Both the position numbers and the translations under genes were made by a program. The notes below the pieces were generated by a model that saw only the letters and a program-made list of their open reading frames with translations, was not told the DNA's origin and ran no database searches. DNA of 64,000 nt, from assembly GCF_036194065.1 (NCBI RefSeq), contig NZ_CP108097.1, positions 186,001 to 250,000 of the forward strand. The letters run 5' to 3'. Below, one piece after another: positions 1 to 64,000 of this stretch (the stretch's first letter is position 1; every line of letters begins with the position of its first letter). Source of the DNA: Streptomyces sp. NBC_00239 (GTDB lineage: Bacteria > Actinomycetota > Actinomycetes > Streptomycetales > Streptomycetaceae).

Positions 1-792
1 GGAGGTGATGACGGCCACCGGCACGTCGGCCTGGAGCAGCCGGGCGGTCTCGTGGCGCAGGGTGCCGCGGACGTCGAGGGCGTGGTCCTCCAGCGCGGGG
101 CTCAGCAGGGTGCGGGCGGCCGGGTCGGCGGGGGTGCGGACGGTGGTGCGGGGTACGCCGCCCAGGACGCAGGTGAGGGTGGTGGCCGGGGGCAGCACGC
201 TGACGCCGTCGACCATGGTGTCGCTGCCGAAGGGGGTGCGGGTGGCGAGGTAGGCGTCGAGTCCGCGCGGGTCGGGGCGGGCGGAGCCGCCGAAGCCGAG
301 GAGCGCGGGGATCTCGGAGGCGAAGTGCAGGGAGCGGGCCGCCGGGTCCCACCGGTAGTACAGCGGCTTCATGCCGATGTGGTCGGTGGCCAGGAGGAGG
401 GTGGGCGTGGTGCGCAGGTCGAGTACGGCGACGGCGTACATGCCGTCGAGCTGCTCGGTGAACGCCTCGCCGTACTCCTCGTACAGGGCGGGCAGGATGC
501 CGCCGTCGCAGCGGTCGGGGAAGGTGTGGCCCTTCTTCTCCAGCCGGCGGCGCAGCTCGTTGTGGTTGTAGATCTCGCCGTTGAAGACGACCTGGATGCG
601 GCCCTCGCGGCCGGTGTAGGGCTGGGCCCCGCCGTCGAGGTCGACGAGGGCGAGCCGGTTGTTGCCCAGGCCCCAGCGGGGGGCCGTCAGCTGCCCGGTG
701 CCGTCCGGGCCGCCGTGGCGCTGGAGGTGGGCGACGGTGCGCATGTCCCGCGCGGTCGCCGTGGTGTTGAAGTATCCGTGGATGCGGCACAT
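1..792 (-). CDS. Asparagine synthetase (glutamine-hydrolysing) family, C-terminus cut by window edge
   Basis: The visible 264 codons begin MCRIHGYF, so Cys2 is available as the N-terminal nucleophile of an Ntn glutaminase domain. Typical class II amidotransferase segments follow (RHGGPDG, NNRLALVD, VFNGEIYN). The start of a synthetase domain follows, ending in VAVITS at the edge; the ATP-binding and aspartate-site parts lie outside. The family makes amides from glutamine and an AMP-activated carboxylate; in biosynthetic clusters it often amidates or cyclises an amino-acid intermediate. It is the last visible gene of a leftward unit after the cysteine-synthase-like gene, with a gap of 37 bases. 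The substrate cannot be read from the sequence. Confidence 0.9.
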   Translation of the reverse strand, partial: MCRIHGYFNTTATARDMRTVAHLQRHGGPDGTGQLTAPRWGLGNNRLALVDLDGGAQPYTGREGRIQVVFNGEIYNHNELRRRLEKKGHTFPDRCDGGILPALYEEYGEAFTEQLDGMYAVAVLDLRTTPTLLLATDHIGMKPLYYRWDPAARSLHFASEIPALLGFGGSARPDPRGLDAYLATRTPFGSDTMVDGVSVLPPATTLTCVLGGVPRTTVRTPADPAARTLLSPALEDHALDVRGTLRHETARLLQADVPVAVITS

Positions 793-829
793 GCCAACCT
801 GTCTCTCTCTGCCCGGGGCGCGGGGCGGG

Positions 830-1786
830 TCAGGCCGCTCGACCGGTGGACAGGTAGCGCTCCCCGGTGTCGGGGAACACGGTGACGACGGTGGCGCCGG
901 CCCGGTGGAAGCGGCCTGCGACGTGCCGGGCGGCCCAGGCGGCGGCGCCCGAGGAGACGCCCACGAGGAGGCCGCTGGCGCGGGTGACCTCGCGGGCGGT
1001 GGCGGCCGCGGCGGCGTCGGGCACCGGGACGATCTCGTCGATGAGGGCGAGGTCGGTGATCGCGGAGACGTAGCCGGCGCCGATGCCGGGGATGCCGTGC
1101 GGGCCGGCCTCGCCGCCGGACAGGACGGCCGAGCGCTCCGGTTCGACGGCGACGACGTGCACGTCCCGGCGTTCCTTGAGGTAGCGGGCCGTGCCCGTCA
1201 GGGTGCCGCCGGTGCCGACCCCGCAGACCAGGACGTCGATGTCGCCGCCGGTGGCCTGCCACAGTTCGGGTCCGGTGGTCTCGTAGTGGGCGCGGGTGTT
1301 GGCGGGGTTCTCGTCCTGGTGGGCGAGGTAGGAGCCGGGCAGGGTGCGCTGGAGGTTCTCGGCGAACGTCCAGGCGGCCGGCAGTCCGTCGCGGTGGTCG
1401 ACGAGGATGACCTCGGCGCCCAGCTCGTTCAGGATCAGCCGGCGTTCCTCGGTGGCGTTGTCGGGCATCACGATGATGCAGCGGTGGCCGCGGACGGCGC
1501 ACATCGCGGCGAGCGAGATGCCGGTGCTGCCGGAGGAGCACTCGATGACGGTGCCGCCGGTGGCGGGCAGCAGGCCCGACTCCTCGGCCTGGCGCAGCAT
1601 GTACAGCGCGGGGCGGTCCTTCACGCTGGACAGGGGGTTGAACAGTTCGAGCTTGGCCAGGAGCCGGGTGTGGTCCGGCAGTCCGGGCAGGGCGACCTGT
1701 AGCAGCGGGGTGTTCCCGACCAGTTCGTCCAGGGACCGGGCGACGCGGTGGGCGGCCACCGGGTGGTGCGACGCGGTGACGGTCAT
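830..1786 (-). CDS. Cysteine-synthase-like PLP enzyme (first copy)
   Basis: This 318-aa fold-type II PLP enzyme is of the normal length for the OASS/CBS family. The Schiff-base lysine is K56 in SSVKDRPA, the Asn-loop-like segment is SSGSTGISLA, and the phosphate loop is GVGTGGTLTG. The family replaces the beta substituent of O-acetyl- or O-phosphoserine with a nucleophile. A second homologue and a serine acetyltransferase are encoded on the other strand, so a role in making a beta-substituted alanine is more likely than housekeeping cysteine synthesis (inference). GGAAGAAG directly precedes the ATG. It belongs to the leftward unit with the aldolase and dioxygenase. Confidence 0.9.
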   Translation of the reverse strand: MTVTASHHPVAAHRVARSLDELVGNTPLLQVALPGLPDHTRLLAKLELFNPLSSVKDRPALYMLRQAEESGLLPATGGTVIECSSGSTGISLAAMCAVRGHRCIIVMPDNATEERRLILNELGAEVILVDHRDGLPAAWTFAENLQRTLPGSYLAHQDENPANTRAHYETTGPELWQATGGDIDVLVCGVGTGGTLTGTARYLKERRDVHVVAVEPERSAVLSGGEAGPHGIPGIGAGYVSAITDLALIDEIVPVPDAAAAATAREVTRASGLLVGVSSGAAAWAARHVAGRFHRAGATVVTVFPDTGERYLSTGRAA

Positions 1787-1893
1787 CTTCTTCCTCCCTG
1801 TCTTCGGCTTCGCTTGGGCTTCGTGCGTCGTACGTCGTGCGTCGTACGTCGTGCGTGGCTCTTCGCTCTTCGTGCGTCGTCTCGTGTGCGGTG

Positions 1894-2733
1894 TCAGGCC
1901 GCGGCCCGGTCGTGTGCGGCCGCCAGGTGGGCGGCGGCGGCTTCCTGGAGGTGCGTGATGTCGCTGGAGACGGTGACGAAGGTGAAGCCCTCGTCCAGCC
2001 GGCGGGCGGCGTCGGCGCCGTTCAGGCAGTGGATGCCGCAGGCGATGCCGGCCCGGCGGGCGGTCTCGGTGATGGTCCGCAGGGCCTTGGCGAGGTCGCC
2101 GGCGACGGCGGGGTCCCCGAAGTAGCGGGCGCCGAGCGCGTTGCCGAGGTCTGCGGGGCCCACGTAGACGGCGTCGAGGCCGGGGGTCGCGCAGATCGCG
2201 TCGAGGTTGGCCAGGGCGTCGGCGGTCTCGATCATGACGATGCAGGCGACGGCGGCGTCGAGTTCGGCGGGTACGGAGCCCAGGCGCAGTTCGGCGCGTA
2301 CCGGGCCGCCCAGGCTGCGGGTGCCGTGCGGCCAGTGCCGGCAGGCGCGGACGGCGGTGGCGGCCTGCTCGGGGGTGTCGACCATGGGCACGATCACGGC
2401 GCGGGCGCCGGTGTCCAGGGCGATGCCGATGGCGACGGGGTCGACGGAGGGGACCCGGATGACGCCGGCGGAGCGGTGGCGGGCGTCGACGGCGAGCATC
2501 GCGGCCTGCCAGCCGGGCTGGTGCAGGACGCCGTGCTGGCCGTCGACGCCGATGTAGTCGTAGCCGAGACCGGCGATGCGCTCGGTGCCGACGGGGTTGT
2601 CACAGGCGATCCAGTAGCCGACGAGGGGCTCGCCGGCGCGCAGCCGGGTGACGAATCTGGCGGGGTCGAGGTCGGCGCCGGGGGCGGGGCGGCCGGTGCC
2701 GGCGGGACGGCCGGGGTCTGCGGGGCGGCTCAT
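1894..2733 (-). CDS. HpcH/HpaI aldolase/citrate-lyase family protein
   Basis: This 279-aa protein has the HpcH/HpaI pattern: GYDYIGVDGQHG near residues 55-65, a VRVPSVDP-like strand, VPMVDT, VMIETADAL with the metal-binding Glu, and VYVGPADLG. The family covers class II pyruvate aldolases and the SbnG-type citrate synthases that sit beside cysteine-synthase-like genes in staphyloferrin B clusters. Whether this one cleaves or makes a C-C bond is not decidable here. The ATG lies across the end of the preceding dioxygenase gene (4-base overlap), which implies translational coupling. The roughly 35-residue Pro/Gly/Ala-rich N-terminus precedes the conserved core. Confidence 0.85.
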   Translation of the reverse strand: MSRPADPGRPAGTGRPAPGADLDPARFVTRLRAGEPLVGYWIACDNPVGTERIAGLGYDYIGVDGQHGVLHQPGWQAAMLAVDARHRSAGVIRVPSVDPVAIGIALDTGARAVIVPMVDTPEQAATAVRACRHWPHGTRSLGGPVRAELRLGSVPAELDAAVACIVMIETADALANLDAICATPGLDAVYVGPADLGNALGARYFGDPAVAGDLAKALRTITETARRAGIACGIHCLNGADAARRLDEGFTFVTVSSDITHLQEAAAAHLAAAHDRAAA

Positions 2734-3591
2734 TCGTCCCCCTCCGCTTCGTGGCTGGTGCGGCCGTCGAGGCCGACCGGGACGTCGCCGGTGATCGAGA
2801 CGCGGTGCAGGACCCGCTTGTGGTCGCCGTAGTCGTCGACGCCGTAGTGCTGGGTGGAGCGGTTGTCGAAGATCAGGACGTCGCCGGGGCGCCAGGTCCA
2901 CCGGACGGAGTTCTCGGGGCGCCGCACGTACGACTGCAGGACGTCCAGCAGCGGGCGGGACTCGCGCAGGGTGAGGCCGGCCAGCCGCTGGGCGAAGCCG
3001 CCGAGGAACAGGCTCGGCTCGCCGGTCTCGGGGTGCACGCGCACCACCGGGTGGACGGCCTCGTACCGCTTGGCGAGGAAGTCCTTGCGGACCCGGTCGC
3101 CGCGCTCGGTGCCCAGCCGCGGCTGCTCGGCGTGGTTGGTGTGCACGGCCCACAGCCGGTCGGCGATCTCGCGCAGCTCGGGGGGGGAGGTCCGCGTAGC
3201 CGGCGGCCGCGTTGGCGACGAGGGTGTCCCCGCCGTAGGGCGGCAGGACCACGCTGCGCAGGGTGGTGCCCAGCGAGGGGGTGAGGGTGAAGCTGATGTC
3301 GGTGTGCCAGTGGTTGGCCCGCTGGTCCTCGCCGTCGACGGGGATGACCTGCGGGGTGCCGTCGAGGGTCCGCATCATGGGGTGCGGCTGCGTGAGGGGG
3401 CCGAAGCGGCCCGCGAAGGCCAGCTGGTCCTCGTCGGTGATGACCTGGTCCCGGAAGAAAATCACCTTGTGCGTGAGAAACGCCTCGTGAATCTGCTCGA
3501 AGTCCGAGTCGGATATTCGCGAGCCGAGATCAATTCCCGTTATTTCCGCGCCGATCTTTCCGCCGAGCTTGCGGATGCCAAAATCAGCCAT
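2730..3591 (-). pseudogene. TauD/TfdA-type 2-oxoglutarate/Fe(II) dioxygenase, interrupted by a frameshift in a poly-C tract
   Basis: The start MADFGIRKLGG at 3591 follows GGAAGGAAA. The N-terminal frame carries the HxD iron ligands (NHWHTDISF); the C-terminal part, in another frame, carries the distal His (TQHYGVDDY) and, 11 residues on, the 2OG-binding Arg (KRVLHRVS). The frames meet at a run of eight C (plus-strand G run 3180-3187); one base fewer would join them as DLPPELREIADRLW. Read this way the enzyme is about 287 aa with a complete facial triad. It could be a sequencing error, a slippage site or a true mutation. The coupled aldolase downstream suggests the gene matters to the pathway; beta-hydroxylation of an amino acid is the family's usual job. 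Confidence 0.8.
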
Positions 3592-3810
3592 GCGCCCAAA
3601 TTTCCTTCCGAGCGACCCAACTTGTTGAATTCGATAGCGGTAATGGCGCCGAGCACACCACGCTCCACTCAACTTTGGCAACTTCATCTGAACGCCTACT
3701 TGAACAAGTCGGCGTTGATTTGTTCAAGTCGCGGCGAGCTGAACAGGGGGGTTGTACGTCGGTCCCGGCGAGCCCACAGTCGGTGAACTCCACTGCAGGC
3801 AGGAGGGACG
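3592..3810. promoter_or_regulatory. Divergent promoter region with a long inverted repeat
   Basis: This AT-richer stretch separates the dioxygenase unit and the exporter/ligase unit. It contains a perfect 10-bp inverted repeat, ACTTGAACAA at 3698-3707 and TTGTTCAAGT at 3720-3729, with a 12-base spacer. This is a typical dimeric operator layout. A single TTGGCAA at 3675-3681 matches the half-sites found elsewhere in the left cluster. A strong Shine-Dalgarno, GGAGGGA, precedes the exporter ATG. Confidence 0.6.
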
Positions 3811-5079
3811 ATGAAGTTCCGGGAACTGCACCCGAATATCAGGCTCCGCATCGGTGTGGGCTTCGTGCAGCGCCTGCTCGCCGTCATGCTGGTTCCGCTG
3901 CTCGTCGTCCACCTGGCGAAGCTGTACGGAGCGGCGACAGCGGGCGTCCTCACCGTGGTGGTGGCCTTCGCGGCCATCGCCAGCAATTTCCTCGGCGGGC
4001 ACCTCGCCGACGTGTACGGCCGCCGGCCGCTGCTCGTCATCGGCGAGCTCGGCGCCACCGTCACCTTCGTGCTGCTCGCCGTGGCCAATTCGCCGTGGTG
4101 GGAGTCGGGCCCGGTGACGTTCGCGCTGTTCCTGCTGAACACCTGCCTGGCGAACGTCGCCACACCGGCAGCCGACGCGATGATGGTCGACGTCTCCACG
4201 ACGGAGAACCGGCCACTCGTCTACACGATCAACTACTGGTCGATCAACCTCGCCTTCACCTTCGGCGCACTCGCCGGCGGTTTCCTCTACGGCGAGCACT
4301 TCTTCGCGCTCCTCACCGGCGCGGCCGTACTCAGTGCGGCCACCACCTTCGTTTTCTGGCGCTGGGTGTCCGAAACCGCCCCCGAAGGCTCCAGGGAATC
4401 CGCCACCGGAATTCCCGCCATGCTGCGCGGATATCTCGCCGTCGCCAAGGACCTGATCTTCCTGCGGCTGCTGAGCGTCGCCGTGCTCACCCGCGCCATC
4501 GAGGTGCAGATCGGCTACTACATCGCCGTCCGGCTCGCCGACGAGTTCCCCGAGCAGACCCTCGCCGGGCTCGGCGACTGGGCGCGCGTGGACGGCGTGG
4601 AGATGCTCGGCGTGCTGCGCGCCGTCAACACCGCCCTGGTCGTCGGCCTGGCCCTCTTCGCCGGCCGGCTCTTCGGCAAACTCTCCGACCGCACCCGCCT
4701 GTACGCGGGCATCGGCGCCTTCACCGCCGGCTACATGGTCTGGGCGGTCAGCAACTCCGCCTGGCCGCTGATCGCCGCCGCCGTGGTGCTCACCATCGGC
4801 GAACTGGCCAACGTCCCCATCAAGCAGGCGATCCTCGCCGACCTCGTCCCCCCGGCCGCGCGCACCAAGTACATGGCCGCGTACGGGCTCAACGCCCGCA
4901 TCGGCCTGGTCGTCGGCTCCGTCTCGGTGGTCGTCGGCGCCTACCTGCCGCCCGCCGGCATGGCCGTGCTCTACGCCGTCTGGGGCCTGGGCGCCATCTT
5001 CATGTACCGCTCCCTGCTGCGGGTCCGCGCCGAACGGCAGGCCGAGGCCGAGAGCTCCACCGCGGCGGTCGCCGCCTGA
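3811..5079 (+). CDS. MFS transporter, probable product exporter
   Basis: This 422-aa polytopic membrane protein has hydrophobic segments spread over the whole length, consistent with 12 TM helices. MFS motif A is visible as GGHLADVYGRRPLL around residues 66-79, between TM2 and TM3. It is the first gene of the rightward operon containing three ATP-grasp ligases, a serine acetyltransferase and a cysteine-synthase-like enzyme, so export of the peptide or amino-acid product or self-protection is the likely role (inference). The ATG is preceded by a good ribosome-binding site. Transcription probably starts in the region with the 3698-3729 inverted repeat. Confidence 0.9.
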   Translation: MKFRELHPNIRLRIGVGFVQRLLAVMLVPLLVVHLAKLYGAATAGVLTVVVAFAAIASNFLGGHLADVYGRRPLLVIGELGATVTFVLLAVANSPWWESGPVTFALFLLNTCLANVATPAADAMMVDVSTTENRPLVYTINYWSINLAFTFGALAGGFLYGEHFFALLTGAAVLSAATTFVFWRWVSETAPEGSRESATGIPAMLRGYLAVAKDLIFLRLLSVAVLTRAIEVQIGYYIAVRLADEFPEQTLAGLGDWARVDGVEMLGVLRAVNTALVVGLALFAGRLFGKLSDRTRLYAGIGAFTAGYMVWAVSNSAWPLIAAAVVLTIGELANVPIKQAILADLVPPAARTKYMAAYGLNARIGLVVGSVSVVVGAYLPPAGMAVLYAVWGLGAIFMYRSLLRVRAERQAEAESSTAAVAA

Positions 5080-5187
5080 GCCGCAGCCCGCACCCGGCCC
5101 CGGCCCGGCCCCCCGCCCGGCGGCCGCCCGACCCGCAGTTCCGACCCGCAACCCCCGGCGCCCTTCGAGAGAACGGACGGACTCGAC

Positions 5188-6441
5188 ATGACACATCCGC
5201 GGGCTCCGCAGCGGCTGCTGATGGTGATGCCCTACCACCAGCTGGTCCGCAAGGCCGTCGCGGCCGGCTTCCGCGTCTGGTCCATCTGGGACCCGGCGCT
5301 CCAGGAACCGCCGTACCTGGACGAGGTCGAGCGGCACAGCGAGCAGCTGCTGCTCTCCGACTTCAGCGACGAGACCGCGCTGCGCGCGCTGATCGCCGAG
5401 ACCGCCCGGGCCCACTCCATCGACCTGGTGATCCACCTGGGCAGCGAGGCCAGCATGCCGCCGGTGGCGGCCGAGGCCGAGGCGCTGGGTCTGGCGCCCA
5501 ACCCGGCCGAGGCGGTGCGCAGCCTCAACGACAAGGCGGCGATGCGCCGGATGCTCAACGCGGCCGGGCTCTCTCCGGTCGAGGCCCGCCGGGCGGCGAC
5601 CGTCGGCGAGGTCCGCGAGATCCTGCGGGACGCCGTACTGCCGGTGATCGTGAAGCCGGCGACGCTGGCGGGCAGCCGCGGCGTGGCCCTGATCCGATGT
5701 CCCGAGGACGTCGACGCGTGGGCGCAGCGGGTCCGTACCGGCTCGCTGGCCGGACCGTACCTCGTCGAGGACTACCTCGAAGGGCCGGAGTTCAGCGTCG
5801 AGACCCTCTCCGCGGGCGGCGTGCACCGGGTCGTGGGCATCACCGCCAAGCAGACCTCGGGCGCACCCGGGTTCGTGGAGACCGGGCACGTCTTCCCGGC
5901 CCCGCTGCCCGCCGCCGACCGGACGGCGATCGAACGCCTGGTCACGGACCTGCTGGAGCTGGCCGGGTACGTCTTCGGGCCGGCCCACACGGAGGTCATC
6001 CTCACCCGCCGCGGCCCGCGGATCGTGGAGTCGCAGGCCCGGCTCGGCGGCGACCGGATCCCGCTGCTGATCGAGACCGCCACCGGCTTCGACATCGAGT
6101 CGTGGATCTTCCGGGCGCTGGCCGGCGAGCCGGTCGTCCCGCCCTCCGCACACCGGTACGCGGCCATCGAGTTCTTCCGGCTGCCGCCCGGCCGCCTGGA
6201 GTCCGCCGCCCCGGCCGCCGAGGTCACCGCCGCACCCCACGTGCACGCCCTGCACTTCCCGTTCGCGCCGGGCGCCGAGATCAAGCCGATCACCGACTCC
6301 TCGACCCGGCACGGCTACGCCGTCGTCGACGCGCCCACCCCCGCCGAGGCCGCCGTACGGCTGAGCGCCGTGCTCGACACCCTGCGGCCCGTCGTGTCCA
6401 CACCCACCCACCTCATGGAAGGAGCCGGAGCGCTGTGCTGA
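5188..6441 (+). CDS. ATP-grasp ligase 1
   Basis: This 417-aa ATP-grasp enzyme shows VIVKPATLAGSRGV (ATP-contacting lysine and glycine-rich loop), DYLEGPEFSVETL, and a C-terminal metal/phosphate site in HTEVILTRRGPRIVESQARLGG, with Glu and Asn/Gln-Arg positions kept in the form ESQAR. This group of carboxylate-amine ligases joins amino acids through acyl phosphates, as in dipeptide ligases. It overlaps the next ATP-grasp gene by 7 bases. A 108-bp gap separates it from the exporter and a Shine-Dalgarno (GAGAGAACGG) precedes the ATG. Substrates are unknown. Confidence 0.9.
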   Translation: MTHPRAPQRLLMVMPYHQLVRKAVAAGFRVWSIWDPALQEPPYLDEVERHSEQLLLSDFSDETALRALIAETARAHSIDLVIHLGSEASMPPVAAEAEALGLAPNPAEAVRSLNDKAAMRRMLNAAGLSPVEARRAATVGEVREILRDAVLPVIVKPATLAGSRGVALIRCPEDVDAWAQRVRTGSLAGPYLVEDYLEGPEFSVETLSAGGVHRVVGITAKQTSGAPGFVETGHVFPAPLPAADRTAIERLVTDLLELAGYVFGPAHTEVILTRRGPRIVESQARLGGDRIPLLIETATGFDIESWIFRALAGEPVVPPSAHRYAAIEFFRLPPGRLESAAPAAEVTAAPHVHALHFPFAPGAEIKPITDSSTRHGYAVVDAPTPAEAAVRLSAVLDTLRPVVSTPTHLMEGAGALC

Positions 6442-7700
6442 GCAACGCCCCCGCCGTACTGCTGATCGGCGGCACCGACTCGCATCTCGACCACGTGAAG
6501 AAGCAGGGCGTGTACGTCGTGCTGCTCCAGCACCCGGACAAGATCAGCGCGTACCAGACGCGCACCGCCGACGTGCTCCTGATGGTCGACTACACCGACT
6601 GGGACACGGTCCTGCCGTACGCCGAGGCGGCCCGCGCCGTGCACGGCTGCGAGAAGGTCCTGTCCCTCACCGAGGGCGGGCTGACCAACGCGGCCCGCCT
6701 CGCCGACCTGTTCGGCTGGAGCGACGGCCGGCGCGGCGAGGTGAGCCGCCGGATGCGCGACAAGCACCTGATGCGCGCCCACCTGGCCGCGCACGGCGCC
6801 GCCGGAGTCGACTTCGCCCCGGTCACCGACCGGGAGTCGCTGGACGCCTTCGGCGCGCGCGCCGGCTTCCCGTTCATCGTCAAACCGACCGACACCACGG
6901 CCGGGTTCGGGCTGATCCGGGCCGCCGGACCGGACGACCTGGACCGGGTGTGGGAGCGGATCGGGCAGCTGCACGGGCAGCGCACCGACCGCGGCTCGAC
7001 CTTGTTCAAGGTCACCGGCTTCCTGATGGAGTCGTACGTGGCCGGGCCGGAGTTCAGCGTCGAGACGCTCAGCTTCCACGGCCGGCACGTCGTCGTCGCC
7101 GTCACCGAGAAGCTCACCGACGACACGCACTTCGCGGAGCTCGGCCACGCCGTGCCGGCCCGCCTCGACCCGGACCGGCGCGCCGTCCTGACGACCGCCG
7201 TCACCGAGTTCCTCACCGTCATGGGGGTCACCGACGGCCCCGGCCACACCGAGATCCGGCTCGGCGCCGACGGCCCGGTGGTCATCGAGTCCCACAACCG
7301 GCTCGGCGGCGGACAGATCCCCGAGCTGGTCGAGGCGGCGTACGGCATCAACCTGTACACGTACGCGGCCGGCTGGCCGCTGGGCACGGTCGACGAACTG
7401 ACCGCGGAACCCGCGCCGCTGGGCGGCGCCTGCACCCGGTTCGTGCTGCGCGACCCGGGCACCGTGACGGCCGTCGCGGGCGTCGAGCAGGTCGCGGCCC
7501 GCCCCGACGTGGTGAACGTGTCGGTGTCCGTGAAGGCCGGGGACACCGTACGGCCGCTGCGCGACAACTGGGACCGGATCGGCTTCGTCGCGGTGCGCGC
7601 CGAGGACACCGACGCCGCGGTCCGGCTGTGCGAGGAGCTGACATCGCGGACCATCCGCGTCGACGTGGAGCCGGCCGGCGCCTCGGGACGAAAAGGGTGA
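6435..7700 (+). CDS. ATP-grasp ligase 2
   Basis: I chose the GTG at 6435, which overlaps the stop of the previous gene and follows GGAAGGAG. The 421-aa product has FIVKPTDTTAGFGLI, YVAGPEFSVETL and HTEIRLGADGPVVIESHNRLGGG; the catalytic Glu and the Asn-Arg pair of the family are intact (ESHNR). It resembles ligase 1 in domain order, suggesting an ancient duplication. Two intact ligases in tandem suggest two successive amide bonds or two different acyl acceptors. Four bases separate it from the serine acetyltransferase gene. Confidence 0.9.
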   Translation: MLSNAPAVLLIGGTDSHLDHVKKQGVYVVLLQHPDKISAYQTRTADVLLMVDYTDWDTVLPYAEAARAVHGCEKVLSLTEGGLTNAARLADLFGWSDGRRGEVSRRMRDKHLMRAHLAAHGAAGVDFAPVTDRESLDAFGARAGFPFIVKPTDTTAGFGLIRAAGPDDLDRVWERIGQLHGQRTDRGSTLFKVTGFLMESYVAGPEFSVETLSFHGRHVVVAVTEKLTDDTHFAELGHAVPARLDPDRRAVLTTAVTEFLTVMGVTDGPGHTEIRLGADGPVVIESHNRLGGGQIPELVEAAYGINLYTYAAGWPLGTVDELTAEPAPLGGACTRFVLRDPGTVTAVAGVEQVAARPDVVNVSVSVKAGDTVRPLRDNWDRIGFVAVRAEDTDAAVRLCEELTSRTIRVDVEPAGASGRKG

Positions 7701-7704
7701 GCAG

Positions 7705-8343
7705 ATGAGCGTACGGAGCACGGCCGCCCGGCGGAGTGCCGCCGGGCGGGCACTGGCGGCGGCCCTGCGCGAGGACCTGGAGACCGTCCTGGCCCGCGAT
7801 CCGTCGGTGCACTCGCGGCTGGCGGCCGCCCGGCACCCGGCGCTGCACGCCCTGTGGGCGCACCGCCTGGCGCACCGCCTGCACGGGCGGGGCCTGCGCG
7901 GCACCGCGCAGCTGCTGGCGCACACCGCGCGCCGGCGCACCGGGGTGGAGATCCACCCCGGCGCCGTGCTCGGCCGGCGGGTCTTCATCGACCACGGCGC
8001 GGCCGTCGTGATCGGCGAGACGGCCGTGGTGGGCGCGGACGTGACGATCTACCACCAGGTGACGCTGGGCGCGGTCGGCTGGTGGGTCGACAACGAACGC
8101 CCCGCCGGCCAGCGCCGCCATCCGGCGGTCGGCGACGGGGTGGTGCTGGGCGCCGGGGCGTCCGTCCTGGGCCCGGTCACGGTCGGCGCGGGCGCGCTGA
8201 TCGGCGCGGGCGCGACCGTCGTCCACGACATCGAGGCCGGCTCCCGCGTGTACGCCCCGCCCTCGGTCGTCCTGCCGCCGCACGCGCAGGCCACCCCGGC
8301 CGAGGACCTGGTGCGGCTGCACGCCTCGGCCGGGGCCTGGTGA
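7705..8343 (+). CDS. Serine O-acetyltransferase (CysE-like)
   Basis: This 212-aa protein has a helical N-terminal part and a left-handed beta-helix of hexapeptide repeats from about residue 80 (GVEIHPGA, GRRVFIDHG, VVIGETAVVG, VTIYHQVTLGA). The catalytic His/Asp region of CysE (IDHG) is visible. It forms O-acetyl-L-serine from serine and acetyl-CoA, the substrate of the cysteine-synthase-like gene that follows at 8420. A dedicated acetyltransferase inside a cluster argues that O-acetylserine is a pathway intermediate, as in D-cycloserine biosynthesis; the other D-cycloserine genes are absent. It is shorter than E. coli CysE (273 aa), as is usual in actinobacteria. Confidence 0.9.
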   Translation: MSVRSTAARRSAAGRALAAALREDLETVLARDPSVHSRLAAARHPALHALWAHRLAHRLHGRGLRGTAQLLAHTARRRTGVEIHPGAVLGRRVFIDHGAAVVIGETAVVGADVTIYHQVTLGAVGWWVDNERPAGQRRHPAVGDGVVLGAGASVLGPVTVGAGALIGAGATVVHDIEAGSRVYAPPSVVLPPHAQATPAEDLVRLHASAGAW

Positions 8344-8419
8344 CCCGGCCCGCCCGACCGCCGATCCCACTCCCCCGCCCGTCCCGCCGTCCCGACCCGT
8401 CCGCTCCAGGAGCAGAACC

Positions 8420-9523
8420 ATGACCGTCACACCCACCGCCGCGCCCGCCACCGCACGCGCCGCCGCCCCACCCGCCGGGTCCGCCCCGTCCGCCGTCTCC
8501 GCCCCACCCTCCGCGTCCGCCCCGTCCGTCGCCGTGGCCGCGCCCGTCGCCGCGCGGCCGGCCTTCTCCGCCCTCGCCCCGGACGCGGCCGGGCGCCGGA
8601 TCGCCGGCGGGGTCGAGGACCTGATCGGCGGCACCCCGCTGGTCCGCCTCGACCTGGAGGGCGCCGACCCGCGCGTGGAGGTGCTGGCCAAGCTGGAGTC
8701 CGCCAACCCGTACGCCAGCGTCAAGGACCGCGCGGCCGGCTACCTGCTGCGGGGCGCCGAGGCCCGCGGCGACATCGGGCCCGGCTCCACGGTGGTGGAG
8801 TCCACCTCGGGCAACACCGGCATCGCGCTGGCCGCGCTGTGCGCGGTGCGCGGCTACCGCTGCACCGTCGTGCTGCCCGACAGCGCCACCCCCGAACGCA
8901 AGGGCCTGCTGCGGGCGCTGGGCGCCGAGGTGGTGGAGACCCCGGGCGCCGACGGCTTCGCCGCGGCCATCGCGCGCGCCGAGGAGATCGAGCGGGACGT
9001 GCCCGGCGCCTGGTACGCGCGCCAGCACGAGAACGCCGACAACGTCCTCGCGCACTACGAGACGACCGGCCCGGAGATCTGGGCCGACACCGCGGGCCGG
9101 ATCGACGTGCTGATCGCGGGCGTCGGCACCGGCGGCACCCTCAGCGGCGCCGGCCGCTACCTCAAGGAGCGCGACCCGGCGGTCGAGGTGGTCGCCGTGG
9201 AGCCGGAGAACTCCCCCGTGCTGTCCCGGGGGTACGGCGGGCTGCACCGCATCCCCGGCCTCAACGGCGGCTTCGTCGCGCCCACCACCGACGCCTCGAT
9301 CGTCGACCGGGTGGTGCCCGTCCCCGACGAGGCGGCGCCGGCCGAGGCCCGTGCCGTGCTGCGCCGCCAGGGCCTGTTCGTCGGCGTCTCCGCGGGCGCC
9401 GCCCTGTACGCGGCCGGTCTGCTCGCCCGGGACCCCGCGTACGCCGGCAAGACCATCGTCGCCATCCTGCCCGACACGGGCGAGCGCTACGTCAGCATCT
9501 GGAACGAGGAGCCTTCGAAGTGA
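8420..9523 (+). CDS. Cysteine-synthase-like PLP enzyme (second copy)
   Basis: This 367-aa fold-type II PLP enzyme has its lysine at K102 (YASVKDRAAG), the STSGNTGIALA loop and GVGTGGTLSGAGRYLKER. The first 60 residues are an Ala/Pro/Ser-rich extension absent from the first copy and from housekeeping enzymes; a later start cannot be excluded, but GGAGCAGAACC precedes this ATG. It should use O-acetylserine made by the preceding gene. The nucleophile is unknown, and two different copies in one cluster suggest two beta-substitution reactions or one altered enzyme. Its stop overlaps the next gene's start (GTGA). Confidence 0.88.
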   Translation: MTVTPTAAPATARAAAPPAGSAPSAVSAPPSASAPSVAVAAPVAARPAFSALAPDAAGRRIAGGVEDLIGGTPLVRLDLEGADPRVEVLAKLESANPYASVKDRAAGYLLRGAEARGDIGPGSTVVESTSGNTGIALAALCAVRGYRCTVVLPDSATPERKGLLRALGAEVVETPGADGFAAAIARAEEIERDVPGAWYARQHENADNVLAHYETTGPEIWADTAGRIDVLIAGVGTGGTLSGAGRYLKERDPAVEVVAVEPENSPVLSRGYGGLHRIPGLNGGFVAPTTDASIVDRVVPVPDEAAPAEARAVLRRQGLFVGVSAGAALYAAGLLARDPAYAGKTIVAILPDTGERYVSIWNEEPSK

Positions 9524-10752
9524 CCATCCTGATCCTGCACCGCAATTCGCTCGCCGCGACGCCGTACCACCGGTGGCTCGCCGCGACCGGCTCCAAACTC
9601 GTGCTGCTGGCCTCCGCCGAGCAGCTGGCGTACTTCGGCGAGGAGCTCCCGGACTTCGCGCCGTACGTGCACGCCGAGGCGGTGGTCGGCTACGACGAGA
9701 GCCCGCGGGTGGAGAACCGGGCCGAGGAGCTGATACGCGAATACGGCGTCACCGACATCGTGGCCGTCACGGAACGGGACATCGAGCGGGCCGCGCTGCT
9801 GCGCGAGAAGTTCGGGATGCCCGGGCAGCTGCCCGCGACCGCGGTGCCGTACCGCGACAAGTGGGAGATGAAACGGATCGCCGTGGAGGCGGGCATACCG
9901 GTCGCCGACCACGTCCTGCTGCACGCGCGTGAGGACCTCGGCGGGTTCGCGGCGGTCCACGGCCTGCCCGTGGTGGTCAAGCCCCGGCGCGGCCTGAGCT
10001 CGATCGGGCTGCGGGTGCTGCGCACGCCGCAGGAGCTGGCCGAGTGGGCCGGGCAGGCCGTGCTGGAGGGCCCGGACGGCGAGCCGGAGTGGCTGGCGGA
10101 GGCGTTCGTCGAGGGCGCGATGTGCCATGTCGACGGGGTGGTGCTGGACGGCCGCACGGCCTCCATCTGGCCCTCGCAGTACCAGTACGCGCTGGCCGAC
10201 TACACCGACCGCAGCGGGCGGGTGGACATCGCGCTCGACGCCGGGGACCCGATGGCGCACCGGCTGATCGCGTTCGCGGAGCGGGTGCTGGCCGCGCTCG
10301 GCGGGCCGCCCGACCACGCCTTCCACATCGAGGTGTTCCGCACGCCGGACGACGACCTCGTGCTGTGCGAGGCGGCGTGCCGGGCGGGCGGCGCCGGGGT
10401 GCGGGACCTGCACCGGCACATGTTCGCCGTCGACCCGGCGGAGCTGCCGGTGCTGCGCCAGTTCGGGCTGCCGGGCGAGGCGTCCGGGCGCCGGGTGCCG
10501 CAGCCGGCTGCCGGACAGCTGGCGTTCACGATGCGCCCGGGCACGGTCCACCGGCTGCCCGACCCGGCGGCGCGGCCGCCGGGCGTGTTCAAGCAGACCC
10601 TGTTCGCGGCCGAGGGGGACGTGCTGTCGGAGGCCGCGCACTCGGGCGACTTCCTGGCGGTGTTCCTCGTCGAGGGCGCCGGCCGGGCGGAGGTCGAGCA
10701 GCGGATCGACGCGCTGAAGCAGTGGTTCCTGGGCGGCCTCGACGTCCACTGA
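9520..10752 (+). CDS. ATP-grasp ligase 3
   Basis: This 410-aa ATP-grasp protein starts at a GTG overlapping the previous stop. It shows VVVKPRRGLSSIGL, AFVEGAMCHVDGVV and a metal-site region FHIEVFRTPDDDLVLCEAACRAGG, in which Glu is kept but the Asn-Arg pair is altered (EAACR). It is of the carbamoyl-phosphate-synthase-like ATP-grasp subgroup and is more divergent than ligases 1 and 2. It ends the rightward operon and is followed by a repeat block. It may ligate the last building block or a different carboxylate. Confidence 0.87.
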   Translation: MTILILHRNSLAATPYHRWLAATGSKLVLLASAEQLAYFGEELPDFAPYVHAEAVVGYDESPRVENRAEELIREYGVTDIVAVTERDIERAALLREKFGMPGQLPATAVPYRDKWEMKRIAVEAGIPVADHVLLHAREDLGGFAAVHGLPVVVKPRRGLSSIGLRVLRTPQELAEWAGQAVLEGPDGEPEWLAEAFVEGAMCHVDGVVLDGRTASIWPSQYQYALADYTDRSGRVDIALDAGDPMAHRLIAFAERVLAALGGPPDHAFHIEVFRTPDDDLVLCEAACRAGGAGVRDLHRHMFAVDPAELPVLRQFGLPGEASGRRVPQPAAGQLAFTMRPGTVHRLPDPAARPPGVFKQTLFAAEGDVLSEAAHSGDFLAVFLVEGAGRAEVEQRIDALKQWFLGGLDVH

Positions 10753-10796
10753 CCCCGCCGGCGCTCGAGGAGTAACGCCCTGACGGGCAAGATCCA

Positions 10797-11215
10797 GCCT
10801 CGCCGGCGCCCTGAGCCTTGGCAGCCTCGCCGGCGTTTGAGGCGAACCCCGGGCAGAGCCCACCCCGGCCGGGCCGACGCCTTGGGGTGCAAGCCCCAGC
10901 CTCGCCGGCGTTTGAGGCGCGGGCCTGGGCAGCGCCCAATCCAGCCTCGCCGGCGTTTGAGGCGCGGGCCTGGGCAGCGCCCAATCCAGCCTCGCCGGCG
11001 TTTGAGGCGCGGGGTTTGGGGCGGAGCCCCAAGACCAACCCGGCTGGCGCCGGGCACCGGGCTCCGCCCGGACCCGCTCCTCAAGCGCCGGAGGGGCTGG
11101 AGGGTGCGGGGGGTTGCCGGGCTCCGCCCGGACCCGCTCCTCAAGCGCCGGAGGGGCTGAAGGTGCGACGGGGTAGCCGGGCTCCGCCCGGGCCCGCTCC
11201 TCAAACGCCGGCGAG
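10797..11215. repeat. Streptomyces GCCGGCGTTTGAGG intergenic repeat block, copy A
   Basis: The gap 10753-11259 lies between two convergent operons and holds no gene. It contains several CTCGCCGGCGTTTGAGG units, including a 45-bp unit repeated twice from about 10897. A junction follows in which GGGGTTTGGGGCGGAGCCCC and GGCGCCGGGCACC sit between opposite-facing repeats. About three inverted copies of the roughly 60-bp unit found at 14221-14643 then run from about 11063 to 11215. Self-complementarity would give long hairpins, so this may also stop transcription from both sides. Confidence 0.8.
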
Positions 11216-11259
11216 ACTGCCAATGCTCAGGGCGTCGGGGAGGCTGGGACGGGCACCGT

Positions 11260-12180
11260 TCAGATGCCGTACGAGACGCCGGTGAGGCGTTCGGACTCCT
11301 CCCACAGCCTCCGCCAGACACGCGGGTCACGGGCGGAGCCACCGGTGCGCACCGGCCCGGGGTGCCCGCGGGTCTCGGTGAGGCCGAGCGGCCCGTAGAA
11401 CTGCCCGCCGCGCACGCCGGGGTCGGTGGCGGCGCGCAGCCCCGGCAGCATGCCCCGATCGGCGGGCTGGAGGAACAGCGGGCCCAGGGTCGGCCCGATC
11501 CGGTGGAAGGCGGCCGGGAAGTCCCGGCCCAGACCCGTGGCGGCCAGCCCCGGGTGCGCGGCGACGGCGACGGTGTCCGCGCCCGCCGCGGCCAGCCGAC
11601 GCTGGAGTTCCAGGCTGAACATCAGGTTGGCGAGCTTGGACTGGCCGTACGCGCGGTACCGGCTGTAGCGGCGCTCGGCGTTGAGGTCGGCGAAGTCGAT
11701 GCGGGCCAGGCGGTGCACGTAGCTGCTGATCGTGACGGCCCGCGCGCCGGGCGTCGCGCGGAGCGTGTCGAGGAGCAGGCCGGTGAGCGCGAAGTGGCCG
11801 AGGTGGTTGGTGGCGAACTGCAGCTCGTAGCCGTCCGCGGTGCGGGCCTCGGGGGTCCACATCACGCCCGCGTTGTTGAGCAGCACGTCGATGCGCTCGC
11901 AGCGGTCGGCGAGCTCCTTGGCGGCTTCCCGTACGGAGCCCAGGTCCGCCAGGTCCAGGCGCTGTACGGTCAGTTCGGCCCGGGGGACGGCGGCCCTGAT
12001 GCGGGCCGCGGCGACGGCGGCCTTGCCGGTGTCGCGTACGGCGAGCACGACGTGGGCGCCGTGCCGGGCGAGTTCCTTGGCGGTCGCGAAGCCGATGCCG
12101 GACGTGGCCCCGGTGACCACCGCGGTGCGACCGGTCTGGTCCGGGACGTCCTGTGCGGTCCACTTGCGCGCGGCGGTCAC
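11260..12180 (-). CDS. Short-chain dehydrogenase/reductase
   Basis: This 306-aa classical-to-extended SDR has the cofactor loop TGATSGIG at residues 24-31, NNAG in the middle, catalytic Ser in ISSYVHR and YGQSK (Tyr-X3-Lys). It most resembles the retinol-dehydrogenase/oxidoreductase type that keeps about 30 residues beyond the core. The start is a GTG 10 bases after the preceding gene's stop, with AGGGG as ribosome-binding site. It is the last gene of the peptide-thioesterase-AhpD-SDR unit; the substrate is unknown. Confidence 0.9.
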   Translation of the reverse strand: MTAARKWTAQDVPDQTGRTAVVTGATSGIGFATAKELARHGAHVVLAVRDTGKAAVAAARIRAAVPRAELTVQRLDLADLGSVREAAKELADRCERIDVLLNNAGVMWTPEARTADGYELQFATNHLGHFALTGLLLDTLRATPGARAVTISSYVHRLARIDFADLNAERRYSRYRAYGQSKLANLMFSLELQRRLAAAGADTVAVAAHPGLAATGLGRDFPAAFHRIGPTLGPLFLQPADRGMLPGLRAATDPGVRGGQFYGPLGLTETRGHPGPVRTGGSARDPRVWRRLWEESERLTGVSYGI

Positions 12181-12190
12181 CGGGATGCCC

Positions 12191-12742
12191 CTAGCCGACC
12201 GTGGCCGCGGGGCGGCCGTAGCCCTGGGAGACGACCCGCTCCGCGGACTGCGCGTAGTAGCCGGGGTCGGCCGGCAGGTCGGTGTTCAGGCAGTTGACGT
12301 AGCGGTTGTACATGCAGAAGGCGGCGGCGATCAGGACGGTGTCGTGCAGGTCCTGGTCGTTCGCGCCGGCGGCGCGGGCGGCCTCGACGGTGGCGGCGGC
12401 GACCGGGCGGGCCGCGGCCTGCACTTCGGCGGCGACCTTCAGCAGCGCGCGGACCTTCGGGCTGACCGGGGCGGTCTCCGGGTCTTTGAGCACGGCCGCG
12501 ACCAGGTCCTGGCCGCCGTCGAGCTGGGCGGCGGCGAAGGCGCTGTGCGAGTCGGAGCAGAACCGGGTGGCGTTGAGTTCGGAGACGTAGGCCGCGATCA
12601 GCTCGCGTTCGCCGGCGGGCAGCGAGGCGGGGGCGCGCAGCAGGGCGTCCGCGAGCAGCCCCAGCGGGGCCGCGGTGTCGGGGCGCTGGGCCAGCAGGCC
12701 GCTGATTCCGGGAAGGTCGTTGTCGAGCGAGATGTGCGGCAT
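12191..12742 (-). CDS. Carboxymuconolactone decarboxylase/AhpD-like protein
   Basis: This 183-aa all-helical protein of the CMD/AhpD superfamily has the signature region ATRFCSDSHSAF at about residues 58-69. In AhpD the motif is CxxCxxxH; here one Cys is replaced by Ser (C-S-D-S-H), so disulfide chemistry of the usual kind is unlikely. FCMYNRYVNCLN near residue 145 is typical of this actinobacterial subgroup. Such proteins are often present in biosynthetic clusters without a defined role. It lies between a thioesterase and an SDR. Confidence 0.85.
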   Translation of the reverse strand: MPHISLDNDLPGISGLLAQRPDTAAPLGLLADALLRAPASLPAGERELIAAYVSELNATRFCSDSHSAFAAAQLDGGQDLVAAVLKDPETAPVSPKVRALLKVAAEVQAAARPVAAATVEAARAAGANDQDLHDTVLIAAAFCMYNRYVNCLNTDLPADPGYYAQSAERVVSQGYGRPAATVG

Positions 12743-12758
12743 GAGGTGCGGCTTCCTC

Positions 12759-13613
12759 TCAACGGTGGTGCAGCGGCGGTCCGGGCCGTCCCGGATCGCT
12801 CGCGGCGGCGTCCAGCATCTGGCGTACGAGCGCGAGCGGCGGGTGCGCCGCCAGGTAGTGGTGCCGGCCCGGCAGCGTGTGGCCGCTGTGCGTGCCGCGC
12901 GTCTGGTGCGCCCAGGCGGCGGCGTCCTCGGCGGTGACGACGGGGTCGCCGGCCCCGACGAGGGTGGTGACCGGGCAGTCGAGCAGGGGTCCCGGCCGGT
13001 GGACGTATCCGTCGGCCATCCTGGCGTCCGCCTCGACGTACGGAAAGACCAGTTTCAGCAGGACGGGTTCGGCCAGCAGTTCCGCGACGCCGCCGTCGAG
13101 GACGGCGGCGAGCTCGCCGTCGCCGCAGCCGGCGAGGCCCCGGCCGTCGTCCGGGCCGCCGCCGGACTGCGGGGCGGTACGGGTCCGGGGGTCCGTGCCG
13201 GTACCTGGGTCGGTACGGGTCTGCGGGGCGGTACGGGTCTGCGGGGCGCGCGCGCCGGAGGCGAACAGGTGGCTCACCGCGACGCCGGCCCGGGCCAGCG
13301 ACCGGGCGGTCTCGAAGGCGATCCAGGCGCCGAGGCTGTGGCCGAACAGGGCGAGCGGGCGGTCCGCGAGCGGGCTCACGGCCCGGGCGATGTCACCCGC
13401 CAGCAGGTGTACGTCGGTGGCGCAGGGTTCCCCGCCGCGTTCGGCCCGGCCGGGGTAGCACACCGCGTGCACCTCGGTGCCGGGCAGGCGGTCGGCCCAC
13501 CGGGCGAAGAACGAGGCCACTCCGCCCTCGTGCGGGAAGCAGACCAGGCGCCGCTGCGCGTCGGGTCGGGGCGCGGTGCACTGCAGCCAGGTCACCGGTG
13601 GGATCAGGGCCAC
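12759..13613 (-). CDS. Type II thioesterase
   Basis: This alpha/beta hydrolase of 284 aa starts at a GTG that overlaps the stop of the small peptide gene. RLVCFPHEGG near the N-terminus, GHSLGAW with the nucleophilic Ser, and a C-terminal LPGRHHYL with the catalytic His define the family that edits misloaded carrier proteins. A low-complexity insertion of alternating TRTAPQ/TRTDPG-type repeats sits in the lid region at about residues 128-152, which is unusual. It fits the stand-alone tandem carrier protein and phosphopantetheinyl transferase encoded nearby. Confidence 0.9.
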   Translation of the reverse strand: MALIPPVTWLQCTAPRPDAQRRLVCFPHEGGVASFFARWADRLPGTEVHAVCYPGRAERGGEPCATDVHLLAGDIARAVSPLADRPLALFGHSLGAWIAFETARSLARAGVAVSHLFASGARAPQTRTAPQTRTDPGTGTDPRTRTAPQSGGGPDDGRGLAGCGDGELAAVLDGGVAELLAEPVLLKLVFPYVEADARMADGYVHRPGPLLDCPVTTLVGAGDPVVTAEDAAAWAHQTRGTHSGHTLPGRHHYLAAHPPLALVRQMLDAAASDPGRPGPPLHHR

Positions 13614-13768
13614 TCGACGTCGACCGATGTGCCGGACACGGACGAGGCCTTGGGCCACTCGACGTTGTCGCCGACGGCGGCGTTCGCGGAGGGGATCGCG
13701 AAGGCGGCGGCGAGGCCGAAGACACCGAGGACCACGGAGGTTCGGGCGGCGAGCAGGACGGTTCTCAT
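13604..13768 (-). CDS. 54-aa secreted-type peptide with duplicated VEWP motif
   Basis: The ORF begins MRTVLLAARTS and has a clear signal peptide: Arg2 and Arg9, a hydrophobic core VVLGVFGLAAAFA, and an A-x-A cleavage site SANA|A at about residue 30. The predicted mature part has about 24 residues and contains the same motif twice, DNVEWP and VDVEWP, the second at the extreme C-terminus. The coding DNA repeats too. GAGGAGTCGTC precedes the ATG. It is the first gene of a unit, overlaps the thioesterase start, and its promoter carries two TGGCAA/TTGCCA sites. A signalling peptide for the XRE-TPR regulator at 16081 is my inference; I know no family match. Confidence 0.7.
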   Translation of the reverse strand: MRTVLLAARTSVVLGVFGLAAAFAIPSANAAVGDNVEWPKASSVSGTSVDVEWP

Positions 13769-13850
13769 GACGACTCCTCGGCGGGCGGGGCGTGTTCAAG
13801 TGGGACCGATCGTGTTCTGGCGCCAGAAGCTAGCGAAGCCGGAGCCGTGT

Positions 13851-13883
13851 TGGCAAATAGTTGCCATTCTTTGGCAACTTGCC
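13851..13883. promoter_or_regulatory. Operator: paired TGGCAA/TTGCCA inverted repeats upstream of the peptide gene
   Basis: TGGCAAATAGTTGCCA at 13851-13866 is a perfect 6-4-6 palindrome. TTGGCAACTTGCC at 13871-13883 is a second, shorter inverted repeat exactly 21 bases (two helical turns) further on. It lies about 85-115 bases upstream of the start codon at 13768. The same half-sites recur at 15836-15907, 17401-17436 and 17563-17593. Confidence 0.75.
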
Positions 13884-13984
13884 TGTGTGGGCCGGATATC
13901 CGAGCCACCGGCCCCGGGCGCAACACCGGGAACACGGCGATGCCGCGGCGTGGAGGGGGCCAGGTGACCGGGGCGCCCGCCCAC

Positions 13985-15110
13985 GGAAACCCCCCACGCC
14001 CGGGCAGAGCCCTGCAACCCCCGCGCACCCGCCAACCCCCGCCGGCGCAACCTCCAGCCCCTCCGGCACTTGACGCGCGGTCCCCAGCGCAGCCCGCCGC
14101 CCCCGCCGCACCCTCCGGCCCCGCCGGCGCTTGGGGAGCGGGCCCGGGGCAGAGCCCGGCAACCCCGTCGCACCCCTCAGCCCCTGCGGCGCTTGAGGCC
14201 CGAGCCCGGCCGCAGCCCGGCAACCCCTCCAGCCCCTCCGGCGTTTGAGGAGCGGGCCCGGGCAGAGCCCGGCAAACCCCCGCACCCTCCAGCCCCTCCG
14301 GCGCTTGAGGAGCGGGCCCGGGCAGAGCCCGGCAAACCCCCGCACCCTCCAGCCCCTCCGGCGTTTGAGGAGCGGGTCCGGGCAGAGCCCGGCAACCCCC
14401 CGCACCCTCCAGCCCCTCCGGCGCTTGAGGAGCGGGCCCGGGCGGAGCCCGGCAACCCCCCGCACCCTCCAGCCCCTCCGGCGCTTGAGGAGCGGGCCCG
14501 GGCAGAGCCCGGCAACCCCCCGCACCCTCCAGCCCCTCCGGCGCTTGAGGAGCGGGTCCGGGCAGGGCCCGGCTGACCCCGCCCGCACCCTCCAGCCCCT
14601 CCGGCGCTTGAGGAGCGGGTCCGGGCGGAGCCCGGTGCCCGGCGCCAGCCGGGTTGTTCGTTGGGGCTCCGCCCCAAACCCCGCGCCTCAAACGCCGGCG
14701 AGGCTGGAGGTTGCCCCACAGGGCTCCGGCGAGGCGGAGGTTGCCGCCCAGGCGGGATGTGCCGCCTGGGCACCGGCAAGGCAGGGAGTCGCGCCCAGGG
14801 CGCCAGCACAGCAAGGTGTCGCGCCCAGGGCACCGCCACGGCAAGGGGTCACACCCAGGGCGCCAGCGAGGCAGGGAATTGCGCCCCAAGGCAACCTGGC
14901 AAAGCAGGCAGACACGCCCGGCGCACGGGCACGGCAAGGGGGCCCAGCCCAGGGGTCGGCGCGGCAAGGGGCCCAGCCCAGGCGCCGGCAAGGCACGGGG
15001 GCGCGGCCCAGGGCGCCGGCAAGGCGAGAGGTCGCACCCCAGGCGCCGGCAAGGCACGGGGTCGCGGCCCAGGGCGCGGCAGGGCGAAGGGGGGCGGCGG
15101 CGGGGTGAGG
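13985..15110. repeat. Long repeat tract: 60-bp tandem repeats followed by about 30-bp degenerate repeats, copy B
   Basis: The 1.3 kb gap between the peptide operator and the carrier-protein gene holds no supportable gene. From 14221 to about 14643 there are seven near-identical 60-bp units, each with CTCCAGCCCCTCCGGCG, CTTGAGGAGCGGG and a GGGC(A/G)GAGCCC arm; diverged copies extend back to about 13985. After GGGGCTCCGCCCC at about 14664 and an oppositely oriented CTCAAACGCCGGCGAGG unit, shorter degenerate units (GGCAAGGCA, GTCGCGCCCAGGGCGCC) run to 15110. The reading frames through it are repeat artefacts. Exact unit length and identity suggest recent slippage expansion. Confidence 0.9.
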
Positions 15111-15111
15111 G

Positions 15112-15726
15112 TCAGGCGGCTCGGTCGGGGAGGCCCAGGGTCGGGCGGGGGCCACCGGTGAGCAGGCCGACGACGAGCAGCGTCTGCTCGTCCACGGTCG
15201 GCGCCGCCAGCATGTCGTGGACCGGCACCTGGACGCCGAACTCCCGCCCGACCCGCTGGACCAGACGGGTCGTCAGCAGCGAGTCCCCGCCGAGCGCGAA
15301 GAAGTCGGAGCGCCGCCCCGGGGTCGGGCAGTCGAGCAGGTCGCGCCAGGCCTGCGTCACGAAGGCCCGTACCTCGCGCACCCCGGCGGGACCGGTGCGG
15401 CGCGGGCGGGCACGGGAGCGCAGGGAGTGCACCAGTGCGACCTGGTCGCCGAGGTTGCGGCGGGACATCTCGTGCAGCGGCACGGTGACGCCGAACTCCC
15501 GGGCGATCCACCGCACCAGGCGGGTCATCAGCAGCGAGTCCCCGCCGCGGGCGAAGAAGTCCGCGTGCTCGGTCAGGTGCGTGCAGCCGAGCAGTCGGCA
15601 CCAGGCCCGGGTGACGAACTCCCGTACGTCGGCGGCCTCGTCGGCCGGTTCGGCCGGGGCGGTCTGCGTGGAGCCGGGCGCCGACGTGCCGGTGGCGGCG
15701 ATGACGGCAGAGCGGTCACGGGTCAT
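15112..15726 (-). CDS. Stand-alone tandem peptidyl carrier protein (two PCP domains)
   Basis: This 204-aa protein has two carrier domains: residues about 32-103 with FFARGGDSLL and Ser64, and about 115-195 with FFALGGDSLL and Ser149, both phosphopantetheine sites. The first 30 residues are Ala/Thr/Pro-rich. I chose the ATG at 15726, nine bases after AGGAG. It carries no adenylation or condensation domain, and none is visible in this window, so loading must be in trans. A phosphopantetheinyl transferase (19953-20717) and a type II thioesterase are encoded nearby. Its upstream region carries TTGCCAA sites. Confidence 0.92.
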   Translation of the reverse strand: MTRDRSAVIAATGTSAPGSTQTAPAEPADEAADVREFVTRAWCRLLGCTHLTEHADFFARGGDSLLMTRLVRWIAREFGVTVPLHEMSRRNLGDQVALVHSLRSRARPRRTGPAGVREVRAFVTQAWRDLLDCPTPGRRSDFFALGGDSLLTTRLVQRVGREFGVQVPVHDMLAAPTVDEQTLLVVGLLTGGPRPTLGLPDRAA

Positions 15727-15835
15727 TTGGGCCACTCCTGTGGGCATCGTCGGCGGCGGGCCCGCGCCTGGCGTTCACGGCGGGGCCGCACCATCGCGGA
15801 CTTGGGGCGGTGGTGGGAGGTCCGTACACCTCGTG

Positions 15836-15976
15836 TTGCCAACCAGCGTACGACAATCACGCCAACTTGACAACGACTTGCCAAGGTTCCAGGCAACATG
15901 GCTTGCCGGAACCGGCTCGACCTCTGGTCGAGATGCGCAGGCCAGGACCGTGAAGTGCTTGCTAACCTGCAAGGTT
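15836..15976. promoter_or_regulatory. Divergent promoter/operator cluster between carrier protein and XRE-TPR regulator
   Basis: The gap 15727-16080 contains TTGCCAA at 15836-15842, TTGACAA at 15867-15873, TTGCCAA at 15878-15884 and the inverted repeat GGCAACATGGCTTGCC at 15892-15907. A different palindrome, AACCTGCAAGGTT, lies at 15964-15976 closer to the regulator. The sites could serve the leftward carrier-protein promoter and autoregulation of the regulator. Confidence 0.7.
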
Positions 15977-16080
15977 GTTGGCTACCCTCTGGCACAACAG
16001 GATCGAAGATTGTGACACGGCAGCGGCAAGACGGTCCCTCCCGGAACCTTCGCACTCCCATACACCGTTGGGGCATACAC

Positions 16081-17316
16081 GTGCTGGAGCAGCCATCATT
16101 TGGTCGTCGGCTGAAGCAGCTGAGGACCGAGCGTGGCCTTTCGCAGGCCGCCCTCGCCGGCGACGGAATGTCGACCGGCTACCTGTCACGCCTGGAATCG
16201 GGGGCCCGGCAGCCCACCGAACGCGCCGTGTCGCACCTGGCCGGCCGGCTGGGCATCGACCCGGCCGAGTTCGAGGAGTCCAAGGCCACCTCACTGGCCC
16301 AGAGCCTCTCCCTCGCGACCTCGCTCGACTCGGACGAGACCAGCGAGCTGCTGGCCGAGGCGCTGGAGTCCGCCCACGGGCAGGACCCCATGCTGCGCTG
16401 GCAGGCCCTGTGGCTGCTGGCCCGCTGGAAGCGCCGGCACGGCGAGCAGCACGCGGAGCGCCGCTACCTCGACGAACTCGTCGCGATCAGCGAGCAGATC
16501 GGCCTGGCCGAGCTGCGCTCCCGCACCCTCACCCAGTACGCCCGGTCGCTGCGCATCTCGGGCGAGATACTGCCCGCGGTCGAGGCGGCGACGACGGCCT
16601 ACCGGCTGGCCCGTGACAACGGCCTGTCGGCGACCGACATCGCGGGCGCGCTGCTGGTGCTGGTGTCCGTCGAGGCCGAGGCGGGCCGGCTGCCCGACGC
16701 GAGCCGGCACGCGGACGAGCTGACCGACCTGGTCGAGGGCCGCACCGACACGCTGTGGGCCGAGGCCATCTGGACGGCCGGCGCGCTGCGGGTGCGCCAG
16801 GGCGAGTTCGCGGTCGCGCAGAAGCTGTTCGAGCAGGCACTGGACCGGTTCGACAGTCGGGAGAACCTGACGCTGTGGCTGCGCCTGCGGGTGGCCATCG
16901 CGGAACTGCACCTGCAGAAGTTCCCACCGGACCCGGACGCCGCGCAACGGTGCATCGAGGCCGCCGAGGCGGGGCTGCCGTTCGCGCGGACGCCGGCCCT
17001 GGAGCAGGCGCTGACCGTGCTGCGCGCCCGGCTCGCCTTCCATGAGGGCCGGCTGCCCGACGCCCGCGCCCTGGTCGACCGGCTGGGCCGCTCCGACCTG
17101 CGGCTTCCCTACCAGACCCGGGTGCGGCTCGACGTCCTCGACAACCAGCTGCGGATCCTGGCCGGCGAGGAGGACGAGGGGCTGGCGGGGCTCCAGCGGC
17201 TCGCCGTGCAGGCCCAGGAGAGCTCGAACATAGACCTGGCCGCGGAAATCTGGCGGCTGGCCGCCGAGTGCCTGATGAAGGCCCGCGGCAAGGCGCAGGA
17301 GGCCGCCCAGGCCTGA
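16081..17316 (+). CDS. XRE-family regulator with C-terminal TPR-like domain
   Basis: This 411-aa protein has a helix-turn-helix at residues about 6-62 (FGRRLKQLRTERGLSQAALA, TGYLSRLESGARQPT). The remaining 340 residues form repeated helix pairs of TPR type (for instance WLLARWKRRHGEQHAERRYL, AVEAATTAYRLARDNGL, VAQKLFEQALDRFD). This architecture is that of RRNPP-like peptide-responsive regulators and of many Streptomyces cluster-situated regulators. The GTG at 16081 has only a weak GGGG upstream. It is flanked by the TTGCCAA-type sites it probably binds. Whether it activates or represses, and whether it binds a peptide, cannot be seen. Confidence 0.85.
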   Translation: MLEQPSFGRRLKQLRTERGLSQAALAGDGMSTGYLSRLESGARQPTERAVSHLAGRLGIDPAEFEESKATSLAQSLSLATSLDSDETSELLAEALESAHGQDPMLRWQALWLLARWKRRHGEQHAERRYLDELVAISEQIGLAELRSRTLTQYARSLRISGEILPAVEAATTAYRLARDNGLSATDIAGALLVLVSVEAEAGRLPDASRHADELTDLVEGRTDTLWAEAIWTAGALRVRQGEFAVAQKLFEQALDRFDSRENLTLWLRLRVAIAELHLQKFPPDPDAAQRCIEAAEAGLPFARTPALEQALTVLRARLAFHEGRLPDARALVDRLGRSDLRLPYQTRVRLDVLDNQLRILAGEEDEGLAGLQRLAVQAQESSNIDLAAEIWRLAAECLMKARGKAQEAAQA

Positions 17317-17337
17317 GTCGCGCACGCGCGGCGTCCG

Positions 17338-17381
17338 AGCGGGCGCCCGGCCGGTTTTCGGCCGGGCGCCCGCTTGCTTTT
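17338..17381 (+). terminator. Rho-independent-type terminator after the XRE-TPR regulator
   Basis: A 16-bp perfect stem (AGCGGGCGCCCGGCCG with its complement) and a short GTTTTC loop is followed by CTTGCTTTT. It starts 22 bases after the regulator's stop codon and isolates it from the next operon. Confidence 0.85.
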
Positions 17382-17400
17382 CCGGAACGCACCCTCAATA

Positions 17401-17436
17401 TTGCCAACATGGTCAGCATTGTGGCAATGTTTTGCC
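17401..17436 (+). promoter_or_regulatory. Operator upstream of the degenerate ATP-grasp/PRODH operon
   Basis: TTGCCAA at 17401-17407 is followed 21 bases later by TGGCAA-TGTT-TTGCC at 17422-17436, an inverted repeat with the same four-base spacer as the site upstream of the peptide gene. It lies 62-97 bases upstream of the start at 17498. Confidence 0.72.
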
Positions 17437-17497
17437 TACAACTGGAAACATTCGACGTCCCACTCGGCAGCACACTCCAACCAGGGGGTGGAGGAGC

Positions 17498-18439
17498 ATG
17501 ACGATCGCGAGCTTGACCAGGGGAGATACGCACGTCGCCGTGTTGGTGGACGCTCAGAAGTCTGGCAATCTGTTGCCAAAAGCATTTGCCAAATGGGGTG
17601 TCCGGACGGTTCACGTGGAGAGCGCCCCGGGCCCGGCGGAAGAAGCGGCCGCCGCCCGGCTGGCCCCGTACACCCCGCTGTGCGTGATCGCCTGCCAGGA
17701 CTCCGGCGATCCGCTCGCCCACGCCCTGTCCCGGAGGTTCGGGCTGCCCGCCAACGGCGCCGGCGCGCCCCGGCTGGGCACGTACGCGCGCGGCCGCGGC
17801 GCCGAGTACACGGTCGACACCGTCTCCCGGTCCGGGCGCCGCCACGTCACCGCCGTCCGCCGGCTGCACACCCGCCGGCAGGGCCTGCGATCCGTCCACG
17901 GCCACACCTCGCTGATCGCCCCCGACCACGGACCCGCGCCCGCCCTCATCGGGTACGCGCACGAGGTCCTCGACGCGCTGGGCATCGACCACGGCCCGGC
18001 CCACGTACGGATCCTGCTGACGGCAGCCGGGCCGGCCCTGCTGCACGCCTCGCCCCGGCTCGGCGACCGGGTCCTGCCCGGCTACGACGACGTGTGCCTG
18101 GGCGCCAACCAGGCCGACCTGACGGCGCTCGCCTACCTGGCGCCGCATGAGTTCCTCGACCGGTGGGCCGGGCGCACCTACGCCAAGCTGTGCGAGGCGC
18201 AGGTCGTCGACGCGGCCGCCGACGCGCACGGCGCGGTCGACGGCACCCTCGCCCGGCTCGACCGCGCGGTCGCCGACGAGATCGCGGCGCTGCCGTCCGT
18301 CTACTGCCTCGACACCCGGCCGCTGCCCGGCGGGGTGCGGCCGGTGGCGTACACCCTGCACGCCTCGCGCCTCCAGCTCCAGCGGGACCGGCGCCGGATC
18401 CGGCAGTTGCTGTCCCGGGCGGCCGGGACCGGGCGATGA
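17498..18439 (+). CDS. Degenerate ATP-grasp-like protein, probably catalytically dead
   Basis: This 313-aa protein starts at ATG after GGTGGAGGAG. Residues about 150-240 (GYAHEVLDALGIDHGPAHVRILLTAAGP and LLHASPRLGDRVLPGYDD) align by eye with the C-terminal core of ATP-grasp ligase 1. The metal-binding Glu and Asn of ESQAR/ESHNR are replaced by HASPR, and the lysine/glycine-loop portion is reduced. It may be a partner or scaffold for an active ligase, or a new activity. Codons 23-34 are unusual for this DNA (TCT, AAT, TTG, CCA, AAA, GCA, TTT) because they contain a perfect operator. Its stop overlaps the PRODH-like start (ATGA). Confidence 0.75.
   Translation: MTIASLTRGDTHVAVLVDAQKSGNLLPKAFAKWGVRTVHVESAPGPAEEAAAARLAPYTPLCVIACQDSGDPLAHALSRRFGLPANGAGAPRLGTYARGRGAEYTVDTVSRSGRRHVTAVRRLHTRRQGLRSVHGHTSLIAPDHGPAPALIGYAHEVLDALGIDHGPAHVRILLTAAGPALLHASPRLGDRVLPGYDDVCLGANQADLTALAYLAPHEFLDRWAGRTYAKLCEAQVVDAAADAHGAVDGTLARLDRAVADEIAALPSVYCLDTRPLPGGVRPVAYTLHASRLQLQRDRRRIRQLLSRAAGTGR
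17563..17593 (+). promoter_or_regulatory. Intragenic operator inside the 5' coding region
   Basis: TGGCAATCTGTTGCCA at 17563-17578 is a perfect 6-4-6 palindrome with the same half-sites as the upstream operators. It is followed by TTTGCCAAA at 17585-17593. It begins 65 bases inside the coding sequence and forces rare, AT-rich codons. Confidence 0.72.
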
Positions 18440-19416
18440 CGACGATGAACGAGTCCTCGCAGCGCGCCCTGCTGGAGGCCGCGGCGGAGGGCCTGCGCAA
18501 GATCGCCACCGACACCCGCAGCCTGGCCGCCTTCGCCGCCCCCGGCTCGGCGCTGCGCGAACTGCTCTCCCCCGCCGCCCGCCGCTACGTACTGGCCCCG
18601 GACCGGGCCGGTTTCCTCACGGAGGCGGCGCAGTTGCGCGCCAAGGGCTACCGGGTGACCGCCGAGTTCGCGCCCGCCGACCACGACGGCGACGACCCCG
18701 CGCACGCCGAGCGGGCCGTCGTCGAGCACCTGGCGCTGCTCGCCCAGGAAGGGGCCCCCGACCAGGTCGGGTTCGACCTGTCCGGGATGGGGCTGGCGCT
18801 CTCCCGCGAGCTCGCCCTGGAGAACACCGGCCGGATCGCGGCGGCCGCCGCCGCCCGGGGCAGCGAGATCGTCCTCAGCATGGAGCGGTACCCGTCCGTC
18901 GACTCGGTCCTGGCCGTCCACCACGAACTGTGCGGCCGGTACCCGAACGTGGGCGTGACGCTCCAGGCGCACCTGCACCGCACCGAGCACGACGCGGCGG
19001 CGGTGGCCCGCCCCGGACGCCGGATCCGACTGGTCAAGGGGGCCTTCCCGGAACCCGCGCACATCGCGCTGGGCCGCGGGCCGGCCCTCGACGACCGGTA
19101 CCTGAGCCTGGCCCGCTACCTCGTGGACGCCGGCGCCCGGCTGTCGCTGGCCACCCACGACCCGGTGGTGCTCGAAGCGGCCCGGGAGAGCGGGCTGCTG
19201 GCGCGGGTCGCCGAGGTGGAGATGCGGTACGGGGTCCAGCCGGGCCTGTTGCGTGCGCACCGCGAGGCGGGGCGCACGTGCCGCGTCAACGCGACGTACG
19301 GCACGAACTGGTGGCTCCACCTCCTCCAACGCCTCACCGAGCACCCCCCGATGGTCCTCCGCGCCCTGGCCGACATCGGCACCGTCCACGCCCCCACGAC
19401 CGGCCAGACCTACTGA
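18436..19416 (+). CDS. Proline-dehydrogenase-like flavoenzyme
   Basis: This 326-aa protein matches the PRODH barrel: RIRLVKGAFPEPA, LSLATHDP, VEMRYGV and C-terminal VNATYGTNWWLHLLQRLTEHP. In known PRODH two adjacent Arg residues bind the proline carboxylate in this last segment; here the first is Gln (LLQRL), so the substrate may be carrier-bound or altered. It would oxidise a proline-like ring to the pyrroline with FAD. Its start overlaps the degenerate ATP-grasp stop, so the two are probably made together and controlled by the TTGCCAA operators. Confidence 0.85.
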   Translation: MTTMNESSQRALLEAAAEGLRKIATDTRSLAAFAAPGSALRELLSPAARRYVLAPDRAGFLTEAAQLRAKGYRVTAEFAPADHDGDDPAHAERAVVEHLALLAQEGAPDQVGFDLSGMGLALSRELALENTGRIAAAAAARGSEIVLSMERYPSVDSVLAVHHELCGRYPNVGVTLQAHLHRTEHDAAAVARPGRRIRLVKGAFPEPAHIALGRGPALDDRYLSLARYLVDAGARLSLATHDPVVLEAARESGLLARVAEVEMRYGVQPGLLRAHREAGRTCRVNATYGTNWWLHLLQRLTEHPPMVLRALADIGTVHAPTTGQTY

Positions 19417-19436
19417 CCCCCTACCGAGCCCGCCGA

Positions 19437-19880
19437 CCGCACAGCAACCCCGTCGCACCCTCCACCCCCTCCGGGCCTGACCCCGCGCGCCTCCACCCCC
19501 TCCGGCGCTTGACCCCGCGCACCTCCACCCCCTCCGGCGCTTGAGGAGCGGGTCCGGGCAGAGCCCGGCAAACCCCCGCACCCTTCAGCCCCTCCGGCGT
19601 TTGAGGAGCGGGTCCGGGCGGAGCCCGGTGCCCGGCGTCAGCCGGGTTGCAGTCTTGGGGCTCCGCCCCAAACCCCGCGCCTCAAACGCCGGCGAGGCTG
19701 GATTGGGCGCTGCCCAGGCCCGCGCCTCAAACGCCGGCGAGGCTGCCAAGGCTCAGGGCGCCGGCGAGGCAGAGGCAGGCCCCGCCCAGGCCCGCCTCAA
19801 ACGCCGGCGAGGCTGGGAATTGCGCCCCACCGCACCGGCAAGGCAGGCAGCCTCGAACGCCGGCGAGGCTGGGAGTTGCC
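19437..19880. repeat. Intergenic repeat block, copy C
   Basis: The gap 19417-19952 between convergent genes contains no gene. It repeats the composite found at 14580-14720: CTCCGGCG(C/T)TTGAGGAGCGGG units, a GCCCGGCG-CAGCCGGGTTG linker, TTGGGGCTCCGCCCCAA, then reversed CCTCAAACGCCGGCGAGG units. The inverted arrangement can form long stems and may terminate both flanking operons. Confidence 0.8.
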
Positions 19881-19952
19881 GCCCGGGCGTGGCAAGGCTG
19901 AGGGGGGGCGCACCCCAGGGCGTCGCCGGGACGGGGACCGGCGCGGGCGGGG

Positions 19953-20717
19953 TCAGAGCGGGGGTGCGGGCCGGCGGACCGCTACGGCGGCCGCGTATCC
20001 GTCGGGGACCGCGATGTCGCCGACCCGCCAGCCCGGCGGACTGCTGACCGCCCCCGCCCCGGTCCCCAGGTAGTCCAGCGAGGGACTCCGCGCCAACCCC
20101 GTACCCAACCCCTTCAGGTACGCCTCCTTCCGCACCCACGCCCGCGCGAACGCCGCCGGCCGCCCCGCAGCCCCGCACGCGGCCAGCTCCGCCTCCTCCT
20201 TGGGGTGGAGCACCCCGGTGACCTCGTCGGCCTCCTCGGCGGAGCCGGTCGTCTGTACGTCCACCCCCACCGGCGTCGCCGCGAAGGCGAGCAGCGCCAG
20301 GTCCCCGCTGTGGGAGAGCGAGAAGTGCAGCGGCCCGGCCGGCGACGCGCAGGCCAGTGCCGGCCGGCCGTGCGGCTCGCCGCAGCACGGGCAGGGCTCG
20401 CGCCGGAACCGCACCCGGTCGGGGGTCAGCCCCAGGTGGGCACCGAGCAGCACCCGCAGCGCGATGTGCGCGGTCAGGTAGCAGCGCCGGTCCGAGGGCC
20501 GGTGCAGGGCCGCGGCCCGTTCGAGTTCGGCCTCGTCGAGCAGGGCGCGGGCGAGCGCCCCCAGGCTCGCCGGGCGGGCGGCCGCGTCCGCGAGCCAGAC
20601 GTGCGGGGCGTCCTGCGGCAGGCGCAGCGGGCCGGGACGGCTGCCGAGGGTCAGCAGGCGCGGGGCGGCCGGGCCCACCGGGCTCCGCAGGACCGGGGCC
20701 AGGTCAGCACGCGGCAT
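19953..20717 (-). CDS. Sfp-type 4'-phosphopantetheinyl transferase
   Basis: This 254-aa protein has the Sfp/AcpT signature: LHFSLSHSGDLALLA, TPVGVDVQ with the Mg-binding Asp, and FARAWVRKEAYLKGLGTGL with W-x-x-KEA. A CPCCGEPHGRP segment at about residues 125-135 is typical of Streptomyces members. It activates carrier domains with CoA, most simply the tandem PCP at 15112-15726. Its ATG overlaps the 3' end of the unknown 149-aa gene by 14 bases. Confidence 0.92.
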   Translation of the reverse strand: MPRADLAPVLRSPVGPAAPRLLTLGSRPGPLRLPQDAPHVWLADAAARPASLGALARALLDEAELERAAALHRPSDRRCYLTAHIALRVLLGAHLGLTPDRVRFRREPCPCCGEPHGRPALACASPAGPLHFSLSHSGDLALLAFAATPVGVDVQTTGSAEEADEVTGVLHPKEEAELAACGAAGRPAAFARAWVRKEAYLKGLGTGLARSPSLDYLGTGAGAVSSPPGWRVGDIAVPDGYAAAVAVRRPAPPL

Positions 20718-21153
20718 GGTCTTCGGCCGTCGCGGCGACGAAAGCGCAGGCGTCCACGACGGCGCCGTACGCAGCGACCCGAGCAGTCCCGCCGGCCTCA
20801 CCGGCCCCGCCGGCCCCGACACCGACGGCGCCCACCCCGCCGGCCCCGCCGGCCCCCAATTCGTCCAGCACCGTCAGCAGCGCCGCCAGCAAGGCGGCCA
20901 AGCGGCCGCCGTTGTCCTGGAGGAACACGGCGTGCCCCTCCCACAGCGCGGCCCGCACCTGCGGTGCGGTGGGCAGCCCGGTGCCCGCCGCCGCGGTGCC
21001 CAGCAGGCCGGCGATGCGCCGTTCCAGCGGGGTGGGGGTCCAGTCGCCGCTTCGTGCGTCCCGCGCGAGTGCGGACGTACAGGCGCGCAGGCGCGCCACC
21101 GCCGCCGGCTCCGTACCCGGCTGACCCGGCTGCTGCGCTGGGGTGTTCGGCAT
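20704..21153 (-). CDS. Hypothetical protein, 149 aa
   Basis: I do not recognise this protein. It has an N-terminal Pro/Gln-rich segment, a predicted helical middle (LRACTSALARDARSGD, LERRIAGLLG, VRAALWEGHAVFLQDNGGRLAALLAALLTVLDEL), a Gly/Ala/Val-rich low-complexity stretch at about residues 99-118 and a helical C-terminus ending in DHAAC. GTGAGGAGTAACC precedes the ATG. It is coupled to the phosphopantetheinyl transferase by overlap and reads divergently from the 128-aa gene at 21479. Confidence 0.65.
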   Translation of the reverse strand: MPNTPAQQPGQPGTEPAAVARLRACTSALARDARSGDWTPTPLERRIAGLLGTAAAGTGLPTAPQVRAALWEGHAVFLQDNGGRLAALLAALLTVLDELGAGGAGGVGAVGVGAGGAGEAGGTARVAAYGAVVDACAFVAATAEDHAAC

Positions 21154-21478
21154 GGTTACTCCTCACGGAGTTCGGATTCACAGCCGTGCGGCCCCGCCGC
21201 ACCGGCCCCGAAATTGCGCGGCGGCGTGAATAGGGTGCACGTATTCCACCGCACACCATCAAAGGCACGGGCCGCCACACCGGCAAGGCCACTTGGCCAA
21301 GTGTCCGGGCTATCTCGGAAAGTGCGCACGCACACTGCGCACGGAAGGAGAAGCGGCCCGCCGGAGCCCGGTTCGAGAATGTTTTTCCCGGCGGAATCGC
21401 GGCGCCCGGCGGATGTCGCGTGCCGCGGTCCCGCACCGCGCACCTGGCCCCAGCCCGACCCGGCAAGGGAGACAGCCA
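21154..21478. promoter_or_regulatory. Divergent promoter region with palindromes
   Basis: This 325-bp gap contains the perfect 14-bp palindrome CACTTGGCCAAGTG at 21290-21303 and the inverted repeat GTGCGCA/TGCGCAC at 21322-21342. The first is related in core (TTGGCCAA) to the TTGGCAA sites, but the half-site spacing differs, so the same protein need not bind. Confidence 0.5.
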
Positions 21479-21865
21479 ATGAGCGATCGTCACCGGCCCC
21501 GTCAGCAGCCCGCGCCGCCCGGCACCACCCAGCCCGACGAACCCGCTCCGGTCACCGCGGTCATGCGCGGAGCGGCCACCGCCTCCCCTTCCTACAGCGC
21601 CGCCACCGCGAAGGGCGCGGCCACCGCGCTCGTACGGATGCTGATGGAGCAGGGCGTTTTCGGCTACGACGCCCCCGCCGCGCCACCGGAACCCGAGGCC
21701 GCAGGGGTGGAGGCGACCCCCTGGGCCCGGATGCGGACGGCCGTCAACCAGGCCGAAGCCGGCCGGGACGCGGACGGCCGGACGGCCGCCCCGGTGCTCT
21801 CCAGCGCCAGCCTGATGGGCGAGATCCTCCACGAGACCGCGAGGTCGCGTGCAGTCCACCGCTGA
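21479..21865 (+). CDS. Hypothetical protein, 128 aa
   Basis: I do not recognise this protein. It is hydrophilic and likely cytosolic, with a Pro-rich N-terminus of about 25 residues, a helical segment AATAKGAATALVRMLMEQGVFGYD, a Pro/Glu linker and a C-terminal helical part (ASLMGEILHETARS). The start follows AAGGGAGACAGCCA. It is separated by 69 bases from the P450 gene and probably co-transcribed with it; a role as a small partner protein is only a guess. Confidence 0.65.
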   Translation: MSDRHRPRQQPAPPGTTQPDEPAPVTAVMRGAATASPSYSAATAKGAATALVRMLMEQGVFGYDAPAAPPEPEAAGVEATPWARMRTAVNQAEAGRDADGRTAAPVLSSASLMGEILHETARSRAVHR

Positions 21866-21934
21866 TCAGCCAAGACATCAACCCATGTGAATACGACAAC
21901 ACTTGGCCGGAGTCGGACAGAGGAGGTCCGCACC

Positions 21935-23221
21935 ATGGACAGCGGTCGCGCACAGGTTTTACTACCTGAAAGAACCACGTTCGACGGTGAAGCGCAGGCG
22001 GTTCTCCGCCGCCTGCTGGAGACCGATATCAGAGCGGATCCCTATCCGCTGTTCAACCGTATCCGCGCATACGGGCCGATCTGGATGAACAGCAGCACCG
22101 TAGTGTTCTCCTCCCGTGCGGACTGTGAGGCGGTGCTGCACGCGCCGGCCGCCGGCACGTTCGGCGCCTGCCCGGGAATGCACGGGCCGGCCGGTGACAC
22201 GGCGGCCTTCCCCGGCGCCCTCGATCCGCTGGAGCACACCCGGCTGCGCCGGCTGCTGTCGCACTACTTCACGCCGTGGGTGGTGCGGGACCTGACGCCC
22301 GACCTGTGCGACCTCGTCGACGACCTCCTGGACTCGGTGGCGTCCCGCGGCCGCCTGGAGGTCGTCACCGACCTGGCGTATCCGCTGGCCATGGCCGTCA
22401 TCTCGCGGGTGCTCGGCATCCCGGAGGCCGACCGCGGCGGGCTGCACCGGCGGGCGCTGGCCGTCTCCCGGGCCCTGGACCCGCACCTCGCCCTGACCGG
22501 GGAGCACCCGCCCGGCCTGGACGAGCGGCGCGCCGCCGGCGCCGAACTGGACGCGTACTTCGAGGAACTGGTGCTGCGGCGGCAGGCCGAACCGGCCGAC
22601 GACCTGGTGTCGGGGCTCCTCGCGGCGCCCGCCGAGAGCAGCCGCACGCCGGTACGGGACGCGGCCGCGGTCTGCCGCTTCCTGCTGGACTCCGGGTACG
22701 AGACGACCGTCAACCTGATCTCGGGCGGCATCCTGGCGCTGCTGCGCGACCCGGTCCGCCTCGACGCGCTGCGCGGCGACGGCGGGTACGCGGACCAAGT
22801 CGTGGAGGACGTCCTGCGGATGGACCCGCCGGTGCAGCTGGTGCACCGGCACGCCACCGACACGCTGGAGGTGGGCGGGACCCGGGTGCCGCGGGGCACC
22901 ACCATGGTGCTGCTGCTCGCGGCCGCGCACCGGGATCCCGGGCACCCGGAGTCCGACGCGTTCGCCCCCGGCGGCGGCGCGCTGCGCCACCAGGCGTTCG
23001 GGCTCGGCTCGCACTCGTGCATCGGCTCGCCGCTGGCCCGGCTGGAGGCCCGCCTGATGCTGACCCGCTTCGCCCAGCGGGTGGCCGGCGCCCGCTTCGC
23101 CACCGGCACCCCGACCTACCGGCCGAACGTGACCCTGCGCGGGCTGCGGGCCCTGTGGGTGGACGCCGACGACTTCGGCTCCCGCGCGATGTCCTGGCAG
23201 GAGGTCCAGTCCGCCCAATAA
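21935..23221 (+). CDS. Cytochrome P450 (left cluster)
   Basis: I chose the ATG at 21935 after AGGAGG. The 428-aa protein has I-helix LLDSGYETTVN (the usual Ala-Gly is Ser-Gly), K-helix EDVLRMDPPV with ExxR as EDVLR, and the heme loop FGLGSHSCIG with Cys362. Electron-transfer partners are not encoded nearby. It likely hydroxylates or oxidises a free or carrier-bound building block of the left cluster. It is the last gene before the accessory island. Confidence 0.92.
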   Translation: MDSGRAQVLLPERTTFDGEAQAVLRRLLETDIRADPYPLFNRIRAYGPIWMNSSTVVFSSRADCEAVLHAPAAGTFGACPGMHGPAGDTAAFPGALDPLEHTRLRRLLSHYFTPWVVRDLTPDLCDLVDDLLDSVASRGRLEVVTDLAYPLAMAVISRVLGIPEADRGGLHRRALAVSRALDPHLALTGEHPPGLDERRAAGAELDAYFEELVLRRQAEPADDLVSGLLAAPAESSRTPVRDAAAVCRFLLDSGYETTVNLISGGILALLRDPVRLDALRGDGGYADQVVEDVLRMDPPVQLVHRHATDTLEVGGTRVPRGTTMVLLLAAAHRDPGHPESDAFAPGGGALRHQAFGLGSHSCIGSPLARLEARLMLTRFAQRVAGARFATGTPTYRPNVTLRGLRALWVDADDFGSRAMSWQEVQSAQ

Positions 23222-23276
23222 CCCCCGACCCCCGCTCCGGCCGCCCGCACCCGGCGGCCGGGGCGCAGCGGCGGTG

Positions 23277-23681
23277 TCAGGCTCCGGCAGGTCCCGGGGC
23301 GCCTCGTCGTCCGGCCCGCGTCACGGAGGCGATCAGGGTGGCCAGGGCGGAGGTGGCCACGAGGCTCGCCACCATGATCATGACCACGCCGACCAGGAAG
23401 AGGCCGCTGGCGTCGTCCGACCAGTCGTAGTAGGCGGCGGCGGTCAGCCCGGCCGTGGTGCCGAGCACCGTGCCCGCGACGTGGCCTCGGAAGGCGGCCC
23501 AGCACACCGCTGCCAGCAGGGTCAGTACGAGACCGATCACCTGCCAGGCCTCGTAGGGGCCGCTGACCGAGCCGTCGGGGTGTACGTCGCGAAGCTGGTC
23601 CCAGCCGAGCCAGGCGGTCCATGCCACGGCAGATGCGAGAGCGGTCAGGCAGGGGGCGAGCTTCGGTGATGTCTGGCGCAT
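23277..23681 (-). CDS. Small integral membrane protein, 134 aa
   Basis: The 134-aa product has four hydrophobic stretches (about residues 9-25, 47-64, 70-84 and 92-118) and short polar ends, consistent with a four-helix membrane protein. No family was recognised. It reads leftward, opposite to the P450, and marks the right end of the left cluster. Coding potential is supported by normal Streptomyces codon bias and a sensible hydropathy pattern. Confidence 0.65.
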   Translation of the reverse strand: MRQTSPKLAPCLTALASAVAWTAWLGWDQLRDVHPDGSVSGPYEAWQVIGLVLTLLAAVCWAAFRGHVAGTVLGTTAGLTAAAYYDWSDDASGLFLVGVVMIMVASLVATSALATLIASVTRAGRRGAPGPAGA

Positions 23682-23802
23682 GTCCCAAGCATTCCGGCGG
23701 GCCCCGGTCCGGCGGCAGGGCTCACATACTCAGCTCCCCATGAGTACTCAGCGAGTGCCGAGCACGACCGCGGCGTTCGGTGCGGCCGCTTCCCACATCG
23801 CG

Positions 23803-24231
23803 TTACGCGCGGTAGATGGTGGGCTGCTCGGCCACCTGCTCCGGGGTGAGCCCTTCGACTGTGAGGTTCCCGGTCCACAGGTGGTCGCGGTTGGCGTACG
23901 TCGCCTCGAAGCCGACCCGCTTGCCTCCCGGTTCCAGCTTCCAGCTCTGGTTTTGGAAGTGCGCGAGGCGGTCGCTCCCACAGACGAACGCACGGGTGGC
24001 CTGGGTCAGGATCCATTGTGCAAGCTCAGTGTCCGTGGCGGCGGACTTCCCGCAGTTGCGGGCCATGTCCCACAGCCGGGGCCACTCGACCCCCGGTGTC
24101 AGCGGGCCGACCACACCCACGTCCCCGATCCGACGTTCGTCAAGGTGGTGGGTGGCATAGCCGAAGACGACGTCGAACATCGCGAACACGGTGACCCTGC
24201 TCTGTCCCGACAAGCTCTCATCAACTGCCAT
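23803..24231 (-). CDS. Hypothetical protein, 142 aa
   Basis: This soluble protein of 142 aa starts MAVDESLSGQSRV after AGAGG. It has mixed composition without low complexity (WPRLWDMARNCGKSA, LAQWILTQATRAFVCGSD) and no signal peptide. GC is slightly lower than in the cluster genes. It belongs to an island of small leftward genes typical of Streptomyces variable regions. Function unknown. Confidence 0.65.
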   Translation of the reverse strand: MAVDESLSGQSRVTVFAMFDVVFGYATHHLDERRIGDVGVVGPLTPGVEWPRLWDMARNCGKSAATDTELAQWILTQATRAFVCGSDRLAHFQNQSWKLEPGGKRVGFEATYANRDHLWTGNLTVEGLTPEQVAEQPTIYRA

Positions 24232-24303
24232 GCGGTCTAACCTCTGTTCATGGGTGAGCCCCGGGCGCATTGGCCGCACCCGGGGCTCGTCTTCCGGGGT
24301 GGA

Positions 24304-24744
24304 TCAGCAGCCGTCGCCGTCGCCGCAGCAGGCGGGCGGGTTGCACTCCTTCGCGGCATCCCACAGCCGGTCATCGACCTGGAACCCGGCCGCCTTCACG
24401 CGGTCCACCACGGACCCGATCAGGGGGCGGGTGCGGACGGTTCCCTTGGGCTCGTGCCCGAGGAAGTACCCGAACTGCTCCTGACACCACGTGGCGTACG
24501 CCTGGGTGTGGAGCACGAACGAGTGCCAGCCGGGGTCAACGGCGTCCGACGGGGTCATGTCGAACGCACGGGTGTCGCCCATGACCTTGAGGAAGGCAAG
24601 GGCCTGGTCCACGATCCGGCGGGCGGTGGACAGCTCGTGCCCGTACTCCTCCGCGCAGAACACGGAGACCCTCTCGAACAGCTCGGGACCGACCAGGTCC
24701 CGCCCGCGCCGTAGGGCGACGGGGGATTCCAGCATCGTCGTCAC
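24304..24744 (-). CDS. Hypothetical protein with Cys-rich C-terminus, 146 aa
   Basis: The GTG start follows AGAGGAAG. Residues 1-125 look like a helical, enzyme-like or structural domain (LFERVSVFCAEEYGHELSTARRIVDQAL, WHSFVLHTQAYATWCQEQFGYFLGH). The C-terminus ends KECNPPACCGDGDGC, four Cys in about 13 residues, resembling a metal-binding or modified tail. I recognise similar proteins as common Streptomyces hypotheticals but know no function. It is preceded by a possible 13-codon mini-gene at 24778-24819. Confidence 0.7.
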   Translation of the reverse strand: MTTMLESPVALRRGRDLVGPELFERVSVFCAEEYGHELSTARRIVDQALAFLKVMGDTRAFDMTPSDAVDPGWHSFVLHTQAYATWCQEQFGYFLGHEPKGTVRTRPLIGSVVDRVKAAGFQVDDRLWDAAKECNPPACCGDGDGC

Positions 24745-24777
24745 GTCTGTCTTCCTCTCTCTCGACGCTCGGGCACT

Positions 24778-24819
24778 TACTGGGGCGGGGGCGGGAACCG
24801 GTCTCCGGGGTCGGACATG
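24778..24819 (-). CDS. Possible 13-aa mini-gene upstream of the Cys-rich hypothetical
   Basis: A very strong ribosome-binding site (AGAGGAGGTGAGGTC) precedes an ATG encoding MSDPGDRFPPPPQ and a TAA stop. TAA is uncommon in this DNA. It could be a leader peptide or a chance ORF; the ribosome site is the only real evidence. Confidence 0.3.
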
Positions 24820-24915
24820 ACCTCACCTCCTCTCGGGTGGTTGGGTGCCGGGCACGGAACGACCGCCGGGCGCGCTCACGGCGCTCCTCGGGCGTCATGT
24901 ACTCCGCGAGCCGTC

Positions 24916-25125
24916 TCACGCGGCCGCCTGGCCGGGGCACGACTCGGCGTGCCGGTAGGAAGGCACGGGAACCCCGGCCGTGCGCTCGACGGTTCCCCGG
25001 CGGGCGGGCTCAAGGGCCTTGATGGGCCGGTGGCAGGCGGAGCACTCGTATCCGGGCGCGTAGGTGACGTACTCCCACTCGTTCCGGTCGTAGTCCGGGG
25101 CTTTCGCCTTCTTCGCCCTTGTCAT
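24916..25125 (-). CDS. CxxC zinc-ribbon-like mini-protein, 69 aa
   Basis: The 69-aa product contains WEYVTYAPGYECSACHRPI and a later HAESCPG, giving a CxxC plus His/Cys pattern suggestive of a single zinc site. AAGG lies eight bases before the chosen ATG. The island inside the right cluster encodes a relative at 45011-45217 with YEYATYAPTPEICPSCCMPI, so this is a dispersed Streptomyces mini-protein family. Function unknown. Confidence 0.7.
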   Translation of the reverse strand: MTRAKKAKAPDYDRNEWEYVTYAPGYECSACHRPIKALEPARRGTVERTAGVPVPSYRHAESCPGQAAA

Positions 25126-25214
25126 GTCGTCCGCCTTCACGTCGCCGGGTGTGCTGACGACGGTAGGGACGGGGCCTCAGCGGGCTCTACGGTGTTGCAC
25201 GCTGTTGCACCGCT

Positions 25215-26063
25215 TCACCCGAGTGCGGTGAGCGCTTCCCTGATCAAGGCTCGGGCCGGGGCTCCGTGGACGGCGGTCTTGGCGATAGCGGAGAAGGCTC
25301 GTAGGTAGGTCTTGATCTCGCCGGGCGCGGTCAGGTTGATCTCTGCCGTCAGCGTCTCGACGGCCACCTGTTGATCGTCGAAGACGTAGAACGCTTCGAG
25401 CGGCCAGACGATCCGGGGGGCGGTCCTGGGGATGATCCCGAGGGAGACATTCGGCCGGCGCATCACTGTCAGGAGCGCTTCGAGCTGCTCCGCCATGGCT
25501 TCGGGCTCGCACACGAGGTAGTACAGAACGGATTCTTCGAGGAGCAGGGCGAAGCAGTGGTCACCTTCCCGGATCACCCGGGAGCGGTTGAGCCTGGCCT
25601 GTACGGCGTCGGCCACGTCGTCGGGCGTCCCCTGGAAGCGCGTGATGCCCTTCAGGAGCCCTGTGGCATATCCGGCTGTCTGGAGCATCCCCGGGACGAC
25701 GTTCGAGGCATAGACGCGGAAGGAGCGGGTCCGCTGGTAAAGCGGTGTGGTCTTCTCGTGGATGCGTCGCATGCCGTCACGGTGGATCTGCCTCCACTCG
25801 GTGTACATGGACTCGGCGTTCCGGGAGGCCGCGATGATGTCCGCCGCCTGGTCCGGGGCTCCGCAGGCTGCGCACCACGCCCGGATGTCTGCGTCCGAGG
25901 GCGGGGTGATGCCACGAGCGATGCGGGACGACTTGGCTCGGTGCCAACCGCACTGGACGGCCAGCTCGTGCCCTGAGAGCCCAGCGTCCTTCATGAGCCC
26001 TTGCAGGCGGACGGCGACGGCTTTGCGTGCAGCCTGGGCGCTGGAGAACGGAGACGTGGGCAT
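25215..26063 (-). CDS. XRE-family regulator with DUF5753 domain
   Basis: This 282-aa protein has an N-terminal helix-turn-helix (VRLQGLMKDAGLSGHELAVQCGWHRAKSSRI) and the DUF5753 region (TRSFRVYASNVVPGMLQTAGYA, LLLEESVLYYLV, SLGIIPRTAPR). Such genes are abundant in Streptomyces, usually beside DUF397 or DUF6879 genes, and have been likened to toxin-antitoxin regulators. I chose the ATG at 26063 because the conserved helix-turn-helix begins soon after it. It follows the DUF6879 gene by 19 bases. Not considered cluster-specific. Confidence 0.88.
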   Translation of the reverse strand: MPTSPFSSAQAARKAVAVRLQGLMKDAGLSGHELAVQCGWHRAKSSRIARGITPPSDADIRAWCAACGAPDQAADIIAASRNAESMYTEWRQIHRDGMRRIHEKTTPLYQRTRSFRVYASNVVPGMLQTAGYATGLLKGITRFQGTPDDVADAVQARLNRSRVIREGDHCFALLLEESVLYYLVCEPEAMAEQLEALLTVMRRPNVSLGIIPRTAPRIVWPLEAFYVFDDQQVAVETLTAEINLTAPGEIKTYLRAFSAIAKTAVHGAPARALIREALTALG

Positions 26064-26082
26064 GAGCTGACCGGGCCAGGAA

Positions 26083-26607
26083 TCAGACGGTGTACTTCTC
26101 GTGCGGGATGCCGCGCTCCCACACCGCTTCGAAAGCTGCCGTGCACTGTGCCGCCACGACAGGGTCTTCGGTCTGGTCGGTATGCACCCACCGGCCGAGG
26201 CCGTCGAAGATGTTGAACTGGACCAGCCGCCCGTCGAACAGCCAGTAGTCGTTACCGGGCAACAGCAGGTCGGATGCCTGGCGGCGCGGGAGCCAGCGGA
26301 TCTGCTCCCCGGCCGCAATATTGGTGAACGTGAACGAGTGCTCGTACGCGATGTAGTCGCTGACCGGCTCCGAGACGATCCGGGCCCGCCTGATCAGCAC
26401 ACCCTTGGCAGTGACCTCCTGCACGAGGTCGAGCCACGGCCGCCACCAGGAGGCGCGATCGTCCGGGTTCAGCCGGTGACCCTGCTTCCACGCGGCGAAG
26501 CCCTCGATCTCGTTGTCCACGCCGTAGCCGTCTCGCATCTCCAGATGAAAGGCCGACTCCCGAACCGACCTGATGAGGTCGGAGAAGTCAGTCAGACTCT
26601 GCGACAC
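26083..26607 (-). CDS. DUF6879 family protein
   Basis: The 174-aa protein has the DUF6879 pattern: FHLEMRDGYGVDNE, WWRPWLDLVQEVTAKGVLIRRARIVSEPVSDYIAYEHSFT cut here into its parts, and RLVQFNIFDGLGR. The GTG start follows AAGGAGG. It is a usual partner of DUF5753-type XRE regulators; biochemical role unknown. It overlaps the upstream 75-aa gene by 20 bases. Confidence 0.85.
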   Translation of the reverse strand: MSQSLTDFSDLIRSVRESAFHLEMRDGYGVDNEIEGFAAWKQGHRLNPDDRASWWRPWLDLVQEVTAKGVLIRRARIVSEPVSDYIAYEHSFTFTNIAAGEQIRWLPRRQASDLLLPGNDYWLFDGRLVQFNIFDGLGRWVHTDQTEDPVVAAQCTAAFEAVWERGIPHEKYTV

Positions 26608-26815
26608 GAATGGCCTCCTTGAGCAGCGGGATCATCCTGGGCTCAAGGACGATCAAGGCTTCATCAACGGACCGGGGCGCGTCAGCCGAGGTTCGACTGA
26701 GCGTGTCAGCGTCCGCCCGTCGCCCCTGCACGAGGATGCGTCGGTCGTCCACCCACACGGCCGGACATCCGTGATCGCCAGACTCTGGATCTTTACCGAT
26801 GAACCGTAAGGCCAT
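26588..26815 (-). CDS. Small hypothetical protein of the DUF6879/XRE operon, 75 aa
   Basis: The 75-aa product starts MALRFIGKDPESGDHGCPAVWVDD after GGGAGGG and continues as a short alpha/beta protein. Proteins with this start are very often first in the Streptomyces DUF6879-XRE operon, which supports it as a real gene. Function unknown. The 279-bp gap upstream (26816-27094) holds its promoter region and the end of the next unit; I see no further gene there. Confidence 0.75.
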   Translation of the reverse strand: MALRFIGKDPESGDHGCPAVWVDDRRILVQGRRADADTLSRTSADAPRSVDEALIVLEPRMIPLLKEAIRVAESD

Positions 26816-27094
26816 GGTGGCCCTCCCTGTCGAGCGCGTTGCGCCTGGTTGCAGGCTCACTCTGGGGGATGCGTCTGGTCAAGGAGGCTGGAACAGCAGA
26901 AACCCCCCGCAAGCGCTGCTTTCAGTGCAAGAGGTCGTTACTGCACCCCGTTTGCAGGGAGTTGCAGCAGTGGACTTCGAGCGGGCGCCTGGTCAGCCGG
27001 CTCCGGGACCGGGTGGGGGTCGTGGCACGGGTGGTGAAGGAGCAGACCGCCCCCTCGTGCCCTGGGCGTGAGGGGGCGGGGAGCGGGCGGGGTC

Positions 27095-28426
27095 TCAGCT
27101 GGTCGGGACCGCGTGCAAGGGGCGGGGCGGGGTCGTGCCGCGGGCGGGTAGGGAGCGGGCTACGGTCGCGGCGGGCCAGGCGAGGAGGACGACCGTCATC
27201 AGGCCGGCGATGAACCAGGCGGAGGCGTCGCGTTCGCCGGCGTACGCGGCGAGCAGCGGGCCGATGCCGCCGAGCAGCGCGGTGGTCGTGGCGTGCGGCA
27301 GGCCGATGCCCAGGCCCCGGACCTCGGGCGGGAAGATCTGCGCGAGCACCTTGGGCAGCACCACGGTGACGCAGCCGAGGAAGAACACGCCGCTGCCGTA
27401 GGCGAGGACGAGCCGGCCGAAGGTACCCGTCACGGTGAGGTACCCGTACGAGCCGAGGGCCGCGAACACGACGCTGGAGGCGGCGAGGAAGCGGCCCGCG
27501 TCGACGCGGTCGGCGAGCGCGCCGAGCAGCGGCTGGAGCGCGATCATCGAGCCGGTGACGGTGACCGCGACCGCGAACATGGTCTGCGAGCCGGCCAGCC
27601 GGTGGCCCATCGCGGGCACGGCCGTCGACCAGGTGCCGCCGACCGCGCCGAGGCCGCCGACGAGCGCCGCGGCGAGCAGCACCTGGCGGCCGTGGCCGCG
27701 CAGCACGTGCCGCAGCGAGCCGCGGGTGGCGCGGCTGCGGACCTCGCGGCGGAAGACCTCGGTCTCGGCGAGGCGGCTGCGCAGCACCAGCAGGACCGCA
27801 CTGAACACCCCGCCGAGCAGGAACGGCACCCGCCAGCCCCATGAGGTCATCGTCTCGGAGCCGAGGTTCGCGGTGAGCGCGCCGCCGAGCAGGGAGGCGA
27901 CGAACGCGCCGGCCATCGTCGTCATCGAGAACAGGCTGCCGTACAGGCAGCGGCGGCGCGGCGGCGCGACCTCCATCAGGTAGGTGGCGGCGGCGGTCCA
28001 CTCGCCGCCGGAGGAGACGCCCTGCGCGAGGCGGGCGATCAGGAGCACCAGCGGGGCGATGATCCCGATGTGCTCGTAGGTGGGGACGACGCCGATCAGC
28101 AGGGAGCCGCCGCCCATCAGGGCGATGGCCACCATCAGGGCGGGCCGGCGGCCGCGCCGGTCGGCGAGCTTGCCGAGCAGGATCCCGCCGAGCGGCCGGA
28201 ACAGCATGCCGGTCCCGTACACGGCGAACGCGCCGAGCAGGGAGGTGACCGGGTTGTCGGAAGGGAAGAACTGGGCCGCGAACAGCGGCGCGAACAGCCC
28301 GTAGGCGAGCCAGTCGAAGGACTCCACGAAATTGCCCACCACCGTCGCCACGACCGAGGTGCGGCCGGGGCGGCCGGGGCGGCCGGGTCTGGACTGGTGG
28401 ACGCGACGGTGGCTGACGACAGACAT
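27095..28426 (-). CDS. MHS-type MFS transporter
   Basis: This 443-aa MFS protein of the metabolite:H+ symporter group has NFVESFDWLAYGLFAPLFA in TM1, RPLGGILLGKLADRRGRRPAL (motif A) and RLAQGVSSGGEWTAAATYLMEVAP in TM4-5, all typical of MHS members that import organic acids. The C-terminus is Arg/Pro-rich. It is last in the unit with the PaaK-like ligase and a 69-aa protein, under the element at 30092. It could import an aromatic or organic-acid precursor, or act in export; direction cannot be seen. Confidence 0.88.
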   Translation of the reverse strand: MSVVSHRRVHQSRPGRPGRPGRTSVVATVVGNFVESFDWLAYGLFAPLFAAQFFPSDNPVTSLLGAFAVYGTGMLFRPLGGILLGKLADRRGRRPALMVAIALMGGGSLLIGVVPTYEHIGIIAPLVLLIARLAQGVSSGGEWTAAATYLMEVAPPRRRCLYGSLFSMTTMAGAFVASLLGGALTANLGSETMTSWGWRVPFLLGGVFSAVLLVLRSRLAETEVFRREVRSRATRGSLRHVLRGHGRQVLLAAALVGGLGAVGGTWSTAVPAMGHRLAGSQTMFAVAVTVTGSMIALQPLLGALADRVDAGRFLAASSVVFAALGSYGYLTVTGTFGRLVLAYGSGVFFLGCVTVVLPKVLAQIFPPEVRGLGIGLPHATTTALLGGIGPLLAAYAGERDASAWFIAGLMTVVLLAWPAATVARSLPARGTTPPRPLHAVPTS

Positions 28427-28542
28427 GGAGCCCCCCGGCTCTGGTGCTTACGGCTCTGATGCGTACGGCTGTGGTGCTTACGGCTCTGATGCGTGCGGTT
28501 CCGGGACGTCCGGTACCGGAACGTGCGGTTGCGGGACGTGCG
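28427..28542. repeat. Short tandem duplication upstream of the MHS transporter gene
   Basis: A 30-bp unit, containing GGTGCTTACGGCTCTGATGC, occurs twice head to tail at about 28438-28497. Related shorter GGGACGTGCGG/CGGAACGTGCGG words follow. It fills the gap between the transporter and the 69-aa gene and contains no gene. Confidence 0.6.
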
Positions 28543-28752
28543 TCAGGCGGCGAGGACGCCGGCCGGTTCCCGGTAGTAGTCGAACTCCACGGCCTGCCCG
28601 TCGAGGGCGGTGCGCAGTTCGGCGAGCGCCGCCTTCACCGCGGCCCGTACGGCGGGTTCGCCGCAGCCGAGGGCCAGGTCTTCGAGGGCGCGGTAGGTCT
28701 CCAGGAGCCGCTGCTCCTGGTCAGCCGTGAGCGGTGAGTTCTCGTTCGTCAT
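28543..28752 (-). CDS. Small acidic helical protein, 69 aa
   Basis: The 69-aa product is mostly helical (TADQEQRLLETYRALEDLAL, EPAVRAAVKAALAELRTAL) and ends FDYYREPAGVLAA. Its ATG overlaps the 3' end of the PaaK-like ligase by 32 bases, so it is probably translated in coupling. I do not recognise the family. A small accessory protein to the ligase or transporter is possible. Confidence 0.6.
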   Translation of the reverse strand: MTNENSPLTADQEQRLLETYRALEDLALGCGEPAVRAAVKAALAELRTALDGQAVEFDYYREPAGVLAA

Positions 28753-30028
28753 GGAGTCGTGCCGCCTTCCACAAGGATCGGGGCAGGCTGCCGGCTTCGG
28801 TCAGCTCCACCTGCGGGCGTATGCCTATCTCGCGTTTGAATTCCTCGCCGATGCGGGCGACGAGCGTCTCGGCGGCCGCGCCGACGGCGTCCGTCTCGAC
28901 CTTCACGTGGATGGTGTCGAGGCCGCGGACGGTGCGGATCGCGGAGTGGAACTCGCGGACCTCCTCGAAGCCGCGCAGCACGTCCTCGATCATCACCGGG
29001 GTGATGGACACCCCGCGGATCTTGCGCATGTCGTCGACGCGTCTGAGGATGCCGCCGTCGTAGAAGTCCCAGGTGCGGCCGCATCCGCAGTCGCTGTACG
29101 GGCGCTTGACGACGACGTCCTCGGTCCAGTGCCGGAAGAGCTGGATGCCCTCGCGGGACAGGCCGGTGGTGACGCGGACGCCCTCCTCGCCGTAGCCGAC
29201 GGGCTGCCGGGTCTCGGGGTGCAGGACCTCGTCGTAGCAGGACGGCTCGTTGATGTGGCAGGCGTTGCGCCGCGAGGGGCATTCGAACATGAAGACACCG
29301 CCGAACTCGGTGGTGCCGGCCGCGTTGAAGACGCGGGCGCCGAAGGCCTCCTCGATGGTGCGCGTCGTGAAGTCCGAGCGGGGCTCGGCGCCCGCCAGGA
29401 TCACCTTGACGTTGGCCTCGCGGGCCAGGTCGATGCCCATGTCGCCGGCGGTCTCGATGAGGCGCATGGCGTAGCTGGGCGTCAGACCGAGGACCTCGAT
29501 CTGGTAGTCGACCAGGAGCCGGATCCGGGTGCGGGAGTCCAGGCCGCCGGCGGGGACGACGGTGCAGCCCATCCGCTCCAGGGCGTAGTGCATGCCCCAG
29601 AAGCCGGCGAACAGGCCGTAGCCGAAGGCGACCAGGCCGCGGTGGTGCGGGCGGACGCCGTTGGCGTGCAGGGCCGTGCAGAAGGTGTCCACGCACCAGG
29701 ACCAGTCGCGTTCGGTGTCGAACGTGCGGATCGGGGGGTTTCCGCTGGTTCCGCTGGTCTGGTGGTGGCGCACGCCCAGCTCCGGCGGGAGCGAGGGCCA
29801 GCTTCCGTACGGCGGGGCCACCGCCTCGGCGGCGAGGAGGTCGGACTTGTGGAGCAGGGGCACCCGGGCGGCGTACTCCTCGGGAGTGGTGATGCCGTCG
29901 GGTATCCGCTCGCTCCAGAACGGCGAGTTGCGCCGGGCGAACGCCATCGCGCGCTGGAGCCTGCGCCACTGCCAGTCGACCAGCTCCCGGCGCGGCATCG
30001 TCTCAGCCTTGCTGTTCCAGTACTCCAC
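28721..30028 (-). CDS. PaaK-like (phenylacetate-CoA-ligase family) adenylating enzyme 1
   Basis: I start at the GTG at 30028 (VEYWNSKAET) because GGAGGGG lies just upstream, giving 435 aa. Motifs are HQTSGTSGNPP (P-loop), NAAGTTEFGG, GEEGVRVTTGLSREG and DDMRKIRGVSITP. A CGCGRTWDF segment is kept as in PaaK. The family activates aryl acids as acyl-AMP and transfers them to CoA or a carrier. In C-1027-type clusters a related ligase (SgcH) activates the benzoxazolinate. A cluster element, GCATCTTCAGGAGTGC (reverse strand view), lies at 30092-30107. Confidence 0.9.
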   Translation of the reverse strand: MEYWNSKAETMPRRELVDWQWRRLQRAMAFARRNSPFWSERIPDGITTPEEYAARVPLLHKSDLLAAEAVAPPYGSWPSLPPELGVRHHQTSGTSGNPPIRTFDTERDWSWCVDTFCTALHANGVRPHHRGLVAFGYGLFAGFWGMHYALERMGCTVVPAGGLDSRTRIRLLVDYQIEVLGLTPSYAMRLIETAGDMGIDLAREANVKVILAGAEPRSDFTTRTIEEAFGARVFNAAGTTEFGGVFMFECPSRRNACHINEPSCYDEVLHPETRQPVGYGEEGVRVTTGLSREGIQLFRHWTEDVVVKRPYSDCGCGRTWDFYDGGILRRVDDMRKIRGVSITPVMIEDVLRGFEEVREFHSAIRTVRGLDTIHVKVETDAVGAAAETLVARIGEEFKREIGIRPQVELTEAGSLPRSLWKAARLHDERELTAHG

Positions 30029-30091
30029 AACCCCTCCGATGCAGTGCGCCGGCACCTATGGCCGAAATCCTCGGTTCGGCGGGCGTCCGGT

Positions 30092-30107
30092 GCATCTTCA
30101 GGAGTGC
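30092..30107 (-). promoter_or_regulatory. 16-bp enediyne-cluster element upstream of PaaK-like gene 1
   Basis: Plus strand GCATCTTCAGGAGTGC, which is GCACTCCTGAAGATGC in the direction of the leftward gene. It is 64-79 bases before the start codon at 30028. Confidence 0.75.
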
Positions 30108-30138
30108 GGTTTCGGGGGCCGGGGCCCCGCGGCCGCCG

Positions 30139-30795
30139 TCAGGCGGCCGCGGAGGCCTCGGCGCCGGCGTGGAAGGCGCGCACGCCCGCCAGGAAGTTGG
30201 AGATCAGGGCCATGCCGTGCTCGGTGCGGAAGCTCTCGGGGTGGAACTGCACCGCTTCCAGGGGAAGCGTCCGGTGCCGCAGCCCCATCACGTAGCCGTC
30301 GTCGGCGGACCTGGCGGTGATCTGGAGGACGGCCGGCACGGTGTCCTCCGGAACGACCAGCGAGTGGTAGCGGGTGGCGTCGAAGCCGGGCGGCAGCCCC
30401 GCGAACAGGCCCCTTCCATCGTGCTCGATCGGGCTGGTCTTGCCGTGCATCAGCCTTTTGGCCGGAACGACGCTACCGCCGAAGGCCCGGGCGATGGCCT
30501 GGTGTCCCAGGCACACGCCGAACAGCGGCAGTTCGCCGGCGAGGGCGCGCACGATCTCGACGTGCCCGGAGGTGTCGGGGTGGCCGGGGCCGGGTCCGAG
30601 CAGGATCGCGTCGGGCCTCATCAGATGTACCTCGTCGAGGCGCAGCACGTTGGAGCGCACCATGACGGGTTCGGCGCCGGCGGACATGAGGTACTGGCGC
30701 AGGATGTCGACGAAGCTGTCGAAGGCGTCGACGACCAGGATCCGGGTGGGCCGCTCCGGGGCCCGGCGGGCCCCCTCGGGGAAGCTCAGCGTCAC
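30139..30795 (-). CDS. Class I glutamine amidotransferase (anthranilate-synthase component II type)
   Basis: This 218-aa protein has LGPGPGHPD, GVCLGHQAIARAFGG with the nucleophilic Cys, and AVQFHPESF with catalytic His and Glu. It supplies ammonia to the partner synthase encoded immediately upstream, whose stop its GTG start overlaps (GTGA). A dedicated amidotransferase gene paired with the SgcD-like subunit is consistent with synthesis of 2-amino-2-deoxyisochorismate or anthranilate from chorismate. Confidence 0.92.
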   Translation of the reverse strand: MTLSFPEGARRAPERPTRILVVDAFDSFVDILRQYLMSAGAEPVMVRSNVLRLDEVHLMRPDAILLGPGPGHPDTSGHVEIVRALAGELPLFGVCLGHQAIARAFGGSVVPAKRLMHGKTSPIEHDGRGLFAGLPPGFDATRYHSLVVPEDTVPAVLQITARSADDGYVMGLRHRTLPLEAVQFHPESFRTEHGMALISNFLAGVRAFHAGAEASAAA

Positions 30796-32336
30796 AGCAA
30801 TTCCTTTCCGGCCACTGCCCAGTGGGCGGCGCTCATCTTTGCCAGCGTCTCTCTCCATTCGGATCCGGGCACGGAGTCGGCGACGATGCCGGCGGATGCC
30901 CTGGTGCGGTAGGTGCCGTCGCGGTGGAAGAGGGTGCGGATGCACAGTGCGAGGTTGGTGTAGCCACCCACGTCGATCAGGCCGAGGGCGCCGGCGTACA
31001 GGCCGCGGCGGGTGCGCTCGACGGACTCGATGATCTCCATGGCGCGGATCTTGGGGGTGCCGGTCATGGTGCCGGCGGGGAACAGGGCGGGGACGATGTC
31101 GTAGACGTCGGCGTCGGCGGTCGCCTGCCCGTGGACGGTCGAGACCAGGTGCAGGACGTGCGAGTAGCTCTCGACGGTGAGCTGGTCGGGGACCTCCAGG
31201 GTGTCGGGGCCGCAGATCCGGCCGATGTCGTTGCGGCACAGGTCGACGAGCATGGTGTGCTCGGCGATCTCCTTGGGGTCGGACCGCAGCCGGTGGGCGG
31301 CGGCCAGGTCGTCGGCCTCGTCGCCGGAGTCGCTGCGCGGCACGGTGCCGGCGATGGGGCGCATCGTGACGGTGCCGTCCTCGATGCGGACGAACAGCTC
31401 GGGGCTGGCGCCGATGACGCGGTGGCCGGCGATGCTGCTGAGATACATGTACGGCGAGGCGTTGCGGCGGCGCAGCCGCCGGTAGACGTGGACGGGGTCG
31501 ATGGCGGAGCGGATGGACAGCTCGTGCCCGATCTGCACCTGGTAGATGTCGCCGACCGCGATGTGCTTGAGGCAGCGTTCGACGTCGGCGTGGAAGACGT
31601 CGGGGTCGGTGTCGTCCTCGACGTGCGACTCGGGGACGTCGGGGTCGGTCTCCGGCTCGGGGTGGGTCTGCTCGCACCGGTCGAGGAGCGTGGTGACCTC
31701 GTCGGTGTCGAGGGCCGGCCAGTACGGGGACTCGTGGAGGAGGAGTTCGGACTCGTCGGTGGCCAGGTCGGTGACGAGGCAGCCCTGGTGCAGGACGAGG
31801 TGGATGTCGGGCAGGCCGGGGCGGGCGTCGATGAGGCGGGGCAGTTCCTCGACGTAGCGGATGGTGTCGTAGCCGAAGTAGCCGAGGAAGCCGAAGGTGA
31901 AGCGGCTCGCGGAGCCTTCGGCGTCGAAGAGCGCGGAGGCGGCGCGCAGCAGCGGCCACAGGTCGTGGGGGGTGCGCAGGCGCAGCCCGGTGAAGTCGGC
32001 GTCGGGGTCGGGGAGGAGGCCGGTGTCGGGGTCGTCGGGGTGGTCGGGGGTGTCCAGGAGGTGGCGTACCGCGCCGAGGAGGCTGCGGCGCAGGGCCGGG
32101 TTGCCCTCGATCGTCACGGTCTCCTCGGTGACCGAGAGGGACAGCAGCGAGCCGAAGCCCAGGAACCGGTACCTGCGGTCGCCGGCCGGGCCGGCCGCGG
32201 ATTCGAGCAGGTAGACCTCGTCGGTTCCGTACCGGTCGGCCAGGGCGCAGTAGGCGGGCAGCATCGCGAGCTGCCTCGTGGTGTGCCGGTGCGTCGTCAC
32301 GGGGACGCGGGCCGGCACCTGGCGCGGGTCAGTCAT
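30792..32336 (-). CDS. Chorismate-using aminase subunit (SgcD-like ADIC synthase / anthranilate synthase I)
   Basis: This 514-aa member of the anthranilate/ADC/isochorismate synthase family has RFTFGFLGYFGYDTIRY, GDIYQVQIGHEL, ASPELFV, MRPIAGT and AEHTMLVDLCRNDIGR, GTMTGTPKIRAMEII. PIAGT rather than PIKGT points to 2-amination (anthranilate/ADIC) and not 4-amination. In C-1027 biosynthesis SgcD makes ADIC, which SgcG oxidises on the way to benzoxazolinate; an SgcG-like gene lies two genes upstream. An Asp/Glu/Pro-rich insertion at about residues 220-245 is distinctive. Confidence 0.9.
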   Translation of the reverse strand: MTDPRQVPARVPVTTHRHTTRQLAMLPAYCALADRYGTDEVYLLESAAGPAGDRRYRFLGFGSLLSLSVTEETVTIEGNPALRRSLLGAVRHLLDTPDHPDDPDTGLLPDPDADFTGLRLRTPHDLWPLLRAASALFDAEGSASRFTFGFLGYFGYDTIRYVEELPRLIDARPGLPDIHLVLHQGCLVTDLATDESELLLHESPYWPALDTDEVTTLLDRCEQTHPEPETDPDVPESHVEDDTDPDVFHADVERCLKHIAVGDIYQVQIGHELSIRSAIDPVHVYRRLRRRNASPYMYLSSIAGHRVIGASPELFVRIEDGTVTMRPIAGTVPRSDSGDEADDLAAAHRLRSDPKEIAEHTMLVDLCRNDIGRICGPDTLEVPDQLTVESYSHVLHLVSTVHGQATADADVYDIVPALFPAGTMTGTPKIRAMEIIESVERTRRGLYAGALGLIDVGGYTNLALCIRTLFHRDGTYRTRASAGIVADSVPGSEWRETLAKMSAAHWAVAGKELL

Positions 32337-32360
32337 CCTTGGTCCTCGGTCGTCGGGGGG

Positions 32361-33782
32361 TCAGGTGGTGATCGCGTAGCGGTGCGCGACCCGGCGGGCC
32401 GTCAGCACCGCCTTGTCGGGGCCGGACCGGTTGTCGAGCACCCGGGCCGCTTTCCAGCTGACGAAGGATCCGGTGTTGGTCACCGGGTCGAGGTCGGTGT
32501 CGACGACGATGTCGGCGTGGGCTCCGGTGCGGCGGCGCAGCCGTTCGGCGACGCCCGCGCCGATGGCGGCCCGGTCCCCGGCGGCGCCGGGCATCAGGTC
32601 CATCCGTACGGTGACGGCGTCGGTGCCGTCCGCGTGGCGGTCGATGACGACCTGGTAGCCGAGGCATCCGCGGACGCCTTCGAGTACGGCGGCTTCCAGT
32701 TCGGCGGGCTGCAGCATGGCGTCGCCGAGCGGGATGCGGTCGGCGACCCGTCCGATGACGTCGACGACGGGGCCGGGCAGTCCGGCGCCGGGCGGCGCGG
32801 GCGTGATCCTGGCGAGGTCGCCGGTGCGGTAGCGGATCAGCGGTTTGGCGCCGTCGACGAGCATGGTCAGGACGAGTTCGCCCTCGCCGTACTCGCCGAG
32901 TACGGCGCCGGTGTCGGGGTCGATCAGCTCGGCCAGGTAGTTGGGCTGGGACAGGTGCAGCCGGCCGTCGGGGGCGCCGGTGGCGATGCACAGCGCCTCC
33001 TGGGACCCGTAGAGGGTGGGGCGGACCACGGCGGCGGGCCATACGGAGGAGACGTTGGCGGCGAACTGCGGGGTGCAGATCTCGCCGAGCACGAGGAACA
33101 GCTTCACGGGCAGGTCGGCGGGGTCGTAGCCGTAGTGGACGGCGGCCTTGGCCAGGCTCAGGCACAGTGCCGGGGCGCACACGATCACTTCGACGTTCAG
33201 CTGTTCGATCAGGCGCAGTGCCTTGGCGAAGCCGACGCGCGGGGACTCGGGCCAGATCTTGACGTGGCAGGCGCCCAGCGCCGCGGTCACGTCGGTGAAC
33301 ACGTCGCCGAACGCGTACAGCTCGGAGGGGCCCATCAGCCCGACGACCGGCATGCGGTCCCCGAAGCGGTCCTCGAACAGGCGCCGCCAGGACTCCTCGA
33401 CGGCCGCGTTGGAGGTGGCGATGTCCTTGGGGCCGCGCGGGCAGGGTGTCGAGGCGCCGGTGGTGCCGGTGGTCTCGTAGTAGATGCTCGCCTCGGACAG
33501 CGGCCCGGACAGCACGTCGTGCATCTCGCGGCGCAGGTCGTCCTTGGTGGTGAACGGCAGCTGCGCGAGGGTCTGCGGGGTGACGGCGTCGAGGTCGGTG
33601 CCGGCGAGGTGGCGGCGGTAGAAGGGCGAGCGGTCGGTGACGTGGCGCAGCACCGTGGTCAGGCGTTCGGCGCGCCAGCGGTCCCAGTCGTCGCGGTCGA
33701 GGGTCCCGTCGTAGAAGGAGCCGCTGAAGCGCTCGTACGTGGCGAGGAAGCCGGCCAGCTCGGGTCGGGCGGCGGTGCTCAC
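32361..33782 (-). CDS. PaaK-like adenylating enzyme 2
   Basis: This 473-aa protein starts at a GTG overlapping the stop of the SgcG-like gene. It has [51 protein letters not shown] and IGRVADRI. It is clearly diverged from ligase 1; it lacks the C-terminal CGCGR segment. It probably activates the aromatic acid made by its operon neighbours, or a later derivative. Two distinct ligases suggest two activation steps or two aryl acids. Confidence 0.9.
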
Positions 33783-34450
33783 TCCTGCACCTGCAGTTCG
33801 TTGAGGGCGAGGCCGACGCGCTCGTTGGTCTCCTTGGCCGCGAGGAGGTCGTCGCGGCCGGTGAGCCGGCGGTGCTCGCGCAGCAGCTCGATCATGTCGG
33901 CCATCCGGTCGACGAGGCGCTCCACGTTCTTGAGGCCTTCCTCGTCCTTGGCCGCGTCGCCGCGGTGCAGGGCGTGCACGGTGGCGGGGAAGCCGCTGCC
34001 GACCACGATCATGCGGTTGAGCAGGGCGTTGACGGTGAGCTGGGCCCACACCTCGCCGCCGCTGTAGCGGCGGGCGACGGAGATGACGCCCGCGACCTTG
34101 TTGCTGAGGGGGCGGTCGAAGCGCAGGTAGCCGACGCCGGCCCGCTCGATGAAGGTCTGCATCAGGCTGGCGGTGCCGAAGCCGTGGACGGGCGCGGCGA
34201 AGATGATGCCGTCCGCGGCGACCATCTTGGCGACGACCTGCGGCACGCCGTCGGTGACCGCGCACGGGATGGTCCGGTCGTTGCAGTCGCCGCAGGGGCC
34301 GCAGCGGTCCATCTTGATGTTCCGCAGGTCCACGGCCTCGAACTCGAAGCCGCGGGCCTCGGCGGTGGCGGCGGCGAAGCGGAGTACGTCGGCGGTGTTG
34401 CCGTCCCGTTCGGATCCGTTGATCGCGAGGATTTTCGGCGGTGCGGTCAC
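33779..34450 (-). CDS. SgcG-like iron-sulfur flavoprotein (ADIC dehydrogenase)
   Basis: This 223-aa flavodoxin-like NADPH-FMN-reductase fold protein has [16 protein letters not shown] at the FMN site and [14 protein letters not shown] at residues 49-62, a CX2CX2CX6C iron-sulfur motif. SgcG of C-1027 is such an FMN/Fe-S enzyme and oxidises ADIC to 3-enolpyruvoylanthranilate (established for that system). Adjacent SgcD-like and amidotransferase genes make the same step likely here. The GTG start follows GGGGAGG. It is first in the four-gene operon controlled from 34451-34922. Confidence 0.9.
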
Positions 34451-34649
34451 GAGATGCCTCCCCTGGAAGGAATGGGCTGCTGCGGTGTGCGGCGGGCGCG
34501 GGCCGGCTGTGGCCCTTGCAGCGGACCGGACGGCGCGGGGCGCGTCCGAGCTGCGCGGAGGTCCGCGGCGAGGCCCGCCACGCGTCGTGTCCAGCTGTGC
34601 GCTGACCCCTCCGACTTCCCGAAATCGTCACTTCTCGGGGATGCGGGGC

Positions 34650-34665
34650 GCATCTCCTTAAGTGC
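34650..34665 (-). promoter_or_regulatory. 16-bp enediyne-cluster element upstream of the benzoxazolinate-type operon
   Basis: Plus strand GCATCTCCTTAAGTGC. It matches the repeated element at 11 or more of 16 positions, in the orientation expected for the leftward operon starting at 34450. It is about 200 bases upstream of the start. Confidence 0.65.
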
Positions 34666-34761
34666 TGTGCCGTGAACGCGGAATCCCTTGACAGGAAGGG
34701 GGGGTCGGGGGTTCGGATCCGGGGCCGCGCGGCGTCCGGGGAGGGCGCGGGAACGCGAAAA

Positions 34762-34812
34762 GCCCCGCCGCCCCGCACACGGGCGCAGGGCCGGTGTGCG
34801 GGGCGGCGGGGC
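34762..34812 (-). terminator. Strong hairpin terminator after the BBE-type oxidase gene
   Basis: A perfect 19-bp stem (GCCCCGCCGCCCCGCACAC at 34762-34780 with its complement at 34794-34812) has a 13-base loop. On the leftward transcript it is followed by TTTTCGCG. The rest of the 472-bp gap 34451-34922 holds the promoter region of the leftward operon and no gene. Confidence 0.85.
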
Positions 34813-34922
34813 GCGTCCGCGCCGCGTCGTCGGGGCGGCGGGGACGGCTTCCCAGGAGGGCTCGGCGGGCCTCAGCGGGCCTCGGTGGGCCTCTCAGTGG
34901 GCCTCAGGCGGGCTCGGGAGGG

Positions 34923-36509
34923 TCAGGAGGCCTCGTCGGGCAGCCGGACGGACAGGTCGTGGTGGAACTCGTCGCGGGGGTCGTAGCGCTTCTTGACCGC
35001 CTGCAGGCGCGGGTAGTTGTCCTTCCAGTACAGCGTGTACCAGGGCACCCCGGAGGTGTTGAGCTCCGGGTCCGCCAGGTCGGAGTCCGGGTAGTTGATG
35101 TACGACCCGTCGTTGATCTCGTTGGGCACCGGGACACCGCCGGTCTCCGCGTACACGTCGCGGTAGAACGCGCGGAGCTTGCCGATGTGGGTCTCGTCCT
35201 CGGCCTCGTTGCCCCAGACGGCCATGAAGGCCGCCTTGAGGATCGAGTCGCGCTGGGCGATCGCGGTCGCCTCCGGCGCCACGCTGTTCACCTGGCCGCC
35301 GTAGCCGATCAGGATGAAGTGGTAGGGCTGGTTCTCGCCCTCGGTGGTGAGGTGCTTGTAGACCTCGCCGATCTGCTCGTCCTTGTAGCCCTTGCGGAGG
35401 TAGGCCGCCTTGATCTTGATGCGGCGGACGTCCGGGGTGCCGAGGTCGCCCCAGTTGGGGTAGGCGGAGAAGAAGAGCCACGGCTTGAGGGTCTCGTTGC
35501 GGAACGGTTCGACGTCGATGCCCTCGGAGACGGCGGCGAAGTAGTCGTCGATGACGTCCTGGCCGCCGGGCACGTCGTCGTCGACCATCGCGCCGATCGA
35601 CAGGATGCCGCCCGAGCGGTGCGAGGCGTAGAAGAAGGCCATGATCTGCGCGCCGGCCGAGCCGGGGGCGCTGTTCTTCTCGAACCAGTTGCCGACGTTG
35701 TTCAGGATCCGGGTGAAGTCCTTCTCGGACACCGCGTCCCACGGCCACGCGAGGATCTTGGTGTGCCACTTGCCGGGCGCCTTGGGCAGCAGCTCGGCCG
35801 GGTCGGAGGACGTCGCGCCGGGCGAGCGGACCCAGTAGCGGGTCACGACGCCGAAGTTGCCGCCGCCCGCGCCGGTGTGGCCCCACCACAGGTCGTGGTT
35901 CGGGTCGGCGGGGTCGTTGGTGGCGACGACGGCGCGGGCCCGGCCGTCCTCGTCGACGACGACGACCTCGACGGCGGACACGTAGTCGACGACCGAGCCC
36001 AGACGGCGCGACAGCGGGCCGAAGCCGCCGCCGACGAAGTGCCCGCCGACCCCGACCTCGGTGCACTCGCCGGCCGGCAGGGTCACGTTCCAGCCCTTGA
36101 ACAGCGTCCGGTAGACGTGGCCGAGGGTGGCGCCCGCCTCGATGGCGAACGCGCGCTGCTGCGGGTCGAAGTAGACGCGGGTCATCTCCGACATGTCGAG
36201 GAGGGCGCCGCCGTCGCGGGACGCCGCGCCCTCGAAGCCGTGGCCGCCGCTGCGGACGGTGACCCGCTTGCCGTCGGCGACGGCCCGGCCGACCGCGTCG
36301 ACGACGTGCTCGGTGGTCGTCACGACGGTCACGTAGTCGAGGTTGCCGACGAACCGGTGGTTGCTGCCCCGGCGCAGGCTCTCGTAGCGCGGGTCGTCGG
36401 CAGTGATGACGGACGGCCCGAGCGTCGAGACGAACGCCTGCCCGGCGCCGGCGGCCGCACCGGTCTGGGAAGCCTGCTCCGTCGGGGATGGGCGCTCCGC
36501 TTCGGTCAC
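34923..36509 (-). CDS. BBE-family FAD-linked oxidase with bicovalent flavin motif
   Basis: I start at the GTG at 36509, ten bases after GGAGG, giving 528 aa. The PCMH-type FAD domain shows VRSGGHGFEG (His90 for 8-alpha linkage) and PAGECTEVGVGGHFVGGG (Cys149 for 6-S-cysteinyl linkage), so FAD should be attached at two points. LWWGHTGAGGGNFGVVTRYW and a C-terminal berberine-bridge segment (SYINYPDSDLAD, RLQAVKKRYDPRDEFHHDLSV) follow. These enzymes oxidise alcohols or form ring closures using oxygen. The substrate in this cluster is unknown. It reads divergently from the F420/LLM gene. Confidence 0.92.
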   Translation of the reverse strand: MTEAERPSPTEQASQTGAAAGAGQAFVSTLGPSVITADDPRYESLRRGSNHRFVGNLDYVTVVTTTEHVVDAVGRAVADGKRVTVRSGGHGFEGAASRDGGALLDMSEMTRVYFDPQQRAFAIEAGATLGHVYRTLFKGWNVTLPAGECTEVGVGGHFVGGGFGPLSRRLGSVVDYVSAVEVVVVDEDGRARAVVATNDPADPNHDLWWGHTGAGGGNFGVVTRYWVRSPGATSSDPAELLPKAPGKWHTKILAWPWDAVSEKDFTRILNNVGNWFEKNSAPGSAGAQIMAFFYASHRSGGILSIGAMVDDDVPGGQDVIDDYFAAVSEGIDVEPFRNETLKPWLFFSAYPNWGDLGTPDVRRIKIKAAYLRKGYKDEQIGEVYKHLTTEGENQPYHFILIGYGGQVNSVAPEATAIAQRDSILKAAFMAVWGNEAEDETHIGKLRAFYRDVYAETGGVPVPNEINDGSYINYPDSDLADPELNTSGVPWYTLYWKDNYPRLQAVKKRYDPRDEFHHDLSVRLPDEAS

Positions 36510-36798
36510 GTTCCTACCTCCACACTCATGCGGCTCCGTCGGCGTCACCGCGCGATGATCCAGGTCAACTCGATGAAGGGAAGCCTGCACGCGGGCCGGA
36601 CGCGGTGTCTTCTCCCGCTGTGCTCAGTGCGCCCCGCCGCCGGGCTCCCCGGGTCCGGCCGGGGCGGAACAGCGCAATCTGGGAGAGGACCGGGCCACGC
36701 CCCCGGTGCCACGATCGGTGCCCCGAGTCCTGCTGGTCCGCGGTGGCGCTCGGCGCGCAGAAGACGACCGGGTACAGACCGAGTACAGGAGGCTTGGC
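36510..36798. promoter_or_regulatory. Divergent promoter between BBE oxidase and LLM enzyme
   Basis: The 289-bp gap has only weak versions of the cluster element: GTGTCTTCTCCCGCTG at about 36606-36621 for the leftward gene and GGCGCGCAGAAGACGA at 36752-36767 for the rightward gene. Both keep the AGAAGA/TCTTCT core in the expected orientation. Confidence 0.4.
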
Positions 36799-37680
36799 GT
36801 GAAGATTGGCTTGTGTCTTGGGGAGTTCGCCTGGAACGGCGGCGCCGCCTCGATGGCGGACACCGTCGCGTCGGTGGCCCGTACCGCCGACGACGCCGGC
36901 TTCTCGCTGATCGGGGTCGGCGACCACCTGTGGCAGGGCCCGCACGCCGGCGGCCCGGAGCAGCCCGTGCTGGAGTGCTTCACCACCCTCGGCGTGATCG
37001 CGGCCCACACCCGGCGGGCGCTGCTGGCGCCGATCGTCGCCGCGGGACACTTCCGCGAGCCCGCCCTGCTGGCCAAGATGGTGACGACCCTGGACGTGCT
37101 GTCCGGCGGCCGCGCCGTACTCGGCATCGGCGCCGGCTGGTACGAGGAGGAGGCCGTCGAGAACGGCATCGCCTACCCGTCGCTGGCCGAGCGCTTCGAG
37201 CGGGTCGAGGAGACCCTTCAGATCTGCCTGCGCATGTGGGACGGCGAGCACGGAGACGACCGCCCCTTCGACGGCAAGCACTACCGCCAGACGCGGGCGC
37301 TGAACGTCCCGCAGGCGCTCACCCGCCCGCACCCGCCGATCCTGATCGGCGGCGGCGGCGAGAAGAAGACCCTGCGCCTGGTCGCCAAGTACGCCGACGC
37401 GTGCAACCTCTACCCGAGCCCCGACCTCGCCGACAAGCTCGACGTGCTGCGCGGCCACTGCGAGACCGAGGGCCGCGACTACGGCGCCATCGAGAAGACG
37501 ATCATCCTGCCCGTCGACCTCGTGGGTGACGGCGCGAAGGCCGACGAACTGTCGGGCATGCTGCGCGGCCTGGCCGGACTCGGCGTCCGGACGGCGATCG
37601 GCATCATCGCCGGACCGGACCCGCTGCGCCAGGTGGAACTGCTCGGCGAGAAGGTCATCCCGGCGGTCGCCGACGCATAA
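36799..37680 (+). CDS. LLM-class (probably F420-dependent) oxidoreductase
   Basis: This 293-aa luciferase-like barrel has VGDHLWQGPHAGG, LAPIVAAGHFREPALLAKMVTTLDVLSGGRAVLGIGAGWYEEE (here in parts) and ILIGGGGEKKTLRLVAKYAD, typical of actinobacterial F420-dependent members. The GTG start follows AGGAGG. It is the first gene of a rightward unit with a thioesterase. F420 dependence is inferred from the subfamily. It may reduce or oxidise an enediyne or peripheral intermediate. Confidence 0.9.
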   Translation: MKIGLCLGEFAWNGGAASMADTVASVARTADDAGFSLIGVGDHLWQGPHAGGPEQPVLECFTTLGVIAAHTRRALLAPIVAAGHFREPALLAKMVTTLDVLSGGRAVLGIGAGWYEEEAVENGIAYPSLAERFERVEETLQICLRMWDGEHGDDRPFDGKHYRQTRALNVPQALTRPHPPILIGGGGEKKTLRLVAKYADACNLYPSPDLADKLDVLRGHCETEGRDYGAIEKTIILPVDLVGDGAKADELSGMLRGLAGLGVRTAIGIIAGPDPLRQVELLGEKVIPAVADA

Positions 37681-37928
37681 CCGCCACGCGGGCGCGCCGC
37701 CCCCCGTCGTCGCGTCCGCCGTGGTCGCGGGCCCCGGTCCTCCGGGGCCCGCACTCTTTTGCCCGCGCTCGTTTGGCCGTTCACTCCTTTGCCCGCGCTC
37801 TTTGCGCACTCATCCGCCCGCACTCATCCGCCCGCACCCGTCCGTCCGCACCCGGCGGTCCGCCCCCGTCCACGCCCGTCCGTCCGTCCGTCCGCACATC
37901 CGCCCGAGGGAGACAAGGAGAAGACGCG

Positions 37929-38699
37929 GTGAAGAGCCGTCTCCAGCGCAGCACCCCGCGCCCGCGCGCCGCCCACCGGCTGGTCTGCTTCGCGCACGCG
38001 GGCGGATCGGCCGCCTTCTTCCACTCCTGGGCGGACGCCCTGCCCTCGGTGGAGGTCCACGCGGTGCGCTACCCCGGCCGCGCCGACCGGATGCACGAGC
38101 CGTGCGCCACCGACCTGCGGCAGATCGCCCAGGGCGTGGCCGGCGAGCTGGCCGCTTCCGGCGACGGCCGGCCGGTCGCCTTCTTCGGCCACAGCATGGG
38201 CGCCCTGGTCGCCTTCGAGACCGCCCTGCTGCTCCAGGCCCGTCCCGGCCTCGTCGACGTACAGCACCTGTTCGCCTCCGCGGCGGGCGCACCGGTGCTC
38301 CGGCGCACCACGCGGCAGGACGCGCAGGAGGACGACGAGGACGACGGCGCGCTGGCGGCCACGCTCCTCGCGCTCGGCGGCACCGACCCCGAGCTGCTCA
38401 CCGACCCGGCCCTGCTCGCGTACGTCCTGCCGTACGTCAAGGCGGACTTCCGGATGGTCCGGCGCTACGTCCACCGCCCCGGCCCGCCGCTCGACTGCCC
38501 GCTCACCTCGATCGCCGCCGCCGACGACCGGCACGTGCGCCCCGCCGACGTCGCCGCCTGGTCCGCCCACACCCGCGGCGGCCACCACGGCCGTACGGTG
38601 CCCGGCGGCCACTTCTACCTGACCGCCGAACCGCCGTTCGCGATCATCGAACAGGCGCTCGCGGCAGCCGGCGCGCAGGCCCGGCCGGCAGCCGTCTGA
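37929..38699 (+). CDS. Type II thioesterase (right cluster)
   Basis: This 256-aa alpha/beta hydrolase starts at a GTG eight bases after AAGGAG. It has HRLVCFAHAGGSAAFF, FFGHSMGALVAFE with the nucleophilic Ser, and a C-terminal VPGGHFYLT with the catalytic His; an acidic QEDDEDD loop sits in the lid. It would clear stalled acyl groups from carrier proteins of the enediyne or peripheral pathways. It differs from the left-cluster thioesterase. The 248-bp gap before it is low-complexity CCGCCCGCAC/CGTCCGTCCG repeats without a gene. Confidence 0.9.
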   Translation: MKSRLQRSTPRPRAAHRLVCFAHAGGSAAFFHSWADALPSVEVHAVRYPGRADRMHEPCATDLRQIAQGVAGELAASGDGRPVAFFGHSMGALVAFETALLLQARPGLVDVQHLFASAAGAPVLRRTTRQDAQEDDEDDGALAATLLALGGTDPELLTDPALLAYVLPYVKADFRMVRRYVHRPGPPLDCPLTSIAAADDRHVRPADVAAWSAHTRGGHHGRTVPGGHFYLTAEPPFAIIEQALAAAGAQARPAAV

Positions 38700-38727
38700 C
38701 CAGGTCACGGCACCCCAACGGAATTGA

Positions 38728-38743
38728 GCATTCTGAGAGTTGG
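38728..38743 (+). promoter_or_regulatory. Possible degenerate cluster element upstream of the MMPL transporter
   Basis: GCATTCTGAGAGTTGG shares the GCATTC start and spacing of the element but has lost much of the AGAAGATGC half. The gap 38700-38891 is otherwise promoter-like and has a CACGTG core at 38744-38749. Confidence 0.35.
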
Positions 38744-38891
38744 CCACGTGATTGAACGCTCGGGACGATGGGGAGCACCCACGGCTCGCCACGGGGGATG
38801 ACGCACGGGCCGCAACACCGGGCCCCGGAAGCGACGTGCGGTCGACACAAGGTGCCGCGGGGACGTCCCCGATGACAAAGGAGAACACCCC

Positions 38892-41000
38892 ATGCGAGCT
38901 TGGCTCGAGCGAAAGGCCGCCGTCCCGGGCGGCCGCCGCGGTAAATGGCTGGTCCTCGCAGCCTGGCTGATCGCCGCGATGGCGCTCGGCGGGCTGGCCG
39001 GGAAGCTCGCTGAGGTCCAGGACACCAGCGCCAACGCGTTCCTGCCGCGCGGCGCCGAATCCGCCCAGGTCAACGTCGAACTGGAGCGGTTCCGCACCGA
39101 CGAGGTGCTGTCGGCCGTCGTCGTCTACAGCAGCGGTTCGGCGCTCACCGACGCCGCCCGCACCAAGGCCGAGGGCGACGTCGCGGCGTTCGCGAAACTC
39201 GCCGCCAAGGGCGAGAAGGTGGTGCCGCCGCTGGCGTCCGCCGACGGCAAGGCGCTGATCGTCGTCGTCCCGCTGGAGAGCGAGGACCAGGAGGTCGTCG
39301 CCGACAACGTCAAGGAACTGCGCGAGATCGCGGCCGCCAACGCCCCGCCGGGCGTCGACACCGAGGTCGGCGGCCCGTCCGCCGCCCTCGCCGACGCCTT
39401 CACGGTCTTCGGCTCGCTCGACGGCACCCTCATGATGGCCACCGGCACCATCGTGATCATCCTGCTCCTCGTCACCTACCGCAGCCCGGTGCTGTGGCTG
39501 TTCCCGATCCTCGCCGTCGGCTTCTCCTCGGTGCTGACCCAGGCGGCCACGTACCTGCTGGCCAAGTACGCCGACCTGCCCGTCGACCCGCAGAGCGGGG
39601 GCGTGCTGATGGTCCTCGTGTTCGGCGTGGGCACCGACTACGCGCTGCTGCTCATCGCCCGCTACCGCGAGGAGCTGCACGTACAGGAGGACAAGCACGC
39701 GGCCATGCAGACGGCGCTGCGCCGCTCCGGCCCCGCGATCCTCGCCTCCGCCGGCACCATCGCCGTGGGCCTGGCGTGCCTGGCCCTCGCCGACATCAAC
39801 TCCTCGCGCTCCATGGGCCTGGTCGGCGTCGTCGGCGTGCTGTTCGCCTTCGTCGCGATGGTCACCGCCCTGCCCGCGCTGCTGGTCATCGCCGGCCGCT
39901 GGGTGTTCTGGCCGTTCGTGCCGCGCTTCGGCACCCCCGCACACAAGAGCCGTACGGTCTGGGCCCGCGTCGGCGACGCGGTGGCCCGCCACCCGCGGCG
40001 CGCCTGGCTCACCACGCTGGGCGTCACCGCGGTCCTCGCGCTCAGCACCTTCGGCGTCAACATGGGCCTGAGCCAGGACGAATGGTTCGCGGACAAGCCC
40101 GGCTCCGTCATCGCCCAGGAGCGGATCTCCCAGCACTACCCGTCCGGCGCCGCCGACCCGGCTGTCGTCATCGCGACGAAGGCGGAAGCGGCCCAGGCGG
40201 AGCAGGCCGCCAAGGGCACCGACGGCGTGGCCGAGGTCACGGTGTCCGGCGACTCGCCCGACGGGCAGCTCACCCAGCTGGCGGTGGTCCTGAAGGACGC
40301 CTCGGACAGCGACGCCGCCAAGGACACCGTCAAGGCGCTGCGCGACAAGACCGGCGCACTGGTCGGCGGCACCGCCGCCCAGACCCTCGACAAGGAGGAA
40401 GCCACCGCGCGTGACCTGGGCGTCGTCGTCCCGGCCGTGCTGCTGGTCGTCCTGCTGGTGCTGATCTGGCTGCTGCGGGCGATCGTCGCCCCGCTGGTCC
40501 TCCTCGCCACCGTCGTCGTGTCGTACTTCGCCGCCTTCGGCGCCTCGAACCTGCTGTTCGAGAACGTCTTCGACTACAGCGGCGTCGACTGGGGCATCCC
40601 CCTGCTCGGCTTCGTCTTCCTGGTCGCGCTGGGCATCGACTACAACATCTTCCTGATGCACCGGGTGAAGGAGGAGGCCCAGCTGCACGGGCACGTCAAG
40701 GGCGTGCTCACCGGCCTGAGCAGCACCGGCGGCGTGATCACCTCGGCGGGCGTCGTGCTGGCGGCGACCTTCGCGGTCTTCGCCGGGCTGCCGCTGGTGT
40801 CCATGGCGCAGATGGGCGTGGTCGTCGGCATCGGCGTCCTGCTCGACACGTTCCTGGTGCGCACCGTCCTGGTGCCGGCCCTCGCCCTGGACCTGGGCGA
40901 CCGGTTCTGGTGGCCGGGCGCGCTGTCCAAGGCCGGCGGGGCGCCGGTTCCGGCGCAGGGCCAGTCCGGTGACAGCGACCGCGAGCTGAACCGGGTCTGA
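38892..41000 (+). CDS. MMPL/RND-family transporter
   Basis: This 702-aa membrane protein has two MMPL halves, each with a TM bundle and an RND-type charged motif: FGVGTDYALLLIARYREEL at about residues 242-260 and LVALGIDYNIFLMHRVKEE at about 577-595. A large extracytoplasmic loop follows the first TM. AAAGGAG precedes the ATG. Such transporters are common in enediyne and other antibiotic clusters as exporters or resistance pumps; here it could export product or an intermediate. Confidence 0.92.
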   Translation: MRAWLERKAAVPGGRRGKWLVLAAWLIAAMALGGLAGKLAEVQDTSANAFLPRGAESAQVNVELERFRTDEVLSAVVVYSSGSALTDAARTKAEGDVAAFAKLAAKGEKVVPPLASADGKALIVVVPLESEDQEVVADNVKELREIAAANAPPGVDTEVGGPSAALADAFTVFGSLDGTLMMATGTIVIILLLVTYRSPVLWLFPILAVGFSSVLTQAATYLLAKYADLPVDPQSGGVLMVLVFGVGTDYALLLIARYREELHVQEDKHAAMQTALRRSGPAILASAGTIAVGLACLALADINSSRSMGLVGVVGVLFAFVAMVTALPALLVIAGRWVFWPFVPRFGTPAHKSRTVWARVGDAVARHPRRAWLTTLGVTAVLALSTFGVNMGLSQDEWFADKPGSVIAQERISQHYPSGAADPAVVIATKAEAAQAEQAAKGTDGVAEVTVSGDSPDGQLTQLAVVLKDASDSDAAKDTVKALRDKTGALVGGTAAQTLDKEEATARDLGVVVPAVLLVVLLVLIWLLRAIVAPLVLLATVVVSYFAAFGASNLLFENVFDYSGVDWGIPLLGFVFLVALGIDYNIFLMHRVKEEAQLHGHVKGVLTGLSSTGGVITSAGVVLAATFAVFAGLPLVSMAQMGVVVGIGVLLDTFLVRTVLVPALALDLGDRFWWPGALSKAGGAPVPAQGQSGDSDRELNRV

Positions 41001-41040
41001 CCGTACGACCCGTAGGACCCGTACGACCCGTAGGACCCGT

Positions 41041-41086
41041 CCGGGCCGCCGGGCACCCCCGCAGCAGGGGGTGCCCGGCGGCCCGG
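41041..41086 (+). terminator. Long hairpin terminator after the MMPL gene
   Basis: A perfect 20-bp stem (41041-41060 with 41067-41086) has a GCAGCA loop and is followed by AGCCGTTT. It lies 41 bases after the stop codon. Confidence 0.85.
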
Positions 41087-41170
41087 AGCCGTTTCCGCGG
41101 CGTCCCCCGACCGCCCCCGGCCGTCCCCCGGCCCGCTCGGCGCAGCCTCGGCACGCCCGCGGCCAGCACC

Positions 41171-41186
41171 GCAATCGAGAAGATGG
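41171..41186 (+). promoter_or_regulatory. 16-bp enediyne-cluster element upstream of the methyltransferase/P450 pair
   Basis: GCAATCGAGAAGATGG matches GCAnTYCAGAAGATGC in the direction of transcription. It is 72-87 bases upstream of the start at 41258. Confidence 0.72.
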
Positions 41187-41257
41187 GCCCGCCGGTCCCC
41201 CCGCGACACGATGAGACCCGCGGGCCGTTGGCAGCCCGTCGGGAGAGGGGACATGGC

Positions 41258-42262
41258 GTGTGGGGCGATGAGGACGGTACGGCCACGAGACTGTGGTCGA
41301 TGGCCAATCTGGGCACTCCGATGGCCGTGCGGACGGCGGCGACACTGCGCATAGCCGACCACATCACGGCCGGCCGGCACACCGCGCAGGAGCTGGCCGA
41401 GGCGGCCGGGGTGCACGCCGGTGCGCTGGAGCGGCTGCTGAACTACCTGGCCGTCCGCGGCGTGTTCGACCGCGACGACGAAGGCCGGTACACGCTGACC
41501 GCGCTCGGCGAGCCGCTCCGCGAGGACCATCCCTCCGGCGTCCGCGCCTGGTTCGACGTCGAGGGCAGCGGCCGCGGCGAGCTGTCGTTCGTCGACCTGC
41601 CGCACAGCATCCGTACCGGCGAGGCCGCCTTCCCGGTCCGCTACGGCCGCCCCTTCTGGGAGGACCTGGCCGCCGACGCGGACCGCGCCGCCTCCTTCAA
41701 CAAACTCCTCGGCGACGACGTCGCGGTCCGCTCGCCCGGCATCGCGACCGGCTTCGACTGGGCGTCGGTCGGCCACGTCGTCGACGTCGGCGGCGGCAAC
41801 GGCTCGCTGCTGACCGCCCTGCTCACCGAGCACCCCGGGCTGCGCGGCACCGTGGTCGACCTGCCGGACGCCGTGCAGAGCGCCAAGGAGACCTTCGCCG
41901 CGGCCGGCCTCGACCACCGCGCGAACGCCGTCGCGGGCAGCTTCTTCGACGAGCTGCCGGCCGGCGCGGGCGGCTACGTGCTGTCGCTGATCCTGCACGA
42001 CTGGGACGACGAGCAGGCCACCGCCATCCTGCGGCGCTGCGCCGAAGCGGCCGGCACCGGCGGCTCGGTGTTCGTCATCGAGTCGATCGGCTCCTCCGGG
42101 GACTCCCCGCACACCGGCATGGACCTGCGGATGCTGTGCATCTACGGCGCCAAGGAGCGCGGCGTCGCCGAGTTCACCGAGCTGGCCGCGGCCGCCGGAC
42201 TGCGGCTCGCCGCCGTCCACCCCGCGGGCCCGTCCGCGATCATCGAGCTGACCGCCTCCTGA
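41258..42262 (+). CDS. SAM-dependent O-methyltransferase (Methyltransf_2 family)
   Basis: I start at the GTG at 41258 after GGAGAGGGG; the protein has 334 aa. An N-terminal dimerisation/winged-helix part ([22 protein letters not shown]) precedes the catalytic domain with [23 protein letters not shown] and VFVIESI, as in DnrK-like and plant-type O-methyltransferases. C-1027 has a homologous methyltransferase for the benzoxazolinate 7-OH, and auromomycin chromophore chemistry includes a methoxy-benzoxazine (from memory), so that role is plausible. The P450 gene follows 34 bases later. Confidence 0.9.
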
Positions 42263-42296
42263 GGCCCAGGGATTCCACCGCACGAGGAGCTGCCCC

Positions 42297-43556
42297 ATGG
42301 CCGAGCCGGTCATGCCGCTGACCGAGGCGTTCGCCGCCTTGGGCACGCCGCACGGACGCCAGGATCCGTACCCGTTCTACGAGGCGATCCGGGCGCACGG
42401 GAACGTCGCGCAGCGGGCGCCCGGCCGGCTGGTGGTGACCGGCTACGAGGAGTGCGCCCGCGCGCTGCGGGAGCCGGGGCTGCACGTCCAGGACGGGAAG
42501 AGCTACGACGCCCACTTCCCGGCCTGGCGGGCGCACTCCTCGCTGCGGGCCTTCACCAGTTCGATGCTGTACAGCAATCCGCCGGACCACACGCGGCTGC
42601 GGAACGTGGTGAGCTTCGCGTTCACGCCGCCGAAGGTGCAGAAGCTGCACGCGGTCATCGAGGAGATGTCCGACCGGCTGCTGGACCGCATGGCCGGCCT
42701 CGGCGCGGACGGCGCGAGCGTGGACGTCGTCTCCGAGTTCGCCTCGCGGCTGCCCATCGCCGTGATCTCCGCCATGATGGGCTTCCCCGAGCAGGACCAG
42801 GTGTGGTTCCGCGACATGGCCTCCCGGGTCGCCGTCTCCACCGACGGCTTCACCGACCCGGCCGCGCTGGAGCAGGCCGACGCCGCGATGGACGAGATGA
42901 GCGGCTACTTCGGCGAACTGCTCGGCCACCGGCGCCGCCACCCCGCCGACGACCTGGTCACCCTGCTGGCCGGCGTCCACGACGGCGACCCGGACCGGCT
43001 CGGCCACGAGGAACTCATGGGCACCATGATGGTGCTCCTCACGGCCGGGTTCGAGACGACGAGCTTCCTCATCGGGCACGGCGTGATGCTCGCCCTCGAC
43101 CACCCCGCACTGGGCCGGCGGCTGCGTACGGAACCGGAGTTCGCCGCGGGCTACGTCGAGGAGATCCTGCGCTTCGAGCCGCCCGTGCACGTCACCAGCC
43201 GGATGGCCGCGCACGACCTGCGGCTGGGCGACGTCCCGGTGGCCGCCGGGGACCGGCTGACGCTGATCCTGGCCGCCGCCAACCGCGACGCCCGCCGCTT
43301 CGCCGCCCCGGACCGCTTCGACCCGGACCGCACCGACAACAAGCCGCTCAGCTTCGGCCTGGGCGCGCACTTCTGCCTCGGCGCCCCGCTGGCCCGCCTG
43401 GAGGCCCGCATCGCCCTCCCGGCCCTGCTGCGCCGCTTCCCCTCCCTGACCACCCTGGAGCCCCCGGTCTACCGCGACCGCTGGGTCGTCCGCGGCCTGG
43501 AAACCTTCCCGGTCTCCCTGGGCCCGGACGCGGCAGCCCTGACCCGGCAGCCCTGA
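42297..43556 (+). CDS. Cytochrome P450 (right cluster)
   Basis: This 419-aa P450 has I-helix [21 protein letters not shown] (ExxR) and the heme loop [10 protein letters not shown] with Cys360. It resembles bacterial class I P450s; no ferredoxin is adjacent. Its pairing with an O-methyltransferase suggests hydroxylation followed by methylation of the same aromatic acid, as proposed for benzoxazolinate maturation in C-1027 (inference). GAGGAG precedes the ATG. Confidence 0.92.
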
Positions 43557-43627
43557 CACGGCGGCCGCGGGAAGCCCCGCCCGCGCGCCTTGAGGTGAAG
43601 ACGCGCAGACGGGGCGTGAAGGGGGCC

Positions 43628-44803
43628 TCAGCCCACCGCCGGCACGGGATGGTCGGGGGAGTCGAGCCACACCCGCTCGCCGCTGTCATCCACGGTCAGC
43701 CCGAAGCGATCGAAGCCGGGTCGGCCCTGCTTGTCCCACCAGCGCCACGCCGCTTCCAACTCGTCCCACAGCCGGCGGGGCCCGGACTGCACAACCGGGA
43801 ACGTGGTGCGGCCCTTCTCGTAGTCCACCGTCGCCCAGGACGTGATGCCCGTGTCCATAAGCCACAGGCGGTAAGCCCCGCCGTCGCCCCACTCAACCCG
43901 ACAGAACAAGTCGGGTACCTGCACCCCTATGGCGAACATGTGGACCCAGTCGCCCACGTCGTCCGGGGACAACCCGGTGTCTGACCGGGCGCCGGTACCG
44001 GGCCACTCCCCGCCGTCGAGAAAAGAACCCGTCGGGGGCAGGCTCTTCCGTTGAGCACGCATCCGCATGAACGCCGACGACCCCATGAAGGAACCGGACG
44101 CCGTACCGTCCTCGGCAACCGTCAGGCGCGCTACCGCCTCCCCGCCGTATGTCGGCCCCCACGGGGTGACGATGACGCCTCCTGACCGTGCCTGCGCCCG
44201 CCACTCAGGGGGCACGCTGCCGATGGAGCACGTAGCGATCAGCCGGTCAAACGGGGCCCGCTCCGGGTAGCCCTGCGCTCCATCGCCGACGTGTACCAGC
44301 GGACGGAACCCAGCGAGGTTCAGGCGGGTGCGTGCGTCTTGTGCACAGGCCTCGTCCACCTCGATCGTGACGACGTTCTCGGCGCCCAGTCGGTGAGACA
44401 GGAGAGCAGCATTCCAACCCGTCCCGGTACCGATCTCCAGGACCGTTTGCCCAGCCTCGACGCTGAGGGCATCCAGCATCGAAAAGACCATCGTGGGCAT
44501 GGAGTTGGAGCTGGAAGGGGACTTGCCTTTGCCTGGCCCAGTGTGTGCGCCGTCATCCCACTGCGTCGTGATCGGCGCATCCCGGTAGACGGCCTCCCAC
44601 CACGCTTCGGGCTCCTCGCTGCGGATCACCCGATCACTCTGCCGGTTCATACCGGCGCGACCGGGCCAGATCGCGTCCGGCATGAACGCATGACGGGGTA
44701 CCGATTCGAACGCAGGGAGCCAATCGCTCTTGAGGGCCCCCTTTCCCATGAGCACGGAGGCGAGCCCCTGGGGGCCCGCCTCCTTCGCGGTGCGCTCGGT
44801 CAC
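43628..44803 (-). CDS. PIMT-like (protein L-isoaspartate O-methyltransferase family) enzyme, 391 aa
   Basis: The catalytic domain shows AFESVPRHAFMPD, QWDDG, NSMPTMVFSMLDAL, VLEIGTGTGWNAALL, DRLIATCSIGSVPPEW and GGVIVTPWG, the PIMT pattern. At 391 aa it is far longer than repair PIMT (about 215 aa); an N-terminal extension and a C-terminal domain of about 150 aa (DWVHMFAIGVQVPDLFC to the end) are extra. The GTG start overlaps the stop of a 44-aa peptide gene. Such long PIMTs next to precursor-like peptides form aspartimide RiPPs (imiditides, graspetides). No ATP-grasp gene is near this one. Confidence 0.88.
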   Translation of the reverse strand: MTERTAKEAGPQGLASVLMGKGALKSDWLPAFESVPRHAFMPDAIWPGRAGMNRQSDRVIRSEEPEAWWEAVYRDAPITTQWDDGAHTGPGKGKSPSSSNSMPTMVFSMLDALSVEAGQTVLEIGTGTGWNAALLSHRLGAENVVTIEVDEACAQDARTRLNLAGFRPLVHVGDGAQGYPERAPFDRLIATCSIGSVPPEWRAQARSGGVIVTPWGPTYGGEAVARLTVAEDGTASGSFMGSSAFMRMRAQRKSLPPTGSFLDGGEWPGTGARSDTGLSPDDVGDWVHMFAIGVQVPDLFCRVEWGDGGAYRLWLMDTGITSWATVDYEKGRTTFPVVQSGPRRLWDELEAAWRWWDKQGRPGFDRFGLTVDDSGERVWLDSPDHPVPAVG

Positions 44804-44934
44804 TTGCCGTCCGCCGGGTCCTTGCCGTCGTTCGTGTTGCCGCCCTCGTCCGACCCGCCGCCACCGTGCTTGTTCCCACTGTCGCTGTCATCCTGCGGGT
44901 TGCCGTCGACCATGGTCAGCCACCACATGCGCAT
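44800..44934 (-). CDS. 44-aa Asp/Gly-rich peptide, candidate RiPP precursor
   Basis: The peptide begins MRMWWLTMVDGNPQ, then is rich in Asp, Gly, Asn, Ser and Lys, with Asp-Gly at VDG, NDG and ADG (C-terminal DGK). GGAGGT lies six bases before the ATG, a near-ideal site. Its TGA overlaps the GTG of the PIMT-like gene. Asp-Gly is the preferred site of aspartimide formation after PIMT methylation. There is no signal peptide and no hydrophobic core. It could also be a small regulatory partner of the enzyme. Confidence 0.7.
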   Translation of the reverse strand: MRMWWLTMVDGNPQDDSDSGNKHGGGGSDEGGNTNDGKDPADGK

Positions 44935-45010
44935 GTTGATACCTCCGTTGTCGATAGTGCGTGGATATCCGCCCGGCCGACCTCGGCGACGGCCGGGTGC
45001 TGATCGCCGG

Positions 45011-45217
45011 TCACCGCGAGCCGTCCGCCCGCACGCAGCGCGTGTGCCAGTACGCGACGACGGCCGGCCCGTCCTGCCGGGCGAACATCCCCCGGCGGGT
45101 GAGCTGCCCTGCCGGAATCGGCATGCAGCACGACGGGCAGATCTCAGGCGTGGGGGCGTAGGTCGCGTACTCGTACGTGTCCACCGTGTCTGCCGCATCC
45201 GTCTCTCGAGTCGCCAT
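45011..45217 (-). CDS. CxxC mini-protein, 68 aa (relative of 24916-25125)
   Basis: MATRETDAADTVDTYEYATYAP is followed by ICPSCCMPIPAG and WHTRCVRADG, giving CxxCC and a later His/Cys pair for one zinc site. It shares the YE(Y)xTYAP and C-x-x-C-x-x-PI pattern with the mini-protein of island 1. It reads toward the peptide/PIMT genes with a gap of 76 bases and may be co-transcribed with them. Function unknown. Confidence 0.7.
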   Translation of the reverse strand: MATRETDAADTVDTYEYATYAPTPEICPSCCMPIPAGQLTRRGMFARQDGPAVVAYWHTRCVRADGSR

Positions 45218-45381
45218 CGTCGCTCGCCGTCCTCCATGTGGGCGCTGCCGTGGGTGCGGCCTCAACCTCGGCCCCGGGTGCCGGGCCTGGTTGATCCCGC
45301 GAGATGAACGTACGGTCGCGCTGCGTGCGGTAGGACTGACTGTGAGTACGTGTTACGGCAGGGGTAGGACCGGGGAGCGCG

Positions 45382-46461
45382 ATGGCCACGAGACCGATCA
45401 CCGGCACCATCACGGGCTTTGTGTTGCGCATGGCTCGGGAGTCGGTACCTCTTTCGCAGGCGGCGATGGCCGAGGCCCTCGGTGTGGACCTGGCCACCGT
45501 GCAGGGCTGGGAATCGGGCCGCAGGCCCGTCGCGAACATGCGGGCCATGGATCTGCTCGGCCTACGGCGGCGGTTGGGCGGGCTGGGCGCGGACGCGGCG
45601 ATCACCGGGATGCTTGACGCGGCGATGGACGCGGACCGGATCATCAGCGCCACCCTCACCGGCGCCGACGGGCCGCACCCCTTGGCCGAGTGGGTGCACA
45701 CTCGAGACATCGCCCACATGCTTGCCTGGGCGCTTACCGGCATCCGACCGCCCTCCCTTGCCGGAATTCCCTCCCCGCGACGGAGAGGCCCATCCGCAGC
45801 GTCTCCACTCATGCCCGCGCAGGATCGCGCGAGGTTTTTCGAGCAGCTGCGGTTCACGGCGGAGGCCGCGCCCCGGAACGACGCCCAGGGGGCTCTCCTC
45901 CACCGCCAGGCCCTGTACCTCACCTCGTACGACACAAGCCCGGAGGCGGTGGCGTGGACCGCGCAGGCCCTCCATGCGCGACGCGGTCTGCTCGCCCGGC
46001 GGGGATGGACCCCGCAGTGGGCAGAGGCGCGTTCGACAGCCACCGCCCTGGCCCGGCTCGGCGACCCCGTGCCGCTGTGGGACTTCATCGAGCGGGCGAT
46101 GGTGGACGACGATGCCGGCGAGGCAGCGAACCTGAATTACTGGGCGTATTGGCTGGGTGGGACGCCACTGCCGCAGTCCGACGACTTGTTCATGCGCGAC
46201 CGGCAACTGACCGGGTGGGATCCCGTCACCCTGCTGCGCGGGCTTACTCACGGACTTCACCACGCTCCGGGGTACGTGGACCTGTACGCGCACACCATGT
46301 GGGCCCTGCTGACGGCCCACCCGTGGCTCGCGCAGGTGCCGGGGCGGCTGGTGCGGAACCTGGCGGAGCGTACCGAGCAGCTGCTGGACGGAGGCGGAAT
46401 CTCCGAGAGATCCCGCAGCGAACTCGCCGGTGTGAACTACGTTCTACGTGATCGAACCTGA
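45382..46461 (+). CDS. XRE-family transcriptional regulator, 359 aa
   Basis: The N-terminal helix-turn-helix (GFVLRMARESVPLSQAAMAEALGVDLATVQGWESGRRPV, given in part) occupies residues 10-50; the rest is a helical domain of Streptomyces type (HTRDIAHMLAWALTG, LHRQALYLTSYDTSPEAVAW). It diverges from the mini-protein/peptide/PIMT unit and is 18 bases from the HD-domain gene. It probably regulates the island and not the enediyne cluster. Confidence 0.85.
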   Translation: MATRPITGTITGFVLRMARESVPLSQAAMAEALGVDLATVQGWESGRRPVANMRAMDLLGLRRRLGGLGADAAITGMLDAAMDADRIISATLTGADGPHPLAEWVHTRDIAHMLAWALTGIRPPSLAGIPSPRRRGPSAASPLMPAQDRARFFEQLRFTAEAAPRNDAQGALLHRQALYLTSYDTSPEAVAWTAQALHARRGLLARRGWTPQWAEARSTATALARLGDPVPLWDFIERAMVDDDAGEAANLNYWAYWLGGTPLPQSDDLFMRDRQLTGWDPVTLLRGLTHGLHHAPGYVDLYAHTMWALLTAHPWLAQVPGRLVRNLAERTEQLLDGGGISERSRSELAGVNYVLRDRT

Positions 46462-46479
46462 CGGACCGGAGGTCACCAC

Positions 46480-47061
46480 ATGGCAGACGAGACGGCGAAC
46501 GCCCAGGGCACGGCCGGCTTCCTCTTCGAGATGGGTGTGCTCAAGAACGCGAAGCGGACCGGCTGGTGGTTCACCGGGAACAACAACCCGGAGTCGATCG
46601 CGGAGCACTCGTTCCGCGTCGGCATCGTCGGCGCCGTCCTGGCCATGATGGAGGGCGTGGACCCCGCCAAGGTCGCGCTGATGTGCCTGTTCCACGACAC
46701 GCAGGAGACCCGGATCGGCGACATCCCGCACATCGGCCGCCGGTACATCGAAGCGGCCACGAACGAGACCGTCACCGCAGACCAGGTCTCGGCCGCACAC
46801 CCGGCGGTCAAGGCAGGGGTGCAGAGGGTGGTGGGCGAGTACGAGAGCGGCGACACCCCCGAGGCGATCGTGGCGAAGGACGCCGACAAGCTGGAATGTC
46901 TGGTGCAGGCGGTGGAGTACCGCGCCCAGGGCTACACCCTCGTACAGGACTGGATCGACACCTCGCTCTCCAGCCTCAAGACGGCCTCCGCGCAGGCCCT
47001 CGCGGAGGCTGCTCTGACCATGTCGCCGCTGGAGTGGCGGAAGACCTTCCTGGGGCAGTAG
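46480..47061 (+). CDS. HD-domain phosphohydrolase (YfbR/HDDC2-like)
   Basis: The 193-aa product has the HD pattern: ESIAEHSFRVGIVG, CLFHDTQETRIGDIPHI with the metal-binding His-Asp, and IVAKDADKLECLVQAVEY. Family members are 5'-deoxynucleotidases or related phosphohydrolases. GGAGG precedes the ATG. It often occurs near XRE genes in Streptomyces accessory regions. A terminator hairpin follows. Confidence 0.88.
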   Translation: MADETANAQGTAGFLFEMGVLKNAKRTGWWFTGNNNPESIAEHSFRVGIVGAVLAMMEGVDPAKVALMCLFHDTQETRIGDIPHIGRRYIEAATNETVTADQVSAAHPAVKAGVQRVVGEYESGDTPEAIVAKDADKLECLVQAVEYRAQGYTLVQDWIDTSLSSLKTASAQALAEAALTMSPLEWRKTFLGQ

Positions 47062-47119
47062 GGCGGCCCGGGAGACACCGAAGCCCCATGCCTGGTCGGA
47101 CCCCCGGCCGGGCATGGGT

Positions 47120-47155
47120 CGGGCCCCGTGCTCACAGAGCACGGGGCCCGGCTTT
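47120..47155. terminator. Bidirectional terminator between HD protein and efflux pump genes
   Basis: A perfect 13-bp stem (CGGGCCCCGTGCT with its complement) has loop CACAG and is followed by GCTTT. It separates convergent genes. Confidence 0.88.
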
Positions 47156-47168
47156 ATGCCGTTCGCGG

Positions 47169-48824
47169 TCACTTGGCGCCGACCGCATCACCGCCCGCCA
47201 CCGCGCCGGGCGCCGTCTGGGGGGAAACCTCGGACGACTCCGTGTCCGCGCCTTCCGCGGCCTCGGCGGCCTCGGTGTCCGCCTCGCCCTTCGCGGCCGC
47301 CTCGGCCTCGCCGATCGGCGGGACCTGGCGGAGCAGGACGACGAAGGCGACTGCGGCGGCGGCGATGATGAGCGCGCCGACGCCGGCGACGACGTGCAGG
47401 CCGGAGAGGAACGCCTCGCGGACCGGGTCGGCGAGCGCGCCGGCGAGCCGGTCGGGGAGCTGCGAGGCCGCTCCGGAGGCCGCGGCGACGCTGTCCTTGA
47501 CGGCGTCGGACGCTCCCGCGGGCAGGCCCGCGGGGACGTTGTCGGCGATGTCGCCGCGGTAGACGGCCACGGCGAGGGTGCCGAGGGTGGCGACACCGAG
47601 GGCGGCGCCGAACTCGTTGCCCAGCTGCGACATCGAGCCGGCCGAACCGGCCTTCTCCTCCGGTACGACCTCGACGACGAGGTTGGTGCCGAGGGCGACC
47701 ACGGGGGTGCCGAAGAAGGAGAAGAGCGCGAAGCAGGTGATGAGCAGGCCCGGGGAGGTGCCGTCGAGCTGGGTGAGCACGATGAGGACGGCCACGACGC
47801 CTGCGAGCCCGCCGCCGACGACGTACGCGGGACGGATCTTGCGCGCCAGCATCGGCGTGATGCCGAAGCCCATGGTCGCGAGGACCATGCTCGGCATCAG
47901 GCCGAGGGCCGCCTCGACCGGGGTGAAGCCCCGCACCGACTGGAAGTACTGGACGAGCAGGAACATCACGGTGCCGCCGACGACGCTGTTGGCCAGCATG
48001 CCGACGAGCGCGGCGCTGAAGCGCTTGTGGGCGAACAGGCCCACGTCCAGCAGCGGCTCGCTCAGGGAGCGCTGGCGGCGTACGAAGGAGACGCCGAGGA
48101 TGACGCCGAACACGATGGCGCCGGCGGGCAGCGGGGCCCAGCCGTCGCGGGCCAGCTCCTTGATGCCGTAGATGACCGGGATGCTGGTGCCGATGTTGAG
48201 CACGACGCTGAGCGGGTCGAGCCGGCCGGCGTTCTCGCTCTTGAACTCGGGCAGCAGCTTCGGGCCGGCGATGAGCAGGACCAGCATGGCGGGCACGCCG
48301 AGCAGGAAGACGGATCCCCACCAGAAGTGCTCCAGCATCACGCCGCCGACGATCGGGCCGAAGATGGCGCCGAGCGGGAAGACGCTGGCCCAGACGGCGA
48401 TCGCGACGGAACGCTGCTTGGGGTCCTTGAAGATGACGCTGATCAGGGACAGCGTCGAGGGGGTCAGGGTCGCGCCGGCGATGCCCAGCAGGACGCGGGC
48501 CGCGATCAGCATGCCGGGGCTGGTGGAGAACGCGGCGACCACCGACGCGACACCGAACGCGGCGGCGCCGATGAGCAGCAGTTTGCGGCGGCCGATGCGG
48601 TCGCCGAGGGTGCCCATGGTGACCAGGAAGCCGACGATCATGAAGCCGTAGATGTCCATGATCCACAGCTGCTGGGTCGCGTCCGCCTCCAGGTCCACGG
48701 CCAGGTGCGGAAGCGCCAGGAGGAGAACGAAGACGTCGAGGGCCACGAGCAGGGTGGGCAGGGCGAGGACCACGAGCCCCAGCCACTCCTTCCGCCCGGC
48801 CCTTTGTCCTTCGCCAACAGTCAT
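47169..48824 (-). CDS. 14-TM MFS drug exporter (DHA2/QacA type), probable enediyne resistance pump
   Basis: This 551-aa polytopic protein has VALDVFVLLLALPHLAVDLEA in TM1 (motif D1-like), MGTLGDRIGRRKLLLIG (motif A) and LIAARVLLGIAGATLTPSTLSLI (motif C region), typical of 14-helix DHA2 pumps. The last 45 residues are an Ala/Glu-rich tail. In C-1027 the apoprotein gene cagA and the pump SgcB act together in resistance; here the pump diverges from the apoprotein gene with 290 bases between. That context makes export of the chromophore or chromoprotein complex likely. Confidence 0.9.
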   Translation of the reverse strand: MTVGEGQRAGRKEWLGLVVLALPTLLVALDVFVLLLALPHLAVDLEADATQQLWIMDIYGFMIVGFLVTMGTLGDRIGRRKLLLIGAAAFGVASVVAAFSTSPGMLIAARVLLGIAGATLTPSTLSLISVIFKDPKQRSVAIAVWASVFPLGAIFGPIVGGVMLEHFWWGSVFLLGVPAMLVLLIAGPKLLPEFKSENAGRLDPLSVVLNIGTSIPVIYGIKELARDGWAPLPAGAIVFGVILGVSFVRRQRSLSEPLLDVGLFAHKRFSAALVGMLANSVVGGTVMFLLVQYFQSVRGFTPVEAALGLMPSMVLATMGFGITPMLARKIRPAYVVGGGLAGVVAVLIVLTQLDGTSPGLLITCFALFSFFGTPVVALGTNLVVEVVPEEKAGSAGSMSQLGNEFGAALGVATLGTLAVAVYRGDIADNVPAGLPAGASDAVKDSVAAASGAASQLPDRLAGALADPVREAFLSGLHVVAGVGALIIAAAAVAFVVLLRQVPPIGEAEAAAKGEADTEAAEAAEGADTESSEVSPQTAPGAVAGGDAVGAK

Positions 48825-48976
48825 GTCCCTCAACTTTCCTCGTGAGCTCGGCAGGCCGGTCGCCTCACGCCCGGCACGCAGGAATACACCGGAGCGTTCC
48901 ACGCTGCAAAGCGGAGCCACATCTTGCTGCGTGCTGTCTTTGGCGATCCGGGAACTCACCTGCCGTTTGCGGCATA

Positions 48977-48992
48977 GCAATTTCGAAGATGA
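48977..48992 (+). promoter_or_regulatory. 16-bp enediyne-cluster element upstream of the apoprotein gene
   Basis: GCAATTTCGAAGATGA matches the repeated element in the orientation of the rightward apoprotein gene, 123 bases before its ATG. The gap 48825-49114 is also the promoter region of the leftward pump gene. Confidence 0.7.
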
Positions 48993-49114
48993 TGACGACT
49001 TGGGCAAGTCCGTAGCGTGTACATCAGAGCGGTCCGGAAGCGCGGTTTCCCCTTGGGGAGGCCTCACCGGTCCGCATTTGTCCGCCATTTCCCCACGCCC
49101 AACGGAGTTTTCAC

Positions 49115-49549
49115 ATGCTGCAGAACACGTCTCGTTTCCTTGCCCGCGCCGGTGCCACCGTCGGCGTCGCCGCCGGACTCGCCTTCGCCTTCCAGCCGAC
49201 CGCGATGGCGGCGCCCGGTGTCACGGTGACGCCCGCCACGGGCCTGTCCAACGGCCAGACGGTGACCGTCTCCGCCACCGGGCTGACCCCGGGGACCGTC
49301 TACCACGTGGGCCAGTGTGCGGTCGTGGAGCCGGGCGTCATCGGCTGTGACGCGACGACCTCCACCGACGTCACCGCCGACGCCGCCGGCAAGATCACCG
49401 CCCAATTGAAGGTGCACTCCTCGTTCCAGGCCGTGGTCGGCGCCAACGGCACGCCGTGGGGCACGGTCAACTGCAAGGTCGTCAGCTGCTCGGCGGGGCT
49501 CGGCAGCAACTCCGGTGAGGGCGCCGCCCAGGCGATCACCTTCGCCTAG
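49115..49549 (+). CDS. Enediyne chromoprotein apoprotein (neocarzinostatin family; macromomycin/auromomycin type)
   Basis: This 144-aa secreted protein has a 32-residue signal peptide (MLQNTSRFLARAGATVGVAA to TAMA|A) and a 112-residue mature beta-sandwich beginning APGVTVTPATGLSNGQTV. Four Cys form the family's two disulfides (GQCAVVEPGVIGC and VNCKVVSC). From memory the mature sequence is essentially that of macromomycin apoprotein of Streptomyces macromomyceticus. The protein binds and stabilises a labile nine-membered enediyne chromophore outside the cell and protects the producer. It is the strongest pointer to the cluster's product. Confidence 0.95.
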   Translation: MLQNTSRFLARAGATVGVAAGLAFAFQPTAMAAPGVTVTPATGLSNGQTVTVSATGLTPGTVYHVGQCAVVEPGVIGCDATTSTDVTADAAGKITAQLKVHSSFQAVVGANGTPWGTVNCKVVSCSAGLGSNSGEGAAQAITFA

Positions 49550-49593
49550 CCGGCACCTCTTACCAGGTCGCCACCCTCGCCCGGACATGACGA

Positions 49594-49638
49594 AGGCGGG
49601 TCGGCCGCGTCTTTTTCCCGCACGCAGTCGACCCGCCT
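49594..49638. terminator. Terminator between the apoprotein gene and the convergent oxidase gene
   Basis: AGGCGGGTCG at 49594-49603 pairs perfectly with CGACCCGCCT at 49629-49638. The loop contains CTTTTTCCC. Outer bases (ATGAC and GTCAT) add further pairing. Confidence 0.7.
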
Positions 49639-49667
49639 CATGTCATGCCCCTGACAGCATCCTCGCA

Positions 49668-51053
49668 TCAGACCTGCGGTACCGCCCCGCCGGCGACATC
49701 GCCGGCGAACCGCCCGGCCGGGTCGACGCGTTCGCGCACCCGCGCCACCGCCGCCGCCTGGTCCGCGCCCAGATGCCGCTGCGGCCGCCGGGCGTTCTCC
49801 ACCAGGCTGGGCAGCGTGAACCCGGTGTCCCACGGCTGAAGTGCCTCACGGACCCGGTCGCAGTGCTCCTCCAGCGCCGCCACCGTCACCGTGCCGAACG
49901 GCGGCCCCGATCCCATGTAGGCGTACGAGGCGTCCACCCGGTTGAGCACCCCGCCCGCCGGGTCGGCCACCGCGAACGCGCCGCCGAGCTGCCGCAGCGA
50001 GGCGACCACCAGCGGGGACTTGGAACCCTCGCCCACCACGTCGAGGAACGCGGCCGCGCCGTCGCCGCCGAGCTCGTCCAGCAGCATGTGGTCGCCGACG
50101 AACGGCACCGGGTCCGCCGGATCCATGTGCGCGTGCAGCACCGCGGCCGGCTCCGCCGCGTGCCAGCTGTCCAGCAGCGGCGCCCCGATCGCCCGCAGCG
50201 GGCCGAGCAGTTCCTCGGCCTCGCGCCGGGCCGCCTCCGCGTCGCCCTCGGCCGCCGCGAGCACCGCGCCGTCCACGCACAGCACCGGCCCCGCCGCCAG
50301 CTCCGGCGGCACACCTGGCACCGGCGGCAGGTTCATCAGCCGCAGCGACGTCGTCACCGTCCGGGGCGCGCCCGGACTCCAGCGCAGCCAGGCCTCGAGC
50401 AGCCGCTCGGCCAGTGCCGCCGGCCAGTACGCCGCCCCCGTGACCACCCGGTGGGCGGGGAACAGCGCGACCTCCACGGCCGTGACGACGCCGAAGCCGC
50501 CGCCCCCGCCGCGCAGCGCCCAGAACAGATCGGGGTCCCGGTCCGCGTCCGCCCGTACCAGCGTGCCGTCCGCGGTGACCAGTTCGACCGCGCGCACGTG
50601 GTTCGCGGCCAGGCCCGTCGTACGGCCGTAGAAGCTGGCGCCGCCGCCGAGCGCGTAGCCGACGACACCGACGCCGGCCGACGAGCCGTGCGGTGCGGCC
50701 AGCCCGTGCGCGGCCGCCGCCTCGACGACCTCGCCCCAGCGGGTGCCGGCCGGCACCCGGGCCACCCGGCGCTCCGCGTCGATGCGCACACCGCCCGCGA
50801 TCCTCGTACGGATCAGCAGCGAGCCGTCCATGGGGCGGGCCGCGCCCGAGGCGTGGCCGGTGCTGATCACCCGTACCGGCAGGTCCCGGTCCTGGGCGTG
50901 GGCCAGCGCGGCCCGGATGCCGTCGACGCCGTCGACGGTCACCGCGGCGGCCGGGTGCGCGGGCGCCGCCAGGTTGAAGACCTGGCTGGCCGCTTCGAAG
51001 GCGGGCGTGCCGGGCAGCGAGACGCCCGCCGGCCCGACGGCATGCGTGGTCAT
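49668..51053 (-). CDS. BBE/PCMH-type FAD oxidase, second copy (no cysteinyl link)
   Basis: This 461-aa protein has VISTGHASGAARP, where His can carry FAD, and GSSAGVGVVGYALGGGASFYGR, where the second attachment Cys of BBE enzymes is Ser. A single covalent link is therefore expected, unlike the oxidase at 34923-36509. LFWALRGGGGGFGVVTAVEVALFP is typical. The start ATG overlaps the stop of the methyltransferase upstream (ATGA), so the two are coupled. Possible role: oxidation of an enediyne core or sugar alcohol. Confidence 0.9.
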   Translation of the reverse strand: MTTHAVGPAGVSLPGTPAFEAASQVFNLAAPAHPAAAVTVDGVDGIRAALAHAQDRDLPVRVISTGHASGAARPMDGSLLIRTRIAGGVRIDAERRVARVPAGTRWGEVVEAAAAHGLAAPHGSSAGVGVVGYALGGGASFYGRTTGLAANHVRAVELVTADGTLVRADADRDPDLFWALRGGGGGFGVVTAVEVALFPAHRVVTGAAYWPAALAERLLEAWLRWSPGAPRTVTTSLRLMNLPPVPGVPPELAAGPVLCVDGAVLAAAEGDAEAARREAEELLGPLRAIGAPLLDSWHAAEPAAVLHAHMDPADPVPFVGDHMLLDELGGDGAAAFLDVVGEGSKSPLVVASLRQLGGAFAVADPAGGVLNRVDASYAYMGSGPPFGTVTVAALEEHCDRVREALQPWDTGFTLPSLVENARRPQRHLGADQAAAVARVRERVDPAGRFAGDVAGGAVPQV

Positions 51054-52606
51054 CGGGTCTCCTCGCGCACGGCGGTGATGAAGACGAACGTGCCCGGCCC
51101 GGACTCCTCGCGGATCGTCAGGCCTGCCCCGGCCAGCCAGCCCTTCAGCTCCTCGAGGTCGAAGAGCTCCAGCCCGCCGGAGTGCTGCGGGAAGCGGTGC
51201 GCGTGCGCGAAGTAGGCGTAGACCGGGTCGTCGGAACGCCGGAAGGTCAGCAGCGTGAACGTGCCGCCGGGCTTCAGGCAGCGGCCGACCTCGGCGATGG
51301 CCGCGGCCGCGTGGCTGTAGAAGGCCTGCAGCGCGTTCCAGCACACCACGGCGCCCAGCGAGGCGTCGTCGAAGGGCAGGTCGCTGGCGCTGGCCAGCAC
51401 GGACGGCACCTCGGGGAGGCGGCTGCGCAGCGCGGTCAGCATGGGCAGGCCCATGTCGAGGGCGACCAGCCGCTCGGCGCCGACGATCTCCGCGATCACC
51501 TCGGTCCAGCGGCCCGCGCCGGCGGCGAGGTCGAGGACCGGCCCGTCCACCGGGTGGATGTTGCGGGCGAGATAGCCGTCCTCGCCGTCGAGGGTGATGT
51601 CGCCGCCCCAGTTCTGACCGCACAGCCGCAGGAACGCGGGCCGGGCCACGGCCTCGTAGAACAGGCCCATGCTGGGCACCTGGGAGAGCTTCTCCAGGAA
51701 GTCGGCGTGCCCGCCGGCGTCGTCGGCGGCGCGCTCCGTCAGATCGAGGATGCCGCCGGCCACCGGGTAGGAGACACCGCAGCCGGCGCACGTCACACCG
51801 CCCTCTCCGGCCCGCAGGTCCGCCTCGCAGGCGGGGCAGCGCAAGGCGGCCAGGTGCGGGGTGAACAGGTGCGCGGCGTCGACCCGGCCGGCGTCCGCGC
51901 CGTTGCCGGTGCGGCCCTGCACGGTGGCGGTGGGCGTGTTCTCGGGGGCGCCGTTGCACATCGCCCAGTACGCCTTGGCGCCGGTGTAGCCCAGCACGGT
52001 ACGGGTGTCGTTCTCCCAGTTGGCGGTGATCTGCTCGGACGTGAGCGCGTTGATCCAGCTCGCGTCGAAGGCCAGCTCGTCGGCGTTGAGGGTCCACGCG
52101 GACGGCGAGGGCCACACCCGGCCCAGGTCCGGGCGCTCACCCGGTTCCAGGACGGTCAGGGCGCGGTCCAGGCGCGACAGGTCGTCCGGGGAGAGGCCGA
52201 TGTCGAGCACGGCCTCCAGGATCCGGTCCCGGTCGGCCGGGAAGTGCGACAGGAGGTAGACCAGCGCCAGCGTCAGCGGCTCCCCGTCCCGGGCGCCCGG
52301 CACCAGGCCGAGGAAGAAGTCGAGGTGCTCGCGCACGGCCGAGGCGACCGGCCCGTCGAGGGCCGGGTACTCGGCCTCGGCGAGCAGGCCCAGCAGGACG
52401 AGGAGGTGGCCGAGGTGCTCGGGGGCGGCCTTCGGCAGCACGGCGGCGATGACCGGTACGGCGTCCTGCGCGGCCGGGGTCAGCGCGCCCGCGTCCCACA
52501 CCGCGCCCACCAACTGCCGGTACGCGGCGGCGCTGTCCTCCGGCGCGGCCTGCAGGAAGGCGCCGACCAGTTCGGCGACGCCGGGGTGAGTGGTGGGAAC
52601 CTTCAT
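51050..52606 (-). CDS. Three-part methyltransferase (helical domain, zinc ribbon, class I SAM domain), 518 aa
   Basis: Residues 1-220 are a helical domain I do not recognise. Residues about 248-285 form a Trm112-like zinc ribbon (LRCPACEAD and VTCAGCGVSYPV, two CxxC). Residues 320-518 are a class I SAM fold with PVLDLAAGAGRWTEVIAEIVG, LVALDMGL, ASDLPFDDASLGAVVCWNAL and EVGRCLKPGGTFTLLTF. This combination is seen in antibiotic-pathway C/O/N-methyltransferases. I chose ATG 52606 after GGAGAGGA; an in-frame extension through the 33-bp repeats is discounted. Confidence 0.85.
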   Translation of the reverse strand: MKVPTTHPGVAELVGAFLQAAPEDSAAAYRQLVGAVWDAGALTPAAQDAVPVIAAVLPKAAPEHLGHLLVLLGLLAEAEYPALDGPVASAVREHLDFFLGLVPGARDGEPLTLALVYLLSHFPADRDRILEAVLDIGLSPDDLSRLDRALTVLEPGERPDLGRVWPSPSAWTLNADELAFDASWINALTSEQITANWENDTRTVLGYTGAKAYWAMCNGAPENTPTATVQGRTGNGADAGRVDAAHLFTPHLAALRCPACEADLRAGEGGVTCAGCGVSYPVAGGILDLTERAADDAGGHADFLEKLSQVPSMGLFYEAVARPAFLRLCGQNWGGDITLDGEDGYLARNIHPVDGPVLDLAAGAGRWTEVIAEIVGAERLVALDMGLPMLTALRSRLPEVPSVLASASDLPFDDASLGAVVCWNALQAFYSHAAAAIAEVGRCLKPGGTFTLLTFRRSDDPVYAYFAHAHRFPQHSGGLELFDLEELKGWLAGAGLTIREESGPGTFVFITAVREETR

Positions 52607-52735
52607 AAGAGCGCGTCCTCTCCGGGGTGCTGCTGCGGCGGGATGTGACGGCGGCGGCACCGGGCAGACGGAGAAACGATGGCCCCGGGGCCCGGCGCGC
52701 CCGGTCCGGATGCTGCCAGCGGCCCGATCCCCGCG

Positions 52736-52751
52736 GCATCTTCTGAACTGC
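52736..52751 (-). promoter_or_regulatory. 16-bp enediyne-cluster element upstream of the leftward methyltransferase
   Basis: Plus strand GCATCTTCTGAACTGC, which reads GCAGTTCAGAAGATGC toward the leftward gene. It is 130-145 bases before the start at 52606. Confidence 0.8.
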
Positions 52752-52790
52752 CCTGTCCCCCGCGCCGCCACCGCACCGCCGCACCGCGGA

Positions 52791-52952
52791 CCGCCGGCCG
52801 CGCGCACCACACAACCCGCCGCGCCGCGGGCCGCACGCACCACACAACCCGCCGGACCGCCGGCCGCACGTACGAAGCAACCCCTCACGCCGCGGGCCGC
52901 ACGTACGAAGCAACCCCTCGCGCCGCGGGCCGCACGCATGAAGCAATTGCGG
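52791..52952. repeat. 33-bp tandem repeats between the methyltransferase and epoxide hydrolase genes
   Basis: Five units of 33 bp (the last 30 bp) each contain CCGC(C/G)GGCCGCACG and CACACAACCC or TACGAAGCAACCCC. Units 3 and 4 differ at only about three positions. The gap 52607-53094 has no gene; it also holds the element at 52736 and the epoxide hydrolase promoter. Confidence 0.85.
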
Positions 52953-53094
52953 AGATGCGGCGCGATCCGGCCACGGCACAGGATGCAGCGGGGCGGGACA
53001 CGTGTGCTCCCGGCCCGTTCGTCCCTGGTGGGCCCCGTCGCCCGCCCGGCCAGCCCACCTCGCCGGCTTACGGTCCGAAGCATCCGGAGTGCGC

Positions 53095-54264
53095 ATGCAA
53101 CCCTTCCGCATTGACATCCCGCAGGCCGACCTCGACGACCTGCACCGCCGGCTCGACGCGACCCGCTGGCCGGACGAGCTCCCCGGCGTCGGCAGCACCC
53201 GCGGGGTGCCGCTGGACCAGGTCCGCGAGCTCGCCGCGTACTGGCGCAACGGCTTCGACTGGCGGGCCGCCGAGGCCCGGCTCAACGCGTACCCGCAGTT
53301 CACCGACGAGATCGACGGCGAGGACATCCACTTCCTGCACGTGCGCTCCGCCGAGGCGGACGCGACGCCGCTGCTGCTGACGCACGGCTGGCCGGGCTCG
53401 GTCGCCGAGTTCCTCGACGTCATCGGCCCGCTGACGGACCCGCGCGCCCACGGCGGCGACCCGGCGGACGCCTTCCACGTGGTCATCCCCTCCATACCGG
53501 GGTACGGCTTCTCGACGCTGCGCCAGACCGGCTGGGACGTGCCGCGCATCGCCCGCGCCTGGGCCGAGCTGATGCGGCGCCTGGGCTACGACGGCTACAT
53601 CGCGCAGGGCGGCGACGCCGGCTCCGTGATCTCCCAGGCCCTCGGCGGCATCGACGCCGAACACGTCATCGGCGTGCACGTCAACATGCTGATGACGTTC
53701 CCGTCCGGGGACCCCGCCGAGCTCGCCTCGCTCGACGAGCGCGACCAGGGCCGCCTGGGCAAGCTGGCCCGCTTCGACGGAGAGCTCTCCGGCTACATGA
53801 AGGTGCAGGCCACCCGCCCGCAGACGCTCGCGTACGGCCTCAACGACTCGCCGGCCGGCCAGCTCGCCTGGATCACCGAGCGGTTCGCCGAGTGGACCGA
53901 CCCGGAGCGCGCCGAGCCGGAGGGCGTCGACCGCGACCTGCTGCTGACCATCGTGTCGATCTACTGGCTGACGGCCACCGCCGGCTCCTCCGCGCAGTTC
54001 TACTACGAGGGCGCCGAGGGCGTCCGCCAGGCCGCGGCCGGCATCCTGCCGCCGCCGCTGACCGTCCCCGTGGGCGTGGCGGTCTTCCCGCACGACATCT
54101 TCGTGCCGATCCGCAGCTTCGCCGACCGCGACATCCCGACGATCACGCACTGGACGGAGTTCGAGCGGGGCGGCCACTTCGCCGCCCTGGAGGAGCCCGC
54201 CCTGCTGACCCGGGACCTGCGCGACTTCGCCCGGGCCCTGAAGCCCGCCGCCGCCCAGGCGTGA
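53095..54264 (+). CDS. Enediyne-type epoxide hydrolase (SgcF/NcsF/KedF-like)
   Basis: This 389-aa alpha/beta hydrolase has the N-terminal EHN domain ([20 protein letters not shown]), [17 protein letters not shown] with the oxyanion HGxP motif, [12 protein letters not shown] with the nucleophilic Asp, and [12 protein letters not shown] with the catalytic His. This class in C-1027, neocarzinostatin and kedarcidin clusters opens an epoxide on the nine-membered core to a vicinal diol. GGAG precedes the ATG. It starts a rightward unit with the solute-binding-like gene. Confidence 0.92.
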
Positions 54265-54311
54265 CCCGGAGCTCCCGCCCCTCCCCACGACGACGAGAAA
54301 GAGGCACCGGC

Positions 54312-55718
54312 ATGACCGCAAGGACCGTGATCGACGTCTGGGTGGCCGACCTGACGTTCCCGGGCTACATGGACCGGCTGCACAAGCTGGCCGAGCAGTT
54401 CGAGCAGGCGCACCCCGAGTACCGGGTCAACGTCGAGGGGCGGGACTTCCGCACGCTGTCGACGGAGATCGCCGAGGCCGCGGCCGCGGGACGCCCGCCG
54501 GCCGTCGCCGAGTACTACTTCGCCGTCACCCGCGCGGCCCGCGACTCGCAGAACCACGAGGGCCGGCCGCTGTTCACCTCGGTGGAGAAGGCGATCGGCG
54601 GGCGCACCGAGATCCTCGGCGAGCCCGTCGTCATCGACGACATCCACCCGGCCGTGCGCGAGTACTACTCGTACGACGGCGACCTGACCTCCATGCCGAC
54701 CGTGGCCACGGCCATGCTGACGTACGGCAACGCGAACGTCCTCAACGCGGCCGGCGTGACGGAGCTGCCGAAGACGTGGGACGAGCTGGAGAGCGCCTGC
54801 GAGAAGATCGCGGCCCTCGACGGCGGCCCCTCGCACGGCGTGACGTGGTCCAACCACGGCCTGTTCTTCCAGCAGGCGATCGCCGTCCAGGGCGGCGAGC
54901 TGGCCGACAACGACAACGGCCGCTCGGGCCCCGCCACCAAGGTCAACCTGGCCTCCGACGAGATGCTGACCTTCGCCGGCTGGTGGAAGAACCTCCACCA
55001 GAACGGCCACTACCTCTACACCGGCAAGATCCCCGACTGGGAGGCCAACCTCAAGGCCTGGGCCAGCCAGGACGTGGGCCTGCGCATCACCTCGTCGAAC
55101 GACCTCAACTACATGGCGCAGGCCGCCGAGAACAGCGGCTTCGAGATGGTCGTCGGCCGCTTCCCGCGGGTCGACGGGCAGCCGTACGGCGGCAACATCA
55201 TCGCCGGCACCTCGCTGTGGCTCACCGACGGGCTGGACGAGGCCACCCAGGACGGCGCGCTGGCCTTCATGAACTTCCTCAACAACCCGCGCAACGCGGC
55301 CGACCGGCACAAGGCGAGCAGCTTCGTGCCGGTGACCCGCTCCTCGTTCCGGCTGCTGGAGGAGGAGGGCTGGTTCGACGAGCACCCCTGGCACCGGCTC
55401 GCCTCCGAGCAGCTGGGCTCGTACCCCGAGGACGCCCCGCAGGAGGGTGCGCCGCCGTGCGTCGGCGCGCTGTTCGGCGACTTCGCGGGCGCGCAGGACG
55501 TCATGACCCGCGCCATGAGCGACGTACTGCTGGAGGACGCGGACATCACGCAGCGGTTCTTCGGGGCGACCGCGGAGGCCCAGCAGCTGCTGGACGAGTA
55601 CCACGCGGACGCCGCCGTGGCCGGCCCCCGCAAGCCGACCAGCCTGCGCGTGGAGTACTTCCGGGACGCCGAGCTGTACACCGGCGCCGCCCTGGAGAAC
55701 GCGGTACGCGCCGACTGA
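54312..55718 (+). CDS. Extracellular-solute-binding-like protein without signal peptide
   Basis: This 468-aa protein has the family-1 solute-binding fold: IDVWVADLTFPGYMDRLHKLAEQFEQAHPEY at the start (in part), AMLTYGNANVLNAAGVTELPKTWDELESAC, GGNIIAGTSLWLTDGLDEATQDGALAFMNFL. It lacks a signal peptide and lipobox, and no ABC permease genes adjoin it. It may therefore act in the cytoplasm, for example as a binding or sequestering protein for the enediyne or a precursor (inference). It follows the epoxide hydrolase by 47 bases and ends at a bidirectional terminator. Confidence 0.85.
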   Translation: MTARTVIDVWVADLTFPGYMDRLHKLAEQFEQAHPEYRVNVEGRDFRTLSTEIAEAAAAGRPPAVAEYYFAVTRAARDSQNHEGRPLFTSVEKAIGGRTEILGEPVVIDDIHPAVREYYSYDGDLTSMPTVATAMLTYGNANVLNAAGVTELPKTWDELESACEKIAALDGGPSHGVTWSNHGLFFQQAIAVQGGELADNDNGRSGPATKVNLASDEMLTFAGWWKNLHQNGHYLYTGKIPDWEANLKAWASQDVGLRITSSNDLNYMAQAAENSGFEMVVGRFPRVDGQPYGGNIIAGTSLWLTDGLDEATQDGALAFMNFLNNPRNAADRHKASSFVPVTRSSFRLLEEEGWFDEHPWHRLASEQLGSYPEDAPQEGAPPCVGALFGDFAGAQDVMTRAMSDVLLEDADITQRFFGATAEAQQLLDEYHADAAVAGPRKPTSLRVEYFRDAELYTGAALENAVRAD

Positions 55719-55838
55719 CCCACCGGTGACCGAGCGGCCGCGGAGGTGAGGGACCGCGGCCGCTCCACCATGTCCGGGTGCCGGCGCGGGCGCCCGGCCG
55801 CCGCACGCACGGCGCGCGACCGGGGGTGGGCAACGCGA

Positions 55839-55882
55839 AGGGACCCCCGCGCCGGGACGGTCGTCCCGGCGCGGGGGTCCCT
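55839..55882. terminator. Bidirectional terminator
   Basis: A perfect 20-bp stem (55839-55858 with 55863-55882) has loop GGTC. It lies between the convergent solute-binding-like and hydrolase genes. Confidence 0.88.
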
Positions 55883-55926
55883 CTCCTGCGCCCCCGTTGT
55901 GCGGGCCTTGCGGCCCGCGGGCCGGT

Positions 55927-56709
55927 TCAGCCGGCGAGGAAGTTCTTCAGCTCGGGGGCGAGCACCGCCGGGTCCGGGGCGATGTCCTGGCCCGCGAGCG
56001 CCTGGTGCTTACAGTCCGGGACGGTCTCGGCGACCTTGTGGGCCGCGGCGTGCAGCCACGGAGCGGCGTTGCCGCCGTAGACCGCGAGCACGGGAGCCTT
56101 CACGTCGGCCAGCTCCGCCGGCACCGAGAAGTCGCCCATGATGGTGGTGTCGTACGGAAGGGTGTGCGCCAGCGACTCCAGGTCGCCCCAGAACGGCGCG
56201 AACCGCATGCCCGCGACGGCCTCGGCCGGCGCGCCCATGCCCTGGACCATGAAGAACTCCACCGCGTCGCCGCGGCGCTCGGCGGACGTGAGCTCCTTGA
56301 GCTGCTCGGTGAAGTCGGCCGGCGGCGTCGGGCCGTCCTCGCCGATGATGAACGGGGTGTCGTACAGCGCCAGCTTGGTGATCGGAACGCCGCTGGCGGC
56401 GGCCTTCAGCGCGAGGGCGCCACCGGCGGACATGCCGAACACCTTCGCGGCGCCGCCGGCTTCGGCGATCAGCGCGGCGAGGTCCTCGATCTCACGCTCG
56501 ACCGCGTACTCGTCGGCGTCACCGCTGTCGCCACGACCACGGCGGTCGTAGTTGTACACGGTGAAGTGCGGGGCCAGCTGCTCGGCAAGCTGCGTCATCA
56601 CCGGGTGCGCGCGCTCGCTGAACGACCCGCCCACGAGGATGAGCGGCTCGCCCTCCCCGGATCGGGTGTAGGCGATCGTCGTACCGTCGGCGGACTGGAC
56701 TGTGTTCAT
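55927..56709 (-). CDS. Alpha/beta hydrolase, 260 aa
   Basis: The fold is clear: NYDRRGRGDSGDADEYAV (HG-strand region), FGMSAGGALALKAA with the nucleophilic Ser and C-terminal DCKHQALAGQ with the His. The usual Asp after strand 6 is not evident (LAVYGGNAAPW), which is known in one small hydrolase subgroup. GGAGAAC precedes the ATG. A cluster element lies 86 bases upstream, so it is part of the enediyne regulon. Substrate unknown; ester or lactone cleavage is possible. Confidence 0.85.
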   Translation of the reverse strand: MNTVQSADGTTIAYTRSGEGEPLILVGGSFSERAHPVMTQLAEQLAPHFTVYNYDRRGRGDSGDADEYAVEREIEDLAALIAEAGGAAKVFGMSAGGALALKAAASGVPITKLALYDTPFIIGEDGPTPPADFTEQLKELTSAERRGDAVEFFMVQGMGAPAEAVAGMRFAPFWGDLESLAHTLPYDTTIMGDFSVPAELADVKAPVLAVYGGNAAPWLHAAAHKVAETVPDCKHQALAGQDIAPDPAVLAPELKNFLAG

Positions 56710-56794
56710 TGTTCTCCTGCCACTGAATAGCCGTGTGGGGTCGCAGATGCTTGTGGTTCTGCCGGAATCAGCCTGGTGCCTGGTCAGCGGCCCC

Positions 56795-56810
56795 GCATCT
56801 TCTGGAATGC
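56795..56810 (-). promoter_or_regulatory. 16-bp enediyne-cluster element (leftward, for the hydrolase)
   Basis: Plus strand GCATCTTCTGGAATGC, an almost ideal copy. It is 86-101 bases upstream of the start at 56709. Confidence 0.82.
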
Positions 56811-56838
56811 TCGATTCGGTATCCGAAGGGGTAACACG

Positions 56839-56854
56839 GCATTTCTGAAGATGC
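56839..56854 (+). promoter_or_regulatory. 16-bp enediyne-cluster element (rightward, for the DUF1801 gene)
   Basis: GCATTTCTGAAGATGC in the direction of the rightward gene, 62-77 bases upstream of its start. It is 28 bases from the oppositely oriented copy at 56795-56810. Confidence 0.82.
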
Positions 56855-56915
56855 CCGTGGGGCGTGGGCGTGCAAGTCTGGCCGGAGCGCCGTCCACAGG
56901 ATTTAGGGGAGAACC

Positions 56916-57296
56916 ATGGGTAAGTTCGCGCCCGTCGAGGAGTACGTGACCGGTCTCGCGGACCATCCGCTGCGTGACATCGTCGACAAGCTCCTGCCGG
57001 TCATCAACGCCGCGCTGCCGGAGGCCTCCACCGGTGTCTACCATCAGGCGCCCACGTGGAGCGTCGGCGAGACCCTCGGCAAGGGCAACGTCTGCTACTT
57101 CCGCGCGTTCGGCAAGTACGTGACCTTCGGCTTCTGGAAGGGCCAGCTGCTTGACGACCCGTCCGGCCGGATCCAGGCCGCCTCCCGGGAGATGGGCCAG
57201 GTCAAGCTGACCTCCGTCGACGAGATCGACCCGGACCTGTTCACCAACTGGCTGCTCCAGGCCCGCGACCTGGAACTCGCCGAACTGGGCAAGTAA
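56916..57296 (+). CDS. DUF1801 domain protein, 126 aa
   Basis: The 126-aa protein has the DUF1801 (YdhG-like) pattern: ADHPLRDIVDKLLPVINAALPEAS, YHQAPTWSV and YFRAFGKYVTFGFWKG, a small alpha/beta frataxin-like fold. AGGGGAGAACC precedes the ATG. No enzymatic role is established for the family. Its control by the cluster element suggests a specific role, for instance binding or protection; this is only an inference. Confidence 0.85.
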   Translation: MGKFAPVEEYVTGLADHPLRDIVDKLLPVINAALPEASTGVYHQAPTWSVGETLGKGNVCYFRAFGKYVTFGFWKGQLLDDPSGRIQAASREMGQVKLTSVDEIDPDLFTNWLLQARDLELAELGK

Positions 57297-57314
57297 CCGC
57301 CCCCGCTCGCACGG

Positions 57315-57347
57315 AAGGTGTCCCGGCCGATCCGGCCGGGACACCTT
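57315..57347. terminator. Terminator after the DUF1801 gene
   Basis: A perfect 15-bp stem (AAGGTGTCCCGGCCG with its complement) has loop ATC and is followed by CTGCATGTG. It lies between convergent genes. Confidence 0.85.
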
Positions 57348-57381
57348 CTGCATGTGACGCCCGCTCAGCGCGCGGCCGGGC

Positions 57382-58722
57382 TCAGCGCGCGGCCACCCCC
57401 TCGCGGACGACGCCGTCGCCACCGGGCGCGCTGCCGCTGCCCGTACCGCTGTCGCCCTGCGGCGGGACCTGCCGGTCCGCGCGCTCCTTGCGGTCCACCC
57501 ACCGGTGGACGGCCTTCAGGATCGGCTGCTCGACCAGGAAGTGGCTGATGCTGGAGATGATCACGGTGCCGATGAACACGGCCGACATCAGCTCGACGAA
57601 GCCGATCTGGCCGCGCAGCACGTTCATCAGGGCGGGCGGCTCACCGAAGATGCTGCCGCTCTTGAAGTAGAAGTACATGACGGCGAAGTGCCACAGGTAG
57701 ATGCCGTAGGAGATACGGCCCAGGTAGCGCGACACCGGGTTGCTGACGATCGCGTCGATGACCCGGGACTTGGTCCCCGGCACCGTCAGCGGCATGACCA
57801 GCAGGTACGAGAAGACGAGCAGCAGACCGTACTGGACCAGCGCCGTGTCCGACGCCTCGTAGTCGCCGTAGCCGGGCTTGCCGAACGGCTGGAGGCAGTT
57901 GACGAGGTAGACGGCCAGCGCGCCGAGCCACAGCAGGTTCGGGCGCTTGCCGGCGAGGCGGTACAGGAACGGCTTGTCGTCCGGGTCGATCTCGACCTGC
58001 ACGTGCATGATCGCCATCCACATGCCGAGGGCGAAGGCGCCGCCGACGGCCAGCGGCCACCAGTATTCCTGCGGGAAGGGGCCCATGACGGGGCGGTGGA
58101 TGTAGTACGTCCAGCACGCCGAGAAGACCACCAGGGCGGCCGGCGGGATCAGCATCCGCCGGACCTTGGCCCGCACGGTACGGGCCCCGCGGGCCAGCCA
58201 GTGCATCACCAGGGCGAACACCGGCAGGGCCAGGTAGTACTGCATCTCGGCGGGCACGGTCCAGGCCGGGTCCATGCCGGGTATCCAGGTGTAGTCGTAC
58301 ACCTGGAGCATCAGGATCGGCCGCAGGACGTACCACGGCCCGTCGATGGAGTCGTAGTTCAGCAGGAACACGCAGGTCAGCGACAGGAGGATGTACGCCG
58401 GCCAGAGCCTGGCCAGCCGCTTGACGAGGAACGGGCCGACCGCGGGCCACTTGGAGCCGGTGAGCGTCCAACGGGCGAACGGACGGTAGAGCAGCATGCC
58501 CGAGAGCACGAAGAACGGGCCGAGGAAGATGGGCCGCATGCCGGCGAGGAAGAAGGCCCCGACGTCATTGCTGGGCGTGTCGGCGTAGGCACCCATGACG
58601 CCCGCGGTGAACGAGACGTGTACGGCGGTCACCGCGAGCGCACAGAGCGCACGGACGCCGTCGAGCCCCGGGACCCGCTTTCTCACATGGGCCGGTGCCC
58701 CCGACCGGTTGGCAGTCACCAC
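57382..58722 (-). CDS. Membrane acyltransferase, acyltransferase-3 (OafA/WecH) family
   Basis: I start at the GTG at 58722 seven bases after GAAGGAG; the protein has about 446 aa. About ten TM helices are visible; RKRVPGLDGVRALCALAVTAVHVSF at the N-terminus carries the family's R-x-x-DGxRA and catalytic His motif. A Glu/Pro/Gly-rich tail ends the protein. Such enzymes transfer acyl groups to sugars or other alcohols from CoA donors. In this cluster it could acylate the core or the deoxysugar with an aryl group; C-1027 has acyltransferase genes for benzoxazolinate attachment. Confidence 0.88.
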   Translation of the reverse strand: MVTANRSGAPAHVRKRVPGLDGVRALCALAVTAVHVSFTAGVMGAYADTPSNDVGAFFLAGMRPIFLGPFFVLSGMLLYRPFARWTLTGSKWPAVGPFLVKRLARLWPAYILLSLTCVFLLNYDSIDGPWYVLRPILMLQVYDYTWIPGMDPAWTVPAEMQYYLALPVFALVMHWLARGARTVRAKVRRMLIPPAALVVFSACWTYYIHRPVMGPFPQEYWWPLAVGGAFALGMWMAIMHVQVEIDPDDKPFLYRLAGKRPNLLWLGALAVYLVNCLQPFGKPGYGDYEASDTALVQYGLLLVFSYLLVMPLTVPGTKSRVIDAIVSNPVSRYLGRISYGIYLWHFAVMYFYFKSGSIFGEPPALMNVLRGQIGFVELMSAVFIGTVIISSISHFLVEQPILKAVHRWVDRKERADRQVPPQGDSGTGSGSAPGGDGVVREGVAAR

Positions 58723-58784
58723 TGCGAGCTCCTTCTGTCGACGCCGAGATGGCTCGTTCAGCATCGCGATGGCTCAAATTCGCG

Positions 58785-58800
58785 GCATCCTCTGGATTGC
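58785..58800 (-). promoter_or_regulatory. 16-bp enediyne-cluster element upstream of the acyltransferase
   Basis: Plus strand GCATCCTCTGGATTGC. It is 63-78 bases upstream of the chosen start at 58722. The match supports the shorter acyltransferase start. Confidence 0.78.
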
Positions 58801-58816
58801 GGAATCGGCCGCTACT

Positions 58817-59851
58817 TCAGCGGGTCCCGAATACCGCGTCGGGTACGGGGAAACGCCCGGCGAGGTGCACGGCCGCCGACAGCGCGGCCCACGAGGTGAG
58901 TTCGATCAGCTCGCGGTCGCCGGCCGAGCGGGCCCGCAGCTCCGCGATGTCCGCCCCGGTCAGCTGGTACGGCGCGAACGCGGTCAGCAGCGCCACCGCG
59001 GCCGCCGGCCGGTCCTTCGCGTCGACCCCGTCAACCGCCTCGGCCAGCCAGGCCCGGCTGGGTCCGGCGGCCGCGCCGTCCCAGTCCTTCAGCCGGCCGC
59101 GCACGCACTCCCGTACCTCCCCGGGGATCCAGCCGGCGGCCTCCTCGACCGCGGCGACCGCCCGGCCGGCGGCGCTGGCCACCGACGGATTGCCGGCCGC
59201 CCAGGCCAGTTCCGGCGGCAGCGGCGCCTCGGGCAGCAGGCCGAGCGAGGCGCCCGCCCGCAGCGGCCCCGGCGCCACCGGGCGCATGCTGCGCGCGACG
59301 GTGCGCATCACCGGGCCGCGCACCACGCCGGGCGCCTGCTTCGGCATGGGCGAGTCCTCCAGGAACACCGTGACCATGCGGTTGAGGTAGTGGAAGGTGA
59401 GCGCGGTGCCGCAGATCTCGGGGGTCTCCGCCGCCGTGAACGGCAGCGCGCCCGCCGGGCCCTGCGCCGGCCGGCCGCTCGCCGCCGCCCACTCGGCCAG
59501 CCCCGCGGCCGCGGCGCGCGGCGCGGGCAGCACCTCCATCGCGGCCCGGTGCACCTCGACGCAGTACGGGCAGGTGTTGGCCTGCGACACGGCCGTCGCC
59601 ACCAGCTCCTTGTCGGCCCGCGACACCAGCCCGTCGGCGAGCAGCGTCTCGCGCAGCAGCAGCCAGCCGGCCGCGAGCGGGCCCGGCGCCGGCGAGTGCA
59701 GGGCCAGCGGCGGCGCGAGCACCCCGAAGTCCGCCTCGGCCTGTCCGTACACGCGCGCGACCACCCCGTCCGCCTCGCCCGGCCGCACGGCGCGGACGTA
59801 CCGGATCTGGCCCAGCGAGCCGCGCAGTACCGCCCGCACGATCGGCCTCAC
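58817..59851 (-). CDS. Carboxymuconolactone decarboxylase/AhpD-like protein, 344 aa
   Basis: I start at the GTG at 59851, nine bases after AGGAG. The protein appears to hold one AhpD-type domain with the complete CxxCxxxH motif (CPYCVEVH) at about residue 95, plus a C-terminal helical region of similar composition without Cys. The intact motif would allow peroxidase or disulfide reductase activity, unlike the left-cluster AhpD-like protein. It is under its own cluster element at 59947. Confidence 0.82.
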   Translation of the reverse strand: MRPIVRAVLRGSLGQIRYVRAVRPGEADGVVARVYGQAEADFGVLAPPLALHSPAPGPLAAGWLLLRETLLADGLVSRADKELVATAVSQANTCPYCVEVHRAAMEVLPAPRAAAAGLAEWAAASGRPAQGPAGALPFTAAETPEICGTALTFHYLNRMVTVFLEDSPMPKQAPGVVRGPVMRTVARSMRPVAPGPLRAGASLGLLPEAPLPPELAWAAGNPSVASAAGRAVAAVEEAAGWIPGEVRECVRGRLKDWDGAAAGPSRAWLAEAVDGVDAKDRPAAAVALLTAFAPYQLTGADIAELRARSAGDRELIELTSWAALSAAVHLAGRFPVPDAVFGTR

Positions 59852-59946
59852 GGCCACCACCTCCTAGGGTGCGGAGCCTCCCGGCCGACGACGGCCGGAC
59901 CCCGCCACGAGATCTCGTACGAGCCTGTCCGCTCGCACTGACCGGC

Positions 59947-59962
59947 GCATCTTCAAGGCTGC
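59947..59962 (-). promoter_or_regulatory. 16-bp enediyne-cluster element (leftward, for the AhpD-like gene)
   Basis: Plus strand GCATCTTCAAGGCTGC, 96-111 bases upstream of the start at 59851. It lies in the 322-bp divergent region 59852-60173. Confidence 0.75.
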
Positions 59963-60008
59963 TGCGGCCCGTGCCACCGGGACCGCCGGGGCCGGACGGG
60001 ACCTCACA

Positions 60009-60024
60009 GCACGTCAGAAGATGC
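60009..60024 (+). promoter_or_regulatory. 16-bp enediyne-cluster element (rightward, for the methyltransferase)
   Basis: GCACGTCAGAAGATGC in the direction of transcription, 150-165 bases upstream of the start at 60174. It is 46 bases from the opposing copy. Confidence 0.8.
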
Positions 60025-60173
60025 AAGTTCGCTGTCGCAGACACGACGATTTCGGGAAGTAGCCGGGGGCATTTGCGCCCTCTCACGGAAGTGCACGGCT
60101 CACGACCGCCACCTCGGGAGGCCGAGGTGCACGGTGCGGCCCGAGAAATCCTCCAGATGGGATGGGAAACACC

Positions 60174-61178
60174 ATGACCGTTGACCTCTCGCACGCCCCC
60201 ACCGCCACCACCCACGTCGCGTCCATCTACAACTCCGCCGTCGCCGCCTGGGCGATCGCGGCAGCGTGGGAGCTCGGTGCGCTGGATGCGCTGTACGAGG
60301 CCAGAACGCTGGATGCGGAGGAGTTCGCCGTCACGCACGGCCTCGATCCGCAGGGCACCACCGGCCTGTTCCGCGCCCTGTCGGCCGTCGGCCTGGTGGA
60401 GCGCACCGGCGCCCGCGTCGTCGCGAACGACTCCTTCGACGCCGTCTACCACAACAAGTCGTTCTTCCACTGGCTCAGCATCGGCAGCGCCGAGCTGTTC
60501 CGCGAGCTGCCGTCCGTGCTGCGCAACGAGAACCGCAAGGGCGACTACTACACGCGCGACGCCGCCGCGATCGCGTACGCCTGCCGCGAGATCGACCACG
60601 TCACGTACGCGCCCACCTTCTGGTCGGCGCTGGGCCGCGTCGACTTCGACGTCACGCACGTCGCCGACCTCGGCTGCGGCAGCGGCGGTCGGCTGATGGA
60701 CTTGATGCGCCACTTCCCCGGCGCCCGCGGCATCGGCGTCGACATCGCCCCGCCGTCCATCGAGGTCGCCAAGGGGGAGGTGGCCGCCAACGGGCTGGCC
60801 GCCCGCACCGAGTTCTTCGTGGGCGACGTGCTGCGCCTGGAGCGGCGGCCCGAGTTCGACGAGGTCGAGCTGCTGACGTGCTTCATGATGGGCCACGACT
60901 TCTGGCCCCGGGAGAACGCCATCGCCACCCTGCGCCGGCTGCGCGAGGTGTTCCCGAAGGCCAAGCGCTTCCTGCTCGGTGACGCGACCCGCACCAACCT
61001 GCCCGACACCCAGCTGCCCGTGTTCACGCTGGGGTTCGAACTGGGGCACGACCTGATGGGCACCTTCATCCCCACCATCGACAACTGGGAGTCGGTGTTC
61101 GCCGCCGGCGGCTGGGAGCTGGTGCGCACCAACCGCATCGAGATGACCGTGGGAGAGGTCATCTTCGAACTGGGCTGA
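60174..61178 (+). CDS. Class I SAM-dependent methyltransferase, 334 aa
   Basis: This protein has an N-terminal helical/winged-helix part (NSAVAAWAIAAAWELGALDAL) and a SAM domain with VADLGCGSGGRLMDLM, GIGVDIAPPSIEVAKGEV and a C-terminal TFIPTIDNWESVFAAGGWELV. An alternative ATG 12 bases upstream exists. It begins a rightward unit and probably modifies a sugar, amino acid or aromatic part of the chromophore; the acceptor cannot be inferred. A 115-bp gap separates it from the ThDP enzyme. Confidence 0.87.
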   Translation: MTVDLSHAPTATTHVASIYNSAVAAWAIAAAWELGALDALYEARTLDAEEFAVTHGLDPQGTTGLFRALSAVGLVERTGARVVANDSFDAVYHNKSFFHWLSIGSAELFRELPSVLRNENRKGDYYTRDAAAIAYACREIDHVTYAPTFWSALGRVDFDVTHVADLGCGSGGRLMDLMRHFPGARGIGVDIAPPSIEVAKGEVAANGLAARTEFFVGDVLRLERRPEFDEVELLTCFMMGHDFWPRENAIATLRRLREVFPKAKRFLLGDATRTNLPDTQLPVFTLGFELGHDLMGTFIPTIDNWESVFAAGGWELVRTNRIEMTVGEVIFELG

Positions 61179-61293
61179 GGCCCGGGCGCCACGGCCGGCT
61201 GCGGCGGGGGCGGTGCAGCGATGCACCTGTCCGCCCTCGTCCCGGCCCGCCTTCCACCGACCGCAACGATCGGCTTCACCTCGGAGGTTTCCG

Positions 61294-62949
61294 GTGACAA
61301 CGCTCGCAGCGGGGGTCGCACAGGCTCTCGCCGACAGTGGCATACGGCACGCCTTCGGGGTGGTGGGCGGCGGCAACATCCTGGCCACGGCCGCCCTGAC
61401 CGCGCACGGCGTGCACTACACGGCCGCCCGCCACGAAGGCGGCGCGATGGCCATGGCCGACGCCTACTACCGGGTGTCGGGGGAGGTCGCGGTGTGCACC
61501 ACGACCCACGGCCCGGGCCTGGCCAACATCGCCACCCCGCTGGCCGAAGCGGTCAAGAACCGCAGCGCGGTGGTCCTGCTGTGCGGGGACGCACCCGTGG
61601 CGGGCCGGCGCCCGCACGACATCGACCAGAGCGCGTTCGCGGCCTCGCTGGGGGTGGCCGTCGTACGGCTGACCGACCCGGCGACGGCCCGCGCGCAGGC
61701 CGCGGCCGCGGTGCGCAGGGCCGCGGACGAGCAGTGCCCGGTGGCGCTGTTCCTGCCCGGCGACCTGCTCGCGGCGCCGCTGCCCGAACCGGAGCCGGCC
61801 GCCCTCGCCGCGCACCTGCCCGCCGCCTCGCTGCGGCCGGCGGCGGAGCCCGACGCCGTGCACGCGGTGATCGACGCGCTGGCCGGCGCCCGCCGCCCGC
61901 TGCTGCTGGCCGGGCTCGGCGCCTGGCGGGCGCAGGCCGGGAAGATCCTCACGGAGCTCGGGGACCGCCTGGGCGCGCTGTACGCGACGACCGTCATGGC
62001 CAACGGCCTGTTCGACGACACCCCCTGGTCGCTGGGCGTGTGCGGCGGTTTCGCCTCGCCGCCGTCGGCCGGCCTGATCGAGCAGGCCGACGTGGTGGTC
62101 GTGTTCGGGGCCCGGCTGGACACCTTCACCCTGCACGGCGGCCGGCTGCCCGGCCCGCACGCCACCGTCGTCCAGGTGGACACGGCCGACGCGCCGACGT
62201 CCGACCGCGTCGACCTGTGGGTGCGCGGCGACGCGGCGATGGTCGCCGCGCAGCTGCTGGACTGCGTGGACCGCGCGAAGGTGCCGGTGTCGGGCTGGCG
62301 GGAGGAGGCCGCGGCCGAGATCGCGGCCGGCGGCTGGCCGGCGCAGCCGTACGAGGACGCCGGCACGGCGGACCGCATCGACCCGCGCACCCTGACCTCG
62401 GCGCTGGCCCGGCTGCTGCCGGACGACCGCACCGTCATCACGGACGGCGGCCACTTCATCGGCTGGCCGGCCATGTACTGGAGCGTGCCCGACCCGGCCG
62501 GACTGGTCTTCACCGGCGCCTCGTTCCAGACCATCGGCCTGGGCTTCGCGGGTGCGGTGGGCGCCGCGGTGGGCCGGCCCGATCGTACGGCGGTCCTCGC
62601 GGTCGGCGACGGCGGGGCGCTGATGGGCCTGCCCGAGCTGGACACGCTGATCCGCACGGCCCGCTCGGCGCTCGTGGTGGTGTACGACGACGCCTCGTAC
62701 GGGTTCGAGGAGCACATGTACCTGCCGCAGGGCGCCGACCCGCGCACCACCGGCTTCGCCGACACCGACTTCGCGGGGGTGGCCCGGGCGCTGGGCGCCG
62801 AGGCCGCCACCGTCCGGGTGCCCGCCGACCTGGACGCCGTACGGGCCTGGCTGGGCGCGGGCGGCCGGGGCACCCTGGTCCTCGACTGCAAGATCGTCAC
62901 CGAGGTGATCGCGCCGTACCTGGCGGACCTGCTGGGGGTGCCCCGCTGA
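61294..62949 (+). CDS. ThDP-dependent acetolactate-synthase-like enzyme
   Basis: I chose the GTG at 61294 after GGAGG. The 551-aa protein has the three ThDP-enzyme domains: GVVGGGNILATA and ARHEGGAMAMADAYYRVSG with the catalytic Glu, a central domain, and VGDGGALMGLPELDTLIRTARSALVVVYDDASYG with the GDG...ND-like metal motif (here DDAS). It is of the normal family length. It may form an acyloin or decarboxylate a 2-oxo acid to provide a side-chain unit. I know of no direct parallel in C-1027 or neocarzinostatin. Confidence 0.87.
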   Translation: MTTLAAGVAQALADSGIRHAFGVVGGGNILATAALTAHGVHYTAARHEGGAMAMADAYYRVSGEVAVCTTTHGPGLANIATPLAEAVKNRSAVVLLCGDAPVAGRRPHDIDQSAFAASLGVAVVRLTDPATARAQAAAAVRRAADEQCPVALFLPGDLLAAPLPEPEPAALAAHLPAASLRPAAEPDAVHAVIDALAGARRPLLLAGLGAWRAQAGKILTELGDRLGALYATTVMANGLFDDTPWSLGVCGGFASPPSAGLIEQADVVVVFGARLDTFTLHGGRLPGPHATVVQVDTADAPTSDRVDLWVRGDAAMVAAQLLDCVDRAKVPVSGWREEAAAEIAAGGWPAQPYEDAGTADRIDPRTLTSALARLLPDDRTVITDGGHFIGWPAMYWSVPDPAGLVFTGASFQTIGLGFAGAVGAAVGRPDRTAVLAVGDGGALMGLPELDTLIRTARSALVVVYDDASYGFEEHMYLPQGADPRTTGFADTDFAGVARALGAEAATVRVPADLDAVRAWLGAGGRGTLVLDCKIVTEVIAPYLADLLGVPR

Positions 62950-63020
62950 CGGTCCGGGGATGCCCCGCTGACCGGGGTCCCGGGCGGGTCCGGTGACCCG
63001 TCCGGTCCCGGGCCCGGGGC

Positions 63021-64000
63021 TCAGTTGCCGAACATGCCGTTCCTGATGTCCCGGAACTCCTCGAAGGAGTTGAGGTCGGGGACGGTCCAGCCGTCGAGGT
63101 CGTACTCGCCCAGGCACTGGTCGACGAACGCCTTGTACTCGTCGAGCTGCCCGGACGCCGACTGGGCGAACAGCAGCTCGGCGCGCACGGCCTCGTGGTT
63201 GCCGGCGTAGTTGCGCTCGTACAGCTCGTGCCGGCCGCCGAACTCGGTGCCGACGGCGTCCCACAGGAGCTTGAGGACCTTGACGCGCTCGACGGCCTCG
63301 ATGCCGCCCGAGCCGCGGACGTACTTGTCGAGGTACGGGCGGATCTCGGGGTTCTTGAAGTCGTCGGCGCTGGAGTTGAGGTAGATCAGGCCGCTGGCGA
63401 CGTCCTGCTGGACGATCTCCTTGATGCGCGGGTAGCCGATCTGCATGAACCACCGGTACGCCATCCCGTACTGCGGGTTGGGCAGCACCGCGCCGTTCTT
63501 CCACTTCACCGGGTTGCGGGCGGCGGCGTCGGACAGGCCCCAGAAGAGGTTGCGCCAGGCGAGGACCTCGCCGAGGCGGGTCTGTACCCCGCGGAAGTCC
63601 TGGGTGCCGGTGATCTCCAGGGCCTTGGCGAGGGCCCCGGCGATGAACTCCAGCTTGACGGCGAGGCGGGTGCAGCCGTGGAAGGTGAAGCGCTCCATGA
63701 AGCCGGACTGCCCGGAGAACATCTGGATCTTGCCGATGTCCCCGTAGATGAACACGTCCTCCCAGGGGATGAGCACCTTGTCGAGGACGAGGATGGTGTC
63801 GTTCTCGTCGAGTCGGGAGGAGAGCGGGTAGTCGAAGGGGCTGCCCATGACCGCGGAGGTGGCGGTGTAGGAGGGGCGGCAGATCAGCTTCACGCCGCGG
63901 GCGCCGGTGGGGATGGTCGCCACCAGGGCGAACTCCTTGTTCTTCACCGGCAGCCCGTAGTGGGCGATGAAGTTGTGGTGGGTGAGCGCCGAGCCGGTGG
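63021..64000 (-). CDS. HpaB-family FADH2-dependent aromatic hydroxylase (SgcC-like), N-terminus beyond window
   Basis: About 326 codons are visible, ending ...IRNGMFGN. Features are [45 protein letters not shown] (in part), [31 protein letters not shown] and [20 protein letters not shown], typical of 4-hydroxyphenylacetate 3-monooxygenase. In C-1027 the homologue SgcC hydroxylates a carrier-bound beta-tyrosine. It converges on the ThDP gene. A flavin reductase partner must lie outside the window. Confidence 0.9.

Follow-up and report, generated by a model that had tools for sequence, protein, structure and literature searches.

A candidate family of ribosomal xWP peptide signals with XRE-TPR regulators in Streptomyces gene clusters

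The stretch of DNA from Streptomyces sp. NBC_00239 that we analysed (the window; 64,000 nucleotides, positions 186,001 to 250,000 of contig NZ_CP108097.1) appears to carry a peptide-signalling module composed of a precursor, an XRE-TPR receptor and TGGCAA-N4-TTGCCA operators, a reading to which we assign a probability of about 70%. Our computations establish the association of regulator, operator and motif, the repetition of motif copies within precursors, and the geometry of the promoter. The best reading of these data is an RRNPP-like family of ribosomal-peptide signalling systems in Actinomycetota that controls diverse clusters. In the model that we propose, a mini-gene product would act as the precursor of a short signal: its C-terminal [I/V/L]-x-W-P unit (VEWP in the window) would be released and then recognised by the XRE-TPR regulator encoded nearby, through the groove of its TPR domain. 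The regulator would bind TGGCAA-N4-TTGCCA operators that lie over the precursor operon's -35 box, between the regulator and carrier-protein genes, and at a promoter at 17.4-17.6 kb; with operators at these promoters, the signal would be switched jointly with the biosynthetic genes (autoinduction). We infer export, proteolytic release and uptake of the peptide, as well as peptide and DNA binding, and lean towards activation by the peptide-bound regulator as the sign of regulation. With four or five residues, the peptide would be among the shorter signals of this kind.

Translation of the minus-strand ORF 13604-13768 yields MRTVLLAARTSVVLGVFGLAAAFAIPSANAAVGDNVEWPKASSVSGTSVDVEWP, and the original prediction of a 54-aa mini-protein with VEWP twice, once at its extreme C-terminus, is thereby borne out (Table 1). 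Its start, previously described as a signal peptide, is hydrophobic over about residues 1-30, as judged by hydropathy and by eye alone. An SD-like GAGG precedes the mini-gene, whose start codon is 98 bp from the operator, and it is the first gene of its operon, followed on the same strand by genes for a thioesterase (Pfam Thioesterase, 1.8e-39 for frame 12759-13610), a carboxymuconolactone-decarboxylase (CMD)-type protein and a short-chain dehydrogenase. At the loci of related regulators, a CMD-type protein is annotated on the same regulator side in L013, L014, L016 and L021, and the genes annotated downstream of the regulator in L013 and L016 include one for a proline dehydrogenase family protein. 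Apart from the window peptide itself, protein searches returned a sole homologue, a 51-aa peptide of S. bambusae with 72% identity; both VEWP copies are kept in it, and a hand-made alignment counts 13 synonymous and 11 non-synonymous codon differences. The precursor gene is not adjacent to the window regulator; it lies 2.3 kb away.

Table 1. Features of the proposed module and its neighbouring genes in the window.
Feature	Position	Strand	Basis or remark
Short-chain dehydrogenase, precursor operon	11260..12180	-	Pfam adh_short 1.5e-27
Carboxymuconolactone-decarboxylase-type protein, precursor operon	12191..12742	-	Pfam CMD 7e-09
Thioesterase gene, second in precursor operon	12759..13595	-	Start set by comparison with L003
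54-aa peptide precursor (putative)	13604..13768	-	Translation; S. bambusae homologue; motif-bearing mini-genes at relatives
C-terminal VEWP copy	13607..13618	-	Stop codon directly after; translation
Internal VEWP copy	13652..13663	-	Translation
TAGCTT, -10-like element	13827..13832	-	18 bp downstream of TTGCCA half-site
Precursor-operon operator (putative)	13851..13877	-	Palindrome 13851-13866 and third half-site 13872-13877
Protein with two carrier domains	15112..15747	-	Pfam PP-binding, two stretches; divergent from regulator
Putative operator, carrier-protein gene/regulator intergenic	15868..15883	.	TGACAA-CGAC-TTGCCA, one mismatch
XRE-TPR regulator, 411 aa, GTG start, proposed peptide receptor	16081..17316	+	HTH_31, TPR_MalT
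Putative operator	17401..17437	.	Half-site 17401 and near-palindrome 17422-17437 (one mismatch); half-sites 21 bp apart
Putative operator	17563..17592	.	Exact palindrome 17563-17578 and half-site 17586-17592
Gene without Pfam family (17498-18439 scanned)	17615..18439	+	Start uncertain; open frame from 17432
Proline-dehydrogenase-like protein, operon of 17615..18439	18436..19416	+	Pfam Pro_dh 1.5e-08

The shared TGGCAA/TTGCCA operators that had been proposed for this locus are present as exact copies at 13851 and 17563 and as one-mismatch copies at 15868 and 17422. Across the entire genome of 9.3 Mb, the exact pattern TGGCAA-N0..12-TTGCCA has just two matches, the 13851 and 17563 sites. TTGGCAA is found eight times in the window, where 1.64 occurrences would be expected, and none of 100 shuffles reached that count. 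Elsewhere in the genome, three 11-of-12 operator matches were observed. The minus-strand half-site TTGCCA at 13851-13856 can also be read as a -35 box. At 15868, TTGTCA-N17-TACGCT on the minus strand can be taken as the promoter of the carrier-protein gene, which is a probable target of the regulator. The gene that follows the regulator is probably another; as the 17563 operator falls inside its longest ORF, it probably starts later, at about 17615.

For a wider view we relied on 77 non-redundant regulators, namely that of the window and relatives at 37-91% identity; six of 83 (L010, L011, L012, L013, L014, L021) had been dropped as at least 95% identical. An operator stands within 420 bp upstream of 42 of these 77 regulators when one mismatch is allowed and of 57 when two are allowed, while the corresponding numbers for 2,042 control windows are 14 and 25. 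Among 41 distinct operator/precursor pairs (an earlier list of 30/50 had included alternative starts and two chance ORFs), TAnnnT follows the proximal half-site at 17-18 bp in 27 and at any other spacer from 10 to 31 in none; the 14 pairs that lack this spacing all come from one set of related loci. Control hexamers have no peak at 17-18 (TnnnAT in two pairs, ATnnnT in one), and TnnnAT was found in five pairs at spacer 25. The proximal half-site thus reads as doubling as the precursor operon's -35 box, a reading that is based on the aligned spacing; between 13760 and 17650 a generic promoter scan detected no sigma-70 promoter. Where the operator is a regulator's own, TAnnnT is placed in this manner in 18 of 42 cases, and the -35/-10 geometry is consequently not general there.

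The regulator itself has the XRE-TPR architecture expected of it: HTH_31 is matched above the Pfam cut-off, the TPR_MalT region falls just below it, and the structure model (pLDDT 91) consists entirely of helical repeats. Its size and domains lie within those of RRNPP receptors (about 250-500 aa, TPR, here with an N-terminal HTH). The first Foldseek match of the model is PlcR-PapR7-DNA; the same list includes Rap and NprR, and AimR appeared in a second look; unrelated TPR proteins (LGN, APPBP2, MalT) are matched equally, so that the modelled fold is compatible with RRNPP receptors and to the same degree with TPR proteins of other kinds. A profile search of solved structures aligned ComR, Rgg and PlcR with the HTH part, at most over profile positions 5-93, and returned for the TPR part weak matches to designed repeat proteins alone. 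Of 392 genomes sampled from the genus, 63 contain a relative of the regulator at E <= 1e-60. The regulator tree was built by a quick method and has some long branches (L109, L088, L090, L108), and its deep joins are consequently unsure.

A survey of homologous regulators for VEWP-like mini-genes yielded a near-C-terminal or multi-copy mini-gene within 8 kb for 51 of the 77 by rule and for 55 with inspection, which added L018, L019, L104 and L118; L019 and L104 are weaker cases because 16-60 residues follow the motif. By one rule, a near-C-terminal [VILT][DEGNS]WP mini-gene accompanies 49 of 77 regulators, a figure that is partly post hoc since the motif class was broadened once relatives had been inspected; the controls guard against chance and not against this broadening. 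The motif is the exact C-terminus of the protein for 37 regulators, and multi-copy precursors accompany 24; for 13 control motifs the corresponding values are 0-3, 0-1 and 0-1 of 77. Scrambling the operators still leaves 12, 10 and 2 finds by the rule, because its route for upstream co-directional ORFs is independent of the operator. Among ORFs lying no more than 2.6 kb from a regulator, 36 of 4,947 end exactly in [VIL][DEGNS]WP, versus 4 of 7,220 farther away; of these four, the ones at L066 and L072 are precursors linked to an operator, and the ones at L076 and L088 are precursors that a second regulator shares. Six multi-copy ORFs lie far from a regulator, those at L079 and L086 being chance frames. 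The mini-genes are short, frequently unannotated and nearly invisible to protein searches, as small ORFs would be that arose by chance or hitch-hike with no functional link to the regulator; given the control motifs, the near/far contrast and the promoter geometry, this explanation is scarcely credible. The original interpretation needs adjusting in that the unit conserved across relatives is [I/V/L/T]-x-W-P rather than VEWP itself.

Homologous regulators without a peptide gene, which would speak against a peptide signal, do exist, although they are a minority: the rule leaves 26 of 77 and inspection reduces this to 22. L063 and L122 among them are near a contig end, and L076 and L088 are second regulators at loci that have a precursor. 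L053 and L054 are close relatives of the window regulator (76% and 72% identity), and the stretch fetched for each contains no operator with up to one mismatch. In another actinomycete family, a nearby mini-gene ending in IDWP-stop accompanies two of nine regulators and no precursor was found for the other seven; one of the latter, L130, has a regulator of 59% identity and a perfect operator. An apparent absence of the mini-gene in L004-L006 proved wrong, as 21-23-aa forms are present that a scan for longer ORFs had missed. Among 7,996 candidates scored with the 12-copy precursor as protein query, nothing was found; protein homology searches are nearly blind for this peptide, and a search by position and operator is needed.

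The forms of the precursor bear on where its product might act. Our set of 60 precursors left out five chance ORFs (window, L070, L079, L084, L086) and ORFs below 12 aa. By hydropathy, 34 of the 60 have a hydrophobic N-terminus, and the 26 that do not are a rough count since some starts are uncertain. Co-occurrence supports the interpretation as a peptide signal; secretion through a signal peptide does not appear to extend to the family as a whole. The 26, together with seven clusters (L020, L056, L058, L066, L071, L072, L104) that combine a non-hydrophobic IGWP mini-gene with a hydrophobic, mostly multi-copy one, would suit an intracellular cofactor, a product retained inside the cell rather than passed between cells, which would serve feedback or timing by binding the regulator, with signal peptides of some lineages being secondary. 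We regard this as unlikely, as all 25 multi-copy precursors are hydrophobic at the N-terminus, as are the window peptide and single-copy precursors beside distant regulators (L108, L110, L112, L113, L116, L119, L120).

Multi-copy precursors contain 2, 3, 4 or 12 copies of the motif, the maximum of 12 being that of the L058-type precursor with its IGWP/TNWP units. Such repeated units with spacers resemble multi-core precursors, and biosynthetic genes are present at many loci, so that the xWP units might be the core peptides of a ribosomal natural product (RiPP) of the cluster or part of a scaffold precursor. This is very unlikely in our view: a conserved modification enzyme was not found, since among called genes of at least 80 aa, a count that misses shorter genes and distant families, no family except the regulator is present in more than 23 of 74 loci, and nine precursors scanned matched no RiPP family of Pfam or NCBIfam. 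The family that reaches 23 loci looks NRPS-like from its sequence. Regulator, operator and precursor recur jointly, and the surrounding genes vary between loci.

TnaC is an arrest leader peptide that acts on its downstream operon in cis. By analogy, W-P-stop could stall termination so that the mini-gene controls the operon behind it, and the first place of the window mini-gene in its operon, the proline that immediately precedes the stop codon in the mini-genes of 37 of 77 regulators and the existence of 19-23-aa forms would fit. A single terminal arrest motif of the TnaC type does not describe the family, with repeated copies for 24 of 77 regulators and 2 to 89 residues after the last copy in 23 of 60 precursors; hydrophobic N-termini are common as well, and at several distant loci it is the regulator gene, and not a biosynthetic operon, that directly follows the mini-gene. 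We therefore consider such an arrest leader highly improbable. Specificity determinants within the regulator are not claimed: co-variation between motif position 2 and regulator residues was inseparable from ancestry, with five independent pairs, below the reach of significance at 0.05. Among the residues listed, 275 looked suggestive; its identity tracks clades, the exceptions being R beside D-type motifs in L061 and L062 and S beside IEWP in L080 and L105.

Like the RRNPP(A) systems of Firmicutes (PlcR-PapR, NprR-NprX, Rap-Phr, AimR-AimP), the module described here comprises a putative cytoplasmic TPR receptor, often with an HTH, and a small precursor gene nearby with the signal at its C-terminus, and these receptors are among the top fold matches of our regulator model. 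Multi-copy precursors with up to six copies are described for RRNPP systems in PMC9765709. The present family differs by its occurrence in Actinomycetota, a nearly fixed [IVLT]-x-W-P, up to 12 copies, the many precursors that lack a hydrophobic N-terminus, and sequence similarity to receptors of known structure over the HTH part only. The signals of the streptococcal Rgg-SHP and ComR-ComS systems are C-terminal and contain W. These systems, whose regulators were among those matched in our profile search, likewise have short precursors without a classical signal peptide, whereas the xWP receptor family also has hydrophobic, multi-copy ones. Rgg and ComR peptides are described as secreted by PptAB in PMC9765709. 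With gamma-butyrolactone signalling our module shares the control of biosynthetic clusters in Streptomyces. Gamma-butyrolactone systems use enzyme-made lactones and TetR-type receptors, whereas a ribosomal peptide and an XRE-TPR receptor are proposed here. PepX of S. venezuelae, a small ribosomal peptide of 19 aa whose deletion alters the expression of several clusters (PMC11256431), differs in that its printed sequence lacks an xWP motif, and neither 'XRE' nor 'TPR' occurs in the main text of that paper.

In the open-licence papers searched, there was no earlier report of an xWP peptide module. Passages of two RRNPP surveys cover Firmicutes, and one of the two also viruses; signals of Actinomycetota are described as typically enzyme-made small molecules (PMC10075063). 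The module recurs across many Streptomyces clusters and preserves its motif, often in several copies, which suggests that these bacteria have a family of peptide signals not described before. We consider it fairly probable that this is a new family of ribosomal [I/V/L/T]-x-W-P signals in 1-12 copies, with dedicated XRE-TPR receptors and an operator overlapping the -35 box, that serves many different Streptomyces clusters, some of them with two precursors per receptor. If true, quorum sensing by peptides would be a general means of controlling antibiotic-type clusters in a phylum that is described as typically relying on small molecules, and a recognisable tetrapeptide module would render many silent clusters directly testable.

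All parts of the signalling module claimed from the sequence alone were found in the window (G000:C3:186001-250000 of the 9.3-Mb source genome G000, whose contigs are denoted C1, C3 and C4): VEWP occurs twice in the 54-residue peptide, at residues 36-39 and 51-54, and the HTH and TPR domains of the regulator and the palindromic operators were confirmed. The exact palindrome, TGGCAA-N0..12-TTGCCA, is present at only two sites genome-wide (9.3 Mb), 13851 and 17563, both of them in this cluster. TTGGCAA occurs eight times in the window, where 1.64 copies are expected, and none of 100 shuffles reached eight. In the stretch 17432-17615, the longest ORF of the gene after the regulator encloses the exact palindrome at 17563-17578; the true start of this gene lies probably near 17615 (GTG).

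Features of the candidate module and its surroundings (window coordinates)
Feature	Position	Strand	Remark
Peptide mini-gene	13604-13768	-	54 residues, hydrophobic N-terminus
Regulator	16081-17316	+	XRE helix-turn-helix and MalT-like TPR region
Operator copies with one mismatch	15868; 17422		
Precursor-operon promoter reading			TTGCCA-N18-TAGCTT
Carrier-protein gene promoter reading			TTGTCA-N17-TACGCT, read from sequence
PLP-dependent enzymes	830-1786; 8420-9523		

Regulators 72-91% identical to that of the window were retrieved from 10 Streptomyces loci by a search of GTDB genomes, and 46 plasmid records contained a match, nine of which were examined (compared loci carry handles beginning with L). 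At all 13 loci with a regulator at least 77% identical (rounded, near-duplicates included; L003-L009, L011, L013-L015, L021, L052), the operator is followed downstream by a mini-ORF with the ending [VL][ED]WP-stop. Two VEWP copies follow a hydrophobic N-terminus in the window, L003, L007, L008, L011, L014 and L021; forms of 21-23 aa without this N-terminus are found in L004, L005, L006, L013 and L052, and LDWP is the ending in L009 and L015 (the latter with an uncertain ORF start). The precursor of L016 (regulator 71% identical) ends in IGWP. Neither a mini-gene nor an operator with up to one mismatch was present in the fetched stretches of L053 (76%) and L054 (72%), of which L010 and L012 are duplicates. 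As L053 and L054 occupy separate positions among precursor-bearing members in a quick tree, precursor and operator may have been lost twice; their regulators may be degenerate, or may listen to others.

A relative at E <= 1e-60 exists in 63 of 392 genomes of the genus, and a class-wide sample at E <= 1e-25 yielded 11 of 394 genomes and two of 137 genera. The 60 stretches fetched gave, with earlier loci, 83 regulators; six were left out as at least 95% identical (L010-L014, L021), so that the final set comprised 77 regulators in 74 loci, the window's own counted. Their precursors carry four [DN]IGWP units (L020, L071), three DIGWP (L018, L056), DISWP (L103) or IDWP units (L066, L068), or two IEWP units (L080, L105); one precursor of L058, 190 aa long, has 12 units, eleven of them TNWP. 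Among distant members (37-42% identity), L108, L112, L113, L116, L119 and L120 possess, directly upstream of the regulator and on the same strand, a mini-gene whose product has a hydrophobic N-terminus and bears I[DE]WP once, at the C-terminus; other equally distant members, e.g., L090, L109, L114 and L115, lack one. Of 200 genomes from a different actinomycete family, seven contain a relative at E <= 1e-60; there, two of nine regulators (L132, L134) are accompanied by such a mini-gene and the other seven are not, L130 among these despite its perfect operator. Seven clusters (L020, L056, L058, L066, L071, L072, L104) hold two precursors: one hydrophobic and mostly multi-copy, the second without a hydrophobic N-terminus and containing IGWP (often ...DDDIGWPKR). 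In L056 this second gene lies about 2.4 kb away; in the other six, it and the regulator are divergently oriented.

The association of motif and regulator was assessed by one rule for all 77 regulators: the start codon had to lie either 40-330 bp past an operator-like site or no more than 900 bp upstream of the regulator and on its strand. The motif [VILT][DEGNS]WP, a class chosen after inspection of the relatives, which limits this test, was found near the C-terminus for 49 regulators; for 37 it forms the exact C-terminus, and for 24 there are repeated copies. In these three counts, 13 control motifs (permutations of the real motif or exchanges at single positions) gave 0-3, 0-1 and 0-1. When the operators were scrambled, the real motif retained counts of 12, 10 and 2, since an operator is not required on the upstream co-directional route. 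ORFs with an exactly C-terminal motif numbered 36 of 4,947 near a regulator versus 4 of 7,220 far from one, and each of these four is a precursor linked to an operator or one that a second regulator shares. Counted by regulator, the predicted co-occurrence of mini-gene and regulator held for 51 of 77 (near-C-terminal or multi-copy precursor), or 55 when inspection added L018 (TTG start), L019, L104 and L118, and failed by rule for 26.

Operator-like sites lie within 420 bp upstream of 42 regulators at up to one mismatch and of 57 at up to two; the 2,042 control windows taken from these loci gave 14 and 25. Of 41 distinct operator/precursor pairs, 27 have TAnnnT either 17 bp (14 pairs) or 18 bp (13 pairs) after the TTGCCA half-site; between 10 and 31 bp it occurs at no further spacing, and the control hexamers TnnnAT and ATnnnT occur twice and once at 17-18 bp. 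Judged from this spacing, the half-site is also the -35 box in loci other than the related set that makes up the remaining 14 pairs (L017, L020, L056, L058, L060-L062, L066, L071-L073). An operator over the -35 box would be compatible with a repressor and equally with an activator that contacts sigma. Further matches to TGGCAANNNNTTGCC outside the cluster (C1:187533, C1:3185948, C4:33756) are possible distant targets.

The AlphaFold model of the regulator, built with 53 sequences, has a mean pLDDT of 91 and a pTM of 0.79. Its top Foldseek match is PlcR with PapR7 and DNA, and Rap and NprR are listed along with LGN, MalT and other TPR proteins; a second fold search placed APPBP2 first, then Rap, with NprR and AimR lower. 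Since RRNPP receptors and unrelated TPR proteins both match, the modeled fold is compatible with peptide sensing but is no proof of it.

Contig C3 (303,920 bases) is distinct from C1, the 8.5-Mb contig, and linear plasmids carry several of the closest relatives; hence, the cluster may be plasmid-borne. Between the precursor operon and the carrier-protein gene, GC-rich units that are nearly identical (ggcgcttgaggagcgggcccgggcagagcccggcaa...) follow one another over a long stretch, 14190-14640; similar reading frames occur near 10.8-11.2 kb and 19.4-19.9 kb. The region 830-9523, which also encodes an MFS transporter, an ATP-grasp protein with an L-amino acid ligase C-terminal domain and a hexapeptide transferase, resembles a small peptide or amino-acid pathway adjoining the module. 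Possibly, 28721-43556 is a second biosynthetic cluster (AMP-ligase, chorismate-binding anthranilate synthase-like enzyme, berberine-bridge-type FAD enzyme, luciferase-like monooxygenase, MMPL transporter, O-methyltransferase, P450).

Most likely, with a probability of roughly 70%, the precursor would yield a short xWP peptide that is sensed by the regulator, and both the precursor operon and the biosynthetic genes would be under feedback control. The main rival, an intracellular peptide cofactor, is rather improbable; some clusters may use both modes, because seven contain a hydrophobic and a non-hydrophobic precursor. Under a peptide signal, the xWP module would work like the RRNPP systems, whose precursors can be multi-copy with up to six copies reported in the excerpted text of PMC9765709; it is not classed among them because the sequence relation, including matches to ComR, Rgg and PlcR, is seen over the HTH part only. 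According to excerpts of PMC10075063, RRNPP_detector was applied to Firmicutes and viruses, and its introduction describes Actinomycetota signals as typically enzyme-made small molecules. Among the open-licence papers listed, no report of xWP peptides was seen, and an earlier one elsewhere is possible. When 868 called ORFs (>=80 aa) were clustered, the regulator was present in 72 loci and every other family in at most 23, the largest of these being NRPS-like by sequence. With no partner family common to most loci, a RiPP pathway becomes less likely and a portable regulatory module more so.
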